NCBI RefSeq assembly: GCF_013911755.1
Contig: NZ_JACESP010000009.1
Span: 1 to 64,000, forward strand
DNA from: Sphingosinicella sp.
GTDB lineage: Bacteria; Pseudomonadota; Alphaproteobacteria; Sphingomonadales; Sphingomonadaceae
Direction: 5' to 3'
Length of the DNA stretch: 64,000 bases
Shown here: positions 1 to 64,000 of the stretch, piece after piece
Numbering within the stretch: position 1 is the stretch's first letter
How the letters are laid out: each line of letters begins with the position of its first letter
Translations under genes and position numbers: made by a program
The notes under the pieces: model-generated
Told to the model about the DNA's origin: nothing
Databases searched by the model: none
Seen by the model: only the letters and a program-made list of their open reading frames with translations

Positions 1-135
1 GTGCTGGCGGACAAGCGCGTGCTGAAGGTGGGAACTATCGACGAACTTCTGGCTTTCGATCATCCGTGGGTTCAGGAGTATTTCCGCGGTCCGCGCGGGC
101 GCGCCGCGCTTGCCAGCGCCGCAGCAGGGGGTTGA
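1..135 (+). CDS. mlaF: Lipid-transport ABC ATPase MlaF, C-terminal fragment
   Basis: Only the last 44 codons are in the window; the gene runs off the left edge. The fragment ends with a HPWVQEYFRGPRGRAA-like tail, which is typical of the ATPase that powers Mla phospholipid transport between the inner and outer membranes. No nucleotide-binding motif is visible because those lie upstream. The stop codon overlaps the TTG start proposed for mlaD, so the two genes are translationally coupled. The assignment rests on the tail motif plus the MCE-domain gene that follows directly. Confidence 0.75.
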   Translation: MLADKRVLKVGTIDELLAFDHPWVQEYFRGPRGRAALASAAAGG

Positions 136-1091
136 ATTTGGAAACGAGAAGCAACCACGTTCTCGTCGGCGCCGTCGCGATCGCGCTGTTCATCGCCGCA
201 TTCCTGTTCATCCTGTGGATCGCGCGCGTCGACACATCGGACCGGCAGAAGTACGACATCTTCTTTGGCTCGGTTTCCGGCCTCGCGCGCGGCAGCGCGG
301 TCAACTATTCGGGCGTTCCCGTCGGCACAGTTCAGGAAATCCGGCTGATGCCGGAAACGCCAAACTTCGTGCGCGTCCGCATCGAAATCGACGAGGGCGT
401 ACCGATCCTGCAGGGCACGGTCGCCACGATTTCGAGCGTCGGCTTCACAGGGGTTTCGATCGTCGAGCTGGAAGGCGCCATCAAGGGCGCGCCGGCGATC
501 GACGAACCGGGGCCCTATGGCGCGCCTGTGATCCCGACGAAACCCGGCGCGCTCGGCCAGCTCCTCGATTCCGCGCCGCAGCTTCTTGAGCGGATCAGCA
601 CGCTCACCGCGCGGCTGAATGAGGTGCTGAGCCCGCAGAACCAAGATTCGATCGCGGGCATCCTCAAGAACGCGAATACGATCACCGCCGCCATCGCAAG
701 CCGCGACGGCGACATCGCCGATACCGTGACGGAAATCCGCGCGACGATCGCGGAAACCCGGAAAACGGCGGCTGCGCTTGCCGTGCTTGCAGACAGCACC
801 AGCAAGCTCGTCGATGCCGAAGGCAGGCCGCTCGTCGCCGATCTCCGCAAGACACTGCAACGCGCGGATTCGGCGCTCGGCGAGCTGGAGGCGACCTCGC
901 GCGCAGCCCGCGCCGGCGCTGAGACCTTCAATGCGCAGACCCTGCCTGAAGTGAACCTTCTCGTCGGCGACCTGCGCGAAATGTCGCGTTCGCTCGGCGC
1001 CATCGCCGCCAAGCTCGACGAAGACCCGGCAGGCGCCCTCGTCGGCGGCCGCACGCTGCCGGAATACAAGCCCGACGGAGATGACCGATGA
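132..1091 (+). CDS. mlaD: MlaD-type MCE-domain lipid-transport protein
   Basis: Periplasmic substrate-binding subunit of an Mla-type ABC transporter that moves phospholipids between membranes. The 319-residue product has one N-terminal membrane anchor (about residues 9-31, HVLVGAVAIALFIAAFLFIL) and then an MCE domain (about residues 38-115, beginning FGSVSGLARGSAVNYSGVPVG). The rest is a long Ala/Leu/Arg-rich region likely to form helices or coiled coil. I prefer the TTG at 132, which overlaps the mlaF stop; an upstream reading to 66 would put a basic non-signal stretch before the anchor. TTG at 138 is an alternative. It overlaps the following lipoprotein gene by 4 bases, so one operon is likely. 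Confidence 0.88.
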   Translation: MNLETRSNHVLVGAVAIALFIAAFLFILWIARVDTSDRQKYDIFFGSVSGLARGSAVNYSGVPVGTVQEIRLMPETPNFVRVRIEIDEGVPILQGTVATISSVGFTGVSIVELEGAIKGAPAIDEPGPYGAPVIPTKPGALGQLLDSAPQLLERISTLTARLNEVLSPQNQDSIAGILKNANTITAAIASRDGDIADTVTEIRATIAETRKTAAALAVLADSTSKLVDAEGRPLVADLRKTLQRADSALGELEATSRAARAGAETFNAQTLPEVNLLVGDLREMSRSLGAIAAKLDEDPAGALVGGRTLPEYKPDGDDR

Positions 1092-1675
1092 AACCGATCG
1101 CCCTATTCGCGGCGCTGATGATCGCCGGCTGCGGGCCGCTGGTTCAGATCGGCGGCACCGGAGACCCGCCGGACTCGCTGCTGACCATCCGCGCCGAAAC
1201 CGGCGAACCCGCCGCCCTCACCGGCAAGCCGCTGCTGGTAACGGTGCCGAGCGCGCCCGGCGCACTGCGCACGCTGCGCATCCCGGTGACGACAGAGGCA
1301 ACCGAGATCGCCTATCTTCAGAAGGCGAACTGGGTGGAGCAGCCCGTGGTGCTGTTCCAGCGCCTGCTCGGCGAGGTGGTGCAGGCGCGCACGGGCCGCC
1401 CGGTGATCGACGAGCGCAATGCCGATATCGCGGGCGCACACCGGCTTTCCGGCAGGCTGCTGGAGTTCGGGCTCGACGTGCGCGCCGCGCCGCAGGTCCG
1501 CGTGCGCTACGACGCCATATTGTCGGCACCGGGAACCGGCTATGTTGCGAGCCGCAGTTTCACAGCGACGCGGCCCGTCTCCGCCGAGACCGGCCCCGCC
1601 GTCTCCCGCGCGCTGAGCGATGCGGCGAACGAAGTCGCCGCGAGCGTGGGAGACTGGGCTGCGTCGCACCCGTAA
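1088..1675 (+). CDS. ABC-type transport auxiliary lipoprotein
   Basis: A 195-residue putative lipoprotein of the PqiC/YmbA-like auxiliary family that accompanies MCE-type transporters, probably on the periplasmic face of the outer membrane. It starts with a short hydrophobic signal and a lipobox, MIAGC, with the acylated Cys near residue 16. The rest is a compact alpha/beta domain with the LLTIRAETGEPAAL opening and a central YLQKANWVEQP strand typical of the family. Its ATG overlaps the mlaD stop (ATGA), which supports an mlaF-mlaD-lipoprotein operon. A short hairpin without a T-run follows. Confidence 0.8.
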   Translation: MKPIALFAALMIAGCGPLVQIGGTGDPPDSLLTIRAETGEPAALTGKPLLVTVPSAPGALRTLRIPVTTEATEIAYLQKANWVEQPVVLFQRLLGEVVQARTGRPVIDERNADIAGAHRLSGRLLEFGLDVRAAPQVRVRYDAILSAPGTGYVASRSFTATRPVSAETGPAVSRALSDAANEVAASVGDWAASHP

Positions 1676-1686
1676 CGATACCCGGG

Positions 1687-1710
1687 AACCGGCGCGGCAT
1701 GTCGCCGGTT
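1687..1710 (+). terminator. Hairpin after the mla operon
   Basis: AACCGGCG and CGCCGGTT form a perfect 8-bp stem with an 8-base loop just after the lipoprotein stop. No T-run follows, so it may be a weak or Rho-assisted terminator, or an mRNA-stabilising hairpin. Confidence 0.4.
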
Positions 1711-1746
1711 TAGACGGGTGGCAGGTATTTGAGGGACAGAAGTCAT

Positions 1747-3225
1747 ATGAGAAAAGAAGCGCAGCAGGCCCTGGGGATCGCGGTGAGCACGATGGTGCTC
1801 GGCGCCTGCGTGACCGGGCCCGGAACGAGCGCGAACGCGCAGAAGCCGCGCCAGATCAGCGCCAGCGAACGCGCGCAGGCGGCGCAGGCGCATCCGGAAA
1901 TCATGGCCGAGTTCGGTGGCGCCTACGAAGGCCCCGGCACGGCGATGGTGAAGCGCATCGGCAAGGAGGTCGCCGTCCGCTCCAACATCGCGGCGGCCGA
2001 AAACGAATGCACGGTGACGCTGCTCAACACCACGGTGGTCAACGCGTTCGCGATTCCAGGCTGCTACGTCTACATGACGCGCGGGCTGCTCTCGATCATG
2101 AACAGCGAAGCGGAGCTTGCCTCCGTGCTCGGCCACGAAGTCGGCCATGTCGATGCGCAGCATTCGAAGAAGCGTCAGAACGCCGCGCTCGGCAGCGGCA
2201 TCGTCTCGATCCTCGCCACGGTGCTCACCGGCAGCAGCCAGATCGGCCAGCTGGCCGGGCAGCTCGGACAAGTCTGGACGATGAAATATTCGCGCGATCA
2301 GGAGTATCAGTCAGACGATCTCGGCATCCGCTACATGACCGCGGCGGGCTATGATCCCTTTGCGGCGGCCGAAATCCTGCAGTCGCTCGGCGATCAGCAG
2401 GCGCTGGAAACCCGCATCCGCGGCCAGAACGAGGCCGCGCAGATCCCTTCATGGGCGCGGAGCCATCCGCTGACCGCCGCGCGTGTCAAACGCGCCACGC
2501 AGAAGGCGGCGGCGACGGGCGTGAAACCCGGCCAGCTGAAGCGCGATGCGGCGGACTATTTCACCGCCGTCAACGGGATGCTCTACGGCGACGATCCGGC
2601 GCAGGGCTTCGTGGATGGTCACAAGTTCGCGCACCCGGTGCTGAAGATGGCCTTCGAAGTGCCGCAGGGCTATTACCTGAACAACGGCGCGGCGGCGGTG
2701 ACGGCGACCGGCGGGCAGGCACAGATCCAGTTCAGCGGCGGCAAGCTTGGGGACGGCGACAGCCTCGATTCGTACATCTCCACGGTGTTCCAGGGCGTGC
2801 TCGGCAACAGCAAGGCGCAGTATACCGGCGTGCAGCGCACGACGATCAACGGGCTTGAGTCTGCGACCGCGACCGCGCGCGTCGCGACGCAAAACGGCAA
2901 CCGCGATGTCAGCGTCGTCGCCTACCGCTTTGGCGGCGGCAGCGGCTATCACTTCATCTTCATCTCGCCCTCGAACGTCAACGTTTCGAACGTGGTGACG
3001 ACCACGGCGCGCTCGTTCCGCAAGCTGACGGACGCGCAGGCCGCGGCGCTGCGCCAGCGGGTGATCCAGGTGGTGACCGTGAAGCCGGGCGACACGGCGG
3101 AGTCGATTTCCCGGCGCATGGCGTTCGATGACTACAAGCTCGAACGCTTCCTCGTGATGAACAACCGCGAGACGAACCCGACACTGCGCGCGGGTGAAAA
3201 AGTGAAGATCGTCGTGTTCGGCTGA
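1747..3225 (+). CDS. M48 family metalloprotease lipoprotein with LysM-like C-terminus
   Basis: Probable periplasmic zinc protease of the BepA/LoiP kind, active in envelope quality control. The 492-residue product has a signal with lipobox VLGAC (Cys about residue 21) and the zinc motif HEVGH (about residues 130-134). A third-ligand region follows in the EYQSDDLGIRY segment. The C-terminal part includes a LysM-like segment (VVTVKPGDTAESISRRM, then a MNN turn) that could bind peptidoglycan. I chose the ATG at 1747 because a GAGGG ribosome-binding site precedes it and it starts the lipoprotein signal; six more residues upstream would be non-signal sequence. A bidirectional hairpin terminator follows. 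Confidence 0.88.
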   Translation: MRKEAQQALGIAVSTMVLGACVTGPGTSANAQKPRQISASERAQAAQAHPEIMAEFGGAYEGPGTAMVKRIGKEVAVRSNIAAAENECTVTLLNTTVVNAFAIPGCYVYMTRGLLSIMNSEAELASVLGHEVGHVDAQHSKKRQNAALGSGIVSILATVLTGSSQIGQLAGQLGQVWTMKYSRDQEYQSDDLGIRYMTAAGYDPFAAAEILQSLGDQQALETRIRGQNEAAQIPSWARSHPLTAARVKRATQKAAATGVKPGQLKRDAADYFTAVNGMLYGDDPAQGFVDGHKFAHPVLKMAFEVPQGYYLNNGAAAVTATGGQAQIQFSGGKLGDGDSLDSYISTVFQGVLGNSKAQYTGVQRTTINGLESATATARVATQNGNRDVSVVAYRFGGGSGYHFIFISPSNVNVSNVVTTTARSFRKLTDAQAAALRQRVIQVVTVKPGDTAESISRRMAFDDYKLERFLVMNNRETNPTLRAGEKVKIVVFG

Positions 3226-3227
3226 CA

Positions 3228-3267
3228 AACGAAAAGGGCGCCGGGTTTCCCCGACGCCCTGTTCGTT
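3228..3267. terminator. Bidirectional terminator between the M48 protease and Flp pilin genes
   Basis: AACGAA, AGGGCG and a short inner GGG pair with matching arms (CCC, CGCCCT, TTCGTT) across a small loop. A-rich and T-rich flanks suit both directions. It sits between the convergent protease (+) and pilin (-) genes and could end both transcripts. Confidence 0.65.
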
Positions 3268-3288
3268 TCGCTTGCGCGAGATCGATGC

Positions 3289-3456
3289 TTAGGCGTTGGT
3301 CATCGCCGTCGCAGCGTTGTTCATCGTGCTGCTGATGGCATTGCCCAGCGCACCCATGGCGCCGATGGCAGCAACCGCGATGAGAGCAGCGATCAGACCG
3401 TATTCAATGGCCGTCGCGCCCTTCTCTTCCTTACGAAGCTTACGGAAAAACGACAT
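3289..3456 (-). CDS. Flp/Fap type IVb pilin
   Basis: A 55-residue pilin precursor. The N-terminus is basic (MSFFRKLRKEEKG), followed by the Flp signature ATAIEYGLIAALIAV. The prepilin peptidase of Tad systems cuts after the Gly of KG-A, and the hydrophobic helix then packs into the pilus core. The tail (SSTMNNAATAMTNA) is small and polar. I start at 3456, not at the upstream ATG at 3522, because the usual short basic leader begins there. The assembly genes (tad, cpa, rcp) are not in this window. A second, divergent copy lies upstream on the same strand. Confidence 0.88.
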   Translation of the reverse strand: MSFFRKLRKEEKGATAIEYGLIAALIAVAAIGAMGALGNAISSTMNNAATAMTNA

Positions 3457-3604
3457 TTCTTGTCTCCTATACCAAGTCCGTACGTACCGGTGTTCCTCTG
3501 TCCCCGTCCAAGAGGTCAGCAATGCATCACTATCGCATTGCTCTTGCCAATTGCTTAAAGCGGCTGGTGAAAATGCATTAACTTTCGAAGCGCTTGTTTC
3601 GGGT

Positions 3605-3632
3605 AAAAAAAAAACAGGCCCGAAGGCCTGTT
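3605..3632 (-). terminator. Rho-independent terminator after the second Flp pilin
   Basis: On the minus strand, AACAGGCC and GGCCTGTT form a perfect 8-bp stem with a TTCG tetraloop, followed by a run of about ten T. This is a strong intrinsic terminator for the small pilin gene at 3658-3831, and it separates the two pilin transcripts. Confidence 0.85.
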
Positions 3633-3657
3633 CGTTTTGAAGCTATCGTCGCTATGG

Positions 3658-3831
3658 CTACGAACTGGATTTCACATTGTTCTCGATCTTGCCCCACATG
3701 TTGGTGAGGCCGTTACCGAAAGAATTGAATCCCGAGATGGCGCCGACGGCGATCAGCGCCGCGATAAGGCCGTACTCGATCGCTGTCGCACCTTCGGACT
3801 GGCGAACCAGTTTGCGGATGAATTCGGGCAT
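3658..3831 (-). CDS. Second Flp/Fap type IVb pilin (57 residues)
   Basis: A short gene easily missed by length cut-offs. Translating the minus strand from the ATG at 3831 gives 57 residues starting MPEFIRKLVRQSEGATAIEY, with the Flp cleavage site (EG-A) and the hydrophobic core GLIAALIAVGAI. The C-terminus differs from the neighbouring pilin: it carries a Trp and a Lys-rich end (NMWGKIENNVKSSS) where the other has an Asn/Thr-rich tail. It has its own strong terminator, so the two pilins are probably separate transcripts. It could be a minor pilin or an alternative major subunit. Confidence 0.85.
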   Translation of the reverse strand: MPEFIRKLVRQSEGATAIEYGLIAALIAVGAISGFNSFGNGLTNMWGKIENNVKSSS

Positions 3832-3947
3832 TGGCCGCTACCTTCAGTTCAAACACAGATTCAGGGCTTGCACGTCCCTGTCGCTCCGTTCTAGCCCGCA
3901 GGCGTTAACAAATTCACACAAGCCGGACTAAGCACGGGGTTAACCAA

Positions 3948-4367
3948 ATGAATCCCCAAATGAATCCACTACCGATCCGCATGGTCGTCGCCGCCGCGCT
4001 CATCGACCGCGACGGCCGCGTGCTGCTCGCCGAGCGCCCGGCCGGAAAGCACCTCGCCGGAACATGGGAGTTTCCCGGCGGCAAGGTGGAAGCGGGCGAA
4101 ACGCCCGAAGCCGCGCTCATCCGCGAACTCCATGAGGAACTGGGCATCGCAACGGAAGCCTCGTGCCTTGCCCCGACCACGTTCGCCAGCCACGCGTATG
4201 AGCATTTTCACCTCGTGCTGATGCTCTATGTCTGCCGCAAGTGGCAGGGCACGCCGCACGGGCACGACGGCCAGCGCCTGCGGTGGGAGCGCGTAAACGA
4301 CCTGTTCTCGATCGATATGCCGCCCGCCGACCGGCCGCTGATCGGCACGCTCGCAGCACTTATTTGA
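3948..4367 (+). CDS. mutT: 8-oxo-dGTP diphosphatase MutT (Nudix hydrolase)
   Basis: Removes oxidised dGTP from the nucleotide pool and so lowers mutation. The 139-residue protein matches the usual MutT length and has a complete Nudix box at about residues 44-67 (GGKVEAGE, then RELHEELG, giving G-x5-E-x7-REUxEExGU). The N-terminal VVAAALIDRDGRVLLAERP strand and the C-terminal acidic segment are also typical. The ATG at 3948 is followed by a second in-frame ATG at 3960; either could be used. The 3' end overlaps the convergent methyltransferase gene by 8 bases. Confidence 0.88.
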   Translation: MNPQMNPLPIRMVVAAALIDRDGRVLLAERPAGKHLAGTWEFPGGKVEAGETPEAALIRELHEELGIATEASCLAPTTFASHAYEHFHLVLMLYVCRKWQGTPHGHDGQRLRWERVNDLFSIDMPPADRPLIGTLAALI

Positions 4368-5151
4368 GCGGCGGTGCCCGCCCGGTCATCGTGACAATCT
4401 CGAGCTGGAGCGGATGCCGTCCGTCCGCCTCCGCAGCCGCCTCTGCCGCAATGTGAAACGCCGCCGCGTCGGCGCGCGAAAGCGGCTTGCGGCTTCGTGC
4501 GAGAAGAACATTGCCCTCCCCCATGCCGCGCGCGTCGACGAGCATCGACGCGGCACTGCGATACCGCACGACTTGCTGGTGCACGTCCACCACCGGCTCG
4601 ACGAAGCCCGCGCGCTGCAGCAACCCCGGCGCCTCACGCGGATCGACCATCGGCAGAAACCGCGGCGAAACACCATCGTAGCGCGACATCTCGGCCGCGA
4701 GCAGACGTGCGCGCAGCGCTGCGAGCGACGCGCCGCCGACGAAGGCCGCAAGGAACACCCCGCCCGGCCTCAGCACCTGCCGGATCTGCACCAGCGCGCC
4801 GGGCAGGTCGTTGACGCCGTGCAGGCTGGCCGCCGACAGCACCGCATCGAAACTGTGAGGCGCGAACGGCAGGCGATCCTCGTCGCACATCACGCCGCGC
4901 GCGGTTTTTGCAAAACGAAACCCAGCGTCGGCGGCGACCATTTCGCTTTCGGGCAGCAGCGCGGCAAGGCGCCCATCGTGCGACCCGAGATCGAGAACGC
5001 GGGGAAACGATGATCCGAGTTCGGCAAGCCGCTCGGCGAGATCGGCGGCAAGCGCGTCTTTCAGGAACGCGAAGCGCGCAAAATCGGCCGCGGCGCGATC
5101 ACGGGCGCGGCGGCGAGCAGCGCGGTCGAACGGTTCGATGGGGTCTGACAT
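4360..5151 (-). CDS. SAM-dependent methyltransferase-fold protein, NDUFAF5/BioC-like
   Basis: A 263-residue class I methyltransferase-fold protein. Motif I is RVLDLGSHDGRLAALLP (about residues 50-66), with an acidic motif II near VAADAGF and a motif IV-like SFDAVLSAASLHGVNDLPGAL. The C-terminal region resembles alphaproteobacterial NDUFAF5 homologues, which help complex I assembly by arginine hydroxylation, and BioC, which methylates malonyl-ACP. No bio genes are nearby, so NDUFAF5-like is my first choice. The start at 5151 is used because upstream codons in this frame are antisense to comF. It is divergent from comF and converges on mutT. Confidence 0.75.
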   Translation of the reverse strand: MSDPIEPFDRAARRRARDRAAADFARFAFLKDALAADLAERLAELGSSFPRVLDLGSHDGRLAALLPESEMVAADAGFRFAKTARGVMCDEDRLPFAPHSFDAVLSAASLHGVNDLPGALVQIRQVLRPGGVFLAAFVGGASLAALRARLLAAEMSRYDGVSPRFLPMVDPREAPGLLQRAGFVEPVVDVHQQVVRYRSAASMLVDARGMGEGNVLLARSRKPLSRADAAAFHIAAEAAAEADGRHPLQLEIVTMTGRAPPLK

Positions 5152-5187
5152 GCAGCGCCCTCTTGTCCGAGGGAGGCTGCAAGCGCA

Positions 5188-5967
5188 ATGCCGGGCTGCT
5201 ACGACATGTCGATGGAGAGGGCGGTTTTCCAGCTTCTGAAACGCACGAGCGCGGGTTTCGTGGACCTGCTGCTGCCGCCGCGCTGCCCTTCGTGCCGCGT
5301 GATCGTGGGCGAGGATGGCAGCTTCTGCGCGCCATGCTGGTCGCGCCTTGATTTCCTCACCGCGCCGATGTGCGCCTGCTGCGGCTTGCCGTTCCCCTAT
5401 AGCGCAGGAGACGCTGCGCTTTGTGGCGCCTGCATGGAAACGCCGCCGCCGTTCGACCACGCCCGCGCCGCGCTCGCATATAACGGGGCGAGCGCTGGGC
5501 TCGTGCTGGCGCTGAAGCACGGCGACCGCACCGGGCTGGCACGCGTCATGGCGGGCATGATGGCCCGCGCCGCCGCGCCGATGCTCGTCGATCGGCCCCT
5601 CCTCGTGCCGGTGCCGCTGCACACGCGCCGCCTGCGCCTGCGCCGTTTCAACCAGGCTGCGCTGCTCGCGCACGCGCTCGCACGGCGCACCGGGCTCCGC
5701 GTGCTCGCAACCGCGCTCGCCCGCGTACGCGACACACCGATCAGCCGGGGCATGTCGCGGCGCCAGCGCGCAGAAAACGTACGGGGCGCGATCCGCGTCC
5801 GCGCAGCGGCGCGCATTCAGGGCGCGCATATCCTTCTGGTGGATGACGTGATGACGACCGGCGCCACGGCAGAGGCCTGTGCCCGCGTGCTTCGCCGCGC
5901 CGGGGCTGCGCGCATAGATATTGTAACTTTCGCCCGCGTCACCCATGATACTGTCGAACAGGGCTGA
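5188..5967 (+). CDS. ComF family phosphoribosyltransferase-like protein
   Basis: A 259-residue protein in two parts. The N-terminus is a double zinc ribbon (CPSC, CAPC, CACC, CGAC, about residues 34-90). The C-terminus is a type I phosphoribosyltransferase-like domain with the PRPP loop ILLVDDVMTTGAT (about residues 215-230). ComF proteins are needed for DNA uptake or recombination in competent bacteria; in alphaproteobacteria the role is mostly unproven. A GGGAGG ribosome-binding site precedes the ATG at 5188. It is divergent from the methyltransferase and followed closely by grxC, the usual gene order in sphingomonads. Confidence 0.85.
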   Translation: MPGCYDMSMERAVFQLLKRTSAGFVDLLLPPRCPSCRVIVGEDGSFCAPCWSRLDFLTAPMCACCGLPFPYSAGDAALCGACMETPPPFDHARAALAYNGASAGLVLALKHGDRTGLARVMAGMMARAAAPMLVDRPLLVPVPLHTRRLRLRRFNQAALLAHALARRTGLRVLATALARVRDTPISRGMSRRQRAENVRGAIRVRAAARIQGAHILLVDDVMTTGATAEACARVLRRAGAARIDIVTFARVTHDTVEQG

Positions 5968-5988
5968 AAAGAGCCAAGGGATCGCAGT

Positions 5989-6252
5989 TTGTCCAAGATT
6001 GAAATCTACACGAAGTTCCTGTGCCCCTACTGCACGCGCGCGAAATCGCTGCTGAAAGCGAAGGGCGCTGCCTTCGAGGAAATCGACATTACCTTGTGCG
6101 GAGATCGCCGCGCCGAGATGATCCAGCGCGCGCACGGCCGCACTACCGTGCCGCAGATTTTCATCGGTGGGCGGCATATCGGCGGATCGGACGACCTCGC
6201 GCAGCTCGACGCTGACGGCAAGCTCGATCCGCTACTGGCACAAACCGCCTGA
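5989..6252 (+). CDS. grxC: Glutaredoxin 3
   Basis: An 87-residue glutaredoxin that reduces disulfides with glutathione. The active site is CPYC at about residues 12-15 (KFLCPYCTRAKSLL). The cis-Pro loop (TTVPQIFIGGRHIGGSDDL) binds glutathione. It starts with TTG at 5989, placed just after the comF stop, with a purine-rich AAGGG upstream. The order comF-grxC-nitrilase-DUF1178, with short gaps, suggests one transcript. Confidence 0.9.
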   Translation: MSKIEIYTKFLCPYCTRAKSLLKAKGAAFEEIDITLCGDRRAEMIQRAHGRTTVPQIFIGGRHIGGSDDLAQLDADGKLDPLLAQTA

Positions 6253-6271
6253 ACGCCCCATATCCAGCCCC

Positions 6272-7096
6272 ATGACGACACGTATCGCCATCGCCCAGAT
6301 GACGTCCGGCACGGACTCCGCCGTCAACGCCGCCGCGCTTTCGGGCTATATCGAAGCCGCCGCAGCCGGCGGCGCGGCCATGCTGTTCACCCCTGAGATG
6401 TCGGGGATGCTGGACCGGAACACCGCGCGCCTGTTCGCCAATGCGCGCAGCGAGGAAGACGATGTCGCGCTCGCCGCCGTGCGCGCAGCGGCGCGGGAGG
6501 CAGGCATCTGGGTTGCGCTCGGCTCGCTCGCGCTGCGCGATGCCCGCTATGCCGACCGGCTCGTCAACCGCAGCCTTGTGATCGACGACAAGGGCGAGAT
6601 TCGCGCGCGCTACGACAAGATGCACCTGTTCGATGTCGAGGCGGCGCCCGGCGAATATTACCGCGAATCCGCGAGCTTCGTGGCGGGCGCAGGCGTCGCG
6701 CTTGCCGAAACGCCGGTCGGCACGCTCGGCCTCGCCATATGCTACGACGTGCGCTTCCCGCGCCTGTTCGATGCGCTGAGCGGCGCCGGCGCCGAGGTCA
6801 TCGCGCTTCCCGCCGCCTTCACGCGCCCCACAGGCCGCGCGCACTGGCACACGCTGCTGCGGGCGCGCGCCATCGAAACCGCATCGTTCGTGGTCGCCGC
6901 CGCGCAGACCGGGGAGCATGAGGACGGGCGATCCACCTACGGCCACGCGCTGGTGATCGACCCCTGGGGCGACATCCTCCTCGACGCGGGCGAAGAGCCT
7001 GGGCTCTACTTCGCCGAGATCGGTCTTGAACGCATCGCGGACGTGCGCCGCCGCATCCCCGTGCTCCAGCACCGCAGGGACATCGCCGCGCCGTGA
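6272..7096 (+). CDS. Carbon-nitrogen hydrolase (Nit2/deaminated-glutathione amidase-like)
   Basis: A 274-residue nitrilase-superfamily amidase. The Glu-Lys-Cys catalytic triad is visible: Glu in LFTPEMSG, Lys in RYDKMHLFD and Cys in GLAICYDVRFPRLF. The best-known members of this size and context repair deaminated glutathione or hydrolyse omega-amides of alpha-keto acids. Placement right after grxC fits a link to glutathione metabolism, but this is inference. The ATG at 6272 starts the conserved MTTRIAIAQMTSG strand; an earlier reading would overlap grxC heavily. The stop overlaps the next GTG start. Confidence 0.87.
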   Translation: MTTRIAIAQMTSGTDSAVNAAALSGYIEAAAAGGAAMLFTPEMSGMLDRNTARLFANARSEEDDVALAAVRAAAREAGIWVALGSLALRDARYADRLVNRSLVIDDKGEIRARYDKMHLFDVEAAPGEYYRESASFVAGAGVALAETPVGTLGLAICYDVRFPRLFDALSGAGAEVIALPAAFTRPTGRAHWHTLLRARAIETASFVVAAAQTGEHEDGRSTYGHALVIDPWGDILLDAGEEPGLYFAEIGLERIADVRRRIPVLQHRRDIAAP

Positions 7097-7545
7097 TCGT
7101 CTTCGACCTGAAATGCGCCGAGGCCCACGTCTTCGAAGCGTGGTTCGGCTCCTCGAGCGACTACGAGACGCAGAGAGAACGCGGCCTGCTTTCCTGCCCG
7201 CTGTGCGGCAATGCCGAGATCGCCAAGGCGGTGATGGCGCCCGCCGTGCCCGCCAAGGGCAACACGCGCGATGAAACGCGCCCTGTCCCCGTGGCGGGCG
7301 GCGAAGACATGCGGATCAAGCAGATGCTGGGCGCGCTCGCCGAGATGCAGAAGAGCATGATCGAGAGCAGCGAGTATGTCGGCGGCCGTTTCGCCGAGGA
7401 AGCGCGCGCGATCCATTACGGCGAAACCGACGCACGCGGCATTTACGGCGAAACGAGCGCGGACGAGGCGGCGCAGCTTCGCGATGAAGGCATAGAGGCG
7501 ATGCCGCTGCTGTTCCCCATCCGCGCCGGCCGCACCGACGCTTGA
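7093..7545 (+). CDS. DUF1178 family protein
   Basis: A 150-residue conserved protein of unknown function, common in alphaproteobacteria next to the nitrilase-family amidase. It opens MIVFDLKCAEAHVFEAWFGSS and has one zinc-ribbon-like pair, CPLCG, near residue 36, with the earlier Cys at residue 8 as another possible ligand. The C-terminal part is acidic (GRFAEEARAIHYGE). The GTG start at 7093 overlaps the upstream TGA by 4 bases, showing translational coupling. No enzymatic motif is recognisable. Confidence 0.83.
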   Translation: MIVFDLKCAEAHVFEAWFGSSSDYETQRERGLLSCPLCGNAEIAKAVMAPAVPAKGNTRDETRPVPVAGGEDMRIKQMLGALAEMQKSMIESSEYVGGRFAEEARAIHYGETDARGIYGETSADEAAQLRDEGIEAMPLLFPIRAGRTDA

Positions 7546-7583
7546 TATTTTCGCCCGCTACCGCCACTGATGCGCGCGTGAGT

Positions 7584-7662
<79 letters not shown>

Positions 7663-7835
7663 TGTTGCTGTCCCTCTGACGCCCGCCATCCGGGTTTGAC
7701 GCTTCCGATCCGGGGCGCGAAATTCCGCAGAATCGCGCGGCGGGGCAAGGAATACGACCAGTCGTTTTTTCAGAAGGACCGACCGAGTCTCGGAGCCGGA
7801 ACCACATATGGGAATCGTCAGAAAACAAAGTTAGA

Positions 7836-7849
7836 GTTTGTTAACAAAC
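7836..7849. promoter_or_regulatory. Perfect 14-bp palindrome GTTTGTTAACAAAC
   Basis: A self-complementary 14-mer in the AT-rich stretch between the tRNA and the GNAT-like gene, about 90 bp upstream of the chosen start codon. It may be an operator. The rest of the tRNA-to-gene gap holds no other clear signal. Confidence 0.4.
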
Positions 7850-7937
7850 GCCGGTCAATACTCTGGGTCAAAATACCAGATTTTCAGAGTTGAAGCAGGC
7901 AGGATTCGGGCCAGATAAAGGGCCGGATTCGATAATA

Positions 7938-9035
7938 ATGATTTCGCGATCGGGTCAAAAAATGAACAGTCTGGGGCTAACGGAAAGCATCAATCCAAGT
8001 GAGGCCTTTGACGTTCATCAAAATCATGTAAACAATGAAAGTTACTCCGGAATTAACGTAAATTCCGATTTTCAGGATCGCTCCGAAAAATTTCAACCAG
8101 ACAAAACAGAGCGACGCAAAAAAGCCCGGAGTTTCACAAAGTATTCGATTAGGCCGCTGAAAATCGGTGATATCGCCCGCGCCATGAAAATCGCGGCGGA
8201 CAATTTCAGCGGTGAGGTCGGCCTCGTCGCACGCAGCTATCTTTGGCATTTCGCGCGCAAGGCCGGCTTCCCGCACCTCACATCTATGTGGGCGAAGTCG
8301 GAAGTCCACATCGAGGATGCAGGCGAAAGCGTGAAGCTGGATCTGCTGTCGTCATTCGTGCATGGGCGCGACGTCGCATGGATCGACCTTGCCTCTCAGC
8401 CTGAAGCCACTGTGGACCTCGCCATGGCGGCGATGCGCCGCTGGCCGCGTTGCCACCGCCTGCTGGTGGTTCGCATCGAGCGCGTTCACGCACCGCAATT
8501 CCTGGCCGCGGGCTTCCGCATCGCCGGCCATATTCCGGACGGGCATGGCGAGCATATCTATCTGTATGCCGAGCGGAAAAGGCTCATCGACCCGCTTCAG
8601 CCGGCCGTGCGGGTACGCTTCAGTGGTCGCCGCAGCGTCTCGTCGGACTGCGAGTTCAGCGTCGTGGAATGCAACGGCTCGATCATCGGCCTCACCGGCA
8701 TCTACGAAACCGAATTCTGGCGCGACGTCACGTGGGGCGCCTGGGGCGCGATCGATCCGGCGCGCGCACGGCGGGACGCGGTGTTCGAAACGCTGCGCCT
8801 GACGGAAAACCGCGCCAAACAGAACGGCGCACGCTGGTTCTGCCTCGAAACATCCGATTGCGAAAAATACCGCCATGCCCGGCGCATCTACGAAATCTAT
8901 GGCTTGCGCCCGCTGCTGACGATCCCGAACTTCTATCTGAACGACGATGGCAAGGCCGAGAAGTTCATCGTGTACGGCAAGCCGACCAGCGACGACATCG
9001 TGCGCGCGCCGACCATCGTGTCCGAAAGGGCTTGA
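7938..9035 (+). CDS. GNAT-fold acyltransferase-like protein with AT-rich N-terminus
   Basis: A protein of about 365 residues. The C-terminal half has GNAT features: a central strand EFSVVECNGSIIGLTGIYE, then WGAWGAIDPARARRDAVFETLRLTENRAKQNGARWFCLETS. The final KYRHARRIYEIYGLRP segment resembles the end of acetyltransferases. The middle part (residues ~75-210) may be a second, degenerate GNAT-like lobe. The first ~65 residues are polar, Asn/Ser-rich and coded by clearly AT-richer DNA than its surroundings. Start choice is uncertain: TTG at 7890, ATG at 7938 and ATG at 7962 are all in frame, none with a strong ribosome-binding site. Substrate unknown. Confidence 0.6.
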   Translation: MISRSGQKMNSLGLTESINPSEAFDVHQNHVNNESYSGINVNSDFQDRSEKFQPDKTERRKKARSFTKYSIRPLKIGDIARAMKIAADNFSGEVGLVARSYLWHFARKAGFPHLTSMWAKSEVHIEDAGESVKLDLLSSFVHGRDVAWIDLASQPEATVDLAMAAMRRWPRCHRLLVVRIERVHAPQFLAAGFRIAGHIPDGHGEHIYLYAERKRLIDPLQPAVRVRFSGRRSVSSDCEFSVVECNGSIIGLTGIYETEFWRDVTWGAWGAIDPARARRDAVFETLRLTENRAKQNGARWFCLETSDCEKYRHARRIYEIYGLRPLLTIPNFYLNDDGKAEKFIVYGKPTSDDIVRAPTIVSERA

Positions 9036-9101
9036 CGAGCGGCCCCGGCCTGCCTCCCTCTTCCGGCCCGGTTCGAGGATGAACGGCGGAGGACGGTTTT
9101 C

Positions 9102-9431
9102 ATGCACTATTTTTATCTCGCAGGTGCCATTGTCGCCGAGACAATCGGCACCTCCGCGCTCAGCCAGACCGCCGGTTTCACCCGGCTGACGCCCACGCTT
9201 ATCGTCCTCGTCAGCTTCGCGACGTCGTTTTATCTGATGTCGCTGGCCCTCCAGAGCATTCCCGTGGGCATCGCCTACGCGATCTGGGCGGGGGTCGGCA
9301 TCGTGCTCATCACCTTCATCGGCTGGGCATTTCTGAAACAGACGCTCGACGCACCGGCCTTTGTGGGCATTGCCCTGATCCTTGCCGGGGTTGTCGTCTT
9401 GCGGCTCTTTTCCCGCGCCGCGGTACACTGA
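9102..9431 (+). CDS. SMR family small multidrug efflux transporter
   Basis: A 109-residue inner-membrane protein with four predicted membrane helices, the standard size for EmrE-like transporters that exchange protons for cationic drugs as dimers. The essential Glu of helix 1 is present (GAIVAETIGTSAL, residue 13). The helix-3 motif AIWAGVGIVLI is also typical of the drug-exporting subgroup. A GGAGG ribosome-binding site lies upstream of the ATG. No regulator is adjacent, so its specificity cannot be stated. Confidence 0.88.
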   Translation: MHYFYLAGAIVAETIGTSALSQTAGFTRLTPTLIVLVSFATSFYLMSLALQSIPVGIAYAIWAGVGIVLITFIGWAFLKQTLDAPAFVGIALILAGVVVLRLFSRAAVH

Positions 9432-9549
9432 GTGCCGCCCGCGCGCGTCGTCGGAATTCTTTACAATTTTCGGAGCACCTTTTCTGAGGGCTGACGGCGA
9501 GAGCGCCTTAGCCTCGGGAAATTAACCCTTTCTTCACACGCCGCGTAAA

Positions 9550-9565
9550 TGGCACGCGACTTGCT
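9550..9565 (+). promoter_or_regulatory. Sigma-54 (RpoN) -24/-12 promoter of the PEP-CTERM gene
   Basis: TGGCACG-CGAC-TTGCT matches the RpoN consensus TGGCACG-N4-TTGCW without mismatch. The invariant GG (9551-9552) and GC (9563-9564) have the required 10-bp gap. Transcription would start near 9576, shortly before the AGGAGG at 9592-9597 and the ATG at 9604. Confidence 0.85.
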
Positions 9566-9603
9566 TCCCTGATTATCGGCTATCAGTTTTCAGGAGGCGT
9601 ACA

Positions 9604-10419
9604 ATGCGCAACAAGGTTCTCAACAAGGTTCTGCCCGCGATGGCACTCGTCGGCGCGGCCGGAATGTCGACGGCTGCGCAGGCAGCGCTCGTCAACACGT
9701 GGTCCTACGAAGTGACCTCGACTTTCTCCAACGCGGTTTTCGAAGCTTCGGGCACCGGCTCGCAGTCGGTCACCGACACGCGCGTCGAATGGGGTCCTTC
9801 GAGCGTGAAGAGCGCCATCGGCGTCACCGACACGCCAACCTCGGGTTTGATCGACACCAACGGCACGTGGAACCTCGCTGATCAGTATTATCACGAGAAC
9901 AACACGCTGCCGGGCGGCACCAAGTCGCTGCTCAGCACCGACCTCTCGATCACGATCGCGCTGACCCCGTTCGATCCGGCCGGCGACCCGCTCGCCTCGC
10001 CCCTCGAGCGCACGTTCAACATTTCGTTCATCGAGACGCCGAACGCGGGTTCGGGCGGCATCTGCGCCGACGGCAATGCGGTTGGCGTGGGCCTCAACGG
10101 TGCCGGCTGCGCCGACATCTTCGTGCTCGAATTCGACTTCGGTCAGTTCGACTTCAGCTATGACGGCGCCGACTACTCGCTGTTCATCTTCGAAGATCCG
10201 GACTCGGCACCGACGCTCGGCTTCCTCTCCGACGAAGCTTGCGCTTCGGCCGGTGTGGCAGCGGGCTGCTTCGGCTTCCTGACGGCGGAAGCCGAAACGA
10301 CCTTCGCGCAGTTCGTGCTGTCGATCGAAGGCCGCGAAGTTCCGGAGCCGGCCGCGCTTGCGCTCTTCGGTCTCGGCCTCGTCGGTCTCGGCGCCATGCG
10401 CCGCCGCAAGGCTGCCTAA
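9604..10419 (+). CDS. PEP-CTERM sorting-domain protein
   Basis: A 271-residue exported protein. It has a signal peptide (about residues 1-27, MALVGAAGMSTAAQA), a beta-rich secreted domain, and a C-terminal PEP-CTERM tag. The tag comprises VPEPAALAL, a hydrophobic helix (FGLGLVGLGAM) and an RRRK end, which an exosortase (EpsH/XrtA) cleaves. The YYHENN segment and Thr/Asp-rich middle resemble THxN-type members, but this is tentative. The product probably ends up on the surface or in extracellular polysaccharide. A strong ribosome-binding site and a perfect sigma-54 promoter precede it, and a terminator follows, so it is a single-gene unit. No exosortase is in the window. Confidence 0.87.
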   Translation: MRNKVLNKVLPAMALVGAAGMSTAAQAALVNTWSYEVTSTFSNAVFEASGTGSQSVTDTRVEWGPSSVKSAIGVTDTPTSGLIDTNGTWNLADQYYHENNTLPGGTKSLLSTDLSITIALTPFDPAGDPLASPLERTFNISFIETPNAGSGGICADGNAVGVGLNGAGCADIFVLEFDFGQFDFSYDGADYSLFIFEDPDSAPTLGFLSDEACASAGVAAGCFGFLTAEAETTFAQFVLSIEGREVPEPAALALFGLGLVGLGAMRRRKAA

Positions 10420-10445
10420 GCCTCACAGCGTTTGAGTAACGAAAG

Positions 10446-10478
10446 AGACCCGGTTCAGGAGACTGAGCCGGGTCTTTT
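10446..10478 (+). terminator. Rho-independent terminator of the PEP-CTERM gene
   Basis: AGACCCGG and CCGGGTCT form an 8-bp stem followed by TTTT, 27 bases after the stop codon. Confidence 0.8.
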
Positions 10479-10544
10479 CGTATGTGCGGACGCTGTCGTT
10501 ACCCATCGTCAGAATTGCCCGCTTCTCAATTCCTTGCCGTCACG

Positions 10545-10597
10545 TCCCAGTCGGGATTGACAATTTTCTATTTGGGATGATTTTATCCCTAATGGGA
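10545..10597 (+). promoter_or_regulatory. Promoter with repeated TCCC-N4-GGGA operator motifs
   Basis: TCCCAGTCGGGA (10545-10556) abuts a consensus -35 TTGACA (10557-10562). Downstream, GGGAT and ATCCC face each other (10574-10589) and overlap a second TCCCTAATGGGA (10586-10597), where the -10 region should be. The arrangement looks like repressor sites bracketing the promoter of the serine hydrolase at 10664. A third copy of the 12-mer lies at 16910. Confidence 0.5.
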
Positions 10598-10663
10598 AAA
10601 CGCCTGAGGATTGTTCGATCCATCCGATGGCATAGCATTTCGGCTTGAGGGGGGCGTGTGGTG

Positions 10664-12631
10664 ATGATCGGGAAACATCTGAAGCTCGTATTGGGGCTCG
10701 TCGTGCTTGCCGCGCAAACGGCCGCGGCACCGGCTCCGGAAAATGGACCGTCACTGGTCACGCCGCCGGCACCTTCGGCCGGGGCGAATACGCAGGCGCT
10801 CACCAAGGCTGATGTCGATGCGTGGCTCGATGGCCTCATGCCCTATGCGCTCGCACGGGGTGCGGTGGCAGGTGCCGTCGTCGTCGTCGTGAAGGACGGC
10901 CAGGTGCTGACGCAGCGCGGCTACGGCTATTCAGATGTCGAGAAGCGCACTCCGGTCGATCCTGAAAAGACGCTGTTCCGTCCGGGCTCGGTATCGAAGC
11001 TGTTCACGTGGACGGCGGTGATGCAGCTTGTTCAGGAGGGCAAGCTCGACCTCGACACCGATGTGAACACCTACCTCGACTTCAAGATCCCGCCGCGCGA
11101 CGGCAAGCCCATCACGCTGCGCAACATCATGACGCACACCTCGGGCTTCGAGGAGTCGATACGCAAGCTGATCTCCGACGAGACGGAAACACCCGCACCG
11201 CTCGGCGCGGTGTTAAAGCGCTGGGTGCCGAACCGCATCTTCGCGCCCGGCACGACGCCAGCCTATTCGAACTACGCGACCGGACTTGCCGGCTACATCG
11301 TCGAGCGCGTGTCGGGAATGCCGTTCGACGACTACATCGACCAGCGCATCCTCATGCCGCTCGGCATGACCCATTCGACATTCCGTCAGCCGCTGCCGGC
11401 ATCCCTGAAACCGCTGATGTCCCAAAGCTATCGGACGGCTTCGGGCAAGGCGATGCCCTTCGAGGTGGTCGAACCCGCCCCCGCGGGCAGCCTTTCGGCG
11501 AGCGGCGCGGACATGGGCAAGTTCATGATCGCGCATCTCGCGAACGGCAGGCCGCTGCTCTCGCCCGAAACCGCGAAGACGATGCACACCACCTTCCTCG
11601 ACATGATCCCGCCGCTCAACCGCATGGCGCTCGGCTTTTACGAGCAGAACCAGAACGGCTATCGCATCATCGGCCACAACGGCGGAACGCAGCGCTTCTT
11701 CACCTACCTCTGGCTGCTGATCGACCAAAACGTGGGCGTTTATATCTCGCTCAACAGTGTCGGTAAGGACGGCGCACCGAGCGCCATTCACAACGCGCTC
11801 ATCACCGGCTTCATGGACCGCTATTTCCCCGGCACGCCCAAAGACGGCACGGTGGATGCGAAGACGGCTGCCGCGCATGCCCGAATGATGGCGGGGCACT
11901 ACATCGCGAGCCGCCGCTCCGACTCCAGCTTCATGCGGACCGGCGCGCTCGCCTCTCAGATGGCCGTGACCGTGGGTCCGGACGGTGGATTGCTGGTCCC
12001 CAACTTCAAGACACCGGGCGGCGAACCCCGCGAATGGAAGGAGATCGCGCCCTTCGTGTGGCGCGAGGTCGGCGGCAAGCAGCGGCTCGCGGCCAAGGTC
12101 GTGGACGGCAAGGTCCAGCGTTTCAGCATCGATGCCGGTTCGGCAGCGGTCGTGTTCGAGCCCACGCCCTGGCACGCGAACGCGGCATGGCTGAACCCCG
12201 CCATGATATTCGCCGTGATCGTGCTGCTGCTGACGGCGCTGTCATGGCCCGCCGGTGCGATCGCCCGGCGCATCTACGGCGCTTCCCTTGCGCTGACCGG
12301 CCGGGCACGGCTGCGCTATCACCTGGTGCGCGGCGGCGCGGTGCTCGTCCTCTCCGTCTGCGCCGGCTGGCTCTTCATCTTCAGCGCGATGATGCAGCAG
12401 GGCTTTACCGCCATCAACGGCAGGTACGATTGGCTGGTCATGCTGCTGCAGACCGCCGGCCTGATCGGCTTCATCGGTTTTCTGGGGCTCGCGCTCTGGA
12501 ATGCATGGAATGCCTGGACCGAGGGGCGCTGGGCGTCTCGCCTGTGGAGCGTTGCACTCCTCGCCGCCGCAGGCATCATGCTCTGGGCAGCGGCGACGTT
12601 CGGACTGCTGGACTACGGCCTCAACTACTGA
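10664..12631 (+). CDS. Beta-lactamase-fold serine hydrolase with four C-terminal membrane helices
   Basis: A 655-residue class C beta-lactamase/DD-peptidase-like hydrolase. The catalytic motifs are S-V-S-K (Ser about residue 109), Y-S-N (about residue 201) and a HNGGT box in place of KTG. A signal peptide leads into the periplasm. The catalytic domain is followed by a lipocalin-like segment and then four membrane helices (from about residue 510), so it is anchored at the inner membrane with the active site outside. Such proteins cleave D-amino acid peptides, esters or amides, not usually beta-lactams. ATG 10664 is preceded by two in-frame GTG codons; a GAGGGGGG ribosome-binding site favours the ATG. 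It heads the scavenging cluster. Confidence 0.85.
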   Translation: MIGKHLKLVLGLVVLAAQTAAAPAPENGPSLVTPPAPSAGANTQALTKADVDAWLDGLMPYALARGAVAGAVVVVVKDGQVLTQRGYGYSDVEKRTPVDPEKTLFRPGSVSKLFTWTAVMQLVQEGKLDLDTDVNTYLDFKIPPRDGKPITLRNIMTHTSGFEESIRKLISDETETPAPLGAVLKRWVPNRIFAPGTTPAYSNYATGLAGYIVERVSGMPFDDYIDQRILMPLGMTHSTFRQPLPASLKPLMSQSYRTASGKAMPFEVVEPAPAGSLSASGADMGKFMIAHLANGRPLLSPETAKTMHTTFLDMIPPLNRMALGFYEQNQNGYRIIGHNGGTQRFFTYLWLLIDQNVGVYISLNSVGKDGAPSAIHNALITGFMDRYFPGTPKDGTVDAKTAAAHARMMAGHYIASRRSDSSFMRTGALASQMAVTVGPDGGLLVPNFKTPGGEPREWKEIAPFVWREVGGKQRLAAKVVDGKVQRFSIDAGSAAVVFEPTPWHANAAWLNPAMIFAVIVLLLTALSWPAGAIARRIYGASLALTGRARLRYHLVRGGAVLVLSVCAGWLFIFSAMMQQGFTAINGRYDWLVMLLQTAGLIGFIGFLGLALWNAWNAWTEGRWASRLWSVALLAAAGIMLWAAATFGLLDYGLNY

Positions 12632-12677
12632 TCGAGAAGAAACGGGGGACACTGCATAGCGCCCCCCCCCATTTTGT

Positions 12678-14156
12678 TCAGCGCCCCTTGCCCGTTCCGA
12701 GGATCGCCTCGCCTGGGAAGACCTTCGCTGCCAATTTGCCGCCATCGACCACGGGGGTGCCGTTCACCAGAACGTAGCGAATGCCGCGCGAGGCCTGCAT
12801 GGGCTTTTCGAACGTGGCAAGATCGGCCACGGTCGCCGGATCGAACAGCGTGAGGTCCGCGTCGGCGCCTACCGACACACGGCCCTTCTTCGCCATCTGC
12901 GGGGAAATCCCCTCAAGCCGCTGCGCCGGCATGATCGTCATCTTGCGGAGCGCCGCCATCAGATCGAGCGTACCGCGTTCACGCACATAGCGGCCGAGCA
13001 CGCGCGCATATGTGCCCGCACCGCGCGGATGCTCGCCGGACGTGACCCACGGCATACCGTCGGACGCGATCGAGATCGCGGGTTCGGCAATGATCTGATC
13101 GACGACGTCCTCCGGGATCATATGCACGACCACCGCCGCGCCCGGCTGTTCGCGCCGATAGCGTTCGAACGTCTCCTGCGTCAGCCGCTCGCCGGTCGCA
13201 GGCCATTGGAGGTCGCCATAGCTGATGCCCGAGCGCTCCTGCCATCCATCACGGAAGAACTCCGATCCGATCGCCGTGCTGCCCGCCGTATACGGGTAGG
13301 CTTCCGACGTGATGTCGAGACCACGTGCCTGCGCCCGCTTCACCATGTCGATCAGGATCGGCGTGTCCTTGAGGCCTGTGGAATGCAGATGCACGATCTG
13401 CAGCGGCGCGCCGGTGACGGCGGCATTCGCAATCACCTCCTGCGCCACCGCGATCGGCACACCCGGCGCCGGATCGAGCGGGCGGCTGCGCACGTGGACG
13501 AAAACCGGCGCACGCTTTGCCGCGGCCGCCTTGAAGATGTCGTAGATTTCGCTGCGCCCCGCGCCCGGCGTGTATTCGATGCCGAGCCCATAGCCGAGCG
13601 CACCATCGGCAACCTCGCGATCGAGCGCCGCGACAATCGCCTTTTGCTGTTCGGGTGTCGCGGAGGCCGTATAAGCCTTGCGATCGGCAACCGTCGCTCC
13701 GTTGGCTGCGCCGTGGCCTTTGCACGGCGCCGACGCGATCACTTCCATGCGTGCACACTGATGCGATGCGGTCGCGCCGTAATTGATGAGCGCCCGACCT
13801 TTCAGTGCACCGACGAACGCCTGCACCGGCATCGCGCCGCCTTCGGCATCGATCGCGGTCGTCACGCCGTCCAGCACCTGAAACTGCTGGCCCTTGTCGT
13901 GCTGGCCGTGTGCATGGAGATCGACGAAGCCCGGCGCAACAACAAGCCCGCGCGCGTCGATCTTGCGCTTGCCCTTGAGCGGCGCCGCCGAGATTTCGGC
14001 GATACGGTTGCCGGTGATGCCGACATTGGCGATCTCGTCGCGTCCGCTCGCGGGGTCCATCACCCGCCCGCCGGAAATCACGACGTCATACGTCTCCGCA
14101 AGCGCCGGCGCGGCGAGCGCGGCAAGCGCAGTCGCCAGGAACAGTGCAGTTTTCAT
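12678..14156 (-). CDS. N-acyl-D-amino-acid deacylase (amidohydrolase family), secreted
   Basis: A 492-residue metal-dependent amidohydrolase of the D-aminoacylase group. After a signal peptide (MKTALFLATALAALAAPALA) comes the entry strand YDVVISGGRVMDPASGRDE, then the metal motif PGFVDLHAHGQHDKG. Further ligands sit in VHVRSR and VHLHSTG, and a late Asp in SIASDGMPWVTSGEHPRGAGTYARVL. The family releases D-amino acids from N-acyl or peptide forms. The gene follows the class A-type hydrolase with a 10-bp gap on the same strand, so one operon is likely, and the pair fits breakdown of D-residue peptides from cell walls or peptide natural products. Confidence 0.85.
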   Translation of the reverse strand: MKTALFLATALAALAAPALAETYDVVISGGRVMDPASGRDEIANVGITGNRIAEISAAPLKGKRKIDARGLVVAPGFVDLHAHGQHDKGQQFQVLDGVTTAIDAEGGAMPVQAFVGALKGRALINYGATASHQCARMEVIASAPCKGHGAANGATVADRKAYTASATPEQQKAIVAALDREVADGALGYGLGIEYTPGAGRSEIYDIFKAAAAKRAPVFVHVRSRPLDPAPGVPIAVAQEVIANAAVTGAPLQIVHLHSTGLKDTPILIDMVKRAQARGLDITSEAYPYTAGSTAIGSEFFRDGWQERSGISYGDLQWPATGERLTQETFERYRREQPGAAVVVHMIPEDVVDQIIAEPAISIASDGMPWVTSGEHPRGAGTYARVLGRYVRERGTLDLMAALRKMTIMPAQRLEGISPQMAKKGRVSVGADADLTLFDPATVADLATFEKPMQASRGIRYVLVNGTPVVDGGKLAAKVFPGEAILGTGKGR

Positions 14157-14166
14157 TTAGCCCTCC

Positions 14167-15165
14167 TCAATTCGTGAATAAGAAATAGTCGCGCACCGTG
14201 CGCGCGATCTCGGCGATGGCGCGTTCCCGGTCGGCAACCGGCGCCGCGCTCGCCTTAACATAAGCGGCGATCACGACCCCCGTGCCGTCGGGAAGGCTCA
14301 CCGTGCCGACGTCGTTCACCGTTCCGCCGATGGTGCCCGTCTTGTGGGCAACCGTGGTGCCGGGGGGCATCTGGCCCGGCAGACGCGCCGTGCCGGTGCG
14401 GCAACGCTCCATGATCGCGATGAACGCTTTGGTGCTTTCAGGCGAGAGCGCCTTTCCGGCGAACATGCGCGTGAGCAGCGTGGCCATTGCCGCCGGGCTC
14501 GCCGTGTCCTTGGGATCGGCATCGAACGCAGCATCGGGCATCTCGCCCTTGGTCAGAATAGACGGATCGGCCTTCGCCGCCGTGTCGAACGCCTCTGTCA
14601 GCGGACCTTCGCCAAGCCGGAAAAAATCGCGCAGCAGCCGGTTCGTATCCCGATCGACGCGCATCGCGTCCACACCCTGCGCACGCACCCACGCCGTCAC
14701 CGCCGCCGGCCCGCCCGCGGCCTTCATCAGCACATCGGTCGCCGTGTTGTCGCTCTGCGTCAGCATCACTTCGAGCAGGTTGTGGACCGACAGGCTGACG
14801 CCCGGATGGATGAAGCGATCGGCGATCACTTCTGACGGCGACATCATGTCCTGCGGTACATCGAGCATCTGGTCGAGGCGGAGCTCGCCCTTATCGACCA
14901 TGTCGAGGATCTTGCCCGCAAGCGGCACCTTGTACGTGCTCGCCATCGGGAATGCCGCGTCCGCGTTCAGCAGCACGCGCGGTCCCTTGCCGTCGAGCCG
15001 CCACGCCGCGATGCCTACGACACCGCCTGCGCCCGCGGCGAGCCGGGTCACTTCCGAATCCAAAATCTTCGTCGTTGCTGGCGCCGCCGCAGCGGGCTCG
15101 CCCACGCTCAATGCAGCAAAAACCAGCGGCAAACAGAGCCAGCGCATGGCGTTCCGTTTCATCAT
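14167..15165 (-). CDS. Class A beta-lactamase-related serine hydrolase lacking the omega-loop Glu
   Basis: A 332-residue secreted protein of the class A fold. Present are S-T-Y-K (Ser76), S-D-N (Ser138) and K-T-G (Lys275). The omega loop is atypical: where class A enzymes have R164-x-E166-x-x-x-N170, this protein reads DRDTNRLL (residues 171-178), with Thr at the Glu position and Leu at the Asn position. An extra stretch of about 35 residues follows (about 179-215). Without that Glu, ordinary beta-lactam deacylation would be poor, so esterase, peptidase or penicillin-binding roles are more likely. A GGAGG lies before the ATG. It is divergent from the serine hydrolase at 15406. Confidence 0.82.
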   Translation of the reverse strand: MMKRNAMRWLCLPLVFAALSVGEPAAAAPATTKILDSEVTRLAAGAGGVVGIAAWRLDGKGPRVLLNADAAFPMASTYKVPLAGKILDMVDKGELRLDQMLDVPQDMMSPSEVIADRFIHPGVSLSVHNLLEVMLTQSDNTATDVLMKAAGGPAAVTAWVRAQGVDAMRVDRDTNRLLRDFFRLGEGPLTEAFDTAAKADPSILTKGEMPDAAFDADPKDTASPAAMATLLTRMFAGKALSPESTKAFIAIMERCRTGTARLPGQMPPGTTVAHKTGTIGGTVNDVGTVSLPDGTGVVIAAYVKASAAPVADRERAIAEIARTVRDYFLFTN

Positions 15166-15256
15166 TCCCTCCCTCGTTGGAATTTGAAGGCCGCAGTCTT
15201 GGCGCGGCTAATTCTCCATACAGGACAATGAGAGCAAATTTCCTCAATTGCAACAC

Positions 15257-15270
15257 GAGATGCGTATCTC
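15257..15270. promoter_or_regulatory. Inverted repeat GAGAT-GCGT-ATCTC in a divergent promoter
   Basis: This 5-bp arm palindrome lies in the AT-rich gap between the class A-like hydrolase (-) and the serine hydrolase (+). A TTGACA box follows at 15327-15332 on the + strand with a TCCC-AATT half-site just after it. It could be an operator; there is no direct proof. Confidence 0.3.
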
Positions 15271-15405
15271 ATTATGTAGTTGAAAAACTGTAATTAAATT
15301 TATTTCCGAAAAAGCACGTATGCTTTTTGACAATCCCAATTTGAAAATATCATCCTGATATGTCAAAATTCTGGAACATAACGTTGGGAAGGGAGAGTCG
15401 GGGTG

Positions 15406-16887
15406 ATGCGCGAACGCAATCGGTCCGCGGCAATGCGGCGTGTTTTCGGCGGGGCGGCACTTGCGCTGGCGCTCCTGGCAACCACGCCCTCCGCAGCAGC
15501 ACCGGCTACATCCGTCGCGAGCGTCGATCCGGCGCGCCTTGCCGGGCTTCCAGAATTCATCGACGGCGTGATGGCGCAGCAGATCGCCACGCGGGAGGTG
15601 GCGGGCGCCGTCGTCACCGTGGTCTCTGGTGGAAAGATCGTTTTCAGCAAAGGCTACGGCTACGCCGACATCGACCGGAAGATACCGGTGGATGGCGACA
15701 AGACGCTGTTTCGCCCCGGGTCTGTCTCCAAGCTGTTCACGTGGACCGCGCTTATGCAGCAGGTCGAAAAGGGGCGTGTGAAGTTGGGCGACGACGTCAA
15801 CAAATACCTCGACTTCAAGATTCCCGCCACATACGCCAAGCCGATCCTCGTTCGGGACCTTCTCACCCACGCGCCCGGTCTTGAAGACAGGGGCGGCATC
15901 ACGGTGGAGAGCCCGGCCGGTTTCATTCCGCTCGGCACGTTCCTGAAGGACAACATCCCCGCCCGCGTCCGCGACTCGGGCGTCGAAAGCTCCTACTCCA
16001 ACTACGGCTCGGCGATTGCAGGCTACATCGTAGAGCGCGTTTCGGGCGAAGCCTTCCCGGACTATATCGACCGCCACATCTTCGGCCCGCTCGGCATGAC
16101 AAGCGCGACCTTCCGCGAGCCGCTGACGGGCACGCGTGCCAAGAATATGGCGCTCGGCTACGAGCTCAAGGACGGCCGCTTCGTCGCCAAGCCCTTCGAG
16201 CTTTATGGGAACATCATGCCCGCTGGCTCCGCCTCTGCGACGGGGCCCGACATGGCGCGCTTCATGCTCGCGCACCTCGGCGACGGCGCGCTTGGCGAGG
16301 CGCGTATCCTGAAGCCGGAAACCATGAAGCTGATGCGCGAAACGCTGCACAAGAATGCGCCGTCCCTGCCGGGCATGGCGCATGGCTACATGGTCGTGCG
16401 CGAGACGGGACCGCGCCTTGTCGGCCATGGCGGCAACACCGCCGATTTCCACTCGTTCATGGTCCTCGCCCCCGAGGCAGACTTTGGCTTCTTCGTGTCC
16501 ACGACAGGCGGCCAGGGAAGCTACGGTGCCCGCACGGAACTGCAGAACGCCATTATCGGCCGCGTTTTCCCGGAAAGCCCGGCCCCGCGCTGGACCGGCA
16601 CATCCACCCCCGTTGTCGGCGCCTATCGCACCAACCGCCGCACCTACAGCGATCCGCCGCAGCCCGCGTTCGACATCAAGGTCAGCGCCTCGGGGCCGCA
16701 CGGACTCGTCGTGGAGAATCGCGGCAACAAGACCTATTGGGAACAGATCGGACCGCAGCTCTACGAGCAGGTCACGGCAGCGCGCGACGGCGGCCCGTAC
16801 GAAAAGCTGGAATTCTACGGCCCGGAAAGCGACCGCAAGATGTCGTTCTCCTCACAACCGCACGTTCTCTATCGTGTTGTTAAATAG
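15406..16887 (+). CDS. Beta-lactamase-fold serine hydrolase, secreted
   Basis: A 493-residue periplasmic hydrolase of the class C beta-lactamase/DD-peptidase fold. The motifs are S-V-S-K (about residues 106-109), Y-S-N (in SSYSNYGSAIAGYI) and HGGNT as the third box. It resembles the enzyme at 10664 over the catalytic domain (shared FRPGSVSKLFTWTA and YLDFKIP) but lacks the membrane helices. Instead it ends in a small beta-rich domain (VENRGNKTYWEQIG). The ATG at 15406 has GGGAGAG about 9 bases upstream; a GTG directly before it is also in frame. The two genes are probably paralogues with different cell locations. A TonB receptor follows on the same strand. Confidence 0.84.
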   Translation: MRERNRSAAMRRVFGGAALALALLATTPSAAAPATSVASVDPARLAGLPEFIDGVMAQQIATREVAGAVVTVVSGGKIVFSKGYGYADIDRKIPVDGDKTLFRPGSVSKLFTWTALMQQVEKGRVKLGDDVNKYLDFKIPATYAKPILVRDLLTHAPGLEDRGGITVESPAGFIPLGTFLKDNIPARVRDSGVESSYSNYGSAIAGYIVERVSGEAFPDYIDRHIFGPLGMTSATFREPLTGTRAKNMALGYELKDGRFVAKPFELYGNIMPAGSASATGPDMARFMLAHLGDGALGEARILKPETMKLMRETLHKNAPSLPGMAHGYMVVRETGPRLVGHGGNTADFHSFMVLAPEADFGFFVSTTGGQGSYGARTELQNAIIGRVFPESPAPRWTGTSTPVVGAYRTNRRTYSDPPQPAFDIKVSASGPHGLVVENRGNKTYWEQIGPQLYEQVTAARDGGPYEKLEFYGPESDRKMSFSSQPHVLYRVVK

Positions 16888-16909
16888 CAACCCACATAGA
16901 AAAATATTG

Positions 16910-16921
16910 TCCCATTTGGGA
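16910..16921 (+). promoter_or_regulatory. TCCC-N4-GGGA operator upstream of the TonB receptor
   Basis: TCCCATTTGGGA is an IR of the same form as the two sites upstream of the serine hydrolase at 10664. It sits just before a TGGACA -35-like box (16930-16935), about 110 bp ahead of the receptor start at 17034. Confidence 0.5.
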
Positions 16922-17033
16922 TATCAATGTGGACAATTGAAATTTTTTGGTTGATTTTCCAGTTCTGAAACAGACGCTCGCGCCGACGCGACGAGTGCGA
17001 TTTTCTTCACAAGCACGTCAAGAGGGGACTGTC

Positions 17034-19778
17034 ATGACCATGCCTGTTATCCGTTCATCTGCCCGCATCGCGTCGGCAAGCGCACTCGCCCTCGGCGTCG
17101 CGCTCGCCTTTTCCAGCCCGGCCTTTGCGCAGGAAGCCGCGGAAACCACTGCGGCAGAAAATTCCGATGTCATCGTGATCACCGGTTCGCGCATCAGCAC
17201 CGTCGGCTTCGACGCCCCGACGCCGACCACGGTCGTGAGCGCGGCCGACCTGAAGGTCGCCGGCCGCACGGACATTCAGGCGACACTCGCCGACCTGCCC
17301 CAGTTCCGCATGACACAGAGCGCGACCTCGACGAATACCGTCACCTCGTCGGGCCAGTCCCCTGCCGACCTCCGCGGTCTCGGCGCGGCACGCACGCTGG
17401 TACTGATCAATGGCCGTCGCCATGTCAGCTCGAACGACCTGCAGACGATTCCATATTCGCTCGTGAAGAGCATCGACATCGTCACCGGCGGCGCCTCGGC
17501 GGCTTACGGCTCGGATGCCGTCGCGGGTGTCGTGAACATCATGCTCGACAACAAGCGTGAGGGCTTTGAGCTCGGTGCGCAGACCGGCATCTCTTCGCGC
17601 GGCGACGGTGCGAAATATCTGCTCGAAGGATCGGCGGGCTTCAGCTTCGCCGATGGGCGCGGCCACTTCATCGTCGGCGGCGACTATCTGAACGACAAAG
17701 GCGTCATACCCGGCACCTCGCGGCCGCTCATCGGCGCGGCGGCCTTCTTCCCGGGTGCCGACGGCAAGCTCTACCCGACCAACAAGCTGCGTGAATCGAA
17801 CCGCCACGAAAACGGCCTCATCACGTCCGGCGTTCTGGCCGGTCAGGTTTTCAATAACGACGGCACGCTTCGTCCCTTTGAATACGGCACCCGCCGTGCC
17901 GGCGCTCCGACGCTCATGATCGGCGGCGAAGGCTACCACATCGATAACTACCGGTCGCTCTCGGCACCGATCCAGCGCGCCAACGTACTCGCCCGCGCGA
18001 GCTACGACCTTACCGATACTCTCAATGTCTGGGTTGAGGGCAACTACAACCGCGTGTGGGACGAACGTCCGTTCTTCCCTGATCTCTGGATCAACCAGCT
18101 CACGATCTCGGCTGAGAACCCCTATCTCAGCCCCGCGATCCGCAACCAACTCGCAACCGCAGGCGAGACCTCCTTCACCATGGGCCGCGCCGTCACGGAC
18201 GTTGCCATGGCACACTATGACTATACGCGCGAAACCTATCAGGTCTCGATCGGCGTCGACGGCAGCTTTGGCGGCGGCAAGTGGCGTTACAACGCCTTTT
18301 ATAGCCACGGTGAACAAACACAGGATCAGAAGCTGAAGGATATCACGCTGCGTCAGAACTTTCTGAACGCGCTTGATGCGGTCACAGGTCCGGGTGGCAC
18401 ACCAGTTTGCCGTGTCGCCCTCACCGACCCGACAACCGCTTGCCGTCCCCTCAATCTGTTCGGTTCCGGCAATTCTGATCAGGCGGCGGTCGACTATGTA
18501 ACAGCCGATTGGAACGCTTACACCACCACTTGGCTTGACAATATGGGCGTCAGCATCAGTGGCGAGCCATTCGAACTCTGGAATGAGCCCGTCTCGGTCG
18601 CGGCAGGCATCGAGTATCGCGAGCAGGCCTTCAGCACGAAATACGATGATAACTCGCTGGCCGGCCGTTTCGGCACCATCAACGGCCAGAACATCCCGAA
18701 AACCGGCAATAACGTGAAGGAAGCTTTTGCCGAGGTCGCGATCCCGCTGCTCGCCGATCTACCGTTCGTACAGAAGCTGATGTTCAACGGTGCGGCCCGC
18801 GTTTCCGACTATAGCACCAAAGGCTCGATCTGGTCGTGGAAGGTCGGCGCAGTCTGGGACATCAACGACAGCATCAAGCTGCGCGTCACGCGTTCACGTG
18901 ACATTCGTGCCGCAAATCTCACCGAAATGTTCAGCCTGCGCTCAACGCTGTTCACGACGGTTGTGGACGAGGGCATTCCTACGACCCGTCCAACCACGAG
19001 CATCATCCTCTACACGGGTGGTAATCCTGACGTTGCGCCTGAAATTGCAGACACGCTCACGTTCGGCGTAGCACTCTCGCCGAGCTTCTTGCCCGGTTTC
19101 CGCTTCTCAGCGGACTACTACGACATCAAGATCAACGACGTTATTACCACGCTGACAGCCCAGCAGATCGTTAACAGTTGCTATCTGCAGGGGAATACTG
19201 GCGCCTGTGCTCAGATCGTCCGCAACGGATCGGGCGCAATCTCGGAGATCAATGCTGCGTACATCAACGTCGCCAAGTTCACGAACAAGGGCATCGATTT
19301 CGAGGCGAGCTATCAGACCAGCCTCGACAGCATCGGCCTGCCCGGCCAGCTGAACATTCGCGGCCTTGCAAACTATGTCGACAGCCTTGCCGTCGACAAC
19401 GGCATCCTCACGATCGAGGGCGCGGGATATCTTGGCTCGCAGGCGACGTACCTGATCCCGAAGTGGCGTGGCACGCTCAGCGCCACGTATGAAAGCGACC
19501 GCTTCGGTGCCGATGTCCGCACGCGTTATGTCGATGGCGGAGGCTATGCGCCGGCCAACGTCCTCGCCGGCCAAGGCGACAGCGTCGGCATCTCCAGCCG
19601 CTGGTATTTCGACCTCGGCGCTCGCCTTTACATCCCGTACGGCGATGGCAAGAAGTTCACGGTTTACGGCAACGTCCAGAACCTCTTCGACCGCGCTCCG
19701 GCGGTGGCTGCGGTCAGCTCACCGTATCACGATCTGATCGGGCGCTACTTCACGGTCGGAGCCCGCATCAACTTCTAG
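17034..19778 (+). CDS. TonB-dependent receptor (large sphingomonad type)
   Basis: A 914-residue outer-membrane receptor for active uptake driven by TonB. It has a signal peptide ending SSPAFAQ, a plug domain (VIVITGSRIS, then LRGLGAARTLVLINGRR and IDIVTGGASAAYGSDAVAGVVNI), and a long beta-barrel ending in ARINF with the terminal Phe needed for barrel assembly. The ATG at 17034 follows an AGAGGGG ribosome-binding site. The neighbours are secreted hydrolases, so the ligand may be a peptide or amide product. Proteins of this group often import large organic molecules and not just iron. An operator shared with the hydrolase at 10664 precedes it and a strong terminator follows. Confidence 0.9.
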   Translation: MTMPVIRSSARIASASALALGVALAFSSPAFAQEAAETTAAENSDVIVITGSRISTVGFDAPTPTTVVSAADLKVAGRTDIQATLADLPQFRMTQSATSTNTVTSSGQSPADLRGLGAARTLVLINGRRHVSSNDLQTIPYSLVKSIDIVTGGASAAYGSDAVAGVVNIMLDNKREGFELGAQTGISSRGDGAKYLLEGSAGFSFADGRGHFIVGGDYLNDKGVIPGTSRPLIGAAAFFPGADGKLYPTNKLRESNRHENGLITSGVLAGQVFNNDGTLRPFEYGTRRAGAPTLMIGGEGYHIDNYRSLSAPIQRANVLARASYDLTDTLNVWVEGNYNRVWDERPFFPDLWINQLTISAENPYLSPAIRNQLATAGETSFTMGRAVTDVAMAHYDYTRETYQVSIGVDGSFGGGKWRYNAFYSHGEQTQDQKLKDITLRQNFLNALDAVTGPGGTPVCRVALTDPTTACRPLNLFGSGNSDQAAVDYVTADWNAYTTTWLDNMGVSISGEPFELWNEPVSVAAGIEYREQAFSTKYDDNSLAGRFGTINGQNIPKTGNNVKEAFAEVAIPLLADLPFVQKLMFNGAARVSDYSTKGSIWSWKVGAVWDINDSIKLRVTRSRDIRAANLTEMFSLRSTLFTTVVDEGIPTTRPTTSIILYTGGNPDVAPEIADTLTFGVALSPSFLPGFRFSADYYDIKINDVITTLTAQQIVNSCYLQGNTGACAQIVRNGSGAISEINAAYINVAKFTNKGIDFEASYQTSLDSIGLPGQLNIRGLANYVDSLAVDNGILTIEGAGYLGSQATYLIPKWRGTLSATYESDRFGADVRTRYVDGGGYAPANVLAGQGDSVGISSRWYFDLGARLYIPYGDGKKFTVYGNVQNLFDRAPAVAAVSSPYHDLIGRYFTVGARINF

Positions 19779-19802
19779 TTTCCCCCGGGGTCAGCACCGG
19801 AA

Positions 19803-19843
19803 AGCCCGCGGATCGTTCCCCCGATCCGCGGGCTTCTTTTTTT
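19803..19843 (+). terminator. Rho-independent terminator of the TonB receptor
   Basis: A 13-bp perfect stem (AGCCCGCGGATCG and its complement) closes a 6-base loop and is followed by TTCTTTTTTT. Confidence 0.9.
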
Positions 19844-19849
19844 GTCGCG

Positions 19850-20605
19850 CTATCGAACGCCGGCGGCCCTCACCGCATCGGCGAGAATCGGGTGCATCAG
19901 GCCGTAGCCGTCGGCGTTGGGGTGTAGTCCGTCGTCGCTGAGATCGCGGCGCAGTTGGCCATCGACATCGCCAAGCGCATCATAGTCAGCGAACGCGTAG
20001 CCGCGCGCCTTCGCGAACGTCCGCAGCCATGCATTCGCCGCACGCCGCGTTTCCGGATCGCGACGGCCGCCATCGCGCACGGCGTCGAATGGCGGAATGC
20101 TGCCGAGCACGACGCGGATGCCGCGCGCATCTGCAATGTCCGCCATCGCAGTCACGTTGCTGGCGAGCCGCGCAAGGATGGCCGCCCTCGCGTCGCCATG
20201 GCTTCCGGCATGGACCCGAAGATCGTTCGTGCCCGCGAGGATCACGACGACGGCGGGCGAGAGTGCCACCACATCATCCTCGAAGCGGAGCAGCATCTGG
20301 CTGCTGTTCTGCCCCGGGATGCCGCGATTGACCCAGGTCGCGGCGCCGAGCCGGGGCAGCATCGCGGGCGTCCAATGATAGGTGATCGAATCGCCCATCA
20401 GCACGACGCGCGGCTCCGCAACGGGCGATGCCCGAAGCGCCGCGTTGGCGGAGGCATAGACGCCGGTGCCCGCGATATCGCCCTGCTGCATCATCCACTT
20501 CGCAGCGAAATCCTGCACGGTCATCGATGCGACCGGGTTGGGCTCCGCATGGGCGGATACGGCGAGGATCGCCGAGATGGCGATGATACAGCCGCTAGGC
20601 CGCAT
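19850..20605 (-). CDS. SGNH/GDSL hydrolase, secreted
   Basis: A 251-residue esterase or lysophospholipase-like enzyme with the SGNH blocks in order: block I VVLMGDSITYHW (nucleophile Ser), block II with Gly in RGIPGQNSSQ, block III GTNDL and block V DGLHPNADGY (Asp and His). The N-terminus carries a signal peptide ending VSAHA. The ATG at 20605 lies inside the end of the PepSY gene (11-base overlap), which indicates coupling and an operon M20-PepSY-SGNH read leftwards. Specific substrate unknown; small acyl esters are usual. Confidence 0.83.
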   Translation of the reverse strand: MRPSGCIIAISAILAVSAHAEPNPVASMTVQDFAAKWMMQQGDIAGTGVYASANAALRASPVAEPRVVLMGDSITYHWTPAMLPRLGAATWVNRGIPGQNSSQMLLRFEDDVVALSPAVVVILAGTNDLRVHAGSHGDARAAILARLASNVTAMADIADARGIRVVLGSIPPFDAVRDGGRRDPETRRAANAWLRTFAKARGYAFADYDALGDVDGQLRRDLSDDGLHPNADGYGLMHPILADAVRAAGVR

Positions 20606-21710
20606 TTCGAACGACGCGGCTTTCCGCTTTCGCGCGCCGCGCACGTTTCTGGCGGCGCGCCGAGAACCAGAGCCACACACCGCTGCCCGCGAAGAACACG
20701 AGCGAGAGACCCGCCGCAAGCACGACGAGGCGGCCGACAAACCCACCCGCCTTGCCGGTGTGGATCGTGAACAGCCAGTCGTAGGCGGTATTCATCGGCG
20801 GCAGCGCGGCGGGCTCGTAGCGGCCGAGTTCGACGCCTTCGTAGGCGTTGTAGAAATATTGGCGTGTCGCGTTCGGACGGCGGGAGGCTTCATCCTGAAA
20901 ATAAAGCGCGACGACCTGCCCCGAAGCGCCCGAGAAGCGCACTTCGCGCAGCGGCAGCGGCCCATGCCGGCCACGCGCGTCGGCGATCAGCGTATCGACC
21001 GGCAGCAGCGGGGCTTGCGACAGCGCGACCTCGAACTTGGGGCGCGGCACGACGGGCAGATAGGCCTGCAACGCCGCGCGATGGATGAGGAGCGCGCCCG
21101 TGGTGCCGGACATCACCAGCACGATGCCAATCGCCGCACCGATCGCGCGGTGCGCGGTGCGGACCGTGCGGTCCGCGCCCTGCCCTGTAAGGATACGGAA
21201 GCCGGATTTCAGCCGGCGGCGCCCCGGCCACCAGATGATGATACCGAACACGGCAAGGAAGATGAGCGCGACGCCTTCGATGGTGACGATGATTTCGCCC
21301 GTCTTCCCTGCAAGCAGCGTATCGTGGAGGTGAAACAGCCATTCGGCGGGCCACGCGCCATAGCTGCCCGCGCGCACGATCTCGCCGCTGTAGGGATCGA
21401 CGGCGACGATCCACGGCGCATCGTTTTCAAGCCTCAGGAAAGCCGTTGCCGCGCGCGTGGGATCGTTGGAAACCTTGATGCGCTGTAGCTTGGCTTGCGG
21501 CGCGGACTCGCGAACCGTATCGGCAATCCCCTGCATGGAGGCCCGCGTTTCCGCCGGTGCCACCACGAGCGCTGGGTGAAGGATACCCTCGATCTCCTCC
21601 CGGAAGACCAGAAGCGTGCCCGTCAGACCCTGCACGAGCAGCAGCGCCGCGAAGGCGAGGCCGACCCAGCGGTGAAGTTTCAGCAGCGTGGTGCGCGCTC
21701 CGGGCGTCAT
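20595..21710 (-). CDS. PepSY-associated transmembrane protein
   Basis: A 371-residue inner-membrane protein of the PepSY-TM family. It begins with a membrane helix after LKLHRWVGLAFAALLLVQGLTG and has a PepSY-like periplasmic segment (VDPYSGEIVRAGSYGAWPAEWLFHLHDTLLAGKTG). Two further helices follow (GVALIFLAVFGIIIWWPG and AIGAAIGIVLVMSGTTGALLIHR), with a last helix near LVVLAAGLSLVFFAGSGVWLW. Relatives include inner-membrane reductases that free iron from siderophores; others have no known role. Conserved HRW and HLHD histidines could bind haem. The ATG at 21710 begins right after the M20 stop. Confidence 0.83.
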   Translation of the reverse strand: MTPGARTTLLKLHRWVGLAFAALLLVQGLTGTLLVFREEIEGILHPALVVAPAETRASMQGIADTVRESAPQAKLQRIKVSNDPTRAATAFLRLENDAPWIVAVDPYSGEIVRAGSYGAWPAEWLFHLHDTLLAGKTGEIIVTIEGVALIFLAVFGIIIWWPGRRRLKSGFRILTGQGADRTVRTAHRAIGAAIGIVLVMSGTTGALLIHRAALQAYLPVVPRPKFEVALSQAPLLPVDTLIADARGRHGPLPLREVRFSGASGQVVALYFQDEASRRPNATRQYFYNAYEGVELGRYEPAALPPMNTAYDWLFTIHTGKAGGFVGRLVVLAAGLSLVFFAGSGVWLWFSARRQKRARRAKAESRVVRNAA

Positions 21711-21711
21711 G

Positions 21712-23142
21712 TCACTTGGCTGAATAGGCTTTGACGAGGCGGTACAGGAACGCACGCGCATCCATCAGCCCGGTGACGCGGATACGCTCGTTGAGGCCGT
21801 GGACGCCGTTGCCGTCCGGATCACGGAACACGCCAGAGATGCCGTAGGTGGGAATGCCCGCCGCATTCAGGAAGCGACCATCGGTTGCGCCGCTGCTGAG
21901 GCTTGGGATCACCGGCACGCCGGGCCACATCTCTCCTACGATTCTCTCCACGGGTTTCATGATGCGCGCATCGAGCGGCGGCGCGGGCGGTTGCGGGCCG
22001 GGCTGCGCGGCAAGGCCGATCTCGACCTTCGGGTCGGCCGCGACCTCTGCAAGGCGCGCGCGCACCGAATCCACGCTTTCGCCCGGCATGATCCGGCAAT
22101 TGACGTTTGCCTTGGCGTGCTGCGGCTGCGCATTTGGCGCATGGCCACCCGCGAGCTGCGTGGGGATGCAGGTGGTGCGCAGGAATGCATTCCAAAGCGG
22201 GTTTGCAGCGGCGATGCGGGCGAAGGCAGCCTCGTCGGCCGTGTCGTTCCCGGCGGCGGCCAGATCCTTTGCAGTCTGACCCGTGTAAAGCGCCGACATA
22301 CGACGGAAGAAACCTTTGGTGGCGTCCGTCATGTTGACCGGGAACCGATAGCGATCGATGCGCGCCACGGCAGCGGCGAGGCGGCCGATCGCATTGTCAT
22401 CGGTCGGGCGCGCGCTGTGGCCGCCGGGCGCCGTGACCGTGAAGGTGAAATCCTGATAGATTTTCTCGCCGATCTGCACGCCGAATGAGATCGGCTTGCC
22501 GTTTTCATCGAGATTGCCCGAACCGCCTTCGTTCACCGCGAATTCCGCCGCGAGCGCATCGGGCGCCTTCGCCAGAAGATACTGGACGCCGTTGAACACC
22601 GAATCGGTTTCCTCGCCGCAGGTCAGCGCCAGCTTGATCGTGCGCTTCGGCCGGTAACCTTCTTTCTTGTAGCGCACGAAAGCATCCACGAACGACGACG
22701 CCATCGCCTTGTCGTCAACCGCGCCGCGTGCGTAGAAATAGCCGTTCTCCTCAACGAGCGTGAACGGGTCTCGCTTCCAGTCCGTCCGCTTCGCCTCGAC
22801 GACATCGATGTGCGCGAGGAGCAGCATCGGCGCGAGCGTCGCATCGCTGCCGGTGATCCGCGCGACGAGATTCCCCTGCCGAGGAAAATCCGACGGGACG
22901 ACGACCTGCACATCGCTCTTCGCATAGCCTGCCGCCAACAGCCGCGCTGCCATGCGCTCCGCCGCCAGCGTGCAGCTGCCGCTGGACAGCGACGTGTCCG
23001 TCTCGACAAGTTCGCGGTACACGGCCCGGAAATCAGCCTCGCCGGCGCGCGCCGGATCGGATTTCGGCGTAGCGAGGGCTGCGGGACCGAACACGGCGCA
23101 AGCGGCAACAATGGCAACCGAGGTCAAACGGAACACGTGCAT
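21712..23142 (-). CDS. M20 family metallopeptidase, secreted
   Basis: A 476-residue exported dizinc peptidase of the carboxypeptidase/dipeptidase M20 family. Metal and catalytic residues can be seen: His/Asp in LLAHIDVVEAKR, Asp in YARGAVDDKAM, Glu-Glu in LTCGEETDS, a further acidic ligand in NEGGSG, and a final His in GNGVHGLNERI. The lid domain starts around TVTAPGGHSARPTDDNAIG. A signal peptide precedes it; the ATG at 23142 was chosen because GGAGGG sits just before it. It leads an operon with PepSY and SGNH genes. It likely removes residues from short peptides in the periplasm. Confidence 0.87.
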   Translation of the reverse strand: MHVFRLTSVAIVAACAVFGPAALATPKSDPARAGEADFRAVYRELVETDTSLSSGSCTLAAERMAARLLAAGYAKSDVQVVVPSDFPRQGNLVARITGSDATLAPMLLLAHIDVVEAKRTDWKRDPFTLVEENGYFYARGAVDDKAMASSFVDAFVRYKKEGYRPKRTIKLALTCGEETDSVFNGVQYLLAKAPDALAAEFAVNEGGSGNLDENGKPISFGVQIGEKIYQDFTFTVTAPGGHSARPTDDNAIGRLAAAVARIDRYRFPVNMTDATKGFFRRMSALYTGQTAKDLAAAGNDTADEAAFARIAAANPLWNAFLRTTCIPTQLAGGHAPNAQPQHAKANVNCRIMPGESVDSVRARLAEVAADPKVEIGLAAQPGPQPPAPPLDARIMKPVERIVGEMWPGVPVIPSLSSGATDGRFLNAAGIPTYGISGVFRDPDGNGVHGLNERIRVTGLMDARAFLYRLVKAYSAK

Positions 23143-23206
23143 TTCCCTCCACATCTCTCCGGCGGATGCCAAGCTAGGGCCGCGCAGCTTTCAACGGCCT
23201 GTCGCA

Positions 23207-24553
23207 TTACCCGTCGCCTGCCTCCAGGTCGCGCGGGAAGTCGATCACCACGCGCAGGCCGCCGCCCGGCCGATCGGTAACGGCGATGCCGCCGCCGAGC
23301 GCGGTTGCAAGCTCGCTGACGATGGCAAGGCCGAGCCCGCTGCCTTCGCTGTGGTCGCGGTCCAGCCGCCGGAAGCGCTGAAACATCTGCGCGCGCATCC
23401 CGGGCGGAATGCCCGGGCCGTCGTCTTCAACCGCAACACGCACCCCTGCCTCTTCGGCCGTGACCCAGAGCCAGACCGTGCCGCCGCGCCGGTTGTAGCG
23501 GATGGCGTTGTCGACAAGGTTCGAGATAAGCTCGCGCGCGAATTCGCCGACGGTGCGCACCACCGCGCTCCCCTCCGCATCGAATTCGATCTCGACACCC
23601 GCTTCGAGCGCGGCGGGCACATGATCCTCCGCGACCGACCGGGCAAGTGCCGCGAGATCGACATTGCGGGCAAGCCGCATGACGTTCTCGCGATTCCCCT
23701 CGGCCCGGGCGAGCGCGAGCAGCTGCGTGAGCAGCCGCTGCAGGCGCGCGGTGGCGCTGTCGATGTCGGCAAGCGACGCGCGCCCGCCATCGGTGCCGGT
23801 GCCCTCGCGTTTCAGCACCTGCAGATGCGCGCGCAGGATCGAGAGCGGCGTTCGCATCTGGTGCGAGGCGTCTGCCGTGAAGCGGCGCAGGCCCTCCACC
23901 GCATTTTCCAGCCGCAGCAGCAGCCCGTTGAAGGCATCGACGAAACTGCGCAGTTCAGCCGGCACCTGCTGCAGCGTGAGCGGCGTGAAATCGGTCGGGG
24001 AACGGCTGGCGATGCCCCGGCGCACCTCGGCGAGCGGCACGAGCCCCCAGCGCACGGCGACGGGCACGAGCAGCACGAGCAGGCCGACAATCAGCGCTTC
24101 GAGCACGAACAGGCCGGCCAGCATCCGCCATCTGAGGCTATTTCTTGCATCCAGCGTTTCGGCGACCTGCACGACCACCGGCGCCTCGACGCGCGGCACC
24201 CGCCGCACGATCGCCGCCACGCGAATGGGTGCGTGGCGGTACGCCGAGTAGGCGAAGGCGACGTCGTCCGTCCGCGCCGCATCGGCCTTGATCTGGGGAA
24301 GGTCGGGATAGCCCGTGAGCAGCTCCCCGCCTACGCGCACGCTGTAATAGACATTGTCGCGCTCGTCGTTTTCCAGCATCCCGAACGCGGACGGCGGCAG
24401 GTCGAGCGTGACCTCGCCGTCCTCCAGTGCCAGCGTGTCCGCGATCGAACGCGCCGAGGCATCGAGCAGACGATCGTTCACGCTTTCGACGATCCGCCCG
24501 ATGATGAGCGCGCCGCCGACGCCGAGCACCAGCGCCAGCGCCGCCGTCGGCAC
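23207..24553 (-). CDS. Sensor histidine kinase, TctE-like
   Basis: An inner-membrane sensor kinase. It has a first helix at the N-terminus, a periplasmic sensor region like the 2CSK_N domain of TctE-type kinases (about residues 20-150), a second helix (LFVLEALIVGLLVLLVPVAV), and then HAMP and the kinase core. The H-box is FTADASHQMRTPLSILRAH; the N-box is LVDNAIRYNRRGG; the G boxes are EDDGPGIPPG and EGSGLGLAIV. The GTG at 24553 is the only conventional start. Reading upstream adds LRRNLRVSLTARLLVALI back to a CTG at 24607 that overlaps the regulator's stop, and this looks more like a natural kinase N-terminus. It pairs with the next gene upstream. Confidence 0.87.
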   Translation of the reverse strand: MPTAALALVLGVGGALIIGRIVESVNDRLLDASARSIADTLALEDGEVTLDLPPSAFGMLENDERDNVYYSVRVGGELLTGYPDLPQIKADAARTDDVAFAYSAYRHAPIRVAAIVRRVPRVEAPVVVQVAETLDARNSLRWRMLAGLFVLEALIVGLLVLLVPVAVRWGLVPLAEVRRGIASRSPTDFTPLTLQQVPAELRSFVDAFNGLLLRLENAVEGLRRFTADASHQMRTPLSILRAHLQVLKREGTGTDGGRASLADIDSATARLQRLLTQLLALARAEGNRENVMRLARNVDLAALARSVAEDHVPAALEAGVEIEFDAEGSAVVRTVGEFARELISNLVDNAIRYNRRGGTVWLWVTAEEAGVRVAVEDDGPGIPPGMRAQMFQRFRRLDRDHSEGSGLGLAIVSELATALGGGIAVTDRPGGGLRVVIDFPRDLEAGDG

Positions 24554-24596
24554 GATCAGCGCGACGAGCAGTCGCGCGGTCAGCGAAACGCGAAGA

Positions 24597-25280
24597 TTAC
24601 GTCTCAGCGGCAGGCGTATTCTCCATTACATAGCCGAGGCCGCGCATCGTGCGGATCGCCGGCCCCTGCGGGCCGAGCTTGCGGCGCAGGCGCGCGATAT
24701 AGACCTCGATGGCGTTCGGCGCGACCGCCTCGTCGAAGCCGAACACCTCGGCAGCGAGCCTGTCCTTCGACACCACCTTGCCGACACGGACGACAAGCCT
24801 TTCCAGCAACACCCATTCGCGGCGGCGCAGATCGATCTGCTCGCCCGACACCCAGATCACGCAGCGCGACCGGTCGATTTCCAGATTGCCGACGCGGATG
24901 ATCGGCGAGGGGTCGGCCGCGGGGCGCCGCAGCAGCGCGCGCAGCCGCGCGGCAAGCTCGGCGGGTTCGAACGGCTTCAGCAGATAATCGTCAGCGCCGA
25001 GATCGAGCCCCCGCACCCGGTCCTCCACCGAATCGCGCGCCGTCAGCATCAGGATCGGCGCGCGGCAGCCGTTCGACCGCAGCGATTTCAGCACGTCGAA
25101 ACCGCTCATGTCAGGCAGGTTCACGTCGAGCGTGATGACGGCATAGGGCTCGTCGCGCGCCATTTCGAGCGCGGTCTCGCCGTCGGGCGCGGGATCGACC
25201 GAATAGCCCTCGCCGCGCAGGGCCGCCGTCAGCCCGCGCGCGAGCGCGTCGTCGTCCTCCACCAGCAAGATCCTCGCCAT
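24597..25280 (-). CDS. OmpR/PhoB-type response regulator, TctD-like
   Basis: A 227-residue two-domain regulator. The receiver has the acidic pair ED-D near residue 8, the phosphoacceptor Asp52 (TLDVNLPDMSG), Thr in MLTARD and Lys in LLKPF. The C-terminal winged helix (LRRREWVLLERLV, then IEVYIARLRRKLG) binds DNA. The start at 25280 follows GAGGGAAGC. It is upstream of and probably cotranscribed with the kinase. The gene is divergent from the periplasmic binding protein at 25329, 48 bp away, the layout known for TctD/TctE tricarboxylate systems. It likely activates the binding protein and transporter genes. Confidence 0.88.
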   Translation of the reverse strand: MARILLVEDDDALARGLTAALRGEGYSVDPAPDGETALEMARDEPYAVITLDVNLPDMSGFDVLKSLRSNGCRAPILMLTARDSVEDRVRGLDLGADDYLLKPFEPAELAARLRALLRRPAADPSPIIRVGNLEIDRSRCVIWVSGEQIDLRRREWVLLERLVVRVGKVVSKDRLAAEVFGFDEAVAPNAIEVYIARLRRKLGPQGPAIRTMRGLGYVMENTPAAET

Positions 25281-25328
25281 GCTTCCCTCTTTGACAGAAT
25301 GGCGATCGGTCCGCACATTGCGCGCACT

Positions 25329-26438
25329 ATGCGCGTGATCGGGCCGCTTCGCAAAATTCTGAGCTTCGTTTCCCGGCGGCGCGCGCTCCTGCTGCTGCCT
25401 GCCGCATTCGCGCTGATAGCAGCGGGGCAACCGCGAGGCTATCCCCGCTCCTATGCGGATACGATCGCGGCGGCGCGGCGCGAAGGCACGGTCGTCGTCT
25501 ATTCGACCACTGACCGGCACGAGGTCGTCGGCGCGCTGAACGCATTCCGCAAGCGCTATCCGTTCCTGCGCGTCGATTACCGCGAGCTTGAATCGCCGAC
25601 GCTCTACAACCGCGTCATCGCCGAATCGCGGGCGCGAAAGCCCACCGGCGACCTGATCTGGAGTTCCGCGATGGACCTTCAGATCAAGCTGGTGAACGAC
25701 GGCTACGCACAGGCCTATGCCTCCCCTGAAAAGCCCTATCTGCCCGACTGGGCGATCTGGAAAAACGAGGCCTGGGGCGTCACCGCCGAACCCGTGGTGA
25801 TCGCTTACAACAAACGTCTCGTTCCGGCGAAGGACGTGCCGCGCTCCCACGCCGCGCTCGAGCGCCTGCTGCGGACAAAGGCGGCGTTCTACAGTGGCCG
25901 CGTTTCCACATACGATCCGCGCCTGTCCGGCTTCGGCTATCTGCAGCTGACGCAGGATTATCATGCCAGCCGGGACGTGATGGCCCTCGTCCGCGCGCTC
26001 GGCAACGCCCGCGTCCGGCTGCACACGTCGAGCGGGCCGCTGCTCGCGGACATCGAAAGCGGCCGCAGCCTGTTCGCCTACAATGCGCTCGGGTCCTATG
26101 CGCTCGAACTCGCCGCGCGCAATCCCGACATCGGCGTCGTCATGCCGAGCGATTATACGCTCGTCGTCTCGCGCATCGCGCTCATCGCGCGCGAGGCGCG
26201 GCAGCCGAACGCGGCGAAGCTGCTGCTCGATTTCCTGCTCTCCGCCGAAGGCCAGCGCCATCTGGCGCGGGCGTACATGGCACCCTCACGCGAAGACGTC
26301 GTGGCCCGCGCGGGCAGCAAACCGCCCGCCGCCGCTGCGCGCCCGGTGAAGCTCGGCCCCGCGCTGCTCGCGAACCTCGACCGCATCCGGCGCCAGCGCT
26401 TCCTCGCCAATTGGCAGGCTGCGCTCGACGAAAAATAG
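25329..26438 (+). CDS. ABC-type extracellular solute-binding protein (orphan)
   Basis: A 369-residue periplasmic binding protein of the iron(III)/carboxylate type (bacterial extracellular solute-binding family). It has an N-terminal signal (RRRALLLLPAAFALIAAG), then the first lobe EGTVVVYSTTDRHEVVGALNAFRKRYPFLRV. The hinge TGDLIWSSAMDLQIKLVNDGYAQ and second lobe VIAYNKRLVPAKDVP follow. No ABC permease or ATPase gene is adjacent. Given its divergence from a TctD-like regulator, it may present a ligand to the sensor kinase and not to a transporter. This is inference. Start is ATG 25329, after which the signal begins. Confidence 0.75.
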   Translation: MRVIGPLRKILSFVSRRRALLLLPAAFALIAAGQPRGYPRSYADTIAAARREGTVVVYSTTDRHEVVGALNAFRKRYPFLRVDYRELESPTLYNRVIAESRARKPTGDLIWSSAMDLQIKLVNDGYAQAYASPEKPYLPDWAIWKNEAWGVTAEPVVIAYNKRLVPAKDVPRSHAALERLLRTKAAFYSGRVSTYDPRLSGFGYLQLTQDYHASRDVMALVRALGNARVRLHTSSGPLLADIESGRSLFAYNALGSYALELAARNPDIGVVMPSDYTLVVSRIALIAREARQPNAAKLLLDFLLSAEGQRHLARAYMAPSREDVVARAGSKPPAAAARPVKLGPALLANLDRIRRQRFLANWQAALDEK

Positions 26439-26452
26439 AGACCGACCGCCGT

Positions 26453-27766
26453 TTACGCGTACCAGGGAAACAGGCCGAGAAACAGGCACGTGAGCATGAA
26501 CACCGCGCAGGCACCAAGCGCCCATTTCATCGTGAAGCGCTGGTGGTCGCCAAGCTCGACGCCGGCGGTCGCAACCAGAAGATAGGTCGAGGCGACGAGC
26601 GGGCTCAGCAGGTGTATCTGCTGCCCCACGAGCGAGGCGCGCGCGATCTCCATCGCCGTGATGCCGTAATGCTCCGCCGATTGCGCGAGCACGGGCAGCA
26701 TCCCGAAATAGAAGGCGTCGTTGGAGATGAGAACCGTGAAGGGAATGCTGACGAGCGCGGTGATCGGCGCCATATAGGGCCCGAGCGCATCGGGGATGAA
26801 GCCCGTCACCGTATTCGCCATCGCATCGACCATCTTCGTGCCGGAAAGCACACCCGTGAAGATTCCGGCGGCGAAAACGAGCCCCGCTGTCGCCAGCGCA
26901 TTCGAGGCATGAGCGGCGACGCGCTCGCGCTGCATCTCCACCTGCGGATAATTGACCATCGCGGCAATCGCGAAGGCGACCATGAACAGCACCTGCAGCG
27001 GCACGTCGCCGAACAGCAGGATGCCCATCAGCGCGGCTGTGAGCGCAGCATTGAACCAGTAAAGGCGGGGGCGGCGCGTGGAGGGCGTGCCGTCGCTGTC
27101 GGGCGTCGACAGATCGAGTTGACCGGGCGGCGGCATCGCGACGCGCTCGGTAACGCCGAGCCGTTTGCGCTCGGCGCGCCCGAGCATCCATGCGGCGAAC
27201 AGCACCCAGCAGACCGTCGTCAGCACCGGCGGGATGAGCGACAGGAACAGCGCGCGCGGATCGACCCCGAGCGCAATCGCCGCGCGCGAGGTCGGCCCGC
27301 CCCACGGCACCAGGTTCATCGCGGCGACCGCCATGATGAGGATGCAGGTGAGCACGCGCACATCCATCTTCATGTGCCTGTAGAGCGGCAGCAGCGCCGA
27401 CAGCGTGATCATGTAGGTCGTGGTGCCGTCGCCATCGAGCGCCACGATGAGCCCGAGAATCGCCGAGCCCATCGTGATCCGCAAGGGATCACCGTGCGCG
27501 AGTTCCACGACCTTGCGCGTCAGCGGATCGAAGAGGCCGGCGTCGATCATGATGCCGAAATAGAGGATCGCGAACAGCAGCATCACGCCGGTGGGCGCGA
27601 TGTCCCTGATCCCTGCGAGCATCATCTCGCCGAGACCCGCGGAGAATCCTGCGATCAGCGCGAACACGGTGGGCACGATGATGAGCGCGATCATCGCCGA
27701 CATCCGCTTCGTCATGATCAGAGTCATGAACGTCGCGACCATGCCGAAGGCGAGAATGGAAAGCAT
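26453..27766 (-). CDS. CitMHS family citrate-metal/proton symporter
   Basis: A 437-residue inner-membrane transporter with about 11-12 predicted helices. It matches the CitMHS family in its opening (MVATFMTLIMTKRMSAMIALIIVP), in the conserved GLIVALDGDGTTTYMI and WGGPTSRAAIALGVDP stretches, and in the late ISNDAFYFGMLP motif. The family imports citrate as a complex with magnesium or calcium, driven by protons. It is transcribed leftwards, in line with aconitase 77 bp upstream, and converges on the binding protein. Control by the TctD-like regulator is likely but not shown. Confidence 0.88.
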   Translation of the reverse strand: MLSILAFGMVATFMTLIMTKRMSAMIALIIVPTVFALIAGFSAGLGEMMLAGIRDIAPTGVMLLFAILYFGIMIDAGLFDPLTRKVVELAHGDPLRITMGSAILGLIVALDGDGTTTYMITLSALLPLYRHMKMDVRVLTCILIMAVAAMNLVPWGGPTSRAAIALGVDPRALFLSLIPPVLTTVCWVLFAAWMLGRAERKRLGVTERVAMPPPGQLDLSTPDSDGTPSTRRPRLYWFNAALTAALMGILLFGDVPLQVLFMVAFAIAAMVNYPQVEMQRERVAAHASNALATAGLVFAAGIFTGVLSGTKMVDAMANTVTGFIPDALGPYMAPITALVSIPFTVLISNDAFYFGMLPVLAQSAEHYGITAMEIARASLVGQQIHLLSPLVASTYLLVATAGVELGDHQRFTMKWALGACAVFMLTCLFLGLFPWYA

Positions 27767-27843
27767 CAGCCGGCGGTTCCCCTCAGTGCCCGCCGACGTG
27801 GGGGCAGTCCCAGTGTTTGCACCATCCTAGGCGCCTTTGTCTT

Positions 27844-30351
27844 TCACGAAGCTGTCAGTGACGCGCGCAGCATCAGCGGCAGCAGACCGCCCGCTTTCAG
27901 CACCCGAACCTCGGCGAGCGTCTCCACCGCGGCGCGCGCCGTGAAGGCGTGAACGCGACCGTCGGCATGGTGCACGCGCCCGGCGCATGGGGCGGAGGGC
28001 GCCAGCGCATCCTCGGGCATGTCGATCTCGATGCGGTCGCCGGTGCCGAGCGAAAGCGCGGCGGGAAGTTCGAGCGGCAGGATACCCATGTTGCAGAGGT
28101 TGGAGCGGTGGATGCGCTCGAAGCCCACGGCGAGCACGGCGCGCACGCCGAGCAGGTACTGGCCCTTCGCGGCCCAGTCGCGCGACGATCCCATGCCGTA
28201 GCGATCCCCCGCGACAACGACCACGGACTCTCCTTCAGCGGCGTATCGCGCCGCCGCTTGCCACAGCGGCAGCACCTCGCCGCTTGGCGCATGGATCGTC
28301 GATCCGGGCGGAATGTCCGCGCCGAGGAGGTTGCGCACGGAGGGGTTGGTGAAGAGGCCGCGCAGCATCACTTCCCAGTTGCCGCGCCGCGCGGAGAAGA
28401 CGTTGAGATCATCCGGCCGCTCGCCGCGCTCGATGAGCCAGCGGCCCGCTTCGCCATGCGGGGGGATCGCGCCGGCGGGGGAAATGTGATCGGTGGTGAT
28501 GTCGTCGCCGAGCACGATGAGCGGGCGGGCAGTGAACCGACCCAGACGCTGCGTGGCATCGGTGGTGACGAAGGGGGGCGGGCGCAGGTAAGTGGATGCG
28601 TTGTCCCACGGATAGAGCGGGGCTGAGGACGCGGGCAGCGCGGCCCACGCGGGGCTGGCTTCGGCAGCGGCATAAGCGGTTTCGAAATCGGCGGGATCCG
28701 CGGCGGCGGCGAGCGCCGCATCAATCTCGTGTTCGGCGGGCCAGATGTCGCGAAGCAAGACGGGTGCGCCATCGGTGGCGATGCCCAGCGGATCGGTTTC
28801 GATCGCGAGGTTGAAATCGCCCGCGAGCGCATAGGCGATGACGAGCGGCGGCGACGCGAGATAGGAATCGCGGATCGCCTGATGGACGCGGCCGGGGAAG
28901 TTGCGGTTGCCCGAAAGCACCGCGACGGGATGCGCGCCCTCAGCGATCAGCGCGTCCATGGCGGGCGCGAGCGGCCCGCTGTTGCCGATGCACGTGGTGC
29001 AGCCGTAGGCGACGATCGCGAAACCGAGCGCTTCGAGCGGCGCGCGCAGCCCGGCGCGTTCGAGCAGCGCGCCGGCTGTCGGTGAGCCGGGTGCAAGACT
29101 GGTCTTCACCCATGAGGGGACGGAAAGGCCGCGCGCCAGCGCCGCACGCGCGACAAGACCTGCGGTCACGAGGAGGCGCGGATCGGACGTGTTCGTGCAG
29201 CTGGTGATCGCCGCGAGCGCGATGGGAGTTCTTTCTGCGGATGCAGACGTTTCCGCGCGCGCAATCCGGTCCTGCGGACGATGCGGCCCGGCGAGACTCG
29301 GCACGACGGCATCCAGACCGAGATGCAGAACGCGATCATAATCGGGCGCGGCTTCGGAATCGAACCAGAGTTGCTGGCAGCGCAGATAATCCTCCGCCTG
29401 CCGTATATCGCCCTCCGCGCGGCCCGTGGCGCGCAGATAGGCGGTCACGGCGTCGTCGGGCGGGAAATAGCCCGTCGCGCCGCCGAACTCCGGCGCCATG
29501 TTCGCGACGACCGCGCGCGTTCCCGCTGAGAGCGCCGAAACACCGGGGCCGAAGAATTCGACGAAGCGCCCATCGAGACGCACGCCGCGCAGCATTTCGG
29601 TGATGGTGAGCGCGAGGTCCGTCGCCGTCACGCCGGGGCCGAGTTGCCCCGTCAGCCGCACGCCGACGACCTCCGGCACGCGCAGCGTCACGGGCATTCC
29701 GAGCATGACGCTTTCCGCCTCGAGCCCGCCGACACCCCAGGCGAGGACACCGATGCCGTTTATCATCGGCGTGTGGCTGTCGGTTCCGATCAGCGTGTCC
29801 GGGAACAGCCATTCGGGCCCCTGCGCGCGCCCACGGCTGACGACAGTGGCGAGGCGTTCGAGATTGATCGTGTGCATGATGCCGGTGCCGGGCGGATGCA
29901 CATGCAGCGTTTCGAAGGCCGCGCCCGCCCATTTCATCAGCCCGAAGCGTTCGGCGTTGCGCGCCATTTCGGCGGCGAGATTGGCGGCAAGCGCGCCGCG
30001 CGTCCCGTAACTGTCGACGGCAATGCTGTGATCGGTGGAAACGTCGACGCGAAGCCCCGGCACGATCCGGCGCGGATCTCCGCCCTGCGCGGCGATCACC
30101 GAACGCATCGCGGCAAGATCGACGAGCGCGGGGCCGCAGGTGGTATCGTGCATGAGGAGCCGCGCGGGCACGAAGGGCAATTCGATCGTCCGGTCGCCGC
30201 ATTCCAGCCACGCGACCGCCGCGTGATCGGCATCCGCATCCTCCGCGCGGCGGCGCAGCAGGTTTTCGGCGAGGATGCGGTGCACCCACGGCATACGCGC
30301 CAGCCGCGCACCGAGCGCGCCAGGCAGGTCCACGCGTCTCGGCGCTGACAC
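27844..30351 (-). CDS. Aconitate hydratase (AcnA/IRP-type)
   Basis: An 835-residue [4Fe-4S] hydro-lyase that interconverts citrate, cis-aconitate and isocitrate. Cluster ligands are in AITSCTNTSD (about residue 390) and the C-x-x-C of YGCTTCIGNSGPL. The early VARLLMHDTTCGPALVDLAAMRS and HTINLERLA regions and the C-terminal swivel domain (GMGSSRDWAAKGQYLLGVRAVLAVGFERIHRSNL) fit AcnA-type enzymes. It is a little shorter than typical AcnA (~890), so a specialised enzyme such as an alkyl-citrate hydro-lyase is possible. It starts with GTG at 30351, right after the methyltransferase stop, in one leftward operon with a transporter downstream. Confidence 0.85.
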   Translation of the reverse strand: MSAPRRVDLPGALGARLARMPWVHRILAENLLRRRAEDADADHAAVAWLECGDRTIELPFVPARLLMHDTTCGPALVDLAAMRSVIAAQGGDPRRIVPGLRVDVSTDHSIAVDSYGTRGALAANLAAEMARNAERFGLMKWAGAAFETLHVHPPGTGIMHTINLERLATVVSRGRAQGPEWLFPDTLIGTDSHTPMINGIGVLAWGVGGLEAESVMLGMPVTLRVPEVVGVRLTGQLGPGVTATDLALTITEMLRGVRLDGRFVEFFGPGVSALSAGTRAVVANMAPEFGGATGYFPPDDAVTAYLRATGRAEGDIRQAEDYLRCQQLWFDSEAAPDYDRVLHLGLDAVVPSLAGPHRPQDRIARAETSASAERTPIALAAITSCTNTSDPRLLVTAGLVARAALARGLSVPSWVKTSLAPGSPTAGALLERAGLRAPLEALGFAIVAYGCTTCIGNSGPLAPAMDALIAEGAHPVAVLSGNRNFPGRVHQAIRDSYLASPPLVIAYALAGDFNLAIETDPLGIATDGAPVLLRDIWPAEHEIDAALAAAADPADFETAYAAAEASPAWAALPASSAPLYPWDNASTYLRPPPFVTTDATQRLGRFTARPLIVLGDDITTDHISPAGAIPPHGEAGRWLIERGERPDDLNVFSARRGNWEVMLRGLFTNPSVRNLLGADIPPGSTIHAPSGEVLPLWQAAARYAAEGESVVVVAGDRYGMGSSRDWAAKGQYLLGVRAVLAVGFERIHRSNLCNMGILPLELPAALSLGTGDRIEIDMPEDALAPSAPCAGRVHHADGRVHAFTARAAVETLAEVRVLKAGGLLPLMLRASLTAS

Positions 30352-30353
30352 GC

Positions 30354-31145
30354 CTAACGCGCCTTCCGCGCGATAAACAACGGAACGCGGAAGCGCCGCG
30401 CGATGACCCCGCCGAAGCCCTGTTCGCCGACCGCCTCGATTCCGGCAAGAACACGCGCGCGCATCTGCGGCTCCATGCGGCGCACCATCGAAAAGGTCGC
30501 ATAAAGCGCGCGCATCTCCGCCGCCGTCATCCGCACCGTCATTTCATGCATCTGATGCTCCGCGTGCGCGAAGCCCGCCGCGCGGAGTTCGGCAAGGCGA
30601 TCATCGGTCCACAGCGAATAATGCCGCTGCTCCGGCCCGCGCAGCGACGGCGGCAATTCAGCATCTTTCAGCAGCGGCAAGACGGCCCGGCTGAACAGAT
30701 CGTCTTCGGGATCGTGAAGCACGTTCCACCACATCGCCCAGACGCCGCCGGGGCGCAGAAGATCATGCACCATCGGAAGCCCGCGCGCAGGATCGACCCA
30801 GTGAAACGACGTGGCCGCAACGCCGAGATCGAAGGCGGATGCACCAAACCCGGCATCCTCAAGCGGCGCATTCACGACGCGCACGTTAGCGGCCAAACCG
30901 ACAAGCGCATCCGCAAGCACGGGATCGGGTTCGACGAGCGTGAGCGAGCCCACATCCGCCGCAAGCAATCGCCGGCTCGCCTGCCCGGTTCCCGGTCCGA
31001 TTTCGAAAACATCGGCGCCCGGCACGAGCGCGCCTGCCAGAGCGGCGTAGAGCGATTCAGGGTAATGCGGCCGCGCGCTCGCATAGCCCGCCGCATCCGC
31101 CCCGAAAATGTGCCGCCCGACATGCTGGCTTTCGGCGGCCGTCAT
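30354..31145 (-). CDS. Class I SAM-dependent methyltransferase
   Basis: A 263-residue methyltransferase. Motif I is DVFEIGPGTGQASRRLLA (about residues 45-62), followed by VEPDP (motif II), VAATSFHWVDPARGLPMVHDLLRPGG (motifs III-IV) and a mixed C-terminal lid. FHWV is common in the trans-aconitate and small-acid group. Its place between aconitase and an isocitrate-type dehydrogenase makes a tricarboxylate such as trans-aconitate a reasonable substrate guess, but this is inference. It overlaps the upstream cupin stop by four bases, so translation is coupled. Confidence 0.78.
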   Translation of the reverse strand: MTAAESQHVGRHIFGADAAGYASARPHYPESLYAALAGALVPGADVFEIGPGTGQASRRLLAADVGSLTLVEPDPVLADALVGLAANVRVVNAPLEDAGFGASAFDLGVAATSFHWVDPARGLPMVHDLLRPGGVWAMWWNVLHDPEDDLFSRAVLPLLKDAELPPSLRGPEQRHYSLWTDDRLAELRAAGFAHAEHQMHEMTVRMTAAEMRALYATFSMVRRMEPQMRARVLAGIEAVGEQGFGGVIARRFRVPLFIARKAR

Positions 31146-31540
31146 TCGCCGTGTTCTTCGTCGATGCGCGTGGTGATGCCCGTAGCCACAATCGTCCGCG
31201 TCGCGTCGATCGATGCATAGGTCCAGAAGATTTCCAGCGGATCATGATCCGACACGTTGCGGAAGAAATGCGGCACGCCTGCGGGAATCCACGTCAGGTC
31301 GCGCGGCCGCACGTCGTGCTCCGTGCCGTCGATGTGCGCGCGGCCTTCCCCTGAGAGCACGAGCACGCTTTCCTCGCAATTGTGGATGTGGAGCGGCACC
31401 GCGCAGCCCGGATCGATGGTGGTGATACCGTTCAGCATCTGCCCCGAGCCCAGCCTCGCCGTCACCATCGGCTGCGTGCGGATGCCGCCGCCGCGATTCC
31501 GAACGGCGAGCGTTTCCGGCCGCAGCAGCGCCGCGTTCAT
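31142..31540 (-). CDS. Small cupin-domain protein
   Basis: A 132-residue single-domain cupin. The two metal-binding motifs are visible: PLHIHNCEESVLVLSGEGRAHID (His-x-His ... Glu) and IPAGVPHFFRNVSD (terminal His). Such small cupins can be isomerases, decarboxylases or ligand sensors. The ATG at 31540 overlaps the dehydrogenase stop (ATGA), and its own stop overlaps the methyltransferase start, so it sits in the middle of a tightly packed operon. A role in handling a tricarboxylate intermediate is a guess. Confidence 0.75.
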   Translation of the reverse strand: MNAALLRPETLAVRNRGGGIRTQPMVTARLGSGQMLNGITTIDPGCAVPLHIHNCEESVLVLSGEGRAHIDGTEHDVRPRDLTWIPAGVPHFFRNVSDHDPLEIFWTYASIDATRTIVATGITTRIDEEHGE

Positions 31541-32586
31541 CGCCGTCCCCGCGCGCGGATCGCGTGGCACACGGCATCGCCGAATTCGGCAGTGCCGAGC
31601 GTGCCGCCGATGTCGCGTGTGCGCGTGGCGGGATTGTCCAGCACATCCTCGACCGCCGCCTCCAGCAGCGCGGCAGCCGGGCTCGACAGCCAATCGAGCA
31701 GCATCGCCGCCGATAGGATCAGCGAGGTGGGGTTGGCGATGCCCTTCCCTGCGATATCGGGCGCGGAGCCGTGCTGCGCCTGCGCGACGCAAATCGCATC
31801 GCCCGCGTTGATCGATCCGCCGAGGCCGAGGCTGCCGCAAAGCTCAGAGGCTTCGTCGGAAAGAATATCCCCGAACATGTTCGTGGTGACGATCACGTCG
31901 AACCGGTCCGGGCTGCGGATGAGCAGCGCGGCGGCAGCATCGACGATGATCTCCTCCAGCTCCACGTCGGGGAATTCGGCGGCGACCTTGCGCACCTCGC
32001 GCAGGAAGAGCCCGTCCGAAAGCTTCAAGACGTTCGCCTTGTGCACGGCCGTCACCTTCTTCCGGCGCGTGCGCGCCAGAGCGAATGCGGCGCGTGCGAC
32101 CCGGGAAGCGCCTTTCGCGGTGATCTTGCGGATGGAGAGCGCCATGTCCTCGTCGGGCATGAATTCGCCGCTTCCCGCGTGCATGTTGCGATCGGAATAG
32201 AAGCCTTCGGTGTTCTCGCGCACGATCACGAGATCCATCGGTTTCCGAAGGATGCTGAGACCCGCGCGCGAACGGCACGGTCGGATGTTGGCATAGAGTG
32301 CGAACTGCGTGCGCAGCGCCGCCGAAGGGTTGATGCCGCCCGCTTCGCGCGGGGGATAATCGAAATGCGAAACCGGCCCGAGGATGACGCCGTCCACCTG
32401 CGGAATCCGCTCCAGCACCGCATCGGGGAGTGTCGTGCCGGATGCGGCGAGACTGGCGAAGCCGATGGCGCGTTCCTCGATCGCGATCGGCGCGCCGCAT
32501 GTCTCCGCGAGCACCTCCAGCACCCGGCGCGTGGCAGCGGAGATTTCGGGGCCGATGCCGTCGCCAGGAAGCAGAAGGAGATTCAT
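31537..32586 (-). CDS. Isocitrate/isopropylmalate-type dehydrogenase
   Basis: A 349-residue NAD(P)-dependent beta-decarboxylating dehydrogenase. Motifs include the N-terminal LLPGDGIGPE, NIRPCRSR (substrate Arg residues), VIVRENTEGFYSDRN (substrate loop), the Tyr/Lys-type catalytic region TAVHKANVLKLSDG, the metal-binding IIVDAAAALLIRSPDRFDVIVTTNMFGDILSDEASELCGS region (two Asp), and the nucleotide-binding HGSAPDIAGK. The family includes isocitrate, homoisocitrate, isopropylmalate and tartrate enzymes; ENTEGFY does not settle which. With aconitase in the same operon, an isocitrate-like acid is the best guess. ATG 32586 or a GTG at 32610 could start it. Confidence 0.85.
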   Translation of the reverse strand: MNLLLLPGDGIGPEISAATRRVLEVLAETCGAPIAIEERAIGFASLAASGTTLPDAVLERIPQVDGVILGPVSHFDYPPREAGGINPSAALRTQFALYANIRPCRSRAGLSILRKPMDLVIVRENTEGFYSDRNMHAGSGEFMPDEDMALSIRKITAKGASRVARAAFALARTRRKKVTAVHKANVLKLSDGLFLREVRKVAAEFPDVELEEIIVDAAAALLIRSPDRFDVIVTTNMFGDILSDEASELCGSLGLGGSINAGDAICVAQAQHGSAPDIAGKGIANPTSLILSAAMLLDWLSSPAAALLEAAVEDVLDNPATRTRDIGGTLGTAEFGDAVCHAIRARGRR

Positions 32587-32609
32587 GTAACCGTCCGTTG
32601 CAATAGGCA

Positions 32610-32642
32610 CCGACCGGCGTCACACATTTTTACGCCGGTCGG
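32610..32642. promoter_or_regulatory. Perfect 11-bp inverted repeat upstream of the tricarboxylate operon
   Basis: CCGACCGGCGT and ACGCCGGTCGG face each other across an 11-base spacer, between the TonB receptor stop and the dehydrogenase start. In RNA it would form a strong hairpin without a T-run. It could be an operator, an attenuator or an mRNA processing signal. Confidence 0.5.
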
Positions 32643-32659
32643 CAACGGTCAATACCTGC

Positions 32660-34849
32660 TTAGAAGATATTCGCGGTAAGCGAGAATTTGATCACCGACG
32701 GCGCGCCGAAGGCGATGTAGTTGCTGCTCGTGGACGCGAAATACTTCTTGCCCGTGAGGTTCTGTGCGTTGACGCGCGCGGTCATGTCGACCTCGCCGAG
32801 CTGGAAGCTGTACGATCCGCCGAGATCGAAGAGCGTGTAGCCGGGGAGGAAGAGCGAGTTCTGCGGGTTGATCGCGCGCGCACCCGTGTAATAGGCACCC
32901 GCACTGATTGCGAGGCCTTCGACAAGCTGGGTCAGGCGATATTCACCCGAGACCGACCACTGCGTTTTCGCCGTGTTTTCGATACGGTTGCCGATGAGCG
33001 CCGTATTTGCGGTTTCACCCTGCTTCGCACGGAGGAACAGCGCCGATCCATAGATCGAAAGATCGGGTGTCACTTCGCCGGTCAGGCTGAATTCGAAGCC
33101 ACGGTACGTGGCCTTGCCGTCCTTCACGAAGAAATTGGCGGCGTTCGTGTAGGTCAGCTGACGCGAGATGTCGAAATACGCAGCCGTGAAGAGCAGCCCC
33201 TTCTGTGGCTCGATCTTGATGCCGCCCTCGTATTGCTTCGAGTTGCTGGCCGGAAGGATTTCACCCTGATTTTCCGTGCCGATCGGCGCGCCGGGGGTCG
33301 ATTCGAGGCCCTCGATATAAGTCGCGTAGGTGCTGATCCATTCTTTCGGCTTGAACACGACACCGCCGGAAAGTGAGATCGGCTTATCGGAGAAGGTCTC
33401 CTCGCTTGGCCCTGCAACGGTTTCCTCGGTTTCCTTGTAAATGGATTTGCGGATACCGAAGAGCACGCTGAACATGTCGTCGTTCGGCCCGCCGAAGCGC
33501 ATCCGATCGAAGGCGTAGAAGCCCGTGTCCTTGATCGACGTGTCGCGCGTCGGATCATAGGCAGACCCGCCGCTGTAACGGATGTCGTTGAGATCAACCG
33601 GGTTGTAGAGATTCTGCACGCAGCCGGCAGCAAGGCCGATCGCGATGCAGTTCGCGTTCGAGCCGGCGCCGCCGGCAAGGTACGACACGGTGAGCGGCGA
33701 ATACTGACGGCGGATATTCTTCGATGCGCCGATCATCAGCTCGTGAATCACCGGGCCGGTCGCGAACGTGCCCGCCAGCTCGATACGGCCGTTCTTGTTG
33801 CGGTAGAGCTGGCCATCGGCGGCACCCATCGTCAACACGCCATTGCCGGTAACGGGATCGAAGTTGGCGAGGCGGCTGAAGCGGCGATCACGCTCAACGT
33901 AGGAGATGCCGCCTTCGGCCACGAGGTTCCAAGCGGGCGTGATCTTCCACGAAACCCGGCCGAGAACGTTGGTCGCATCGGCGCGGTTCATGAAGCCCTT
34001 GCTGCCGGGATTGCTCGATGCGCGCGGCAGATCCGGAATCACGGTCATCAGCGATGCGGCCGCGGTGCGTCCCTGAATGACGGTCGGCTCCGTCACCTGC
34101 TTCGAGATATGCTCAACGTCGAGGTTGATCTGAAGGCTGTCCGACGGATCGAGCTGGAACGCGCCCGACTGGAAGCTGCGGCGGCCCCACGTGTTGTCGA
34201 TGCCAGAATCGACCGTGCCGTAGACAAGGTTGCCGCGCACGCCGAGGATGCCCCACGTGCCGCCCGCGTCGATATGGCCCTGCACCTGGCCGTGATCGTT
34301 GCCGTTCACCGCGACCGAGAGCACCGGATCGAGCGTCGGGCGCTTGGTGGTGAGGTTGATGATGCCCGACGGCGTCGTGAAGCCGTAATAGAGCGCGGAC
34401 GCGCCCTTCAGCGCTTCGACGCGCACCTTGTTTTCAAGCGGCAGGTCGATGAGGTTCACGATCGGCAGCGAGCCGTTCAAACGGTAGTTGCCGCGGTTTT
34501 CGACCGGGATGCCGCGGATCGAGAGGTTATTGTACACCGTGGGGCTCGTCTGCGAGCTGGTGACGCCCGGCGAGTTGCGAAGCGCATCGAGGATGCTCTG
34601 CGCCTGCTGCGATTTCAGCACCTGCTCGGAAATCACGCTGACGGTGAGCGGCGTATCGATCTGGCGCGCGCCGCGGAAGCTGCCCGCCTGCACGAAATCC
34701 GCGCCGTAGCTGTCCTGACGGTCGGCGGTGACGACGATCTCCTCGAGCACCGGGCCGGTATCGTCCTGCTGTGCCATCGCCTGGCCGGCTGCTGTCATCG
34801 CGATTCCGCTAACGCCGATGCGCGCGATCCGTTTCCACGTTGTGGTCAT
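32660..34849 (-). CDS. TonB-dependent siderophore receptor
   Basis: A 729-residue outer-membrane receptor of the siderophore group (FpvA/FhuA-like architecture). The plug begins after the signal (GIAMTAAGQAMAQQD) with LEEIVVTADRQDSYG and the family mark IDTPLTVSVISEQVLKSQQAQSILDALRNSPGVTSS. LKGASALYYGFTTPSGIINLTTKRP follows. The barrel ends in VIKFSLTANIF. No N-terminal signalling extension for sigma-regulator control is seen. It shares strand and neighbourhood with aconitase and the CitMHS transporter, which suggests a citrate-like siderophore, but ligand is unknown. ATG 34849 was chosen because the signal peptide begins there. Confidence 0.9.
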   Translation of the reverse strand: MTTTWKRIARIGVSGIAMTAAGQAMAQQDDTGPVLEEIVVTADRQDSYGADFVQAGSFRGARQIDTPLTVSVISEQVLKSQQAQSILDALRNSPGVTSSQTSPTVYNNLSIRGIPVENRGNYRLNGSLPIVNLIDLPLENKVRVEALKGASALYYGFTTPSGIINLTTKRPTLDPVLSVAVNGNDHGQVQGHIDAGGTWGILGVRGNLVYGTVDSGIDNTWGRRSFQSGAFQLDPSDSLQINLDVEHISKQVTEPTVIQGRTAAASLMTVIPDLPRASSNPGSKGFMNRADATNVLGRVSWKITPAWNLVAEGGISYVERDRRFSRLANFDPVTGNGVLTMGAADGQLYRNKNGRIELAGTFATGPVIHELMIGASKNIRRQYSPLTVSYLAGGAGSNANCIAIGLAAGCVQNLYNPVDLNDIRYSGGSAYDPTRDTSIKDTGFYAFDRMRFGGPNDDMFSVLFGIRKSIYKETEETVAGPSEETFSDKPISLSGGVVFKPKEWISTYATYIEGLESTPGAPIGTENQGEILPASNSKQYEGGIKIEPQKGLLFTAAYFDISRQLTYTNAANFFVKDGKATYRGFEFSLTGEVTPDLSIYGSALFLRAKQGETANTALIGNRIENTAKTQWSVSGEYRLTQLVEGLAISAGAYYTGARAINPQNSLFLPGYTLFDLGGSYSFQLGEVDMTARVNAQNLTGKKYFASTSSNYIAFGAPSVIKFSLTANIF

Positions 34850-34985
34850 TCTCTGCACCCCTTTTTTTGCCCGCCCGATGGAGCGGGAGTTTCCCCTTTC
34901 GGGCGCGCATGGTCTGCGCGCCGCGACTCGCAACCGGCACGCGCGATGCGCGGACGCCGATGTCGCGCTGACGATATTCGGCCTT

Positions 34986-35038
34986 AGCTGTCACAAACCT
35001 GTCCCGCCTGTGTCCGATGGGTGACAGCTTGGCGACAG
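34986..35038. promoter_or_regulatory. CTGTC/GACAG repeat array in a divergent promoter region
   Basis: Between the siderophore receptor (-) and a serine hydrolase (+), CTGTC or CTGTG occurs at 34988, 34999 and 35008 and its complement GACAG at 35023 and 35034. Spacings are 9-15 bp, near the helical turn. The outer AGCTGTCAC (34986-34994) and GTGACAGCT (35021-35029) form a perfect 9-bp inverted repeat. It is a candidate multi-site operator. Confidence 0.4.
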
Positions 35039-35094
35039 ACTGGTTTCCTAGGTTCGTGTAGAGGAACGGCATCGCGCGCCGTGGGGAGACGACA

Positions 35095-36648
35095 TTGAAC
35101 ACAGCGGACACCTTCAGCCTTTCGCGGCGGCGCTTCGCCGGATTGACGCTTGGCGGCGCCGGCCTGATCGCGTTGCCGGGCATTGCCGCGTGCGCGCGGG
35201 TGGCAACACCGGGCGTATCGCCGATCGACGGCCTGCCCCGCGCCCGCCCCGAAGCGCACGGCGTCGATCCTCAGGCGATCCTTGCCTTCCTCGACGAGGT
35301 GCGCGGCGCGGGGCTGGAGCTGCACAGCTTCATGCTGTCGCGCGGCGGCGACGTGATCAGCGAAGGCTGGTGGGCGCCCTACCGCGCGGACCGGCCGCAC
35401 ATGATGCATTCGCTCACGAAGAGCGTCGCCGTCTCGGGGGTAGCCATCGCGATGCAGGAAGGCCTGTTCGGTATCGACGACAAGGTGATTTCCTTCTTCC
35501 CCGACGAGCTGCCGCCCACAGTGAGCGAAAACCTCGCCGCGATGACCGTGCGCGATCTCCTCACGATGCGCGCCGGCCACGCCGAGGAAATCTCCGGCTC
35601 GGTATGGCGGCAGATCAAGACGAGCTGGGTCGCTGAATTCTTCAAGGTGCCCGTCGTCCACAAGCCGGGCACGCGCTTCGTCTATTCGAGCGCGGCGAGC
35701 TTCATGCTGTCGGCCATCGTCACCAAAGTGACCGGGCAGACGCTGCGCGATTACATGGAACCGCGCTTCTTCAAACCGCTCGGCATCACCGGGCTCAGCT
35801 GGGACGTGGGGCCGGGCGGGATCAACCCGGGCGGCAACGGCCTCACTTTCAAGACTGCCGACGCGCTCAAGCTCGGGATGCTTTACGCGCAGAAGGGCCG
35901 CTGGAACGGGCAGCAAATCCTCTCCCCCGCATGGGTGGAGGCGGTGAGCAAGCCGCAGGTGGCGGAAGGCGAATACAGCTATCAGTGGTGGATCGGCGCG
36001 AACAACACGTACTATGCGGTCGGTCTGTTCACGCAGATGTCGATCGTCTTTCCCGATCACGACGCCGTGCTCGCCGTCACGGGCGCGATCCGCAAGAGCG
36101 AGATGCTCTCCCCCATCGTCGACAAGCACTTCCCTGCCGCATTTGGCGCCGCGAGCCTGCAGCCGAAGGACGCCGCCTATGCCGAGCTTGTGGAGCGCAC
36201 ACGCACGTTGTCGCTGCTCCCGGCGCTTCCCGCCACGACCTCGCCGGTCGCGGCGCGGATTTCGGGCAAGCACTTCAAGGCCGCCGAAAACGCCGATGGC
36301 ATCGAGAGTTTCGGCTTCGCCTTCGAAGGCGATCGCTGCCGCTTCACGATGCGCGATGCGCGGGGCGAGCACAGCATCGATGTCGGCCTCGGCCGCTGGA
36401 TCGAAGGCCGCACGAGCGTGACCGGCAACAAGCTGCACCACCAGTATCAGCCCGCCTCGATGGTCGTCGTCGCGGGAGGCCGCTGGACCGCGCCGGACAC
36501 GTTCGAGATGGTCTGGCAGTTCGCCGAAACCGCCTTCCGCGACACCGTCGTGTGCCGCTTCGACGGCGACACGATGACGTTCGACCGCAGCGTCAACGTG
36601 AATTCGGCGGCAATGTCGCTTCCCACCGTTCGCTCGACGCTCGGCTGA
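35095..36648 (+). CDS. Beta-lactamase-fold serine hydrolase with Tat-type signal
   Basis: A 517-residue exported hydrolase. The N-terminus has a twin-arginine motif, SLSRRRFAGLTL, and a possible lipobox GIAAC, so the folded protein may be a Tat-exported lipoprotein. Catalytic motifs are S-L-T-K (residues 106-109) and Y-S-S (about residue 197); a third box is less clear, near IGANNTYY. A C-terminal lipocalin-like domain (TSPVAARISGKHFKAAENADGIESF) follows. It begins with TTG at 35095, after a purine-rich GGGGAGAC. Substrate unknown; small peptides or esters are likely. The alpha/beta hydrolase 11 bp downstream is probably cotranscribed. Confidence 0.82.
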   Translation: MNTADTFSLSRRRFAGLTLGGAGLIALPGIAACARVATPGVSPIDGLPRARPEAHGVDPQAILAFLDEVRGAGLELHSFMLSRGGDVISEGWWAPYRADRPHMMHSLTKSVAVSGVAIAMQEGLFGIDDKVISFFPDELPPTVSENLAAMTVRDLLTMRAGHAEEISGSVWRQIKTSWVAEFFKVPVVHKPGTRFVYSSAASFMLSAIVTKVTGQTLRDYMEPRFFKPLGITGLSWDVGPGGINPGGNGLTFKTADALKLGMLYAQKGRWNGQQILSPAWVEAVSKPQVAEGEYSYQWWIGANNTYYAVGLFTQMSIVFPDHDAVLAVTGAIRKSEMLSPIVDKHFPAAFGAASLQPKDAAYAELVERTRTLSLLPALPATTSPVAARISGKHFKAAENADGIESFGFAFEGDRCRFTMRDARGEHSIDVGLGRWIEGRTSVTGNKLHHQYQPASMVVVAGGRWTAPDTFEMVWQFAETAFRDTVVCRFDGDTMTFDRSVNVNSAAMSLPTVRSTLG

Positions 36649-36659
36649 GGACGATTGCC

Positions 36660-38258
36660 ATGCTGCACGCGGCCTTGCTGTTCGCGATGATGGGCGGGGC
36701 GGCCGATGCCGGGCGCTTTCCGCCGCCCGATTGCGAAGCCTACGTCGCTTATGACCGAGACATGGTTCTGCCCGGCTACCTGATCGCTTCAAAGACGGGC
36801 GCGAAGATCTGCGTTCCGTTCACGACCGTGGGTGCGAGGCCCCCGGCGGATTATAAGGGCGATTTCTACGTCGATGAATTCGCGGAGCCCGTGCTCCGCG
36901 CGCGCTGGCTTCAGTGCAAGGCCGATCCCGTGTGCGCCGCGCGCGTGTCGCCGGTCGTGAACGGCCGCAAGCCTCCGAACCGCGAAAAGCGGATCACCGA
37001 TCCGCACCACCGCCACCTGCTCGGCAAGACCGACGAAAAAGCCGATCTCGCGGCGATGCGGCGCCCGGCGTTCTTCGGACAGGCGCCCTATCGCGAACCC
37101 ATCGCCGCCGTCGAAGCAAGCACCTACACGGTCGAATTCACCGCCCCCGCCGAAGCACACGAGCGTATCCACAAGGGGATCGAAGCGCCGGTCAAACTGC
37201 GCGGCTGGTATATGCAGGGGCGCGGCGTGCCGGATGCGAAGGGCCGCACGGTCCGCGCGCTTATCGTGATGAGCGGCGGCGGCGGCACCCGCCTCGCCGC
37301 GATCGACCATCCCGAGGACCGGCTTTACAGCATTCATCCCGAAACCCGGAAAACCGCGATCAATGCATTCCCGAACACGCGTACCGGATCGCCCGGCCAG
37401 GCCGGGTGGCGATCGCTGATGGCGATGTTCCACGCGGCGGGCTTCGACGTACTCGCCTACGACCGGCGCGGGGTCGGCGTTTCGAGCGGCTACAGCGACA
37501 CCAACACGCTGCAGCAAGGCCGCGATCTGCTCGCGGCGCTCGCCAGCCTCCGCTCGGGCGAAGGGATGCGCGCACTATCGCCAAAGGGCAGGCTCTATGC
37601 GGGCGCCGATGCGGCCCGTGCGCTGCGCGGCAAGGCCGGTGAACTGCCCACGCTATTGCTCGGCAACTCGCGCGGCACGATGGCGACCGGCTGGGCGATG
37701 ACGATGAACTTCGACAAGGACTGCAGCTACGACCTTCCCGAGATCGTCTGCACGCCCCCCCGCCGCGACCCGTCCATCAAGGGCGCGATGCTTATGGCGG
37801 AATTTACGAGCGGCCCCGGTTTCGTTTCCGCGACGCCCACGCCCGAGGATGAAGCGCGCGGCCTCGGCAAGGATCGCGGTCTGTTCATCGGCGCGAGCCA
37901 GATCGAGCACAACATCGTCTTCTTCCCCGGATCGGCGATCCTTGCGGGCATGAAGACATGGCCTGCCGCGTTCTTCGCGCGCGGCCTCTGGGATTATGCC
38001 GCCAGCCTTGAAGGCACGATCGCCTCCTACGACCGCGTGCCGGGGCTTAAGGAGCTCGTCGTGGTGCGCGGGCCGCACCCGTTCGAGACGTGGCCCGAGG
38101 TGGAGAAAACGCGCGTTCGCGCGCGCCTGCGCGCCTTCGCTTTGGCCGCGATCCGCGGCGCCCGCGACGTGCCCGGCGCTCGCCGTTGGACGACGATGAA
38201 AGCGCTTGTCGCGACGACCGAAGATGCGTGGGAGGCGTCGTCGGCGCCGCGACAGTGA
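36660..38258 (+). CDS. Secreted alpha/beta hydrolase-fold protein
   Basis: A 532-residue protein with a short signal peptide (MLHAALLFAMMGGAADA). The central part carries an alpha/beta hydrolase core: RALIVMSGGGG (oxyanion strand), VLAYDRRGVGVSSGYSD, the nucleophile elbow LLLGNSRGTMATG (Ser) and a C-terminal VVVRGPHPFETWPE where the catalytic His lies. The long N-terminal ~120 residues are not recognised. Family-level function is an esterase or peptidase; substrate unclear. Its ATG at 36660 follows the serine hydrolase stop closely, and the two may act on the same compound in the periplasm. Confidence 0.72.
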   Translation: MLHAALLFAMMGGAADAGRFPPPDCEAYVAYDRDMVLPGYLIASKTGAKICVPFTTVGARPPADYKGDFYVDEFAEPVLRARWLQCKADPVCAARVSPVVNGRKPPNREKRITDPHHRHLLGKTDEKADLAAMRRPAFFGQAPYREPIAAVEASTYTVEFTAPAEAHERIHKGIEAPVKLRGWYMQGRGVPDAKGRTVRALIVMSGGGGTRLAAIDHPEDRLYSIHPETRKTAINAFPNTRTGSPGQAGWRSLMAMFHAAGFDVLAYDRRGVGVSSGYSDTNTLQQGRDLLAALASLRSGEGMRALSPKGRLYAGADAARALRGKAGELPTLLLGNSRGTMATGWAMTMNFDKDCSYDLPEIVCTPPRRDPSIKGAMLMAEFTSGPGFVSATPTPEDEARGLGKDRGLFIGASQIEHNIVFFPGSAILAGMKTWPAAFFARGLWDYAASLEGTIASYDRVPGLKELVVVRGPHPFETWPEVEKTRVRARLRAFALAAIRGARDVPGARRWTTMKALVATTEDAWEASSAPRQ

Positions 38259-38316
38259 TTTCCCGGTAGGCACCGGGGGGCAAACACCGATAGACTGAAG
38301 ATGCGGAGGTCGGTCT

Positions 38317-38772
38317 ATGCAATTGATTATCAACGGCAAAAAGCACGCGTATGACGGCGATCCCGACATGCCGCTGCTCTGGTACGTGCGCGATCTCGCG
38401 GGATTGACCGGCACCAAGTTCGGCTGCGGCGCGGGTCTGTGCGGCGCGTGCACCGTGCATGTGGACGGCGCGGCGATGCGGTCGTGCCAGCTTCCGATGT
38501 CGGCGGTGGAAGGCCAGTCGGTGACGACGATCGAGGGTCTGTCGGAAAGCGGCGACCATGCCGTGCAGCGCGCTTGGCGCGAGCACGCCGTCGCGCAGTG
38601 CGGCTACTGCCAGTCCGGCCAGATCATGCAGGCGGCGGCGCTGCTCGCCGAAACCCCGAAGCCCACGGACGCGGACATCGACGCGGCCATGGCGGGCAAC
38701 ATCTGCCGCTGCGGCACCTACGCGCGCATCCGCGCCGCGATCAAGGCGGCGACTTCAGCGGTGACCGCATGA
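38317..38772 (+). CDS. Molybdenum hydroxylase small subunit ([2Fe-2S] protein, IorA-like)
   Basis: A 151-residue subunit carrying two [2Fe-2S] clusters. The plant-type cluster is bound by [12 protein letters not shown] plus a later Cys in RSCQLP (residues about 40-62). The second cluster is bound by CGYCQSGQ and CRCGTY (about 101-140). It passes electrons from the molybdopterin subunit. A GGAGG site lies upstream of ATG 38317. The stop overlaps the start of the large subunit by 4 bases, so the two form a complex and an operon. No FAD subunit is present, as expected for isoquinoline- or aldehyde-oxidoreductase types. Confidence 0.9.
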
Positions 38773-41042
38773 GCGCCGCGGACGACATCGTCAACATCAG
38801 CCGCCGCAGCCTCCTCGGCGCGGGCGGCGCGCTGGTCCTCGCGGTCACCCTCCCCCGCTCCGCCTCCGCCGAAACCCAGAAGTACGGCGCCGACGCACAG
38901 TCCGGCGGCTGGCGCGACGACCCCACCCTGTTCGTGGCAATCGCCGAGGACGGCACGATCACCATCACCTGCCACCGCGCCGAGATGGGCCAGGGCATCC
39001 GCACCAGCCTCGCCATGGTGATCGCCGACGAGCTGGAGGCGGACTGGAGCCGCGTGCGCGTCGAGCAGGCCGTGGGCGACGAGGCGCGCTACGGCAACCA
39101 GAACACCGACGGCTCGCGCAGTATGCGCCACCTGTTCCTCCCGCTCCGTCGCTGCGGCGCGGCCGCGCGCACGATGCTCGAAGCCGCCGCCGCGAAGCGC
39201 TGGAGCGTGCCCGTCGCCGAGGTCGCGGCACAGCTGCACGAGGTCATCCACCGCCCGAGCGGCCGCAAACTCGGCTACGGCGCGCTCGCGAAGGACGCTG
39301 CGGCGCTCGCGGTGCCAGACCGGGGCACGGTGACGCTGAAGACGCCGTCGGCGTTCCGCTACATCGGCCGCAATATGGCTTCGGTGGACGGTCTCGCCAT
39401 GACGACGGGCCGCGCGGACTACGGCATCGACGCGCGCCTACCGGACATGCTTTACGCCGTCATTGCCCGCCCGCCGGTCTACGGCGGCAAGGTGAAGAGC
39501 GCGGACAAGACCGCAGCGCTGAAGGTGCCCGGCGTCGTCCAGATCGTCGACCTGCCCGCACCGACGCTCCCGTCCGCGTTCCAGCCACTCGGCGGCGTCG
39601 CCGTGCTGGCGACGAATACCTGGGCCGCGATCAAGGGCCGCGACGCGCTCACCATCGCATGGGACGACGGACCGAACGCGGCATACGACTCGGACGTTTA
39701 TCGCGCAGAGCTCGAACGCGCGGCGCGCGCGCCGGGGCAGGTTTCCCGCAGCGACGGCGACGCCGAAGCCGCGCTCGGCAAGGCGGCCAAGCGCATCGCG
39801 GCGGAGTATTATCTCCCGCACCTCGCGCAGGCGCCGATGGAGCCGCCGATGGCGCTCGCACGCACCGGCGCGGACCGCTGCGAGGCTTGGGCCTGCACGC
39901 AGGACCCGCAGGCCGCGCGCGACCTCATCGCCGAGGCGCTCAAGATCCCGGTCGCCGATGTGACGATCCATCAGACGCTGCTCGGTGGCGGGTTCGGGCG
40001 CAAATCCAAGCCCGACTACGTGCTCGAAGCGGCGCTGCTCAGCCGGGCGGCGGGCGGCAAGCCCGTGAAGGTGGTGTGGACGCGCGAGGACGACCTGCAC
40101 CACAGCTACTTTCACACCGTTTCGGTCGAGCGGCTGGAGGGCGGGCTCGATACGAGTGGCCGCACGGTGGCGTGGCGCCACCGCAGCGCGGCGCCATCGA
40201 TCGGCTCGATCTTCGGGCCGGACCCGAAGCACCAGCTACCGTTCGAGCAGGGCATGGGGCTGCGCAACGTGCCGTTCGCGGTTCCGAACTTCCGCGCGGA
40301 GACCTGCGCAGCGACCGCGCACACGCGCATCGGCTGGTTCCGCTCGGTCTCCAACATCCCGCACTGCTTTGCAGTGCAGTCGTTCGTCGCCGAGCTCGCC
40401 GCCGCCGCGGGGCGCGACCCGAAGGACTACCTCCTCGCGCTCATCGGCCCGGACCGCACGATCGACCCGCGCGCGATGGCCGACACCACCAACCAGGGCG
40501 AAGATCCGGCGCGCTACCCGCTTGACACCGCGCGGCTGAAGGCGGTGATCAATGCCGCTGCCAAGGGCATCGGCTGGGGCCGATCGCTGCCTGCAGGCCG
40601 CGGTCTCGGCATTGCCGCGCACTACAGCTTCGTCAGCTACACGGCCTGCGCGATCGAGGTCTCGGTGAAGGACGGCGAACTCATCGTCGAGCGCGCCGAC
40701 ATCGCAGTCGACTGCGGCCCCCAGGTGAACCCGGAGCGCATCCGTTCGCAGATGGAAGGCTCCGTGGTGATGGGCCTCAGCCTCGCCACGCTCGGTGAGA
40801 TCAGCTTCAAGGGGGGCCGCGTCCAGCAGGACAACTTCGACAGCTACGCCCTCACCCGCATCGATGCCGCGCCGAAGCTCACGGAGGTCCACCTCGTCGG
40901 CGGCGGCGACTGGAACGCCCCGCCCGGCGGGATCGGCGAACCCGGCGTGCCTCCGGTGGCTCCCGCCCTCTGCAATGCAATCCACGCCGCAACCGGCAAA
41001 CGCATCCGAGCACTGCCGATCGGAGAGCAATTAAGAATTTAG
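38769..41042 (+). CDS. Molybdenum hydroxylase large subunit (xanthine dehydrogenase family, IorB-like), Tat-exported
   Basis: A 757-residue molybdopterin cytosine dinucleotide-binding subunit, likely periplasmic. The Tat signal is [21 protein letters not shown]. Cofactor-binding stretches are [52 protein letters not shown] and [25 protein letters not shown]. The conserved C-terminal [19 protein letters not shown] carries the catalytic Glu of the family. It oxidises a heterocycle or aldehyde with water as oxygen source. The small subunit is upstream. No cytochrome subunit or maturation gene is adjacent, so electron acceptor and chaperone must be elsewhere. Confidence 0.9.
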
Positions 41043-41153
41043 CGCGCGATCAAGATGGAAGTTTGGACGGGAACCAGGGTGATCGAATTTTCTTCGGCTG
41101 TGGCCTTTAAATTGAGAGCATTATTCGCATACTTCTAAATAGAAATCGAAATC

Positions 41154-41172
41154 GAAAATCATTCTCATAATC
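41154..41172. promoter_or_regulatory. Fur-box-like 19-mer upstream of the porin
   Basis: GAAAATCATTCTCATAATC matches 14 of 19 positions of the Fur consensus GATAATGATAATCATTATC. It lies in an AT-rich region of about 260 bp that holds no gene. A second inverted repeat, AGATAA (41241-41246) and TTATCT (41256-41261), is nearer the porin start. Confidence 0.4.
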
Positions 41173-41304
41173 AAGACAAGATTTTTCTGGGAAATGGAAA
41201 ATCAAAAGGATATCGAGCGGGCCGCGTTATGCGCGACTTTAGATAAATGATGCCGTTATCTCATAATTAATATTGAAAATGGTTCGCAAAGTCGGGAGGG
41301 TTTT

Positions 41305-42498
41305 ATGCGTTTTCGTGCGCTCGCGAGTGTTGCAGTCTTTGTTTCATTCCCCGCATTGGCCTCGGAAGGTCATCTTCCACACGGTCACACGCATAGCCGG
41401 GGGGAAATCGACGAGAGCCATGCGCCGCTGCTGCTCCAGGCGACCTACACGGGCGAGGTGATGTCGAATGTGTCCGGCGGCATCAAGCGCGGCAGTCGCT
41501 ATCTCGATAATCTCGACATCGTCGCCGAAGCCGATCTCGAAGCGATCGCCGGGTGGAAGGGCGCGAGCGCCCACGTCTATGGCCTCTACAACAACGGCAA
41601 GTCGTTCAGCGAGCTTGCCGGCGATGCGCAAACGGCGAGCAACATCGAAACCGGCGTGCAGGCGTTCCGGCTCTACGAAGCGTGGATCGAGCAGAAATTC
41701 GTGGGCGGATCGCTGAAGGTCGGCCTCTACGATCTCAATTCGGAGTTCGACGCGCTTGATGCCTCCGGCCTCTTCGTCAGCAGCCCGCACGGCATTGGTA
41801 CGGATTTCGCCCAGACGGGTGAAAACGGTCCGTCGATCTTCCCCTCGACGTCGCTGGCCGCGCGGGTTTCCATTGAACCTGCCGAAGGCTGGGTGGTGCG
41901 CGCAGCCGTGCTCGACGGGGTTCCGGGCGATCCCGATCGGCCGAAGCGCACGGCGGTGAAACTGGGCGACGGCGACGGCGCGCTTCTCGTCGCCGAGATC
42001 GAGGCGCCGCTGCCGCACGGCCGGCTTCTGCTTGGCGGCTGGAGCTACACGGCGCGGTTCGACGACCACACGGGAAACAGCGAGCGCGGCAATGACGGTC
42101 TCTATGTACGCGGCGAGACCGCATTGTTCGAGGAATCAGGCGATCCGGCGCAGGGCCTTGCCGCCTTCGCCCGCCTCGGCATCGCCGACGGACGCTTCAA
42201 CACTTTCGGCAAATTCGCCAGTGCCGGCCTCAACTACACGGGGCCGTTCAAGGGCCGCGACGAGGATCAGCTCGGGTTCGCGGTTGCCGCAGCTTTCACC
42301 GGGGGCGCGTATAAACGTGTGGTTCCGGCGGATAACGCCGAGGTCGCTTTCGAGCTGACCTATCGCGCGCCTGTCGCATCGTGGCTGTCTCTCCAGCCGA
42401 GCGCGCACTACATCATCAATCCCGGCGCCGACCCGACCGTGCGCAATGCGCTCGCCTTCGGCCTGCGGGCAGAAATTTCGTTCAATATTCTGGGCTGA
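41305..42498 (+). CDS. Porin (OprB-like carbohydrate-selective family) with His-rich N-terminus
   Basis: A 397-residue outer-membrane beta-barrel protein. It has a signal peptide (MRFRALASVAVFVSFPALAS) and a short histidine-rich mature N-terminus (EGHLPHGHTHSRGEIDESH). The barrel follows with the OprB-like pattern YLDNLDIVAEADLEAIAGWKGASAHVYGLYNNGKS, and LKVGLYDLNSEFDALDASGLFVSSPHGIGTDF is typical of the family. It ends in EISFNILG, which is not the common final Phe. GGGAGGG precedes the ATG. It allows diffusion of small solutes; the His-rich end could bind metal. A possible Fur box lies upstream and a bidirectional hairpin follows. Confidence 0.82.
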   Translation: MRFRALASVAVFVSFPALASEGHLPHGHTHSRGEIDESHAPLLLQATYTGEVMSNVSGGIKRGSRYLDNLDIVAEADLEAIAGWKGASAHVYGLYNNGKSFSELAGDAQTASNIETGVQAFRLYEAWIEQKFVGGSLKVGLYDLNSEFDALDASGLFVSSPHGIGTDFAQTGENGPSIFPSTSLAARVSIEPAEGWVVRAAVLDGVPGDPDRPKRTAVKLGDGDGALLVAEIEAPLPHGRLLLGGWSYTARFDDHTGNSERGNDGLYVRGETALFEESGDPAQGLAAFARLGIADGRFNTFGKFASAGLNYTGPFKGRDEDQLGFAVAAAFTGGAYKRVVPADNAEVAFELTYRAPVASWLSLQPSAHYIINPGADPTVRNALAFGLRAEISFNILG

Positions 42499-42505
42499 AG
42501 CTGAA

Positions 42506-42534
42506 GCCCGGCCCGCGCAGAACGCGGGCCGGGC
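42506..42534. terminator. Bidirectional GC-rich hairpin between porin and TonB receptor
   Basis: GCCCGGCCCGCG and its exact complement form a 12-bp stem with a 5-base loop between the convergent porin (+) and receptor (-) genes. There is no T-run, so it may act as an RNA 3'-end protector or a weak terminator. Confidence 0.55.
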
Positions 42535-42543
42535 CAGCCATGA

Positions 42544-45297
42544 TTAGAACCGCGCGCGAACGCCGACGTAAACTTTACGCCCGATGACATCGTAGATCGA
42601 CGCGTTGGTCGCCGAGTTCGAGATGAAGTCGATTGGCGCAACCGGCGGCGTCCGATCGAACAGATTGTCGACACCGGCGTAGATCTCGCTGCTCGAACCG
42701 AACAGGTTTTCGAGTTTGTACTTCACCGACATGTCGACGTAGACCACGGCACCGATGTTGTTGTCTTTCTTCGAAAGGTCCTCGGGGCCGAAGGTGACGT
42801 CGTAGACACCGCCGTCGATATAGCGTGCCTGCACGAAGGCGCCCCAGCGTTCGGCGTCATAGTTGGCCGAAAGCGTCGCCTTGAAATCGGGCATTCCGCC
42901 GCCATTGCGTCCGCCGAGTTCGCCGGCAACATCGAGCGGCGTGCCGCCCGAAGGCGCGATCTTCTTGTGAATAAGATAGCTCGCCACCGCGCCGAGACCC
43001 AGCGTTCCATTGCCAAGGTCGGTCGCGTACCGCGCCTCGAAATCGAGACCACGCAGCTTGTATGTACCGAGGTTCAGGTTCTGCTGGCGGACCTCTTCGA
43101 GTTCATCGTCGGGCCCGAAGGTGATGAACTCGCACATTTCCGCCTCGCCGGCATAGCAGCGGTTCACAATATCCTGAGCGTTGAGCGAACCGATCGCACC
43201 CTTGAGATTGATATCCCAGAAATCAAGCGAGGCGCGGAAGCTGCCGAGCGTCAGGACCGCACCGATCGTCTTCGTGGTCGCCCGCTCCTCAGTGAGGTCG
43301 GGGTTGCCCGAAAGCGGAACGCGAACCAGCGACGTCCCCGTGCTGTCCGGATCGAACGGATTGGCGAGATTCGCGAACAGGAGCACGGTTTCGACGAAGG
43401 TCTCGCCAATGCTCGGCGCGCGGATGTCGCGAGAGATCGTGCCGCGGAAACGCAGGAAGTCCGTCGGCTCGAAGGTGAGACCGGCCTTCCACGTGACGAC
43501 ATCGCCAACCGTGGAATAATGCGTATAGCGCGCCGCACCGTTGAAATCGAGGCGCTGGTCGCCGCCGATCAGCGGAATGGCAACCTCGGCGAAGCCTTCG
43601 GTCACGTCATACTTGCCCTTGAGCGGCTGCGCGTTGACGATGAGGAATTCCTCGTTGTCATTGGGCGCGTTCACCGTGCGGTTCAGCTTCTGCGTACGAT
43701 GCTCTGCGCCGACCGTGGCGAGAATCGGACCGGCCCAGCCTTCGAACACTTCGCCGCCGATTTCGGCCGCAAAGACCGACTGCTTGATGCGCGTCTTCGA
43801 GATACCGGTTTCGGTAATGTAATCGATCGCGCCCTGGCTCGGCGAACCCTTGCCGAACAGGTTGATCGGTACGCAGGCTGAATCGTTGTTGAGCGGGTCC
43901 GCATCCGCGTTGACGCGGCAAACGATATCGTCACCGACCGCGACCGCATCGGCCGCCTTGACAAGGTTGCCGACGAGCAGGTTGTTGTACTGCTTGTTGC
44001 TGAAATCGGTCTGACCGTACTGGGCAGAAACTTCCCAGTTCCAGTTCGATCCGAACTCACCCTTGAAGCCGCCGACAAAACGCATGCTTTCGGTGAGCGA
44101 CGCCGACGTGATCGGATCGAATTCCTCGAACGTGCGGAACAGCACGACCGGATCGCCGAGCGCGGCGACATCTGCAGGCAGATAGGGATTGTCGGGCGTG
44201 ATCACCACATCGCCGAAGGTGAAGGCATTCACCAGCGCGCCGCGCGACTTCGAACGTGCGAAGCTCGCCTCGCCGAAGACCTGCACGCCGTCCGAAACTT
44301 CATAGTTCACGGCCGCGAGCACGTTGAAACGCTCGGTAGGAACGACCAGTGCCGTCTGATCCGCGAGACGCGAGCCGCTTCCCCCGATCATCAGATTGCC
44401 GCCGATGTCGCCGAGGATGCGCGTGCGCGCAATGCCATCCGGGAAGAACTCGAGGTTGTCGGTCGCGAAGCCCAACGGAAGCGTTACGCCGTTCGGGCTG
44501 CCGAGGAACAGAACGGCGTTATCGCGGAACACGTACTCCGGAATACCGTCGTTCGAACCCGTGTCGTCCGGATTGGAGACGATCGCCGGGCTGCGGCGCT
44601 GCCACTTGCGCGCGGACGCCTTCGGGATGCCCTTGTTGTCGTCGTAATCGGCGGCCAGCAGAATGTGGCCCCGACCTTCGTCGAAGGCATTGCCCCAAGC
44701 GGCCGACAGGCGCAGGTTTTCGGCATCGCCGCGATCGGCAAGCCCGTACTGCGCGTTCAGCTTCAGCTCGTCGAGCCGCTCGTTATAAACGAGGTTGATG
44801 ACGCCCGAGATCGCATCCGAACCGTATGCCGCAGAAGCACCACCAGTAACGACGTCGACGCGCTCGATCGCGAGCGACGGCACGACGTTGAGGTCGACGT
44901 TCTCGAATTCATCGAACGGCGTCGAGCGACGGCCATTGACGAGCACGAGGTTGCGATTGGGGCCGAGCCCGCGCAGGTCGACCACGTTCACGCCGTTCTG
45001 ACGGCTGTTGAGGTTCGTGGACGCGGGCGTCAGCGTGCCCGTGAAGGCAGGAATTTCGTTGAGGACGTTGGCGACGTTCGTCGTGCCGCGCTGGTCGATG
45101 AGTTCGGTGCCGATGGCCTGGACCGGGGTCGGCGCCTCGAAGTTGCCCTTGATGCGCGTGCCGGTGACCGTAATGATCTCGGACTCGGCGGCTTCATCCG
45201 CCTGCGCGGCATCGCCGGCCGTCTGCGCCAGTGCCGGAGCCGCCACGGCCCACAGCGCCACACCAGCCAAGCTCTTGAATTTGGACCTGAATATCAT
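42544..45297 (-). CDS. TonB-dependent receptor (large sphingomonad type)
   Basis: A 917-residue outer-membrane receptor similar in type to the one at 17034. The signal peptide ends APALAQ; the plug includes IITVTGTRIKGNFEAPTPVQAIG, LRGLGPNRNLVLVNGRR and VDVVTGGASAAYGSDAISGVINLVYN. The barrel ends VYVGVRARF with the terminal Phe. Such receptors import bulky organics. The leader region (45298-45420) has several inverted repeats. A GntR regulator gene stands directly upstream on the same strand and may control it. The ATG at 45297 has an AAGGGGAAA purine tract before it. Confidence 0.9.
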   Translation of the reverse strand: MIFRSKFKSLAGVALWAVAAPALAQTAGDAAQADEAAESEIITVTGTRIKGNFEAPTPVQAIGTELIDQRGTTNVANVLNEIPAFTGTLTPASTNLNSRQNGVNVVDLRGLGPNRNLVLVNGRRSTPFDEFENVDLNVVPSLAIERVDVVTGGASAAYGSDAISGVINLVYNERLDELKLNAQYGLADRGDAENLRLSAAWGNAFDEGRGHILLAADYDDNKGIPKASARKWQRRSPAIVSNPDDTGSNDGIPEYVFRDNAVLFLGSPNGVTLPLGFATDNLEFFPDGIARTRILGDIGGNLMIGGSGSRLADQTALVVPTERFNVLAAVNYEVSDGVQVFGEASFARSKSRGALVNAFTFGDVVITPDNPYLPADVAALGDPVVLFRTFEEFDPITSASLTESMRFVGGFKGEFGSNWNWEVSAQYGQTDFSNKQYNNLLVGNLVKAADAVAVGDDIVCRVNADADPLNNDSACVPINLFGKGSPSQGAIDYITETGISKTRIKQSVFAAEIGGEVFEGWAGPILATVGAEHRTQKLNRTVNAPNDNEEFLIVNAQPLKGKYDVTEGFAEVAIPLIGGDQRLDFNGAARYTHYSTVGDVVTWKAGLTFEPTDFLRFRGTISRDIRAPSIGETFVETVLLFANLANPFDPDSTGTSLVRVPLSGNPDLTEERATTKTIGAVLTLGSFRASLDFWDINLKGAIGSLNAQDIVNRCYAGEAEMCEFITFGPDDELEEVRQQNLNLGTYKLRGLDFEARYATDLGNGTLGLGAVASYLIHKKIAPSGGTPLDVAGELGGRNGGGMPDFKATLSANYDAERWGAFVQARYIDGGVYDVTFGPEDLSKKDNNIGAVVYVDMSVKYKLENLFGSSSEIYAGVDNLFDRTPPVAPIDFISNSATNASIYDVIGRKVYVGVRARF

Positions 45298-45381
45298 CTG
45301 GATTTCCCCTTTGACCGCTCTCGGTTCCACCGAGTTTTTCAGCGCAAGGAAATTGATAACGTATTCCTGATTGGAAATAAA

Positions 45382-45418
45382 GCAGCCTTATTGGAGATTT
45401 TTCTAAAATTAAGGCTGC
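45382..45418. promoter_or_regulatory. Perfect 9-bp inverted repeat in the TonB receptor leader
   Basis: GCAGCCTTA and TAAGGCTGC flank a 19-base AT-rich spacer about 85 bp upstream of the receptor start. A smaller palindrome (TTCC-TGATT-GGAA, 45364-45376) lies next to it, and CTCGGT-TCC-ACCGAG (45320-45334) nearer the start codon. These could be GntR operator sites. Confidence 0.4.
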
Positions 45419-45512
45419 CATATTCCGCTGAAGGACACTTGGCGGCGATCGTTTCGCGTCCGCGAAGGCGCGCAGCTTGAAACCTGCGCCCCGTGCAGGC
45501 GGGAAATCGCCC

Positions 45513-46193
45513 TCAGAGGCTCAGGCTGTGCGCGTTCAGCTTGCCGTGCGTGAAGATCGCGTGGAGGACCCGGTCCTCGCAGGACGAGATCATCATCAGC
45601 GTATGCCTGCGGATTTCGTCGGTCTGGTTGTTCTTCACCAGCTCCAGCAGGCTTTTGTGCTGCTCCCACGGGTAAGGCATGGACTTGGTGAGCTTGATGT
45701 AGATCCAGTAGATCCGCATCGTCGTTTCCTCGAGCTGCCGGACCCAGCTGATCAGCAGCTGAAACTGCGTCTGCTGCGCGATATAGAGGTTGAAGTTCCG
45801 GTTCGCCTTCAGAATCCGCAGCGCGTCCTCATCGGTCTCGATCGGGCCTTCGTGGAAGATCGCGTCGTTGCGCCGCTTGAACTCCGCCTCCTCGATCTGG
45901 GGCGAGATCATCGAGAGGATGCTCGGCTCCATCATTTTGCGGATCGTGAAGTTCTCCTTCACGTCGCGCAGCGTGAGCGGCGCGATCCGCGTGATCCGCG
46001 GCGAGTTCGAGACCATGAACTGCTGCGCGGTCATCTGCTCCATGGCGTTGCGCGCCGCCGTGCGGCTGATGCCGAACATGCGCGTGAGGATATTCTCGGA
46101 AACCTTCTGGCCTGGCGCGAGGCGCTGCGTGACGATCGCATCCATGATCCGGTCGAACACGAGCGAGTCGGTCTCCGTCTGCTGATCTGCCAT
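45513..46193 (-). CDS. GntR family transcriptional regulator (FadR/FCD type)
   Basis: A 226-residue regulator. The N-terminal winged helix has the GntR pattern VFDRIMDAIVTQRLAPGQKVSENILTRMFGISRTAARNAMEQMT (about residues 11-55). The C-terminal part is an all-alpha FCD ligand domain (LTLRDVKENFTIRKMMEPSILSMI, then WEQHKSLLELVKNNQTDEIRRH). FCD regulators usually sense small carboxylic acids. The ATG at 46193 was chosen over one 19 codons upstream because the domain starts there with an AGGA site before it. The downstream TonB receptor is the obvious candidate target. It is divergent from the helicase gene. Confidence 0.85.
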   Translation of the reverse strand: MADQQTETDSLVFDRIMDAIVTQRLAPGQKVSENILTRMFGISRTAARNAMEQMTAQQFMVSNSPRITRIAPLTLRDVKENFTIRKMMEPSILSMISPQIEEAEFKRRNDAIFHEGPIETDEDALRILKANRNFNLYIAQQTQFQLLISWVRQLEETTMRIYWIYIKLTKSMPYPWEQHKSLLELVKNNQTDEIRRHTLMMISSCEDRVLHAIFTHGKLNAHSLSL

Positions 46194-46376
46194 TTTCGTC
46201 CTGAATCGGGTCTCCACGGTTGCCCGAGTGGTACAGCCGGAAGGGATCAAGTCAAACAGGCGCCCTGCCGGTTCGTCTCTTGCGTCATCGCCGCGACACG
46301 CCTATCGCGTGACGAAAGCGGGCGATTGCGCCTTGCCGCCGCCGACATGTGTCGCGGAACGCACAAGCAAGAGAAC

Positions 46377-48155
46377 ATGACTTTCAAGAACATTCCCGCG
46401 TTTCTATCCGAAGCGCTCCAGACGCGCGGCTACGCCGAGCCCACCCCCGTGCAGGCCGCCGTGCTGGAAACCGAGGCGCAGGGGCGCGATCTGATCGTTT
46501 CCGCCCAAACGGGCTCCGGCAAGACGGTGGCTTTCGGCCTCGCCATCGCAGCCGAATTGCTCGATGAAAAGAGCGTGGCACGGCCCGCCGAGGCCCCACT
46601 CGCGCTCGTTATCGCGCCCACGCGCGAGCTGGCGCTCCAGGTCAGCCGCGAATTGTCCTGGCTCTACGACGGCACCGGCGCGCGGGTCGCGACGTGCGTG
46701 GGCGGCATGAACCCCTCGCTCGAGCGGCGGGCGCTTGCGCGCGGCGCGCAGATCGTCGTGGGCACGCCCGGCCGCCTGCGCGACCATCTGGAGCGCGGTG
46801 CGCTGGACCTCCGCGCGCTCGCCGCAGTCATCCTGGACGAAGCCGACGAGATGCTCGACATGGGCTTCCGCGAGGATCTGGAAGAGCTTCTCGACGCCAC
46901 GCCGCAGGAACGGCGCACATTGTTGTTTTCGGCAACCATGCCAAAGCCGATCGTCGCACTGGCGCGCCGCTATCAGCGCGATGCGCTGCGCATTTCGACG
47001 GTTGAGGAAAATCGCGGGCATGGCGACATCAGCTATCAGGCCGTCGCCATCGCGCCGTCCGACATCGAACACGCCGTCGTCAATCTGCTGCGCTTTCACG
47101 AGGCGGAGACGGCCATATTGTTCTGCGCGACGCGCGACAATGTGCGGCATCTGCACGCAAGCCTGACCGAGCGCGGCTTCACGGCGGTGGCGCTTTCCGG
47201 CGAGCATAGCCAGAATGAGCGAAATCAGGCGCTTCAGGCACTCCGCGACCGGCGCGCGCGTGTCTGTGTCGCAACCGATGTCGCCGCGCGCGGTATCGAC
47301 CTGCCCGGCCTGTCGCTCGTCATCCATGTCGAGATACCGCGCGATGCCGAAGCTTTGCAGCATCGATCGGGGCGCACGGGCCGCGCCGGCAAGAAAGGCA
47401 CTGCGATCCTGGTGGTGCCGTATCCGCGGCGCCGGCGCGTGGAATCCATGCTGCGCGGCGCGCGCATCGCGGCGGACTGGATCGCGCCCCCCACGGCCGA
47501 CGAAATTCGCAGCGCCGATAGCGAAAGGCTGCTTGCCCGGCTGCTCGCACCGACCGAGGTCGCTGAGGAAGACCGCGCACTCGCCAGCCGGCTACTGGCG
47601 GAACGCAGCCCGGAAGAGATCGCCGCCGCGCTGGTGCATATCCATCGCGCCGCGCTGCCCGAGCCGGAGGAACTGATCGCGGAGAACGGCACGCCCGGCC
47701 CGCGTGCGCCGCGCGACGGCTTCGAAGGTAGCGCGTGGTTCCGGCTGAACGTGGGCCGCAGGCAGAACGCCGATCCGCGCTGGATTCTGCCCCTGCTCTG
47801 CCGCCGAGGCCATGTCAGCCGCAGCGATATCGGCGCGATCCGCATTACGGCGAACGAAACCTTGTTCGAAGTTCAGCAAGCCGCCGCCGCCCGCTTCCTC
47901 AATATGGTCCGGTCCACGGCAAGCGAGAGCGACGACGATGTCGAAATCGTGCCCATCGAAGGGCAGCCGCGCGAAGCAGCGCGGGACAACCGCCGCAATG
48001 CGGACAATGCCGGGGCGGGGCCATCGCGTCCGCATCGCCCGAAGCCTTCGTATGGTGCCGGTGCGCGGGGCGCCGATCGGGGCGCCGATGCGCGCGGTGC
48101 CCGGCATCCCGGTCGCAAGCCGGGCGGCAACAAGAAGCCGGGCCGCCCGCGGTGA
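46377..48155 (+). CDS. DEAD-box RNA helicase with DbpA-like C-terminal domain
   Basis: A 592-residue ATP-dependent RNA helicase. Motifs in order: Q-motif PTPVQAAVLE, I AQTGSGKT, Ia PTRELALQ, II DEAD in VILDEADEMLDMGF, III FSATMP, IV ILFCAT, V ATDVAARGIDLPG, VI HRSGRTGRAG. A DbpA-type RNA-binding domain (AWFRLNVGRRQNADPRWILPLLCRRGHVSRSDIG) follows, then a basic tail rich in Arg, Gly and Pro. It probably works in ribosome assembly or RNA turnover. The stop overlaps the GTG of the following YaiI gene. ATG 46377 has an AGAG purine patch upstream. Confidence 0.92.
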   Translation: MTFKNIPAFLSEALQTRGYAEPTPVQAAVLETEAQGRDLIVSAQTGSGKTVAFGLAIAAELLDEKSVARPAEAPLALVIAPTRELALQVSRELSWLYDGTGARVATCVGGMNPSLERRALARGAQIVVGTPGRLRDHLERGALDLRALAAVILDEADEMLDMGFREDLEELLDATPQERRTLLFSATMPKPIVALARRYQRDALRISTVEENRGHGDISYQAVAIAPSDIEHAVVNLLRFHEAETAILFCATRDNVRHLHASLTERGFTAVALSGEHSQNERNQALQALRDRRARVCVATDVAARGIDLPGLSLVIHVEIPRDAEALQHRSGRTGRAGKKGTAILVVPYPRRRRVESMLRGARIAADWIAPPTADEIRSADSERLLARLLAPTEVAEEDRALASRLLAERSPEEIAAALVHIHRAALPEPEELIAENGTPGPRAPRDGFEGSAWFRLNVGRRQNADPRWILPLLCRRGHVSRSDIGAIRITANETLFEVQQAAAARFLNMVRSTASESDDDVEIVPIEGQPREAARDNRRNADNAGAGPSRPHRPKPSYGAGARGADRGADARGARHPGRKPGGNKKPGRPR

Positions 48156-48604
48156 CGCAGATTCTCGTCGATGCCGATGCCTGCCCGGTGAAGGACGAGA
48201 TATACAAGGTCGCCTTCCGCCACGCAGTGCCGGTGACGATCGTGAGCAACAGCCCGATCCGCACCCCCGCGCATGGACTGATCAGCCGGGTCGTCGTTAG
48301 CGACGGCTTCGACGCGGCCGACGACTGGATCGCCGAACGCGCGGGCCGGGCCACGGTCTGCATCACGGCCGATATCCTGCTCGCCGACCGCTGCGTAAAG
48401 GCGGGCGCGATCGTCATCGGGCCAAATGGCAAGCCCTTCACCGCCAATTCCATCGGGAGTGCGGTTGCCACGCGGGCGATCATGGCCGACCTGCGCGCCA
48501 ACGGCGACGCGATCGGCGGCCCGCCCCCGTTCACCAAGGCCGACCGCTCACGCTTCCTCTCGGCGCTGGACGAAGCGATCGTCCGCCTCCTGCGACAGGC
48601 CTGA
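48152..48604 (+). CDS. YaiI/YqxD (DUF188) family protein
   Basis: A 150-residue protein with a PIN-like fold of unknown biochemical role. The family opening MTQILVDADACPVKDEIYKVA and the middle VVSDGFDAADDWIAERAG and CITADILLADRCVKAGA match. The end GGPPPFTKADRSRFLSALD is also conserved. The acidic residues recall nucleases, but activity is not established. It starts with GTG at 48152, overlapping the helicase stop, so the two genes are coupled; a link to RNA handling is reasonable. Confidence 0.87.
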   Translation: MTQILVDADACPVKDEIYKVAFRHAVPVTIVSNSPIRTPAHGLISRVVVSDGFDAADDWIAERAGRATVCITADILLADRCVKAGAIVIGPNGKPFTANSIGSAVATRAIMADLRANGDAIGGPPPFTKADRSRFLSALDEAIVRLLRQA

Positions 48605-48623
48605 AGACGGGGCCTTACGCCGC

Positions 48624-49298
48624 TCAATCCGTCAGCAACAGATCTTCATAGAAGGCGCTGAACGGCCGATCCGGATGACGGATCTGGATTTCGAGAACCC
48701 AGAGCCCGGGCGAGGGCGCGAACGGCGCTTCGGCAAGTGATCCCTTGTGCAGCACGGCGTGCGGAAAGTCCGCGAGCCGGTGCCCCGACATGTCGAGATT
48801 GAGTTCCCAGCCCATCGCCCGCGCCTCGGCGGCGGCGAAATCGTAAAGGTCCATGCCCGAAAGCCCGTCGGTGAGCCACTTCGCACGGGCCCGGCCGAAG
48901 AGGTCACGCACGTCGCGCTGCGCGCCCAGCATTTCCGGATCATTGCCGACAACGAACGTATCACCGCCATCGCCTTCCCACTTCTGCCAGACGGGGCCGA
49001 TGTCGATGAAGAAGATGTCATTATCCCGCAGCGCCACGCCAGGCTCGGACGGCTGGCCGAAATTCTTGAGCGTGTTGGCCCCGAAGCGGACGTGGAGCCC
49101 ATGCCATCCGCGCAGCATTTCCGCCGCGCGGAGCTGATCCTTCGCCATCGCGACGGCGTCTTCCTCGAGCATTCCGGGATGGATGGCTGCCGCGATATCA
49201 TTGATGACCTTCCGGGTGCGTTCGCGCACATGCAGGAACATGGCCCTGTCGAAGTTGGCACCGACCGCTTCTGCCTTCATCTTTTCATCTACACGCAC
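48624..49298 (-). CDS. M24 family metallopeptidase (Xaa-Pro dipeptidase-like)
   Basis: A 224-residue creatinase/methionine aminopeptidase-fold protein, only the catalytic domain. Metal ligands are in order: Asp in FFIDIGPVW, Asp in GDGGDTFVVG, His in SGHRLADFPH, Glu in VLEIQIRHP and Glu in FYEDLLL. There is no creatinase N-terminal domain and no signal, so it is cytoplasmic. It likely removes an N-terminal residue from short or Pro-containing peptides. GTG 49298 is preferred (AAAGGG upstream), with ATG 49280 as the alternative. The gene is divergent from the NylB-like hydrolase, sharing a promoter region that carries the GGTGC-N7-GCACC site. Confidence 0.8.
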   Translation of the reverse strand: MRVDEKMKAEAVGANFDRAMFLHVRERTRKVINDIAAAIHPGMLEEDAVAMAKDQLRAAEMLRGWHGLHVRFGANTLKNFGQPSEPGVALRDNDIFFIDIGPVWQKWEGDGGDTFVVGNDPEMLGAQRDVRDLFGRARAKWLTDGLSGMDLYDFAAAEARAMGWELNLDMSGHRLADFPHAVLHKGSLAEAPFAPSPGLWVLEIQIRHPDRPFSAFYEDLLLTD

Positions 49299-49391
49299 GT
49301 CGCACCCTTTCCTGTTGATGCGCCCAAGCGCGTTTTAATGACGTTGCCTCCCTGTACCACGCCGCGACAAGCCCATTTTTGAGCAAGGCGC

Positions 49392-49442
49392 GGTGCCGTT
49401 GACGCACCGGCGCGTGGAGCGCGCTGGTGATTGGCGCACACC
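49392..49442. promoter_or_regulatory. LysR-type operator(s) GGTGC-N7-GCACC in a divergent promoter
   Basis: GGTGC-CGTTGAC-GCACC (49392-49408) is a perfect 5-bp inverted repeat obeying T-N11-A. A looser copy, GGTGA-TTGGCGC-ACACC (49426-49442), follows 34 bp on. They lie 94 and 108 bp upstream of the M24 and serine hydrolase starts. The same palindrome recurs at 53094, 60702 and (one mismatch) 63420. Confidence 0.6.
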
Positions 49443-49515
49443 GGCCATTGCTCCCTTCGCACCTCAGTGATGCGCCCGCATCCTGCATAACCGCTCGAAC
49501 GACGCGGGAGGAACG

Positions 49516-50712
49516 ATGCCGCCGACAAGGGAGCCGGAATTGCAGCACGCCGAAAACAGGGACATGCCCCACGCTGTTAATGCTCCGCCCGCTGCACTGA
49601 TGGTTGATGTCTACGCGGGGCAGTTGATGCCCGACGAGCAGGTGCGGATTTTCGGGCAGACCGAGCGTGCCTTCGCCACGCGTACGGTCCGCAGCGGTGC
49701 GCCTGTGCGTGCCCTCGGCGCCGCTGCGGCGGCAGGACTTCCCGATTTTCCCATTCGCGCCAATGGCACGACCTACGACCTCTACGACTACATGTCGCGC
49801 AACCGTGTCGCGGGGCTGCTCGTCATGCAGGACGATGCGCTCGTCCACGAGCAATATGAGCTCGGCATCACCGCCGCGACGCGCTGGCTTTCGATGTCGA
49901 TGGCGAAATCGGTCAGCACCACGCTTGTCGGCGCGGCGATCCGGGACGGTCACATCGCTTCGGTCGAGGATCCGCTGACCCGCTACCTGCCAGAGCTTTC
50001 CGGCAGCGGCTACGACGGCGTTTCCATCCGCGAACTGATGCTGATGACCTCGGGCGTCCGCTGGGACGACACGCATACAGACCCGGCTTCGGAGCGGCGG
50101 CACATGCTGGACCTGCAGATCGGGCAGCAGCCGGGCGCGATCATGCGCTACATGGCGAGCCTGCCGCGCGCGCACGCGCCGGGCTCGCTCTGGAACTACA
50201 GCACCGGCGAAACGCACGTCGTCGGCGCGCTGGTGCGCGCTGCGACGGGCAAGTGGCTTGCAGACTATCTTTCGGAACGAATCTGGTCGCGCATCGGCAC
50301 CGAAGCCGATGCCGAATGGTGGCTGGAAGCGCCGGGCGGCCTCGAGGTCGCGGGCAGCGGTCTTTGCGCGACGCTTCGCGACTATGCGCGTTTCGGCCGG
50401 TTCATCCTTGAAGGCGGAGTCATAGATGGCGATCCGGTCCTCCCCGAAGGCTGGACGGTGGAAGCCACCCGCCCGCGCGAGGTCGGCGGCCAGCGGCTCG
50501 ACTACGGATACATGTGGTGGCCGGTTCCGGCACGCGACGGCACGTTTGCCGATGGTGCCTTTTCAGCACGCGGCATCTTTGGCCAATATATCTATCTGAA
50601 CCCGGCGCGCCGCATCCAGATCGTGGTCCTGAGCGCGCGGTCGAAACCGAAAGGGGCCGAAGCCATCCTCGACAATGATTTCTTCAATTCGGTTGTCGAG
50701 GCTATTGGTTGA
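49516..50712 (+). CDS. NylB-like serine hydrolase (6-aminohexanoate-dimer hydrolase family), cytoplasmic
   Basis: A 398-residue beta-lactamase-fold hydrolase with no signal peptide. S-M-A-K (Ser128-Lys131, in RWLSMSMAKSVSTTLVG) provides nucleophile and base. Tyr228 in LWNYSTGETHVVG is the likely class C-like Tyr. The overall lay-out resembles NylB and related esterases, and it is longest where those enzymes have their acyl pocket. NylB enzymes cut amides of omega-amino acids. Cytoplasmic location and the POT transporter 28 bp downstream suggest it processes imported oligopeptides. A GGGAGG site precedes ATG 49516. Exact substrate unknown. Confidence 0.8.
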   Translation: MPPTREPELQHAENRDMPHAVNAPPAALMVDVYAGQLMPDEQVRIFGQTERAFATRTVRSGAPVRALGAAAAAGLPDFPIRANGTTYDLYDYMSRNRVAGLLVMQDDALVHEQYELGITAATRWLSMSMAKSVSTTLVGAAIRDGHIASVEDPLTRYLPELSGSGYDGVSIRELMLMTSGVRWDDTHTDPASERRHMLDLQIGQQPGAIMRYMASLPRAHAPGSLWNYSTGETHVVGALVRAATGKWLADYLSERIWSRIGTEADAEWWLEAPGGLEVAGSGLCATLRDYARFGRFILEGGVIDGDPVLPEGWTVEATRPREVGGQRLDYGYMWWPVPARDGTFADGAFSARGIFGQYIYLNPARRIQIVVLSARSKPKGAEAILDNDFFNSVVEAIG

Positions 50713-50740
50713 TGATGATCGGCGGAGGCAAGACCACACG

Positions 50741-52111
50741 ATGACCACCGCCGTCGACGCACCCTGCCTGGCTTCCGAGCAACCCCGCGAAATCTGGGGC
50801 CAGCCGCGCGGACTTGCCTACATCGCCTTCACCGAAGCGTGGGAGCGCTTCTCCTTCTACGGAATGCAGGCGCTGCTCGTGCTCTACATGGCAGGCCACT
50901 TGCTGCACCCCGGCAATATCGAGGCCGTGTGGGGCTTCGCCGGCTTCCGCAACGCGATCGAAGCCATCACCGGACCGCTCTCGGTACAGGCGCTCGCCTC
51001 GCAGATCTTTGGCCTGTACGTCGGCCTCATCTATTTCACGCCGGTGCTCGGTGGCCTCCTCGGAGACCGCGTGACGGGCCGCAAGCGCGCTGTGCTCGCG
51101 GGCGCGGGTCTTATGGCGATCGGCCACTTCCTCATGGCCTTCGAGGCTGCATTCCTTCCCGCACTCGGTTCGCTGATCCTCGGCGCAGGCCTGCTCAAGG
51201 GCAACCTCGCCGCGCAGGTCGGCGATCTCTACGCAAAGAACGACAGCCGCCGCGACGGCGCCTTCACGATCTATTGCACCGCGATCAACGTCGGCGCGAC
51301 GATCGCGCCGCTCATCTGCGGCACGCTCGGCGAGCTTTTCGGCTGGCATTACGGCTTTGGCGCGGCCGGTATCGGAATGCTGGTCGGCATCGTCATCTAC
51401 CTCGCGGGCTCTCGCTATCTCCCGCCCGAGAACGCCGCCATCGAACGCGGTGACAAGCCGAAGCTCGAACCCGGCGACGGCCGCGTCATCATCGCGCTCC
51501 TCGTCGTGCTTTCGATCACCGCGCTTTACTGGACCGCGCAGGCGCAGGTGTGGAACACCTATCCGCTGTGGCTGCGCGATCACGTCGGCCGCGACATCCT
51601 GGGCTGGACCGTGCCCGTCACCTGGTTCCAGTCGCTCGATTCGCTTGCCGTTCTGCTGCTCGCGCCGGTGATGGTCGTCGCGTGGCGGAGACAGGCGAAG
51701 CGCGGCACGGAGCCTGCCGAGCTATCGAAAATCGCCATCGGCTGCTGCGCGTTCGGCATCGCCTGCCTGCTGCTCAGCCTCGGCGAATTCGCCGCCGGCA
51801 GCGGCAAGGTCTCCCTGTTCTGGCCGGTGATCTTCCACTTCCTGTGCGCCGTCGGCTACCTCTACATCGCCCCCATCGCGCTTGCGCTCGTGTCGCGCGA
51901 TGCGCCCGCCGCGGTGAACGCGATGATGGTCGGCGCCTATTATCTCGGCATTTTTATCGGGGGCATCGTCAGCGGCTGGCTCGGCCGTTTCTACGAGCCG
52001 GTCGGCCCGCTGGGCTTCTGGATGATCCATGCCGCCGTCGTGGCAAGCGGCGCGCTGTTCGTTCTGCTGCTGCGGACATGGCTGGTCCGCGCGCTCCGTT
52101 CGCGAGCGTAA
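50741..52111 (+). CDS. POT/PTR family proton-dependent oligopeptide transporter
   Basis: A 456-residue inner-membrane MFS protein with about 12 helices. The POT signature E-x-x-E-R-F-x-F-Y is present as TEAWERFSFYGMQALLVLYM, with the second motif LGGLLGDRVTGRKRAVLAGAGLMAIGH and the intact GLLKGNLAAQVGDLY segment. It imports di- or tripeptides with protons. It sits between a cytoplasmic hydrolase and a beta-helix gene on one transcript. ATG 50741 starts 28 bp after the hydrolase stop, with GGAGG about 12 bases before it. A similar transporter (MlrD) accompanies microcystin degradation in related bacteria, but the rest of that cluster is not here. Confidence 0.9.
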   Translation: MTTAVDAPCLASEQPREIWGQPRGLAYIAFTEAWERFSFYGMQALLVLYMAGHLLHPGNIEAVWGFAGFRNAIEAITGPLSVQALASQIFGLYVGLIYFTPVLGGLLGDRVTGRKRAVLAGAGLMAIGHFLMAFEAAFLPALGSLILGAGLLKGNLAAQVGDLYAKNDSRRDGAFTIYCTAINVGATIAPLICGTLGELFGWHYGFGAAGIGMLVGIVIYLAGSRYLPPENAAIERGDKPKLEPGDGRVIIALLVVLSITALYWTAQAQVWNTYPLWLRDHVGRDILGWTVPVTWFQSLDSLAVLLLAPVMVVAWRRQAKRGTEPAELSKIAIGCCAFGIACLLLSLGEFAAGSGKVSLFWPVIFHFLCAVGYLYIAPIALALVSRDAPAAVNAMMVGAYYLGIFIGGIVSGWLGRFYEPVGPLGFWMIHAAVVASGALFVLLLRTWLVRALRSRA

Positions 52112-52130
52112 GGACCGGGAGGGATTGCGA

Positions 52131-53078
52131 ATGAAAATCATGCTGGCCGCCATCGGCCTGTTTGCCGGCACGGCCTGCCCCGCGCTCGGCGCAACGCTCG
52201 TCGCCTGTCCGGCAGCTGCGAAGGGCTGCACCTTCGCGGGCGACGGCGCGATACAGGCCGCGATCGACAGGGCCGTCGACGGCGACACCGTCCTCGTGCG
52301 CGCGGGCGTCTACACGCCGCGCGCCTATCGGGATCTGCCGTACAAGGAAATCATCGTTCGCGCGTTCATCGCCGTCGATGGCAAACGCCTCACAATCGCA
52401 GGCGAGAAAGGCGCGATCCTCGACGGCAGCGCGGGCCTGCCGACGACGGCCATCGGCCTCAGAAACGCCGACGTGACGATCAGCGGCCTCGATATCACCG
52501 GCTTCCGCTTCGATATCGAGGAAGATGACATCTATGAAGGCCACGGCATCTTCGCGGTGGACAGCCGCGCGCGCATCTCGGGCGTCACCATCCGCCGCTA
52601 CCAGAAAATGGGCCTCACCGGGCGCGGCGCCACGATCCTCGACGTGCGGGATCTTCAGGTGCTCGACGGCCATATCGCGACATGGCTCTACGAGGGCGCA
52701 TACTTGCGGCTCGACGGAGCCGTGTTCCGCAACAACGATTCCTCGGCGGTCGCCGCCTACAACGACAGCACCGCCCATCTCACGCGCATCGCGGTCGACC
52801 AAAGCGCCGACGACGGCCTCTACGCCGAAGACGACGCTGCGATCTCTGTTTCGGACTCGCTCATCCTGGGGAGCAAGCCCATCGCGCTCAACGCAACGGG
52901 AAAAAGCCGCATCGTCGGCCGCAACCTCGCGCTCCACGGCAACGCCGCCGACACGAGCGCGACAGGTGTGATGCTCGAAGGCGTCATCGCGGGCGATCCG
53001 CGCGTTGATGCCAACTACCGCCCGCTTCCAGGCTCGCCCATCGCGGGCAAGGGCATCGGCCCGGCCGCATTCCGCTGA
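52131..53078 (+). CDS. Secreted right-handed beta-helix repeat protein
   Basis: A 315-residue exported protein. After a signal (MKIMLAAIGLFAGTACPALGA) it has a pattern of short repeated strands with Ile/Val/Asp, such as IQAAIDRAVDGDTVLVRAGVY, VTISGLDITGF, ISGVTIRRY, LTRIAVDQSADDGLYAEDDAAISVSDSLI. This is the parallel beta-helix pattern of polysaccharide lyases and adhesins. No catalytic signature is clear, so it may bind or cleave sugar polymers, or act as a surface scaffold. It follows the POT gene by 19 bp and is probably in the same transcript. Start ATG 52131 has GGGAGGG upstream. Confidence 0.7.
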   Translation: MKIMLAAIGLFAGTACPALGATLVACPAAAKGCTFAGDGAIQAAIDRAVDGDTVLVRAGVYTPRAYRDLPYKEIIVRAFIAVDGKRLTIAGEKGAILDGSAGLPTTAIGLRNADVTISGLDITGFRFDIEEDDIYEGHGIFAVDSRARISGVTIRRYQKMGLTGRGATILDVRDLQVLDGHIATWLYEGAYLRLDGAVFRNNDSSAVAAYNDSTAHLTRIAVDQSADDGLYAEDDAAISVSDSLILGSKPIALNATGKSRIVGRNLALHGNAADTSATGVMLEGVIAGDPRVDANYRPLPGSPIAGKGIGPAAFR

Positions 53079-53093
53079 ACCTCGCGCCGCGTT

Positions 53094-53110
53094 GGTGCAG
53101 CACATGCACC
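53094..53110. promoter_or_regulatory. LysR-type operator GGTGC-N7-GCACC upstream of the aminotransferase operon
   Basis: GGTGC-AGCACAT-GCACC, within a slightly longer perfect palindrome (TGGTGCA-5-TGCACCA, 53093-53111), lies 107 bp upstream of the aminotransferase start and obeys T-N11-A. Confidence 0.6.
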
Positions 53111-53216
53111 ACCCCTCGCCCGTTTGTCGCCTTGGCCCTTCCGGCGGCCGACTGAATGATCGCGCGCATGGGTTCCCGCCGCAAACGCGGGCCGAAACCG
53201 TGAGGAATTTGAGTTC

Positions 53217-54590
53217 ATGCTTCGCAACTTCGCCGATACCGCCGCGCTCCAGTCCGTCGATGCCGCGCACCACGTCCATTCGTTCGCGGATCCGAAGGCG
53301 CTCGCGGCAAAGGGCACGCGCATCATCACGCAGGGCAAGGGCTGCTACGTGTGGGACAATGAAGGCAACCGCCTGCTCGACGGCATGGCGGGCCTCTGGT
53401 GCGTCGCAGTCGGCTACGGGCGCCCCGAGCTTTCGGACATCGCCGCGCGGCAGATGAACGAGCTCGCCTACTACAACAACCACTTCGGCACCGCGACGCC
53501 GCAGATGATCGAACTCGCCGAAAAGATCGCGAAGCTGACGCCAGAGGGGCTCGATCACATCCTGTTCGCGAATTCCGGCTCGGAAGCGAACGACACCATC
53601 GTCCGCCTCGTCCGCCGCTACTGGATGCTGCAGGGCAAGCCGACGAAGCAGACCTTCATCGGCCGCGACCTCGGCTATCACGGCAGCACGCTTTGCGCCG
53701 TCGGCCTCGGCGGCATGTCGCACATGCACGGTATGGCGCCCCAGATGCTGCCCGGCTTCGCGCACATCATGCACCCGCACCACTATCTGCTCGGCGACGG
53801 CCTGACGCGCGACGAGTTCGGCCTGAAGGCCGCGCGAGCGCTGGAGGAAAAGATCCTCGAACTCGGGCCGGAGAACGTCGCCGCGTTCATCGGTGAGCCG
53901 CTGCAGGGCGCGGGCGGCGTTATCGATCCGCCCTCCACTTACTGGCCGGAAATCCAGCGCATCTGCCGCCAATACGACATCCTGCTCGTCGCCGACGAAG
54001 TGATCTGCGGGTTCGGCCGCACCGGCGAATGGTTCGGATCGCAATATTACGACATCAAGCCCGACCTGATGCCGATGGCGAAGGGCCTGTCTTCCGGCTA
54101 CCTGCCGATCGCCGCCGTCGCCGTGGGCACCAGGGTGTTCGAGGTGTTGAACGAGGGCGGCCTCCTCGCGCACGGTTTCACCTATTCGGGCCATCCGGTC
54201 GCCTGCGCGGTCGCGAGCGCCAATATCGACATCATCGCGAACGAAGGCCTCGTCGATCGCGTCCGCGAGGATGTCGGCCCCTATTTCCATCAGTCGCTGC
54301 GCCAGCTCGCCGATGCGCACCCGCTTGTCGGCGAAGTGCGCGGCGTCGGCCTTGTCGCCGCGCTGCAACTCGTGCGTGCCAAGGCGCCAAAGACGGTCTT
54401 CACCGCCGAGGAGCAGGCCTCCATCCATTGCCGCGAGATACTGTGGGAGAACGGCCTCATCGCCCGCGCGGTCGGGCAGGCGATGGTGCTGAGCCCGCCG
54501 CTCGTCATCACACGCGCGGAGATCGACGAGATGGTCGGGAAGCTGAAAACCGGTCTCGATGGCACCGCTCAAGCCTTCGGTGTGCTGTGA
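53217..54590 (+). CDS. Class III omega-aminotransferase (SpuC/beta-alanine-pyruvate type)
   Basis: A 457-residue PLP enzyme that moves a terminal amino group to pyruvate or another keto acid. Features are YVWDNEGNRLLDGMAGLWCVAVGYG, ANSGSEANDT (phosphate binding), YHGST, EPLQGAGGV, the Asp of LLVADEVICGFGRTG and the PLP Lys in MAKGLSSGYLPIAAV. The pattern is closest to putrescine- or beta-alanine-pyruvate aminotransferases. It heads an operon with a semialdehyde dehydrogenase and a GabT-type enzyme, so its product is probably an omega-aminoaldehyde or semialdehyde. ATG 53217 is used; a GAGGAAT purine patch lies upstream. Confidence 0.85.
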   Translation: MLRNFADTAALQSVDAAHHVHSFADPKALAAKGTRIITQGKGCYVWDNEGNRLLDGMAGLWCVAVGYGRPELSDIAARQMNELAYYNNHFGTATPQMIELAEKIAKLTPEGLDHILFANSGSEANDTIVRLVRRYWMLQGKPTKQTFIGRDLGYHGSTLCAVGLGGMSHMHGMAPQMLPGFAHIMHPHHYLLGDGLTRDEFGLKAARALEEKILELGPENVAAFIGEPLQGAGGVIDPPSTYWPEIQRICRQYDILLVADEVICGFGRTGEWFGSQYYDIKPDLMPMAKGLSSGYLPIAAVAVGTRVFEVLNEGGLLAHGFTYSGHPVACAVASANIDIIANEGLVDRVREDVGPYFHQSLRQLADAHPLVGEVRGVGLVAALQLVRAKAPKTVFTAEEQASIHCREILWENGLIARAVGQAMVLSPPLVITRAEIDEMVGKLKTGLDGTAQAFGVL

Positions 54591-56053
54591 TGGCGCTGCC
54601 CATCTCGACCGCAGCGGCGGAACTCATCGCTCGTGGATTGAAGCTGGGTGAGCCGGCAGCGCGAACCTTCGCGGTCTTCAATCCGGCAAATGGCGCGCAC
54701 ATTGCCGATGTCGCGGACGGCACCGCCGACGACATGCGCGCTGCAATCGCGAAAGCGAAATCGGCCTTCCCGGCGTGGAGCGCACTCACCGCCAAGGAAC
54801 GCGGCGCCATCCTCCGCCGCTGGCACGGGCTCGTCGTTGAGAATGCCGACGTGCTCGCCGAAATCCTGACGCTGGAACAAGGCAAGCCGCTTGCCGAGGC
54901 GCGCGGCGAAATCCTGTTCGGCGCGAATTTCATCGAATGGTTCGCCGAGGAGGCGAAGCGCGTTTACGGCGACATCGTTCCCGCCCACGCACCCGACAAG
55001 CGCTGCCTCGTTCTGAAGCAGCCCGTCGGCGTCGTCGGCGCGATCACGCCGTGGAATTTCCCGAGCGGCATGATCACGCGCAAGGTCGCCCCTGCGCTCG
55101 CGGCGGGCTGCACGATTGTCGTGAAGCCGGCTGAAGATACGCCGCTCTCGGCGCTCGCCCTCGCCGTGCTGGCAGCGGACGCCGGCCTTCCCGAAGACGT
55201 GATGACGGTGGTGACGGCGGCGCAGGCCGCCGAAGTGGCCGGCGTGCTGACGGCAAGCCCAGACGTCCGCAAACTCTCCTTCACCGGCTCCACGCGCGTC
55301 GGCAAGCTGCTGATGCGCCAATGCGCGGATACGGTGAAGAAGCTCAGCCTCGAACTCGGCGGCAACGCGCCGTTCATCGTCTTCGAAGACGCCGATCTCG
55401 ATGCCGCGGTTGCGGGCGCAATGGCCACGAAATTCCGCAATGCCGGGCAGACCTGCGTGTCGGCAAACCGCATCTATGTGCAGTCCGGCGTCATGACGGC
55501 CTTCGCGCACAAATACGCGGAGGCGGTGCGTATGCTCAATGTCGGCGATGGCTTCGAAAGCGGTACGCAGATCGGCCCACTCATCAATGTCGCGGCAGTG
55601 GAGAAGGTCGACAGCCTCGTGCAGGATGCACTCGGCAAGGGCGCTGTCGCCGTGCTCGGCGGCGGGCGGCACGAACGCGGCGGCAACTTCTACGCGCCGA
55701 CAGTCCTCACCGGCGTCCTCCCCGAAATGGACATCGCGCACGCCGAGATTTTCGGCCCCGTCGCGCCGCTCACACCCTTTGAAACCGAAGCCGAAGTCAT
55801 CGCCCGCGCAAACGACACGCCCTATGGCCTTGCCGCCTATTTCTGGTCGCGCGACATCGGGCGCGTGTTCCGTGTGGCCGAAGCGCTGGAATATGGCATG
55901 GTCGGCGCCAACGAGGTGCTGACGTCGAACGAGGGCGCGCCGTTCGGCGGGATCAAGGAGTCGGGCATGGGGCGCGAAGGGTCGCGCTACGGCATCGAGG
56001 ATTTCGTTGAAATCAAGTATCTCGCGCTCGGCGGAATCGCCGCGGCGGCATGA
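54590..56053 (+). CDS. gabD: Succinate/glutarate-semialdehyde dehydrogenase
   Basis: A 487-residue NAD(P)-dependent aldehyde dehydrogenase. Key stretches are PWNFPSGMITRKVAPALAAGCTIVVKPAEDTPLSALAL (cofactor), SFTGSTRVGK, ELGGNAPFIVFEDADLD (Glu general base), GQTCVSANR (catalytic Cys) and EIFGPVAPL. The SMGREGSRYG-like end (SGMGREGSRYGIEDFVEIKYL) marks the GabD/DavD subgroup, which acts on succinate or glutarate semialdehyde. Its ATG overlaps the previous stop by one base (TGATG), so it is translationally coupled to the aminotransferase. Together they turn an omega-amino acid or diamine into a dicarboxylic acid. Confidence 0.9.
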   Translation: MALPISTAAAELIARGLKLGEPAARTFAVFNPANGAHIADVADGTADDMRAAIAKAKSAFPAWSALTAKERGAILRRWHGLVVENADVLAEILTLEQGKPLAEARGEILFGANFIEWFAEEAKRVYGDIVPAHAPDKRCLVLKQPVGVVGAITPWNFPSGMITRKVAPALAAGCTIVVKPAEDTPLSALALAVLAADAGLPEDVMTVVTAAQAAEVAGVLTASPDVRKLSFTGSTRVGKLLMRQCADTVKKLSLELGGNAPFIVFEDADLDAAVAGAMATKFRNAGQTCVSANRIYVQSGVMTAFAHKYAEAVRMLNVGDGFESGTQIGPLINVAAVEKVDSLVQDALGKGAVAVLGGGRHERGGNFYAPTVLTGVLPEMDIAHAEIFGPVAPLTPFETEAEVIARANDTPYGLAAYFWSRDIGRVFRVAEALEYGMVGANEVLTSNEGAPFGGIKESGMGREGSRYGIEDFVEIKYLALGGIAAAA

Positions 56054-56066
56054 ACAGGAGAGCGAT

Positions 56067-57380
56067 ATGAAGACCAGCAATGAAGTGCTCGAAGCGCGCG
56101 TTGAAGCCGTGGCGCGCGGCGTCTCCCACGTCACCAGCATCGTTTGCGACCGCGCGCGGAATGCAGAGATCTGGGATCTTGAAGGACGCCGCTATATCGA
56201 TTTCGCCGCCGGCATCGCCGTCTGCAACACAGGCCACAATCACCCGGATGTGAAGGCCGCCGTGATCGCCCAGCTCGACCGCTTCACGCACACGAGCTTC
56301 AACGTCGCCATGTACCCGCAATATGTCGAACTCGCGCAGCGCCTGAACGCGCTCGTACCCGGCAGCAGTCCGCGCAAGACGATCCTCGTTTCGACGGGCG
56401 CGGAGGCGGTGGAGAACGCCGTGAAGGTCGCGCGCGTCGCAACGGGCCGCAGCGCGGTGATCGCCTTTGCGGCAGGCTTCCACGGCCGGACGATGATGAC
56501 GATGGCGCTCACCGGCAAGGTGACGCCCTACAAGGCCGGTTTCGGCCCCTTCCCCGCCGAGGTTTTCCACGCGCGTTTCCCGGATGAAGCCGCGGGCATC
56601 ACCGTTGAAGACAGCATCGCCAGCATCCACGACATCTTCCACGAAGACGTCGATCCCGCGCGCGTGGCGGCGATCATCATCGAACCCGTGCAGGGCGAAG
56701 GCGGCTTCAACATCGCGTCCGTCGAACTTCTGCAGGCGCTGCGCCAGCTTTGCGACGATCATGGCATCCTGCTCATCATCGATGAAATCCAGACCGGTTT
56801 CGGACGGACAGGCGCGTATTTCGCCCACGCCCGCGCGGGCATCGAGGCCGACATCGTCACGATGGCAAAGGGGATCGCAGGCGGCTATCCGCTCGCCGCG
56901 GTCACCGGCCGGGCTGATCTGATGGACGCCTCTCCGATAGGCGGTCTCGGCGGCACCTACGCAGGTTCACCGGTCGCCTGCGCGGCGGCACTCGCCGTGC
57001 TCGACGTCATCGAACGCGAAGGCCTTTGCGCACGCGCCGAGGCGATGGGCCAAACGATCGAGGCGCGGCTCACCGATCTTCGCGCCCGCGCGCGCAAGGG
57101 CGTGATCGGCGACATTCGCCGCCTGGGCGCGATGGTCGCGATGGAGCTTTGTTCCGCCGAAGCCCCGCACGCGGCCGACGCGGCGCTCACCCGCGCGCTG
57201 ATCGCCGAGGCGCAGAAGCAGGGCCTTATCCTGATTTCCTGCGGCACCAAGGGCAACGTCATCCGCTTCCTGATGCCGCTGACGATTCCCGATGCGCAGC
57301 TTGAAGAGGGACTGACGATCCTGGAACGATCGCTCGCAGCGCTCGATGTCTTCGTCCCTCGGCTTGCCGCCGCAAGCTGA
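56067..57380 (+). CDS. gabT: 4-aminobutyrate/5-aminovalerate aminotransferase
   Basis: A 437-residue class III PLP aminotransferase of the GabT/DavT type, moving the amino group of GABA or 5-aminovalerate to 2-oxoglutarate. Motifs: DLEGRRYIDFAAGIAVCNTGHNHP, VSTGAEAVENAVKVAR, GFHGRT, EPVQGEGGF, the Asp in LIIDEIQTGFGRTG and the PLP Lys in MAKGIAGGYPLAAVTG. AGGAG lies 7-8 bases before ATG 56067. It is third in the operon with the SpuC-type enzyme and the semialdehyde dehydrogenase. Its 3' end is convergent with the LysR gene. GABA versus aminovalerate cannot be told from sequence. Confidence 0.88.
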   Translation: MKTSNEVLEARVEAVARGVSHVTSIVCDRARNAEIWDLEGRRYIDFAAGIAVCNTGHNHPDVKAAVIAQLDRFTHTSFNVAMYPQYVELAQRLNALVPGSSPRKTILVSTGAEAVENAVKVARVATGRSAVIAFAAGFHGRTMMTMALTGKVTPYKAGFGPFPAEVFHARFPDEAAGITVEDSIASIHDIFHEDVDPARVAAIIIEPVQGEGGFNIASVELLQALRQLCDDHGILLIIDEIQTGFGRTGAYFAHARAGIEADIVTMAKGIAGGYPLAAVTGRADLMDASPIGGLGGTYAGSPVACAAALAVLDVIEREGLCARAEAMGQTIEARLTDLRARARKGVIGDIRRLGAMVAMELCSAEAPHAADAALTRALIAEAQKQGLILISCGTKGNVIRFLMPLTIPDAQLEEGLTILERSLAALDVFVPRLAAAS

Positions 57381-57395
57381 GGGCGCTGAGGGCTC

Positions 57396-58364
57396 TCAGG
57401 CCTTGCCGGAGAGAGATTTCGCGATCGCGTCTTTCAACCAGCGGCGATAGCGGCGGATGAGCGGTGCGTCCCAGCGGTCGCCGCGCGCGATAAACAGGTA
57501 AATGCCGTCGCTGTAGGGCTGGAAGCTTTCGAGCCCCTTCCCGATTTCGATGAGGCGGCCGCTCGCCAGATCGTCGGAGGCGACGAGATGGTTCGCAAGC
57601 GCCACGCCGCGCCCGTGCAGCGCGGCGTCGAGCGTCAGGTGGCCCTGCCACAGCTTGGGCCCCGTCAGGTCGATATCGTCGTAGATGCCGTGCGCGGAAA
57701 GCCAGTTCACCCAGGAATCGAAATTGTCTTCGTGAAGCAGCCGGTGGCGCAGCAAATCTCCCGGCTTCTCGATCCTGGCGGCGGCGGCAAGATAGTCTGG
57801 GCTCGCCACCGCGACGATGGGCACGCGCGCAAGTTCGATGTGGCGCAGCTTGGGCCCCAGCAGGAACGGCGAGCCGTATGTCGGCACGAAGCGGATGTCG
57901 ATGTCTGTTTCGTGCGATCCGAAATCCGGGCTGCGATCCGTGGGGCGTATTTCGATCTGCACCGACGGATCGAGCCGCTCGAACGCGCCGACACGGCGGG
58001 ACATCCAGTGCAGCGCGAATCCCGGCATACACCAGATATGCAGGCGGTGTTCGCTTCCCCGTCGGATCAGCTCCATCGTGGCATCGGCCAGCAGATCGAG
58101 CGCCATCGCGACCTGCTCGTGGTAGCGAATGCCGGCTTCGGTAAGCACCACCCCGGCGGACGTGCGCTCGATGAGCGCCGTACCGGTCCAGGTTTCGAGG
58201 GTTCGCAGATGGCGGCTGATCACCGCGTGATCGCGGCCGAGGCTCTGCGCGGCCCGCCGCACGCCTTTCAGGCGTGCAACCGCATCGAACGCGCGCAGAG
58301 CTTCAAACGGCGGCAGCGACTTGCGCGACGGCGGATTGACGCCCTTGACCTTACGCTCCAGCAC
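57396..58364 (-). CDS. LysR family transcriptional regulator (GcvA-like)
   Basis: A 322-residue LysR regulator. The N-terminal HTH runs LPPFEALRAFDAVARLKGVRRAAQSLGRDHAVISRHLRTLETWTG (about residues 15-60), and the C-terminal domain is a ligand-binding substrate domain (DIDIRFVPTYGSPFLLGPKL, VPIVAVASPDYLA). I start at GTG 58364 because GGAGG precedes it at the right distance; no ATG in frame is better. It lies inside the island between the aminotransferase operon and a TonB receptor. The palindromes at four promoters around it satisfy the LysR T-N11-A rule, so it is the probable regulator of them all. Confidence 0.87.
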   Translation of the reverse strand: MLERKVKGVNPPSRKSLPPFEALRAFDAVARLKGVRRAAQSLGRDHAVISRHLRTLETWTGTALIERTSAGVVLTEAGIRYHEQVAMALDLLADATMELIRRGSEHRLHIWCMPGFALHWMSRRVGAFERLDPSVQIEIRPTDRSPDFGSHETDIDIRFVPTYGSPFLLGPKLRHIELARVPIVAVASPDYLAAAARIEKPGDLLRHRLLHEDNFDSWVNWLSAHGIYDDIDLTGPKLWQGHLTLDAALHGRGVALANHLVASDDLASGRLIEIGKGLESFQPYSDGIYLFIARGDRWDAPLIRRYRRWLKDAIAKSLSGKA

Positions 58365-58451
58365 ATAACCCTCCCGGCCGGACGGAGCTTCCCATCCCGG
58401 CCGGTTGGGGTCAAGAACCGGTGAACCAAGCAACGCGAATACCTTGGATAA

Positions 58452-58477
58452 GGGCGGCACCCTGGAAGACGCCGCCC
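58452..58477 (-). terminator. Hairpin after the TonB receptor at 58485-60614
   Basis: GGGCGGC and GCCGCCC form a 7-bp stem with a 12-base loop just after the receptor stop, followed on the minus strand by TTAT only. It is a weak terminator candidate ahead of the LysR gene. Confidence 0.4.
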
Positions 58478-58484
58478 ATTTCGC

Positions 58485-60614
58485 TCAGAAGCTGACCGAA
58501 CCCTTGATGCCGATCACGCGCGGCCGCGTGCGGTTCGAGTTCGCCCAACCCTGATAGGGGTCGATCGCCTTGTTCACGTTGGCGATGTTCTGGCCGTATA
58601 GCTCGACACCGACCGCGCCGAATGTCGCCCCGATCCGCGCATTCAGGAGTCCGATGTCGTCCGATGCCTGCGGCAACACCGACGGCAGGAAGCTCGACCG
58701 GTCGATATATGTCACCTTGTCGCGGTAGCTGTAGTCCACGCGCACGAAGCCGGGCACGTTCGCCGCCCAGTCGAATTCGTAATTCGTACCGAGCGTGATG
58801 CTGAACTTCGGCGTGTAGTCGGTGCGATCGCCCGGAATATTGACCGTATCGGCGGCATCCGTTGCAACGATCTCGCTGTCGAGATATGCGGCGCTTGCCG
58901 TAAACGTGAGGCCGGTTGTCGGACGCACAGCCGCGCCCACTTCGATGCCCTTCACCTCGACCTTGCCGATATTGCTCGACTCCGAGAGGAAAGCGCCGTT
59001 CACGTTCACAAGGCGACGGCGCACCATATCCTTGTACTGCGTAAAGAACGCGGCGATGTCGTAGCTGAACGTGCCATCCGACGTCATGCCCTTCGTGCCG
59101 ATCTCGTACGTGAAGATCTTCTCGGGGTTGTAAGCTGCGAACGGCGCTGAGTTGAAACCGCCCGAGCGGAAACCCTTGGCAACGTTGGCGTAAATGCTGC
59201 CGTTATCCGAATACTGGTACGAGATGTAGAGGCGCGGGTCGACGGAATCGAACTTCGCCGACTGCTCGACACCGGTTCCCGGCGCGTACTCGATCAGGCT
59301 CGTCTGCTTGTCCTTGAAATAACGGATGCCGGCGCCGACGGTCAGGCGATCCATCAGCTTGTAGGACGCATCGGCGAACAGCGAGTAGGACTCTGAACTG
59401 GATTTCGAGAGATAATATAGATCGCCGATGAGAAAGCCCCCGCCCTCCGAAATGTCGGCGCCAGGCGCATAGAGATATTCGTACAGGGCAAGCAGAGACC
59501 TGTCGCCTTCGCTGTAGAAGGCGCCCAGCGTCCATTCGAACGGTCCACCTGAAGACGTGAGACGGAGTTCCTGGCTGAACTGATCGGCGTCCACCCAGCG
59601 GTCGTCATTGCCCTCGACGATGTTGTACGAATAATTGCCCGGCCGCGGAATGTAGGTGAACGGATACTGGTGCTTGTGCTCGATATAGGTCGTGGCGCTC
59701 ACGAGTTCCGCGAAGCCCATGTCGTAGCGGAGTTCGAGATTGTAGAGATCGAAGTCGAACTCCTTGGGGATCATCACCTTGCTGCGATCCGGGCCGATGT
59801 CGACCGTGCGGTCCGGCTCTTCGAAGCCCGTGCCGAGCTTGGTGTCGGCGCGGTGGATCTGCACCATGCCTTCGGCGCGGAAGTTGTCACCTGGCGTCCA
59901 CAGCAGCTTGGCGCGCACATTGATAAGCTCGGTGCCGTTACCGTCCTTGATCCCGGCCTCCGGCTGGTCGATCCAGCCACCGCCCTGCTCATAGGCGCCC
60001 GCTATACGCAGCGCGAGCTGATCCTGCACCAGGGGGATATTTAGCACGCCGCTCAGCTTCGTACCAACCTCGCCGCCGGCTACATTGTAAACTTCGCCCT
60101 CGACCTTGCCTTCGAACTGGCTGGTGTTCGGGTCGTTGGTCACGAAGCGGATCGTACCGCCCGCCGACCCCTGACCATAGAGCGTGCCCTGCGGACCCTT
60201 CAGCACCTCGACGCGCGCAAAGTCGAGCGGGACCGGGCTCAGCTGGTCGTAACCGGAAAGCGAAAGCGGCGCTTCGTCGAGATACATGCTAACGAGCGCG
60301 CCGGAGCCTGACTGGTTGGCGAGGCCGCGCAGGAAGATCGTGTAGCTGCCGGGGCCGTCCTCACGCATCGTGAGGCCGGGAACCGCGAACGACAGGTCCT
60401 GTACATTGTCGATGCCGCGCTGTTCGAGATCCTCGCCGCCGAGCACCGAAATCGCCATCGGAACGTCGATGAGACGCTGCTCGCGCTTCTGGGCCGTGAC
60501 AACGATCACTTGACCGCTGTCGACCGCGTCAGCCGACTCCTGCGCGTAAGCCGTTGTCGCAGCCAGCATCGCGAATGCAGAAATACCTGCGACGAATGTT
60601 GTTCTGGTAACCAT
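58485..60614 (-). CDS. TonB-dependent receptor
   Basis: A 709-residue outer-membrane receptor. The signal peptide ends TTAYAQ; the plug begins VIVVTAQKREQRLIDVPMAISVLGGEDLEQRGIDNVQDLSFAVPG and has the late VEVLKGPQGTLYGQGSAGGTIRFVTNDP motif. The barrel ends IGIKGSVSF with a terminal Phe. This subgroup is smaller than the 914- and 917-residue receptors and is widespread in sphingomonads for organic substrates. GAGGGGG precedes the ATG at 60614. A GGTGC-N7-GCACC site lies 88 bp upstream, tying it to the aminotransferase and peptidase genes. It probably brings the island's substrate into the periplasm. Confidence 0.9.
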   Translation of the reverse strand: MVTRTTFVAGISAFAMLAATTAYAQESADAVDSGQVIVVTAQKREQRLIDVPMAISVLGGEDLEQRGIDNVQDLSFAVPGLTMREDGPGSYTIFLRGLANQSGSGALVSMYLDEAPLSLSGYDQLSPVPLDFARVEVLKGPQGTLYGQGSAGGTIRFVTNDPNTSQFEGKVEGEVYNVAGGEVGTKLSGVLNIPLVQDQLALRIAGAYEQGGGWIDQPEAGIKDGNGTELINVRAKLLWTPGDNFRAEGMVQIHRADTKLGTGFEEPDRTVDIGPDRSKVMIPKEFDFDLYNLELRYDMGFAELVSATTYIEHKHQYPFTYIPRPGNYSYNIVEGNDDRWVDADQFSQELRLTSSGGPFEWTLGAFYSEGDRSLLALYEYLYAPGADISEGGGFLIGDLYYLSKSSSESYSLFADASYKLMDRLTVGAGIRYFKDKQTSLIEYAPGTGVEQSAKFDSVDPRLYISYQYSDNGSIYANVAKGFRSGGFNSAPFAAYNPEKIFTYEIGTKGMTSDGTFSYDIAAFFTQYKDMVRRRLVNVNGAFLSESSNIGKVEVKGIEVGAAVRPTTGLTFTASAAYLDSEIVATDAADTVNIPGDRTDYTPKFSITLGTNYEFDWAANVPGFVRVDYSYRDKVTYIDRSSFLPSVLPQASDDIGLLNARIGATFGAVGVELYGQNIANVNKAIDPYQGWANSNRTRPRVIGIKGSVSF

Positions 60615-60701
60615 TGCTACCCCCTCTTTTGCAGCTTCGTTATTGACTAAAAAGGCTATGGAAGCGCCGCTTTCACGGCAGATGCGAAAATCGCGACATG
60701 C

Positions 60702-60718
60702 GGTGCAATGAAGGCACC
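60702..60718. promoter_or_regulatory. LysR-type operator GGTGC-N7-GCACC upstream of the TonB receptor
   Basis: GGTGC-AATGAAG-GCACC lies 88 bp before the receptor start at 60614, in the gap behind the gcdH stop, and satisfies T-N11-A. Confidence 0.6.
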
Positions 60719-60740
60719 ACCATGGATGGCACCTGAGCCA

Positions 60741-61913
60741 TCAGGCGAAAGCCGCGATACCGGTCTGCGCACGCCCCAGGATTAGTGTGTGAACGTCGTG
60801 CGTGCCTTCATATGTATTGACCGCCTCAAGGTTGCAGACGTGACGCATGACGTGAAACGCACCCGAAATGCCGTTGCCGCCATGCACGTCACGCGCCGCA
60901 CGCGCGACATCGAGCGCTTTGCCGCAGCTGTTGCGCTTAATAATTGAGATCGCTTCGGGAGGACACGTGCCCGCATCGAGCAGCCGCCCGACCTTGAGGC
61001 AGGACTGCAGCCCGATTGCGATTTCCACCTGCATTTCCACGAGCTTGCGCTGCACGAGCTGGTTCGCCGCGAGCGGCCGGCCGAACTGGTGGCGTTCAAG
61101 CGCGTATGTCCGGGCTGCCTGCCAGCACGCCGCAGCGGCACCCAGCGCCCCCCAGCCGATGCCGTAGCGCGCCTTGTTAAGGCATCCGAACGGACCCTTC
61201 AGGCCTTGCACGTTCGGCAGCAGGTTCTCTTCGGTCACGAAGACGCCGTCCATCACGATCTCACCGGTAATGGAAGCACGTAATGCAAGTTTGTCGTTGA
61301 TTTCGGGTGTCGACAGTCCCTCGGCACCGCGTTCGAGAACAAAACCGCGGATCACGCCGTCAAGCTTTGCCCAGACCACCATCACATCCGCGATCGGCGC
61401 ATTCGTTATCCACATCTTGGTGCCCGTGAGGCGATACCCGCCTGGAACACGGTCTGCGCGCGTCGCAAGGCTTCCTGGATCAGACCCGGAACCAGGCTCG
61501 GTGAGGCCGAAACAACCGACCAGTTCGCCCGAGATCAGCCCCGGAAGCCAGCGCGCGCGCTGCGCGTCCGAGCCGTAGGCGTGAATGGGATGAATGACGA
61601 GGCTCGACTGCACGCTCATCGCCGAGCGATAGCCGGAGTCCACGGCCTCCACCTCGCGCGCGATCAGCCCATAAGCGACATAACTGGCCCCGACGCCGCC
61701 GTCCGCCTCCGGGATCGTGGCGCCAAGCAGGCCGAGCGCGCCCATCTCGCGCAGGATCGCGCGGTCGAACACCCCCTCGCGATTGGCATCCACGATGCGC
61801 GGCAGAAGCTCGCCTTGGGCATAGGCGCGCGCTGTATCGCGGATCAGCCGCTCCTCGTCCGTCAGTTCGGAATCGAGGGCGAGCGGGTCCATCCAGTCGA
61901 ACTGGGTCAGCAT
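60741..61913 (-). CDS. gcdH: Glutaryl-CoA dehydrogenase
   Basis: A 390-residue FAD acyl-CoA dehydrogenase that oxidises and decarboxylates glutaryl-CoA to crotonyl-CoA. The FAD site [21 protein letters not shown] is present. The catalytic Glu is in [20 protein letters not shown], a strongly GCDH-specific string. The Arg of [20 protein letters not shown] is also typical. It ends lysine/5-aminovalerate breakdown. The gene lies 26 bp downstream of the P1 hydrolase and is probably cotranscribed with it, which links a secreted peptidase with a C5 dicarboxylate route. A C5 substrate pathway is thus favoured over a C4 one. Confidence 0.9.
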
Positions 61914-61939
61914 ACCGGAAATGTCTCCTTAGGTTGGGT

Positions 61940-63340
61940 TCAGCGGCGTTTCAGGCCGCGCTGCTGCCAGCGTCCGGGGTTGATGATGAGACCGCCGCGA
62001 CCGTCGAAGCGAAGCAGGGTTGGGTATCGGCCCGGCACCACATAGTCTCCGCCTTCCGTCGGGATAATTTCAACTGCGGTCTCCTTGGGGATGCCGAAGA
62101 CCTTGCGTTCGCCGACGGCCTGACCGAGCAACCGTCCGCCTTCCACCTTGAGATCCAGCGCGGCGAGTGGGCTGAACGTGTAACGGCCCGCGATCTTGCC
62201 GAGATCGGCGGCACTCACCACGCGGCGCGGCGGAGCCTCCAGCGCGGCCTGCGGCTGCGGCGGCACGGCGCTGAGGATTGCATCCCACATCACCTCGGAC
62301 GTGATCGTGCCGATGTCGAGCAGACTGATACGCTTGTCGTCGGCGGGGGTGTATTCGGCCGTGGAGACGGCGTAGAGCACGTCACCGTCGAACTCGGTCT
62401 GGAACGGCTGAATGCCGCGCGCCATTGAGGTATGCACCTGAATGGCCAGTCGTTTCAGCTCCCATGGCTCCATCTTCTGGTTCACGACGATCAGGCTGAT
62501 CGTCGTGTTCTTTTTCTCGGCGGAAGGGGCCACACCCGTCCATCCCGGCTTCCCGCTGCCGGGTGTTCCGGCCAGAATGTCATGAGTCTTGAACCCGGCC
62601 GGCCATGTCTTGTCCGGGTAGCAGGCTGCTGTACGGCCCTCCCGGTCGGTCACCACACCAAGAGCGTTCACAACCGTAAACGCCGCGATCTTCAGATCGC
62701 CGACCTGCCGAAACGCACCGCCCTGCCCCGAATGAGCGTTGCATCCGAAAATGCTGCCGCTAATCGCAGAACGGCCCGCGCCGTAAGCTCCGCGCGGGAA
62801 CACGCCCGGCACCGCCGCCTTCAGCGCTGCTTGCGCGAGGCGCTTGTCCGGGTAGATTTCATTGAGGCGGCGTCCACCGAAATCGTAGATGATCGATCCC
62901 ACCGTGAGGCCGACATTGTCCCAATTGCCGCCGCGATAGCCCTCGTCCTTGAGCGCCGTATTCACCGCCGTCACGGCCTCGAGGCCGTACCAGGAGCCAC
63001 CCGATAGAACAACCGAGTCCAGTTCGGGGAACGGATAGCCGATCCCCAGATACTCCGTATTCACGGTGCCCGGCCCACCGCCACGGACATCGACGGCCGC
63101 CAGCATCTTTCGATTGAAACGAAAGACCGTAAGCCCCGTCGGTCCGGCCTCATACTGGCCCGTTCCGATCTTGAAGGCAGGCCAATCGAAGCGTAGCGCG
63201 TCAGGTGTATCGTAGCCGTCGTTAAGCGTGAGCTTCAAAGCGTCCTGTTCCGCGGACTGGGCGAAAAGTGGCGAAATCGGCAGCATAGCCACTACCGCCA
63301 TCGCCGCGCGTAGCATTCCGTATGCCCGTGCTCGCTTCAT
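61940..63340 (-). CDS. P1 family (DmpA/BapA/NylC-like) N-terminal-nucleophile hydrolase with extra C-terminal domain
   Basis: A 466-residue exported self-processing hydrolase. After the signal (MAVVAMLPISPLFAQ) the P1 core shows VDVRGGGPGTVNTEYL, VVLSGGSWYGLEAVTAV and GAYGAGRSAISGSIFGCNAH. The probable self-cleavage point is Asn278-Thr279 in AEKKNTTISLIVVNQ, so the nucleophile would be Thr as in NylC, where DmpA and BapA use Ser. After the core is a further ~90-residue beta-rich domain (residues ~376-466, VSAADLGKIAGRYTFSP) like those at the end of secreted serine hydrolases. Start ATG 63340 has GGAG six bases upstream. It shares an operon with gcdH and a divergent promoter with a PepSY gene. 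Confidence 0.85.
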   Translation of the reverse strand: MKRARAYGMLRAAMAVVAMLPISPLFAQSAEQDALKLTLNDGYDTPDALRFDWPAFKIGTGQYEAGPTGLTVFRFNRKMLAAVDVRGGGPGTVNTEYLGIGYPFPELDSVVLSGGSWYGLEAVTAVNTALKDEGYRGGNWDNVGLTVGSIIYDFGGRRLNEIYPDKRLAQAALKAAVPGVFPRGAYGAGRSAISGSIFGCNAHSGQGGAFRQVGDLKIAAFTVVNALGVVTDREGRTAACYPDKTWPAGFKTHDILAGTPGSGKPGWTGVAPSAEKKNTTISLIVVNQKMEPWELKRLAIQVHTSMARGIQPFQTEFDGDVLYAVSTAEYTPADDKRISLLDIGTITSEVMWDAILSAVPPQPQAALEAPPRRVVSAADLGKIAGRYTFSPLAALDLKVEGGRLLGQAVGERKVFGIPKETAVEIIPTEGGDYVVPGRYPTLLRFDGRGGLIINPGRWQQRGLKRR

Positions 63341-63419
63341 ATGAATCTCCATCCCGGCACCTTGATCATCAGAATTACGATCGCGGCTACGAAAACGAGA
63401 TGCAAATGCAAAGGCCGGT

Positions 63420-63436
63420 GTTGCGCCGTACGCACC
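63420..63436. promoter_or_regulatory. Operator-like GTTGC-N7-GCACC in a divergent promoter
   Basis: GTTGC-GCCGTAC-GCACC differs from the palindrome at 49392, 53094 and 60702 by one base in the left arm. T-N11-A is kept. It is 80 bp upstream of the P1 hydrolase and 89 bp upstream of the PepSY gene. Confidence 0.5.
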
Positions 63437-63524
63437 ACCATGAACGCTCCAGTCAGCTTCCCAGCTACACGTCGGGATGCCCCTATGGCGCAAGTGTTGA
63501 AGATTTTCGGAAGGAGCAAGCATC

Positions 63525-64000
63525 TTGGGCATCGCGCGGTCCGGACTTCTCGGGCTTCATCGCTGGCTTAGTCTTTCAGCAATGCTGTTTTGGGTCCTGC
63601 AGGCGGCATCGGGCGTCCTGATTGTGTTCCACTGGGAGCTTGAGGACGCGCTGATCCGCGCACCGCATCACCCCACCGACCCGGCGGCGATCGAGACACG
63701 GCTCCGCGAACTGGCACCGCTTGGTTCCGGCCTCGTCATCGAATCGGTGTGGACAAGCGGCGGCGCTAGCGACCGCTACGATGTCTATGTTGAGACTCCG
63801 GACGGAGAGGCGGAACGCACGGTCCGCATCGACGGCGCAGGCAATGTGCTGCGAACACTGACGCCCATAGAAAGCGGCGTGTTCGATGCGATCATCGGTT
63901 TTCACCACGACCTTTTGGCCGGGGAAACGGGAAGCTGGATCGTCGGCATCAGCGGCCTCCTCCTCGCAAGCAACATCGTGATCGCGATGTTCATGGCGTG
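63525..64000 (+). CDS. PepSY-associated transmembrane protein, 5' part
   Basis: The first 158 codons of an inner-membrane protein of the PepSY-TM family; it runs off the right edge. It starts with TTG at 63525, with AAGGAG about 8 bases before it. After LGLHRWLSLSAMLFWVLQAASGVLIVFHWELEDAL (first helix with the family HRW) comes a periplasmic PepSY-like segment (ESVWTSGGASDRYDVYVETPDGE). A second conserved region, GVFDAIIGFHHDLLAGETGSWIVGISGLLLASNIV, starts the next helix. It is divergent from the P1 hydrolase, over the operator-like site at 63420. A role in substrate or cofactor reduction is possible but not shown. Confidence 0.75.
   Translation, partial: MGIARSGLLGLHRWLSLSAMLFWVLQAASGVLIVFHWELEDALIRAPHHPTDPAAIETRLRELAPLGSGLVIESVWTSGGASDRYDVYVETPDGEAERTVRIDGAGNVLRTLTPIESGVFDAIIGFHHDLLAGETGSWIVGISGLLLASNIVIAMFMA

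Follow-up and report, generated by a model that had tools for sequence, protein, structure and literature searches.

A palindromic candidate operator of a LysR-type regulator at the promoters of a NylC-/NylB-like gene island in Sphingosinicella

Genes and palindromes of the island

The window, which is the whole stretch of 64,000 nucleotides of Sphingosinicella sp. analysed here, ends in an island of hydrolase, uptake and omega-amino-acid genes. Copies of one inverted repeat, GGTGC-N7-GCACC, lie at several of its promoters:

48624..49298, minus strand: M24-family peptidase (Pfam PF00557, 54.9 bits)
49392..49408, no strand: putative operator, exact GGTGC-N7-GCACC, between the divergent M24 and S12 genes
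49425..49443, no strand: second putative operator, degenerate (TGGTG-N9-CACCG), in the promoter shared with the 49392 site and 34 bp on
49516..50712, plus strand: S12 (beta-lactamase fold) hydrolase, NylB-like (PF00144, 141.6 bits)
50675..52111, plus strand: POT-family oligopeptide symporter, longest ORF (PF00854; TIGR00924 above cut-off)
52029..53078, plus strand: right-handed beta-helix protein, longest ORF (PF13229, below cut-off)
53094..53110, no strand: putative operator, exact GGTGC-N7-GCACC, preceding the aminotransferase operon
53217..54590, plus strand: class-III aminotransferase, omega/diamine type (PRK07480 above cut-off; omega-transaminases in the PDB)
54587..56053, plus strand: succinate-semialdehyde-type aldehyde dehydrogenase (TIGR01780 above cut-off)
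56007..57380, plus strand: 4-aminobutyrate-type aminotransferase, longest ORF (TIGR00700 above cut-off)
57396..58364, minus strand: LysR-type regulator, the likely operator binder (PF00126, PF03466)
58485..60614, minus strand: TonB-dependent receptor (PF00593, PF07715)
60702..60718, no strand: putative operator, exact GGTGC-N7-GCACC, preceding the TonB receptor gene
60741..61913, minus strand: glutaryl-CoA dehydrogenase (PDB 3d6b, 586 bits)
61940..63340, minus strand: S58 hydrolase, NylC-like (NylC in the PDB, 205 bits, with conserved DGD and N/T cleavage site)
63420..63436, no strand: putative operator with one mismatch, GTTGC-N7-GCACC, between the divergent S58 and PepSY genes
63525..64000, plus strand: PepSY-TM protein, running beyond the window end (PF03929)

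The sequence-only reading of this DNA had reported the three exact copies and the one-mismatch copy at 63420. All were found at these positions, and the distances from site to start codon (about 79-107 bp) agree with those it gave. It had overlooked the degenerate site at 49425-49443 and a fourth exact copy at 38063, which lies within a coding-like ORF and is probably background. A further site that it did not report (64584-64602) lies just beyond the window end, where it overlaps the final codons of the PepSY ORF and stands 69 bp ahead of a PD40-amidohydrolase ORF. The T-N11-A pattern, which had been put forward as a mark of LysR binding, is indeed present at the sites; however, its T and A are positions 3 and 15 of the palindrome itself, so it brings no separate evidence for such binding.

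Between genomes, the 49392 site is exact in G002 and lost in S. soli, and its degenerate neighbour at 49425..49443 is retained in both. The 53094 site is exact in three genomes, with a different centre in each, and the 60702 site is exact in G002 and carries one mismatch in S. soli. The mismatch at 63420 is identical in four genomes (G001, G002, G003 and G005). In the beta-helix protein, the conserved part begins near 52131.

The contig shows one LysR gene among the matches listed. Both domains of its product scored above cut-off (HTH_1 PF00126, 60.1 bits; substrate domain PF03466, 80.4 bits), and the target promoters contain the interrupted dyad with T-N11-A that is characteristic of the LysR class. 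Its best NCBIfam model was PRK11139 (GcvA), at 201.6 bits against a cut-off of 288, which does not place the protein in the GcvA subfamily; its best solved relative was 8y6u.

Occurrence of the palindrome within and beyond the genome

The palindromes might be chance matches in GC-rich DNA. When up to one mismatch was allowed, the window gave 11 places where 4.60 were expected, a number reached by 1 of 100 shuffles, and GGTGC-N7-GCACC ranked second of the 448 dyads seen in the window segment (p ~10^-4.2, uncorrected). The whole genome contained 10 exact places versus 18 for the reversed control, and the counts of a scan with a looser core form, YGGTG-N9-CACCR, were likewise at or below the control. 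Given this weak rank and these unremarkable counts, the window alone does not exclude chance. The sequence-only reading had held that a motif common throughout the genome, without relation to these functions, would speak against a regulon. By raw counts the motif is common, but the four exact copies in promoters (49392, 53094, 60702 and C18:17639) each precede genes of the system; the other six lie in coding-like ORFs and were taken as background. The core scan also led to more genes of the same families, including a gene pair on another contig, and the predicted regulon extends both past the window end and onto that contig.

We compared 68 loci around orthologues of the window LysR gene, after setting aside 11 duplicates and two weak loci, L127 and L128; the set includes five loci from Peristeroidobacter soli and some near-identical strains, and was not deduplicated by species. 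In an unbiased scan of dyads (1024 arms x 16 spacers), GGTGC-N7-GCACC ranked first of 9036 dyads seen, with 83 copies versus 4.5 expected, and it remained first when the genus was removed (76 versus 4.3 expected, in 43 of 64 loci); both expectations ignore kinship. The exact site was present in 46 of the 68 loci, and 76 of the 83 exact sites lay upstream of conserved genes. The putative operator is wider and looser than first described: the core form YGGTG-N9-CACCR occurs in 61/68 loci, with only 9 of its 170 copies in coding interiors (799 kb), and the pyrimidine/purine rule holds in 160 of 166 flanks, which played no part in the search. The exact site was absent from 22 loci, the core from 7 and both from 6. 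Taken together, the comparative counts and positions exclude chance in practice, and the first rank outside the genus refutes it; we give this explanation practically no credence.

In raw counts, without a null model, paired sites were most often spaced by 37-39 bp. Among genes with at least 200 bp of upstream DNA, sites were found in the gene's own upstream 300 bp for POT (8/40), ALDH (5/37), ACD (1/10) and CoA-transferase (0/12) genes. These four families thus show a modest share of sites at most, and some of their members lie inside operons.

Since the loci were picked by their LysR gene, they cannot alone tell whether LysR or some other protein regulates these genes. A different transcription factor, encoded elsewhere, could occupy the sites and have the LysR gene as just one of its targets, and the window LysR gene indeed has no operator site of its own. 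Several observations nevertheless point to LysR. The layout of two arms around N7 with T-N11-A is that of LysR boxes, and 20 of the upstream site-gene pairs are with the LysR gene itself. Thirteen non-orthologous LysR loci (49 kb) contained no sites, whereas the 25 orthologue loci that form their counterpart (97 kb) contained 18 exact and 29 core sites. Moreover, LysR is the only transcription factor in the annotated locus clusters 1-17. In the 397 genomes of the family, LysR was carried by 22, S12 by 17 and S58 by 16, with LysR present in 15 of the 16 S58 carriers and 16 of the 17 S12 carriers, and all three together in 15 genomes. The sole S12 relative lacking LysR (G004; n=1, 46% identity) had no site. 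The form TGGTGC-N7-GCACCR was matched in 282 of the 397, too noisy a count to carry weight. Another factor is an improbable binder.

The operator, its targets, its conservation and its link to this LysR clade are apparent from sequence comparison. Dyad rank, site positions, co-occurrence and the empty non-orthologous loci strongly support one regulon with one operator and the window LysR as its likely regulator, as had been proposed.

Hydrolases, substrate and proposed pathway

The S58 enzyme, termed 'P1' in the sequence-only reading, turned out to be NylC-like and not an ordinary DmpA/BapA-type peptidase. It matched 17 solved chains: the best 11 were NylC, followed by Nyl12 and another polyamide hydrolase; one L-aminopeptidase/D-esterase (9yys, 60 bits) was among the 17 and none was named BapA. 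As in NylC-type sequences, the alignment keeps N278/T279 and D-G-D, which we take to be the cleavage and catalytic residues of NylC. The closest solved relative of the S12 enzyme was 8rlj (331 bits), with NylB-type entries at 95-111 bits (4gb7, 111); its S-x-x-K motif reads SMAK, as expected of NylB-type S12 enzymes. It consists of a single domain, and no signal peptide is evident by eye.

With regulon and operator unchanged, the substrates might be ordinary or beta-linked peptides, in line with the earlier label 'peptide'. The POT, M24 and TonB genes would suit peptide uptake, the S58 family also includes aminopeptidases, and BapA, a beta-peptidase, is well known from this genus. However, the NylC-like window enzyme scored 71 bits on PF03576 versus 370 and 332 bits for two other S58 genes of the genome, both on contigs without a core site, which weakens a BapA-type beta-peptide island. 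GABA transaminase, SSADH and glutaryl-CoA dehydrogenase (the latter below the cut-off of NCBIfam NF045552) also indicate C4-C5 omega-amino acids. Peptide substrates are therefore possible but doubtful. The NylC-like and NylB-like hydrolases, POT, TonB receptor, two class-III aminotransferases, SSADH and glutaryl-CoA dehydrogenase together give the regulon the look of a natural system for C4-C5 omega-amide oligomers.

The palindromes are quite likely operators of the LysR protein (57396-58364) that coordinate one path of amide-oligomer uptake and degradation. We infer regulator binding, direction of control, inducer, compartments and substrate as follows. LysR would bind YGGTG(c)-N7-(g)CACCR, which is laid out like an ordinary LysR box, at ~80-200 bp ahead of start codons and in places on paired sites. 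A pathway intermediate would bind LysR, and uptake and degradation genes would most likely be activated together; in many relatives LysR would control its own gene. The TonB receptor may carry the oligomer across the outer membrane, the NylC-like endo-hydrolase and the PD40-amidohydrolase may cut it in the periplasm, and POT may take in the short pieces. The NylB-like hydrolase would release monomers, the class-III aminotransferases and the SSADH-type enzyme would convert the omega-amino end to a carboxylate, and glutaryl-CoA dehydrogenase would pass a C5 product onward. The palindrome, which also stands ahead of similar genes in many other bacteria, very probably serves as the site through which one regulator switches a whole nylonase-related pathway.

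More tentatively, many Alpha- and Gammaproteobacteria might share this LysR regulon as a natural, pre-industrial nylonase system. It would import and degrade a naturally occurring polyamide built from C4-C5 omega-amino acids or diamines, and would be the reservoir that supplies NylB-/NylC-type enzymes. Candidate substrates would be oligomers of GABA or 5-aminovalerate, or hydroxamate siderophores such as desferrioxamines. The last remain speculation: a literature search gave only unrelated work, and the TonB receptor matched siderophore receptors weakly (best a pesticin receptor, 102 bits).

Among the matches listed in a literature mostly without subscription papers, no title or abstract described a matching regulator or cluster of nylonase genes. 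A putative operator and a candidate regulator are now at hand for widely shared, uncharacterised amide-degrading genes, including NylC- and NylB-like ones. The regulon links these enzymes to uptake and downstream genes, and a reporter could reveal its inducer and hence the natural substrate. The operator can also serve as a search key, as the gene pair on the other contig illustrates.

Comparison with known systems

The LysR box of BenM/CatM is ATAC-N7-GTAT. As in that type, the sites described here are inverted repeats with a 7-bp spacer and T-N11-A, upstream of catabolic promoters and often divergent from the regulator gene; they differ in their arm (GGTGC), their many scattered promoters and the pathway served. 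The best model and best solved relative of the regulator are of the GcvA type, but the protein falls below the PRK11139 cut-off and no glycine-cleavage genes were among the targets found here.

The nylon-oligomer pathway proceeds through NylC, NylB, an aminotransferase and an aldehyde dehydrogenase. The island similarly offers an endo-hydrolase, an exo-hydrolase, an omega-aminotransferase and a semialdehyde dehydrogenase, in that order. Unlike that pathway, it is chromosomal, includes TonB and POT genes for uptake together with a putative LysR operator, and its downstream enzymes are of C4-C5 rather than C6 type; its hydrolases match NylC and NylB at only ~205 and 111 bits. NylA, NylB and NylC are described in PMC11879879. 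According to PMC13269358, the polyamide-4 hydrolases Nyl4Apx/Nyl4Apa are S12-fold enzymes that release GABA oligomers, and 8RLJ is named among their structural neighbours. As described there, these are large, secreted, multidomain proteins, unlike the window S12, with which they nevertheless share both the fold and the link to 8RLJ.

Palindrome copies in the window and its own genome

The sequence-only reading had proposed a single LysR regulon acting at four palindromes. When the window was re-scanned for GGTGC-N7-GCACC, its site coordinates and start-codon distances proved correct, and the three copies it gave as exact (49392, 53094 and 60702) are real; it had, however, overlooked a fourth exact copy at 38063, which lies inside a coding-like ORF. 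One-mismatch copies occupy seven places, 63420 among these. The T-N11-A spacing, which it had counted as a supporting mark, is built into the palindrome itself and adds no evidence. Places with at most one mismatch numbered 11 in the window against 4.60 in shuffles (1 of 100 shuffles reached 11), and the dyad ranked second of the 448 seen in segment 47397-64000. A whole-genome scan returned 10 places for the exact pattern against 18 for the reversed control, and 23 against 19 for the relaxed core form YGGTG-N9-CACCR, a raw count that is no excess by itself. The case for the palindrome from the window alone is weak.

Sites at LysR-orthologue loci

Orthologues of the window LysR (E up to 1e-70) were found in 22 of 397 family genomes, and the one in Sphingosinicella soli DSM 17328, 95% identical, is the basis for assigning the window to Sphingosinicella. 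A scan of named genomes yielded 56 loci, including Bradyrhizobium, Asticcacaulis, Steroidobacter, Peristeroidobacter, Microbulbifer and Kordiimonas. We counted dyads with 5-base arms and spacers of 0-15 in 68 loci of up to ~21 kb, with expectations from arm counts. Among the 9036 dyads seen, GGTGC-N7-GCACC ranked first, with 83 copies against 4.5 expected, spread over 46 loci, and still did so when Sphingosinicella was left out (76 found, 4.3 expected, 43 of 64 loci); the second dyad, TGGTG-N9, is the same motif moved by one base. Exact sites occurred in 40 of 57 loci whose LysR is at least 50% identical and in 6 of 11 below 50%; the exact form was missing from 22 of the 68 loci, the core form from 7 and both from 6. 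GGTGA-N7-TCACC (23 found, 3.0 expected) and GGTGT-N7-ACACC (13 found, 1.2 expected) were likewise enriched, thus the fifth arm base differs between loci, perhaps tracking the LysR clade. The third-ranked dyad, CAGAC-N4-GTCTG, is a different one, with 16 copies against 0.6 expected, in 16 loci and particularly at cluster 4. Peristeroidobacter soli holds five relatives of the window LysR (L082, L084, L094, L105, L119), which suggests that the system has expanded locally.

We grouped the conserved genes at these loci into clusters and annotated representatives. Of the 83 exact sites, 76 had a conserved gene, transcribed away from the site, at most 500 bp downstream; 6 were inside called ORFs and 1 elsewhere. 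In 160 of 166 flanks the base next to the arm, which the search pattern left free, was a pyrimidine, or a purine at the opposite arm. The core form gave 170 copies in 1.28 Mb, in 61 loci, of which 9 fell within the 799 kb of coding interiors.

Gene clusters at the 68 loci: exact-site/gene pairs; genes with the core form in the upstream 300 bp
LysR: 20 pairs; 27/71
Class-III aminotransferase: 17 pairs; 28/75
TonB receptor: 17 pairs; 29/49
S12 hydrolase: 11 pairs; 35/53
S58 hydrolase: 10 pairs; 19/30
POT: 8 pairs; 8/40
FMN-binding PaiB-like: 7 pairs; 17/30
ALDH: 4 pairs; 5/37
PepSY: 4 pairs
PD40-amidohydrolase: 3 pairs
Smaller clusters: remaining pairs
ACD: core form 1/10
CoA-transferase: core form 0/12
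Genes outside named clusters (comparison): core form 20/236

Because the 68 loci were picked by their LysR gene, by themselves they leave room for another regulator of those genes. Thirteen non-orthologous LysR loci (49 kb) contained neither exact nor core sites, against 18 exact and 29 core sites in 25 orthologue loci (97 kb). Co-occurrence of the LysR orthologue with the target genes also held across the 397 family genomes: it was present in 15 of 16 carriers of an S58 relative (E up to 1e-40) and 16 of 17 carriers of an S12 relative (E up to 1e-90), and all three were together in 15 genomes (hypergeometric 5e-21 with S58 and 9e-23 with S12, kinship being ignored). The S58 carrier without LysR, G003, is a draft assembly of 83% completeness, and its contig stops 1.1 kb past the S58 gene; the S12 carrier without LysR, G004, has a relative 46% identical and no site. 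The converse was looser, as 7 of 22 LysR carriers lacked S58 and 6 of 22 lacked S12 at the thresholds used. Comparative counts, positions and controls together support one regulon with a shared operator.

Conserved promoters and further sites

Within the genus, the aminotransferase promoter keeps the exact dyad in three genomes, each with a different centre, and the TonB promoter keeps it exactly in two, the S. soli copy having one mismatch. S. soli has lost the first site of the M24/S12 promoter; a second, 34 bp further (window 49425), is retained by all three genomes. The S58/PepSY site carries the identical mismatch, GTTGC-N7-GCACC, in all five genomes examined (window, G001, G002, G003, G005), and in G016, G119 and G135 the S58 gene is preceded by exact sites.

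Elsewhere in the own genome, a core site at 64584, just beyond the window end, is followed after 69 bp by a PD40-amidohydrolase ORF. Downstream of this gene are a GNAT acetyltransferase and another class-III aminotransferase (L200:8692-10670, window 68691-70669), the latter ~33% identical to the window's second aminotransferase. On contig C18, two core sites 31 bp apart lie ~84 bp before a second PD40-amidohydrolase gene, whose 86% relative in G002 adjoins the S12 gene and an operator, and ~76 bp before a beta-helix gene that shares 79% identity with its window counterpart; the genes flanking the pair (L199:8576-14529) are beta-helix, PD40-amidohydrolase and Porin_5. On contig C33, an S12 paralogue 45% identical to the window S12 has a core site ~81 bp ahead of its longest ORF, and the other core site stands ~84 bp before an FGE-sulfatase-like gene. 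This group (L202:5681-10921), with its two core sites near starts, also includes a DUF418 gene and an alpha/beta hydrolase, and is perhaps an additional branch of the regulon. Several remaining core places are in coding-like ORFs.

Likely regulator and predicted pathway

In kind, the system is a LysR regulon; the regulon and its predicted operator are well supported, and the window LysR protein is likely the regulator. In the window its gene follows the TonB gene and may be co-transcribed with it, and in many relatives the LysR promoter itself holds a site. The regulator would act on arm-N7-arm boxes, here and there with a second site close by; spacings between neighbouring sites are mostly 20-49 bp, as listed without a null model. 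Classical LysR arrangements pair a recognition site with an activation site, and boxes with a nearby second site fit this pairing. A literature search, mostly outside subscription journals, found no paper on the regulon.

The S58 protein is nearest to NylC (205 bits) and retains the N/T cleavage site and D-G-D; it scores 71 bits for PF03576, against 370 and 332 for two further S58 genes in this genome. The S12 protein is nearest to 8rlj (331 bits), with NylB entries next. The first aminotransferase belongs to the omega/diamine type, the second is above the GABA-transaminase cut-off and the ALDH above that for SSADH. The acyl-CoA dehydrogenase is nearest to glutaryl-CoA dehydrogenase (586 bits) and falls below the cut-off of the one NCBIfam model so named; CoA-transferase III occurs in 12 of the 68 loci. 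With compartments inferred from N-terminal sequences judged by eye, the pathway would run from endo-hydrolysis through uptake, exo-hydrolysis, transamination and oxidation to C5 acyl-CoA oxidation. The regulon supplies a natural regulatory setting for NylC- and NylB-like enzymes. The predicted steps share the enzyme layout of the nylon-oligomer pathway, C4-C5 monomers being the more likely ones in the window system.
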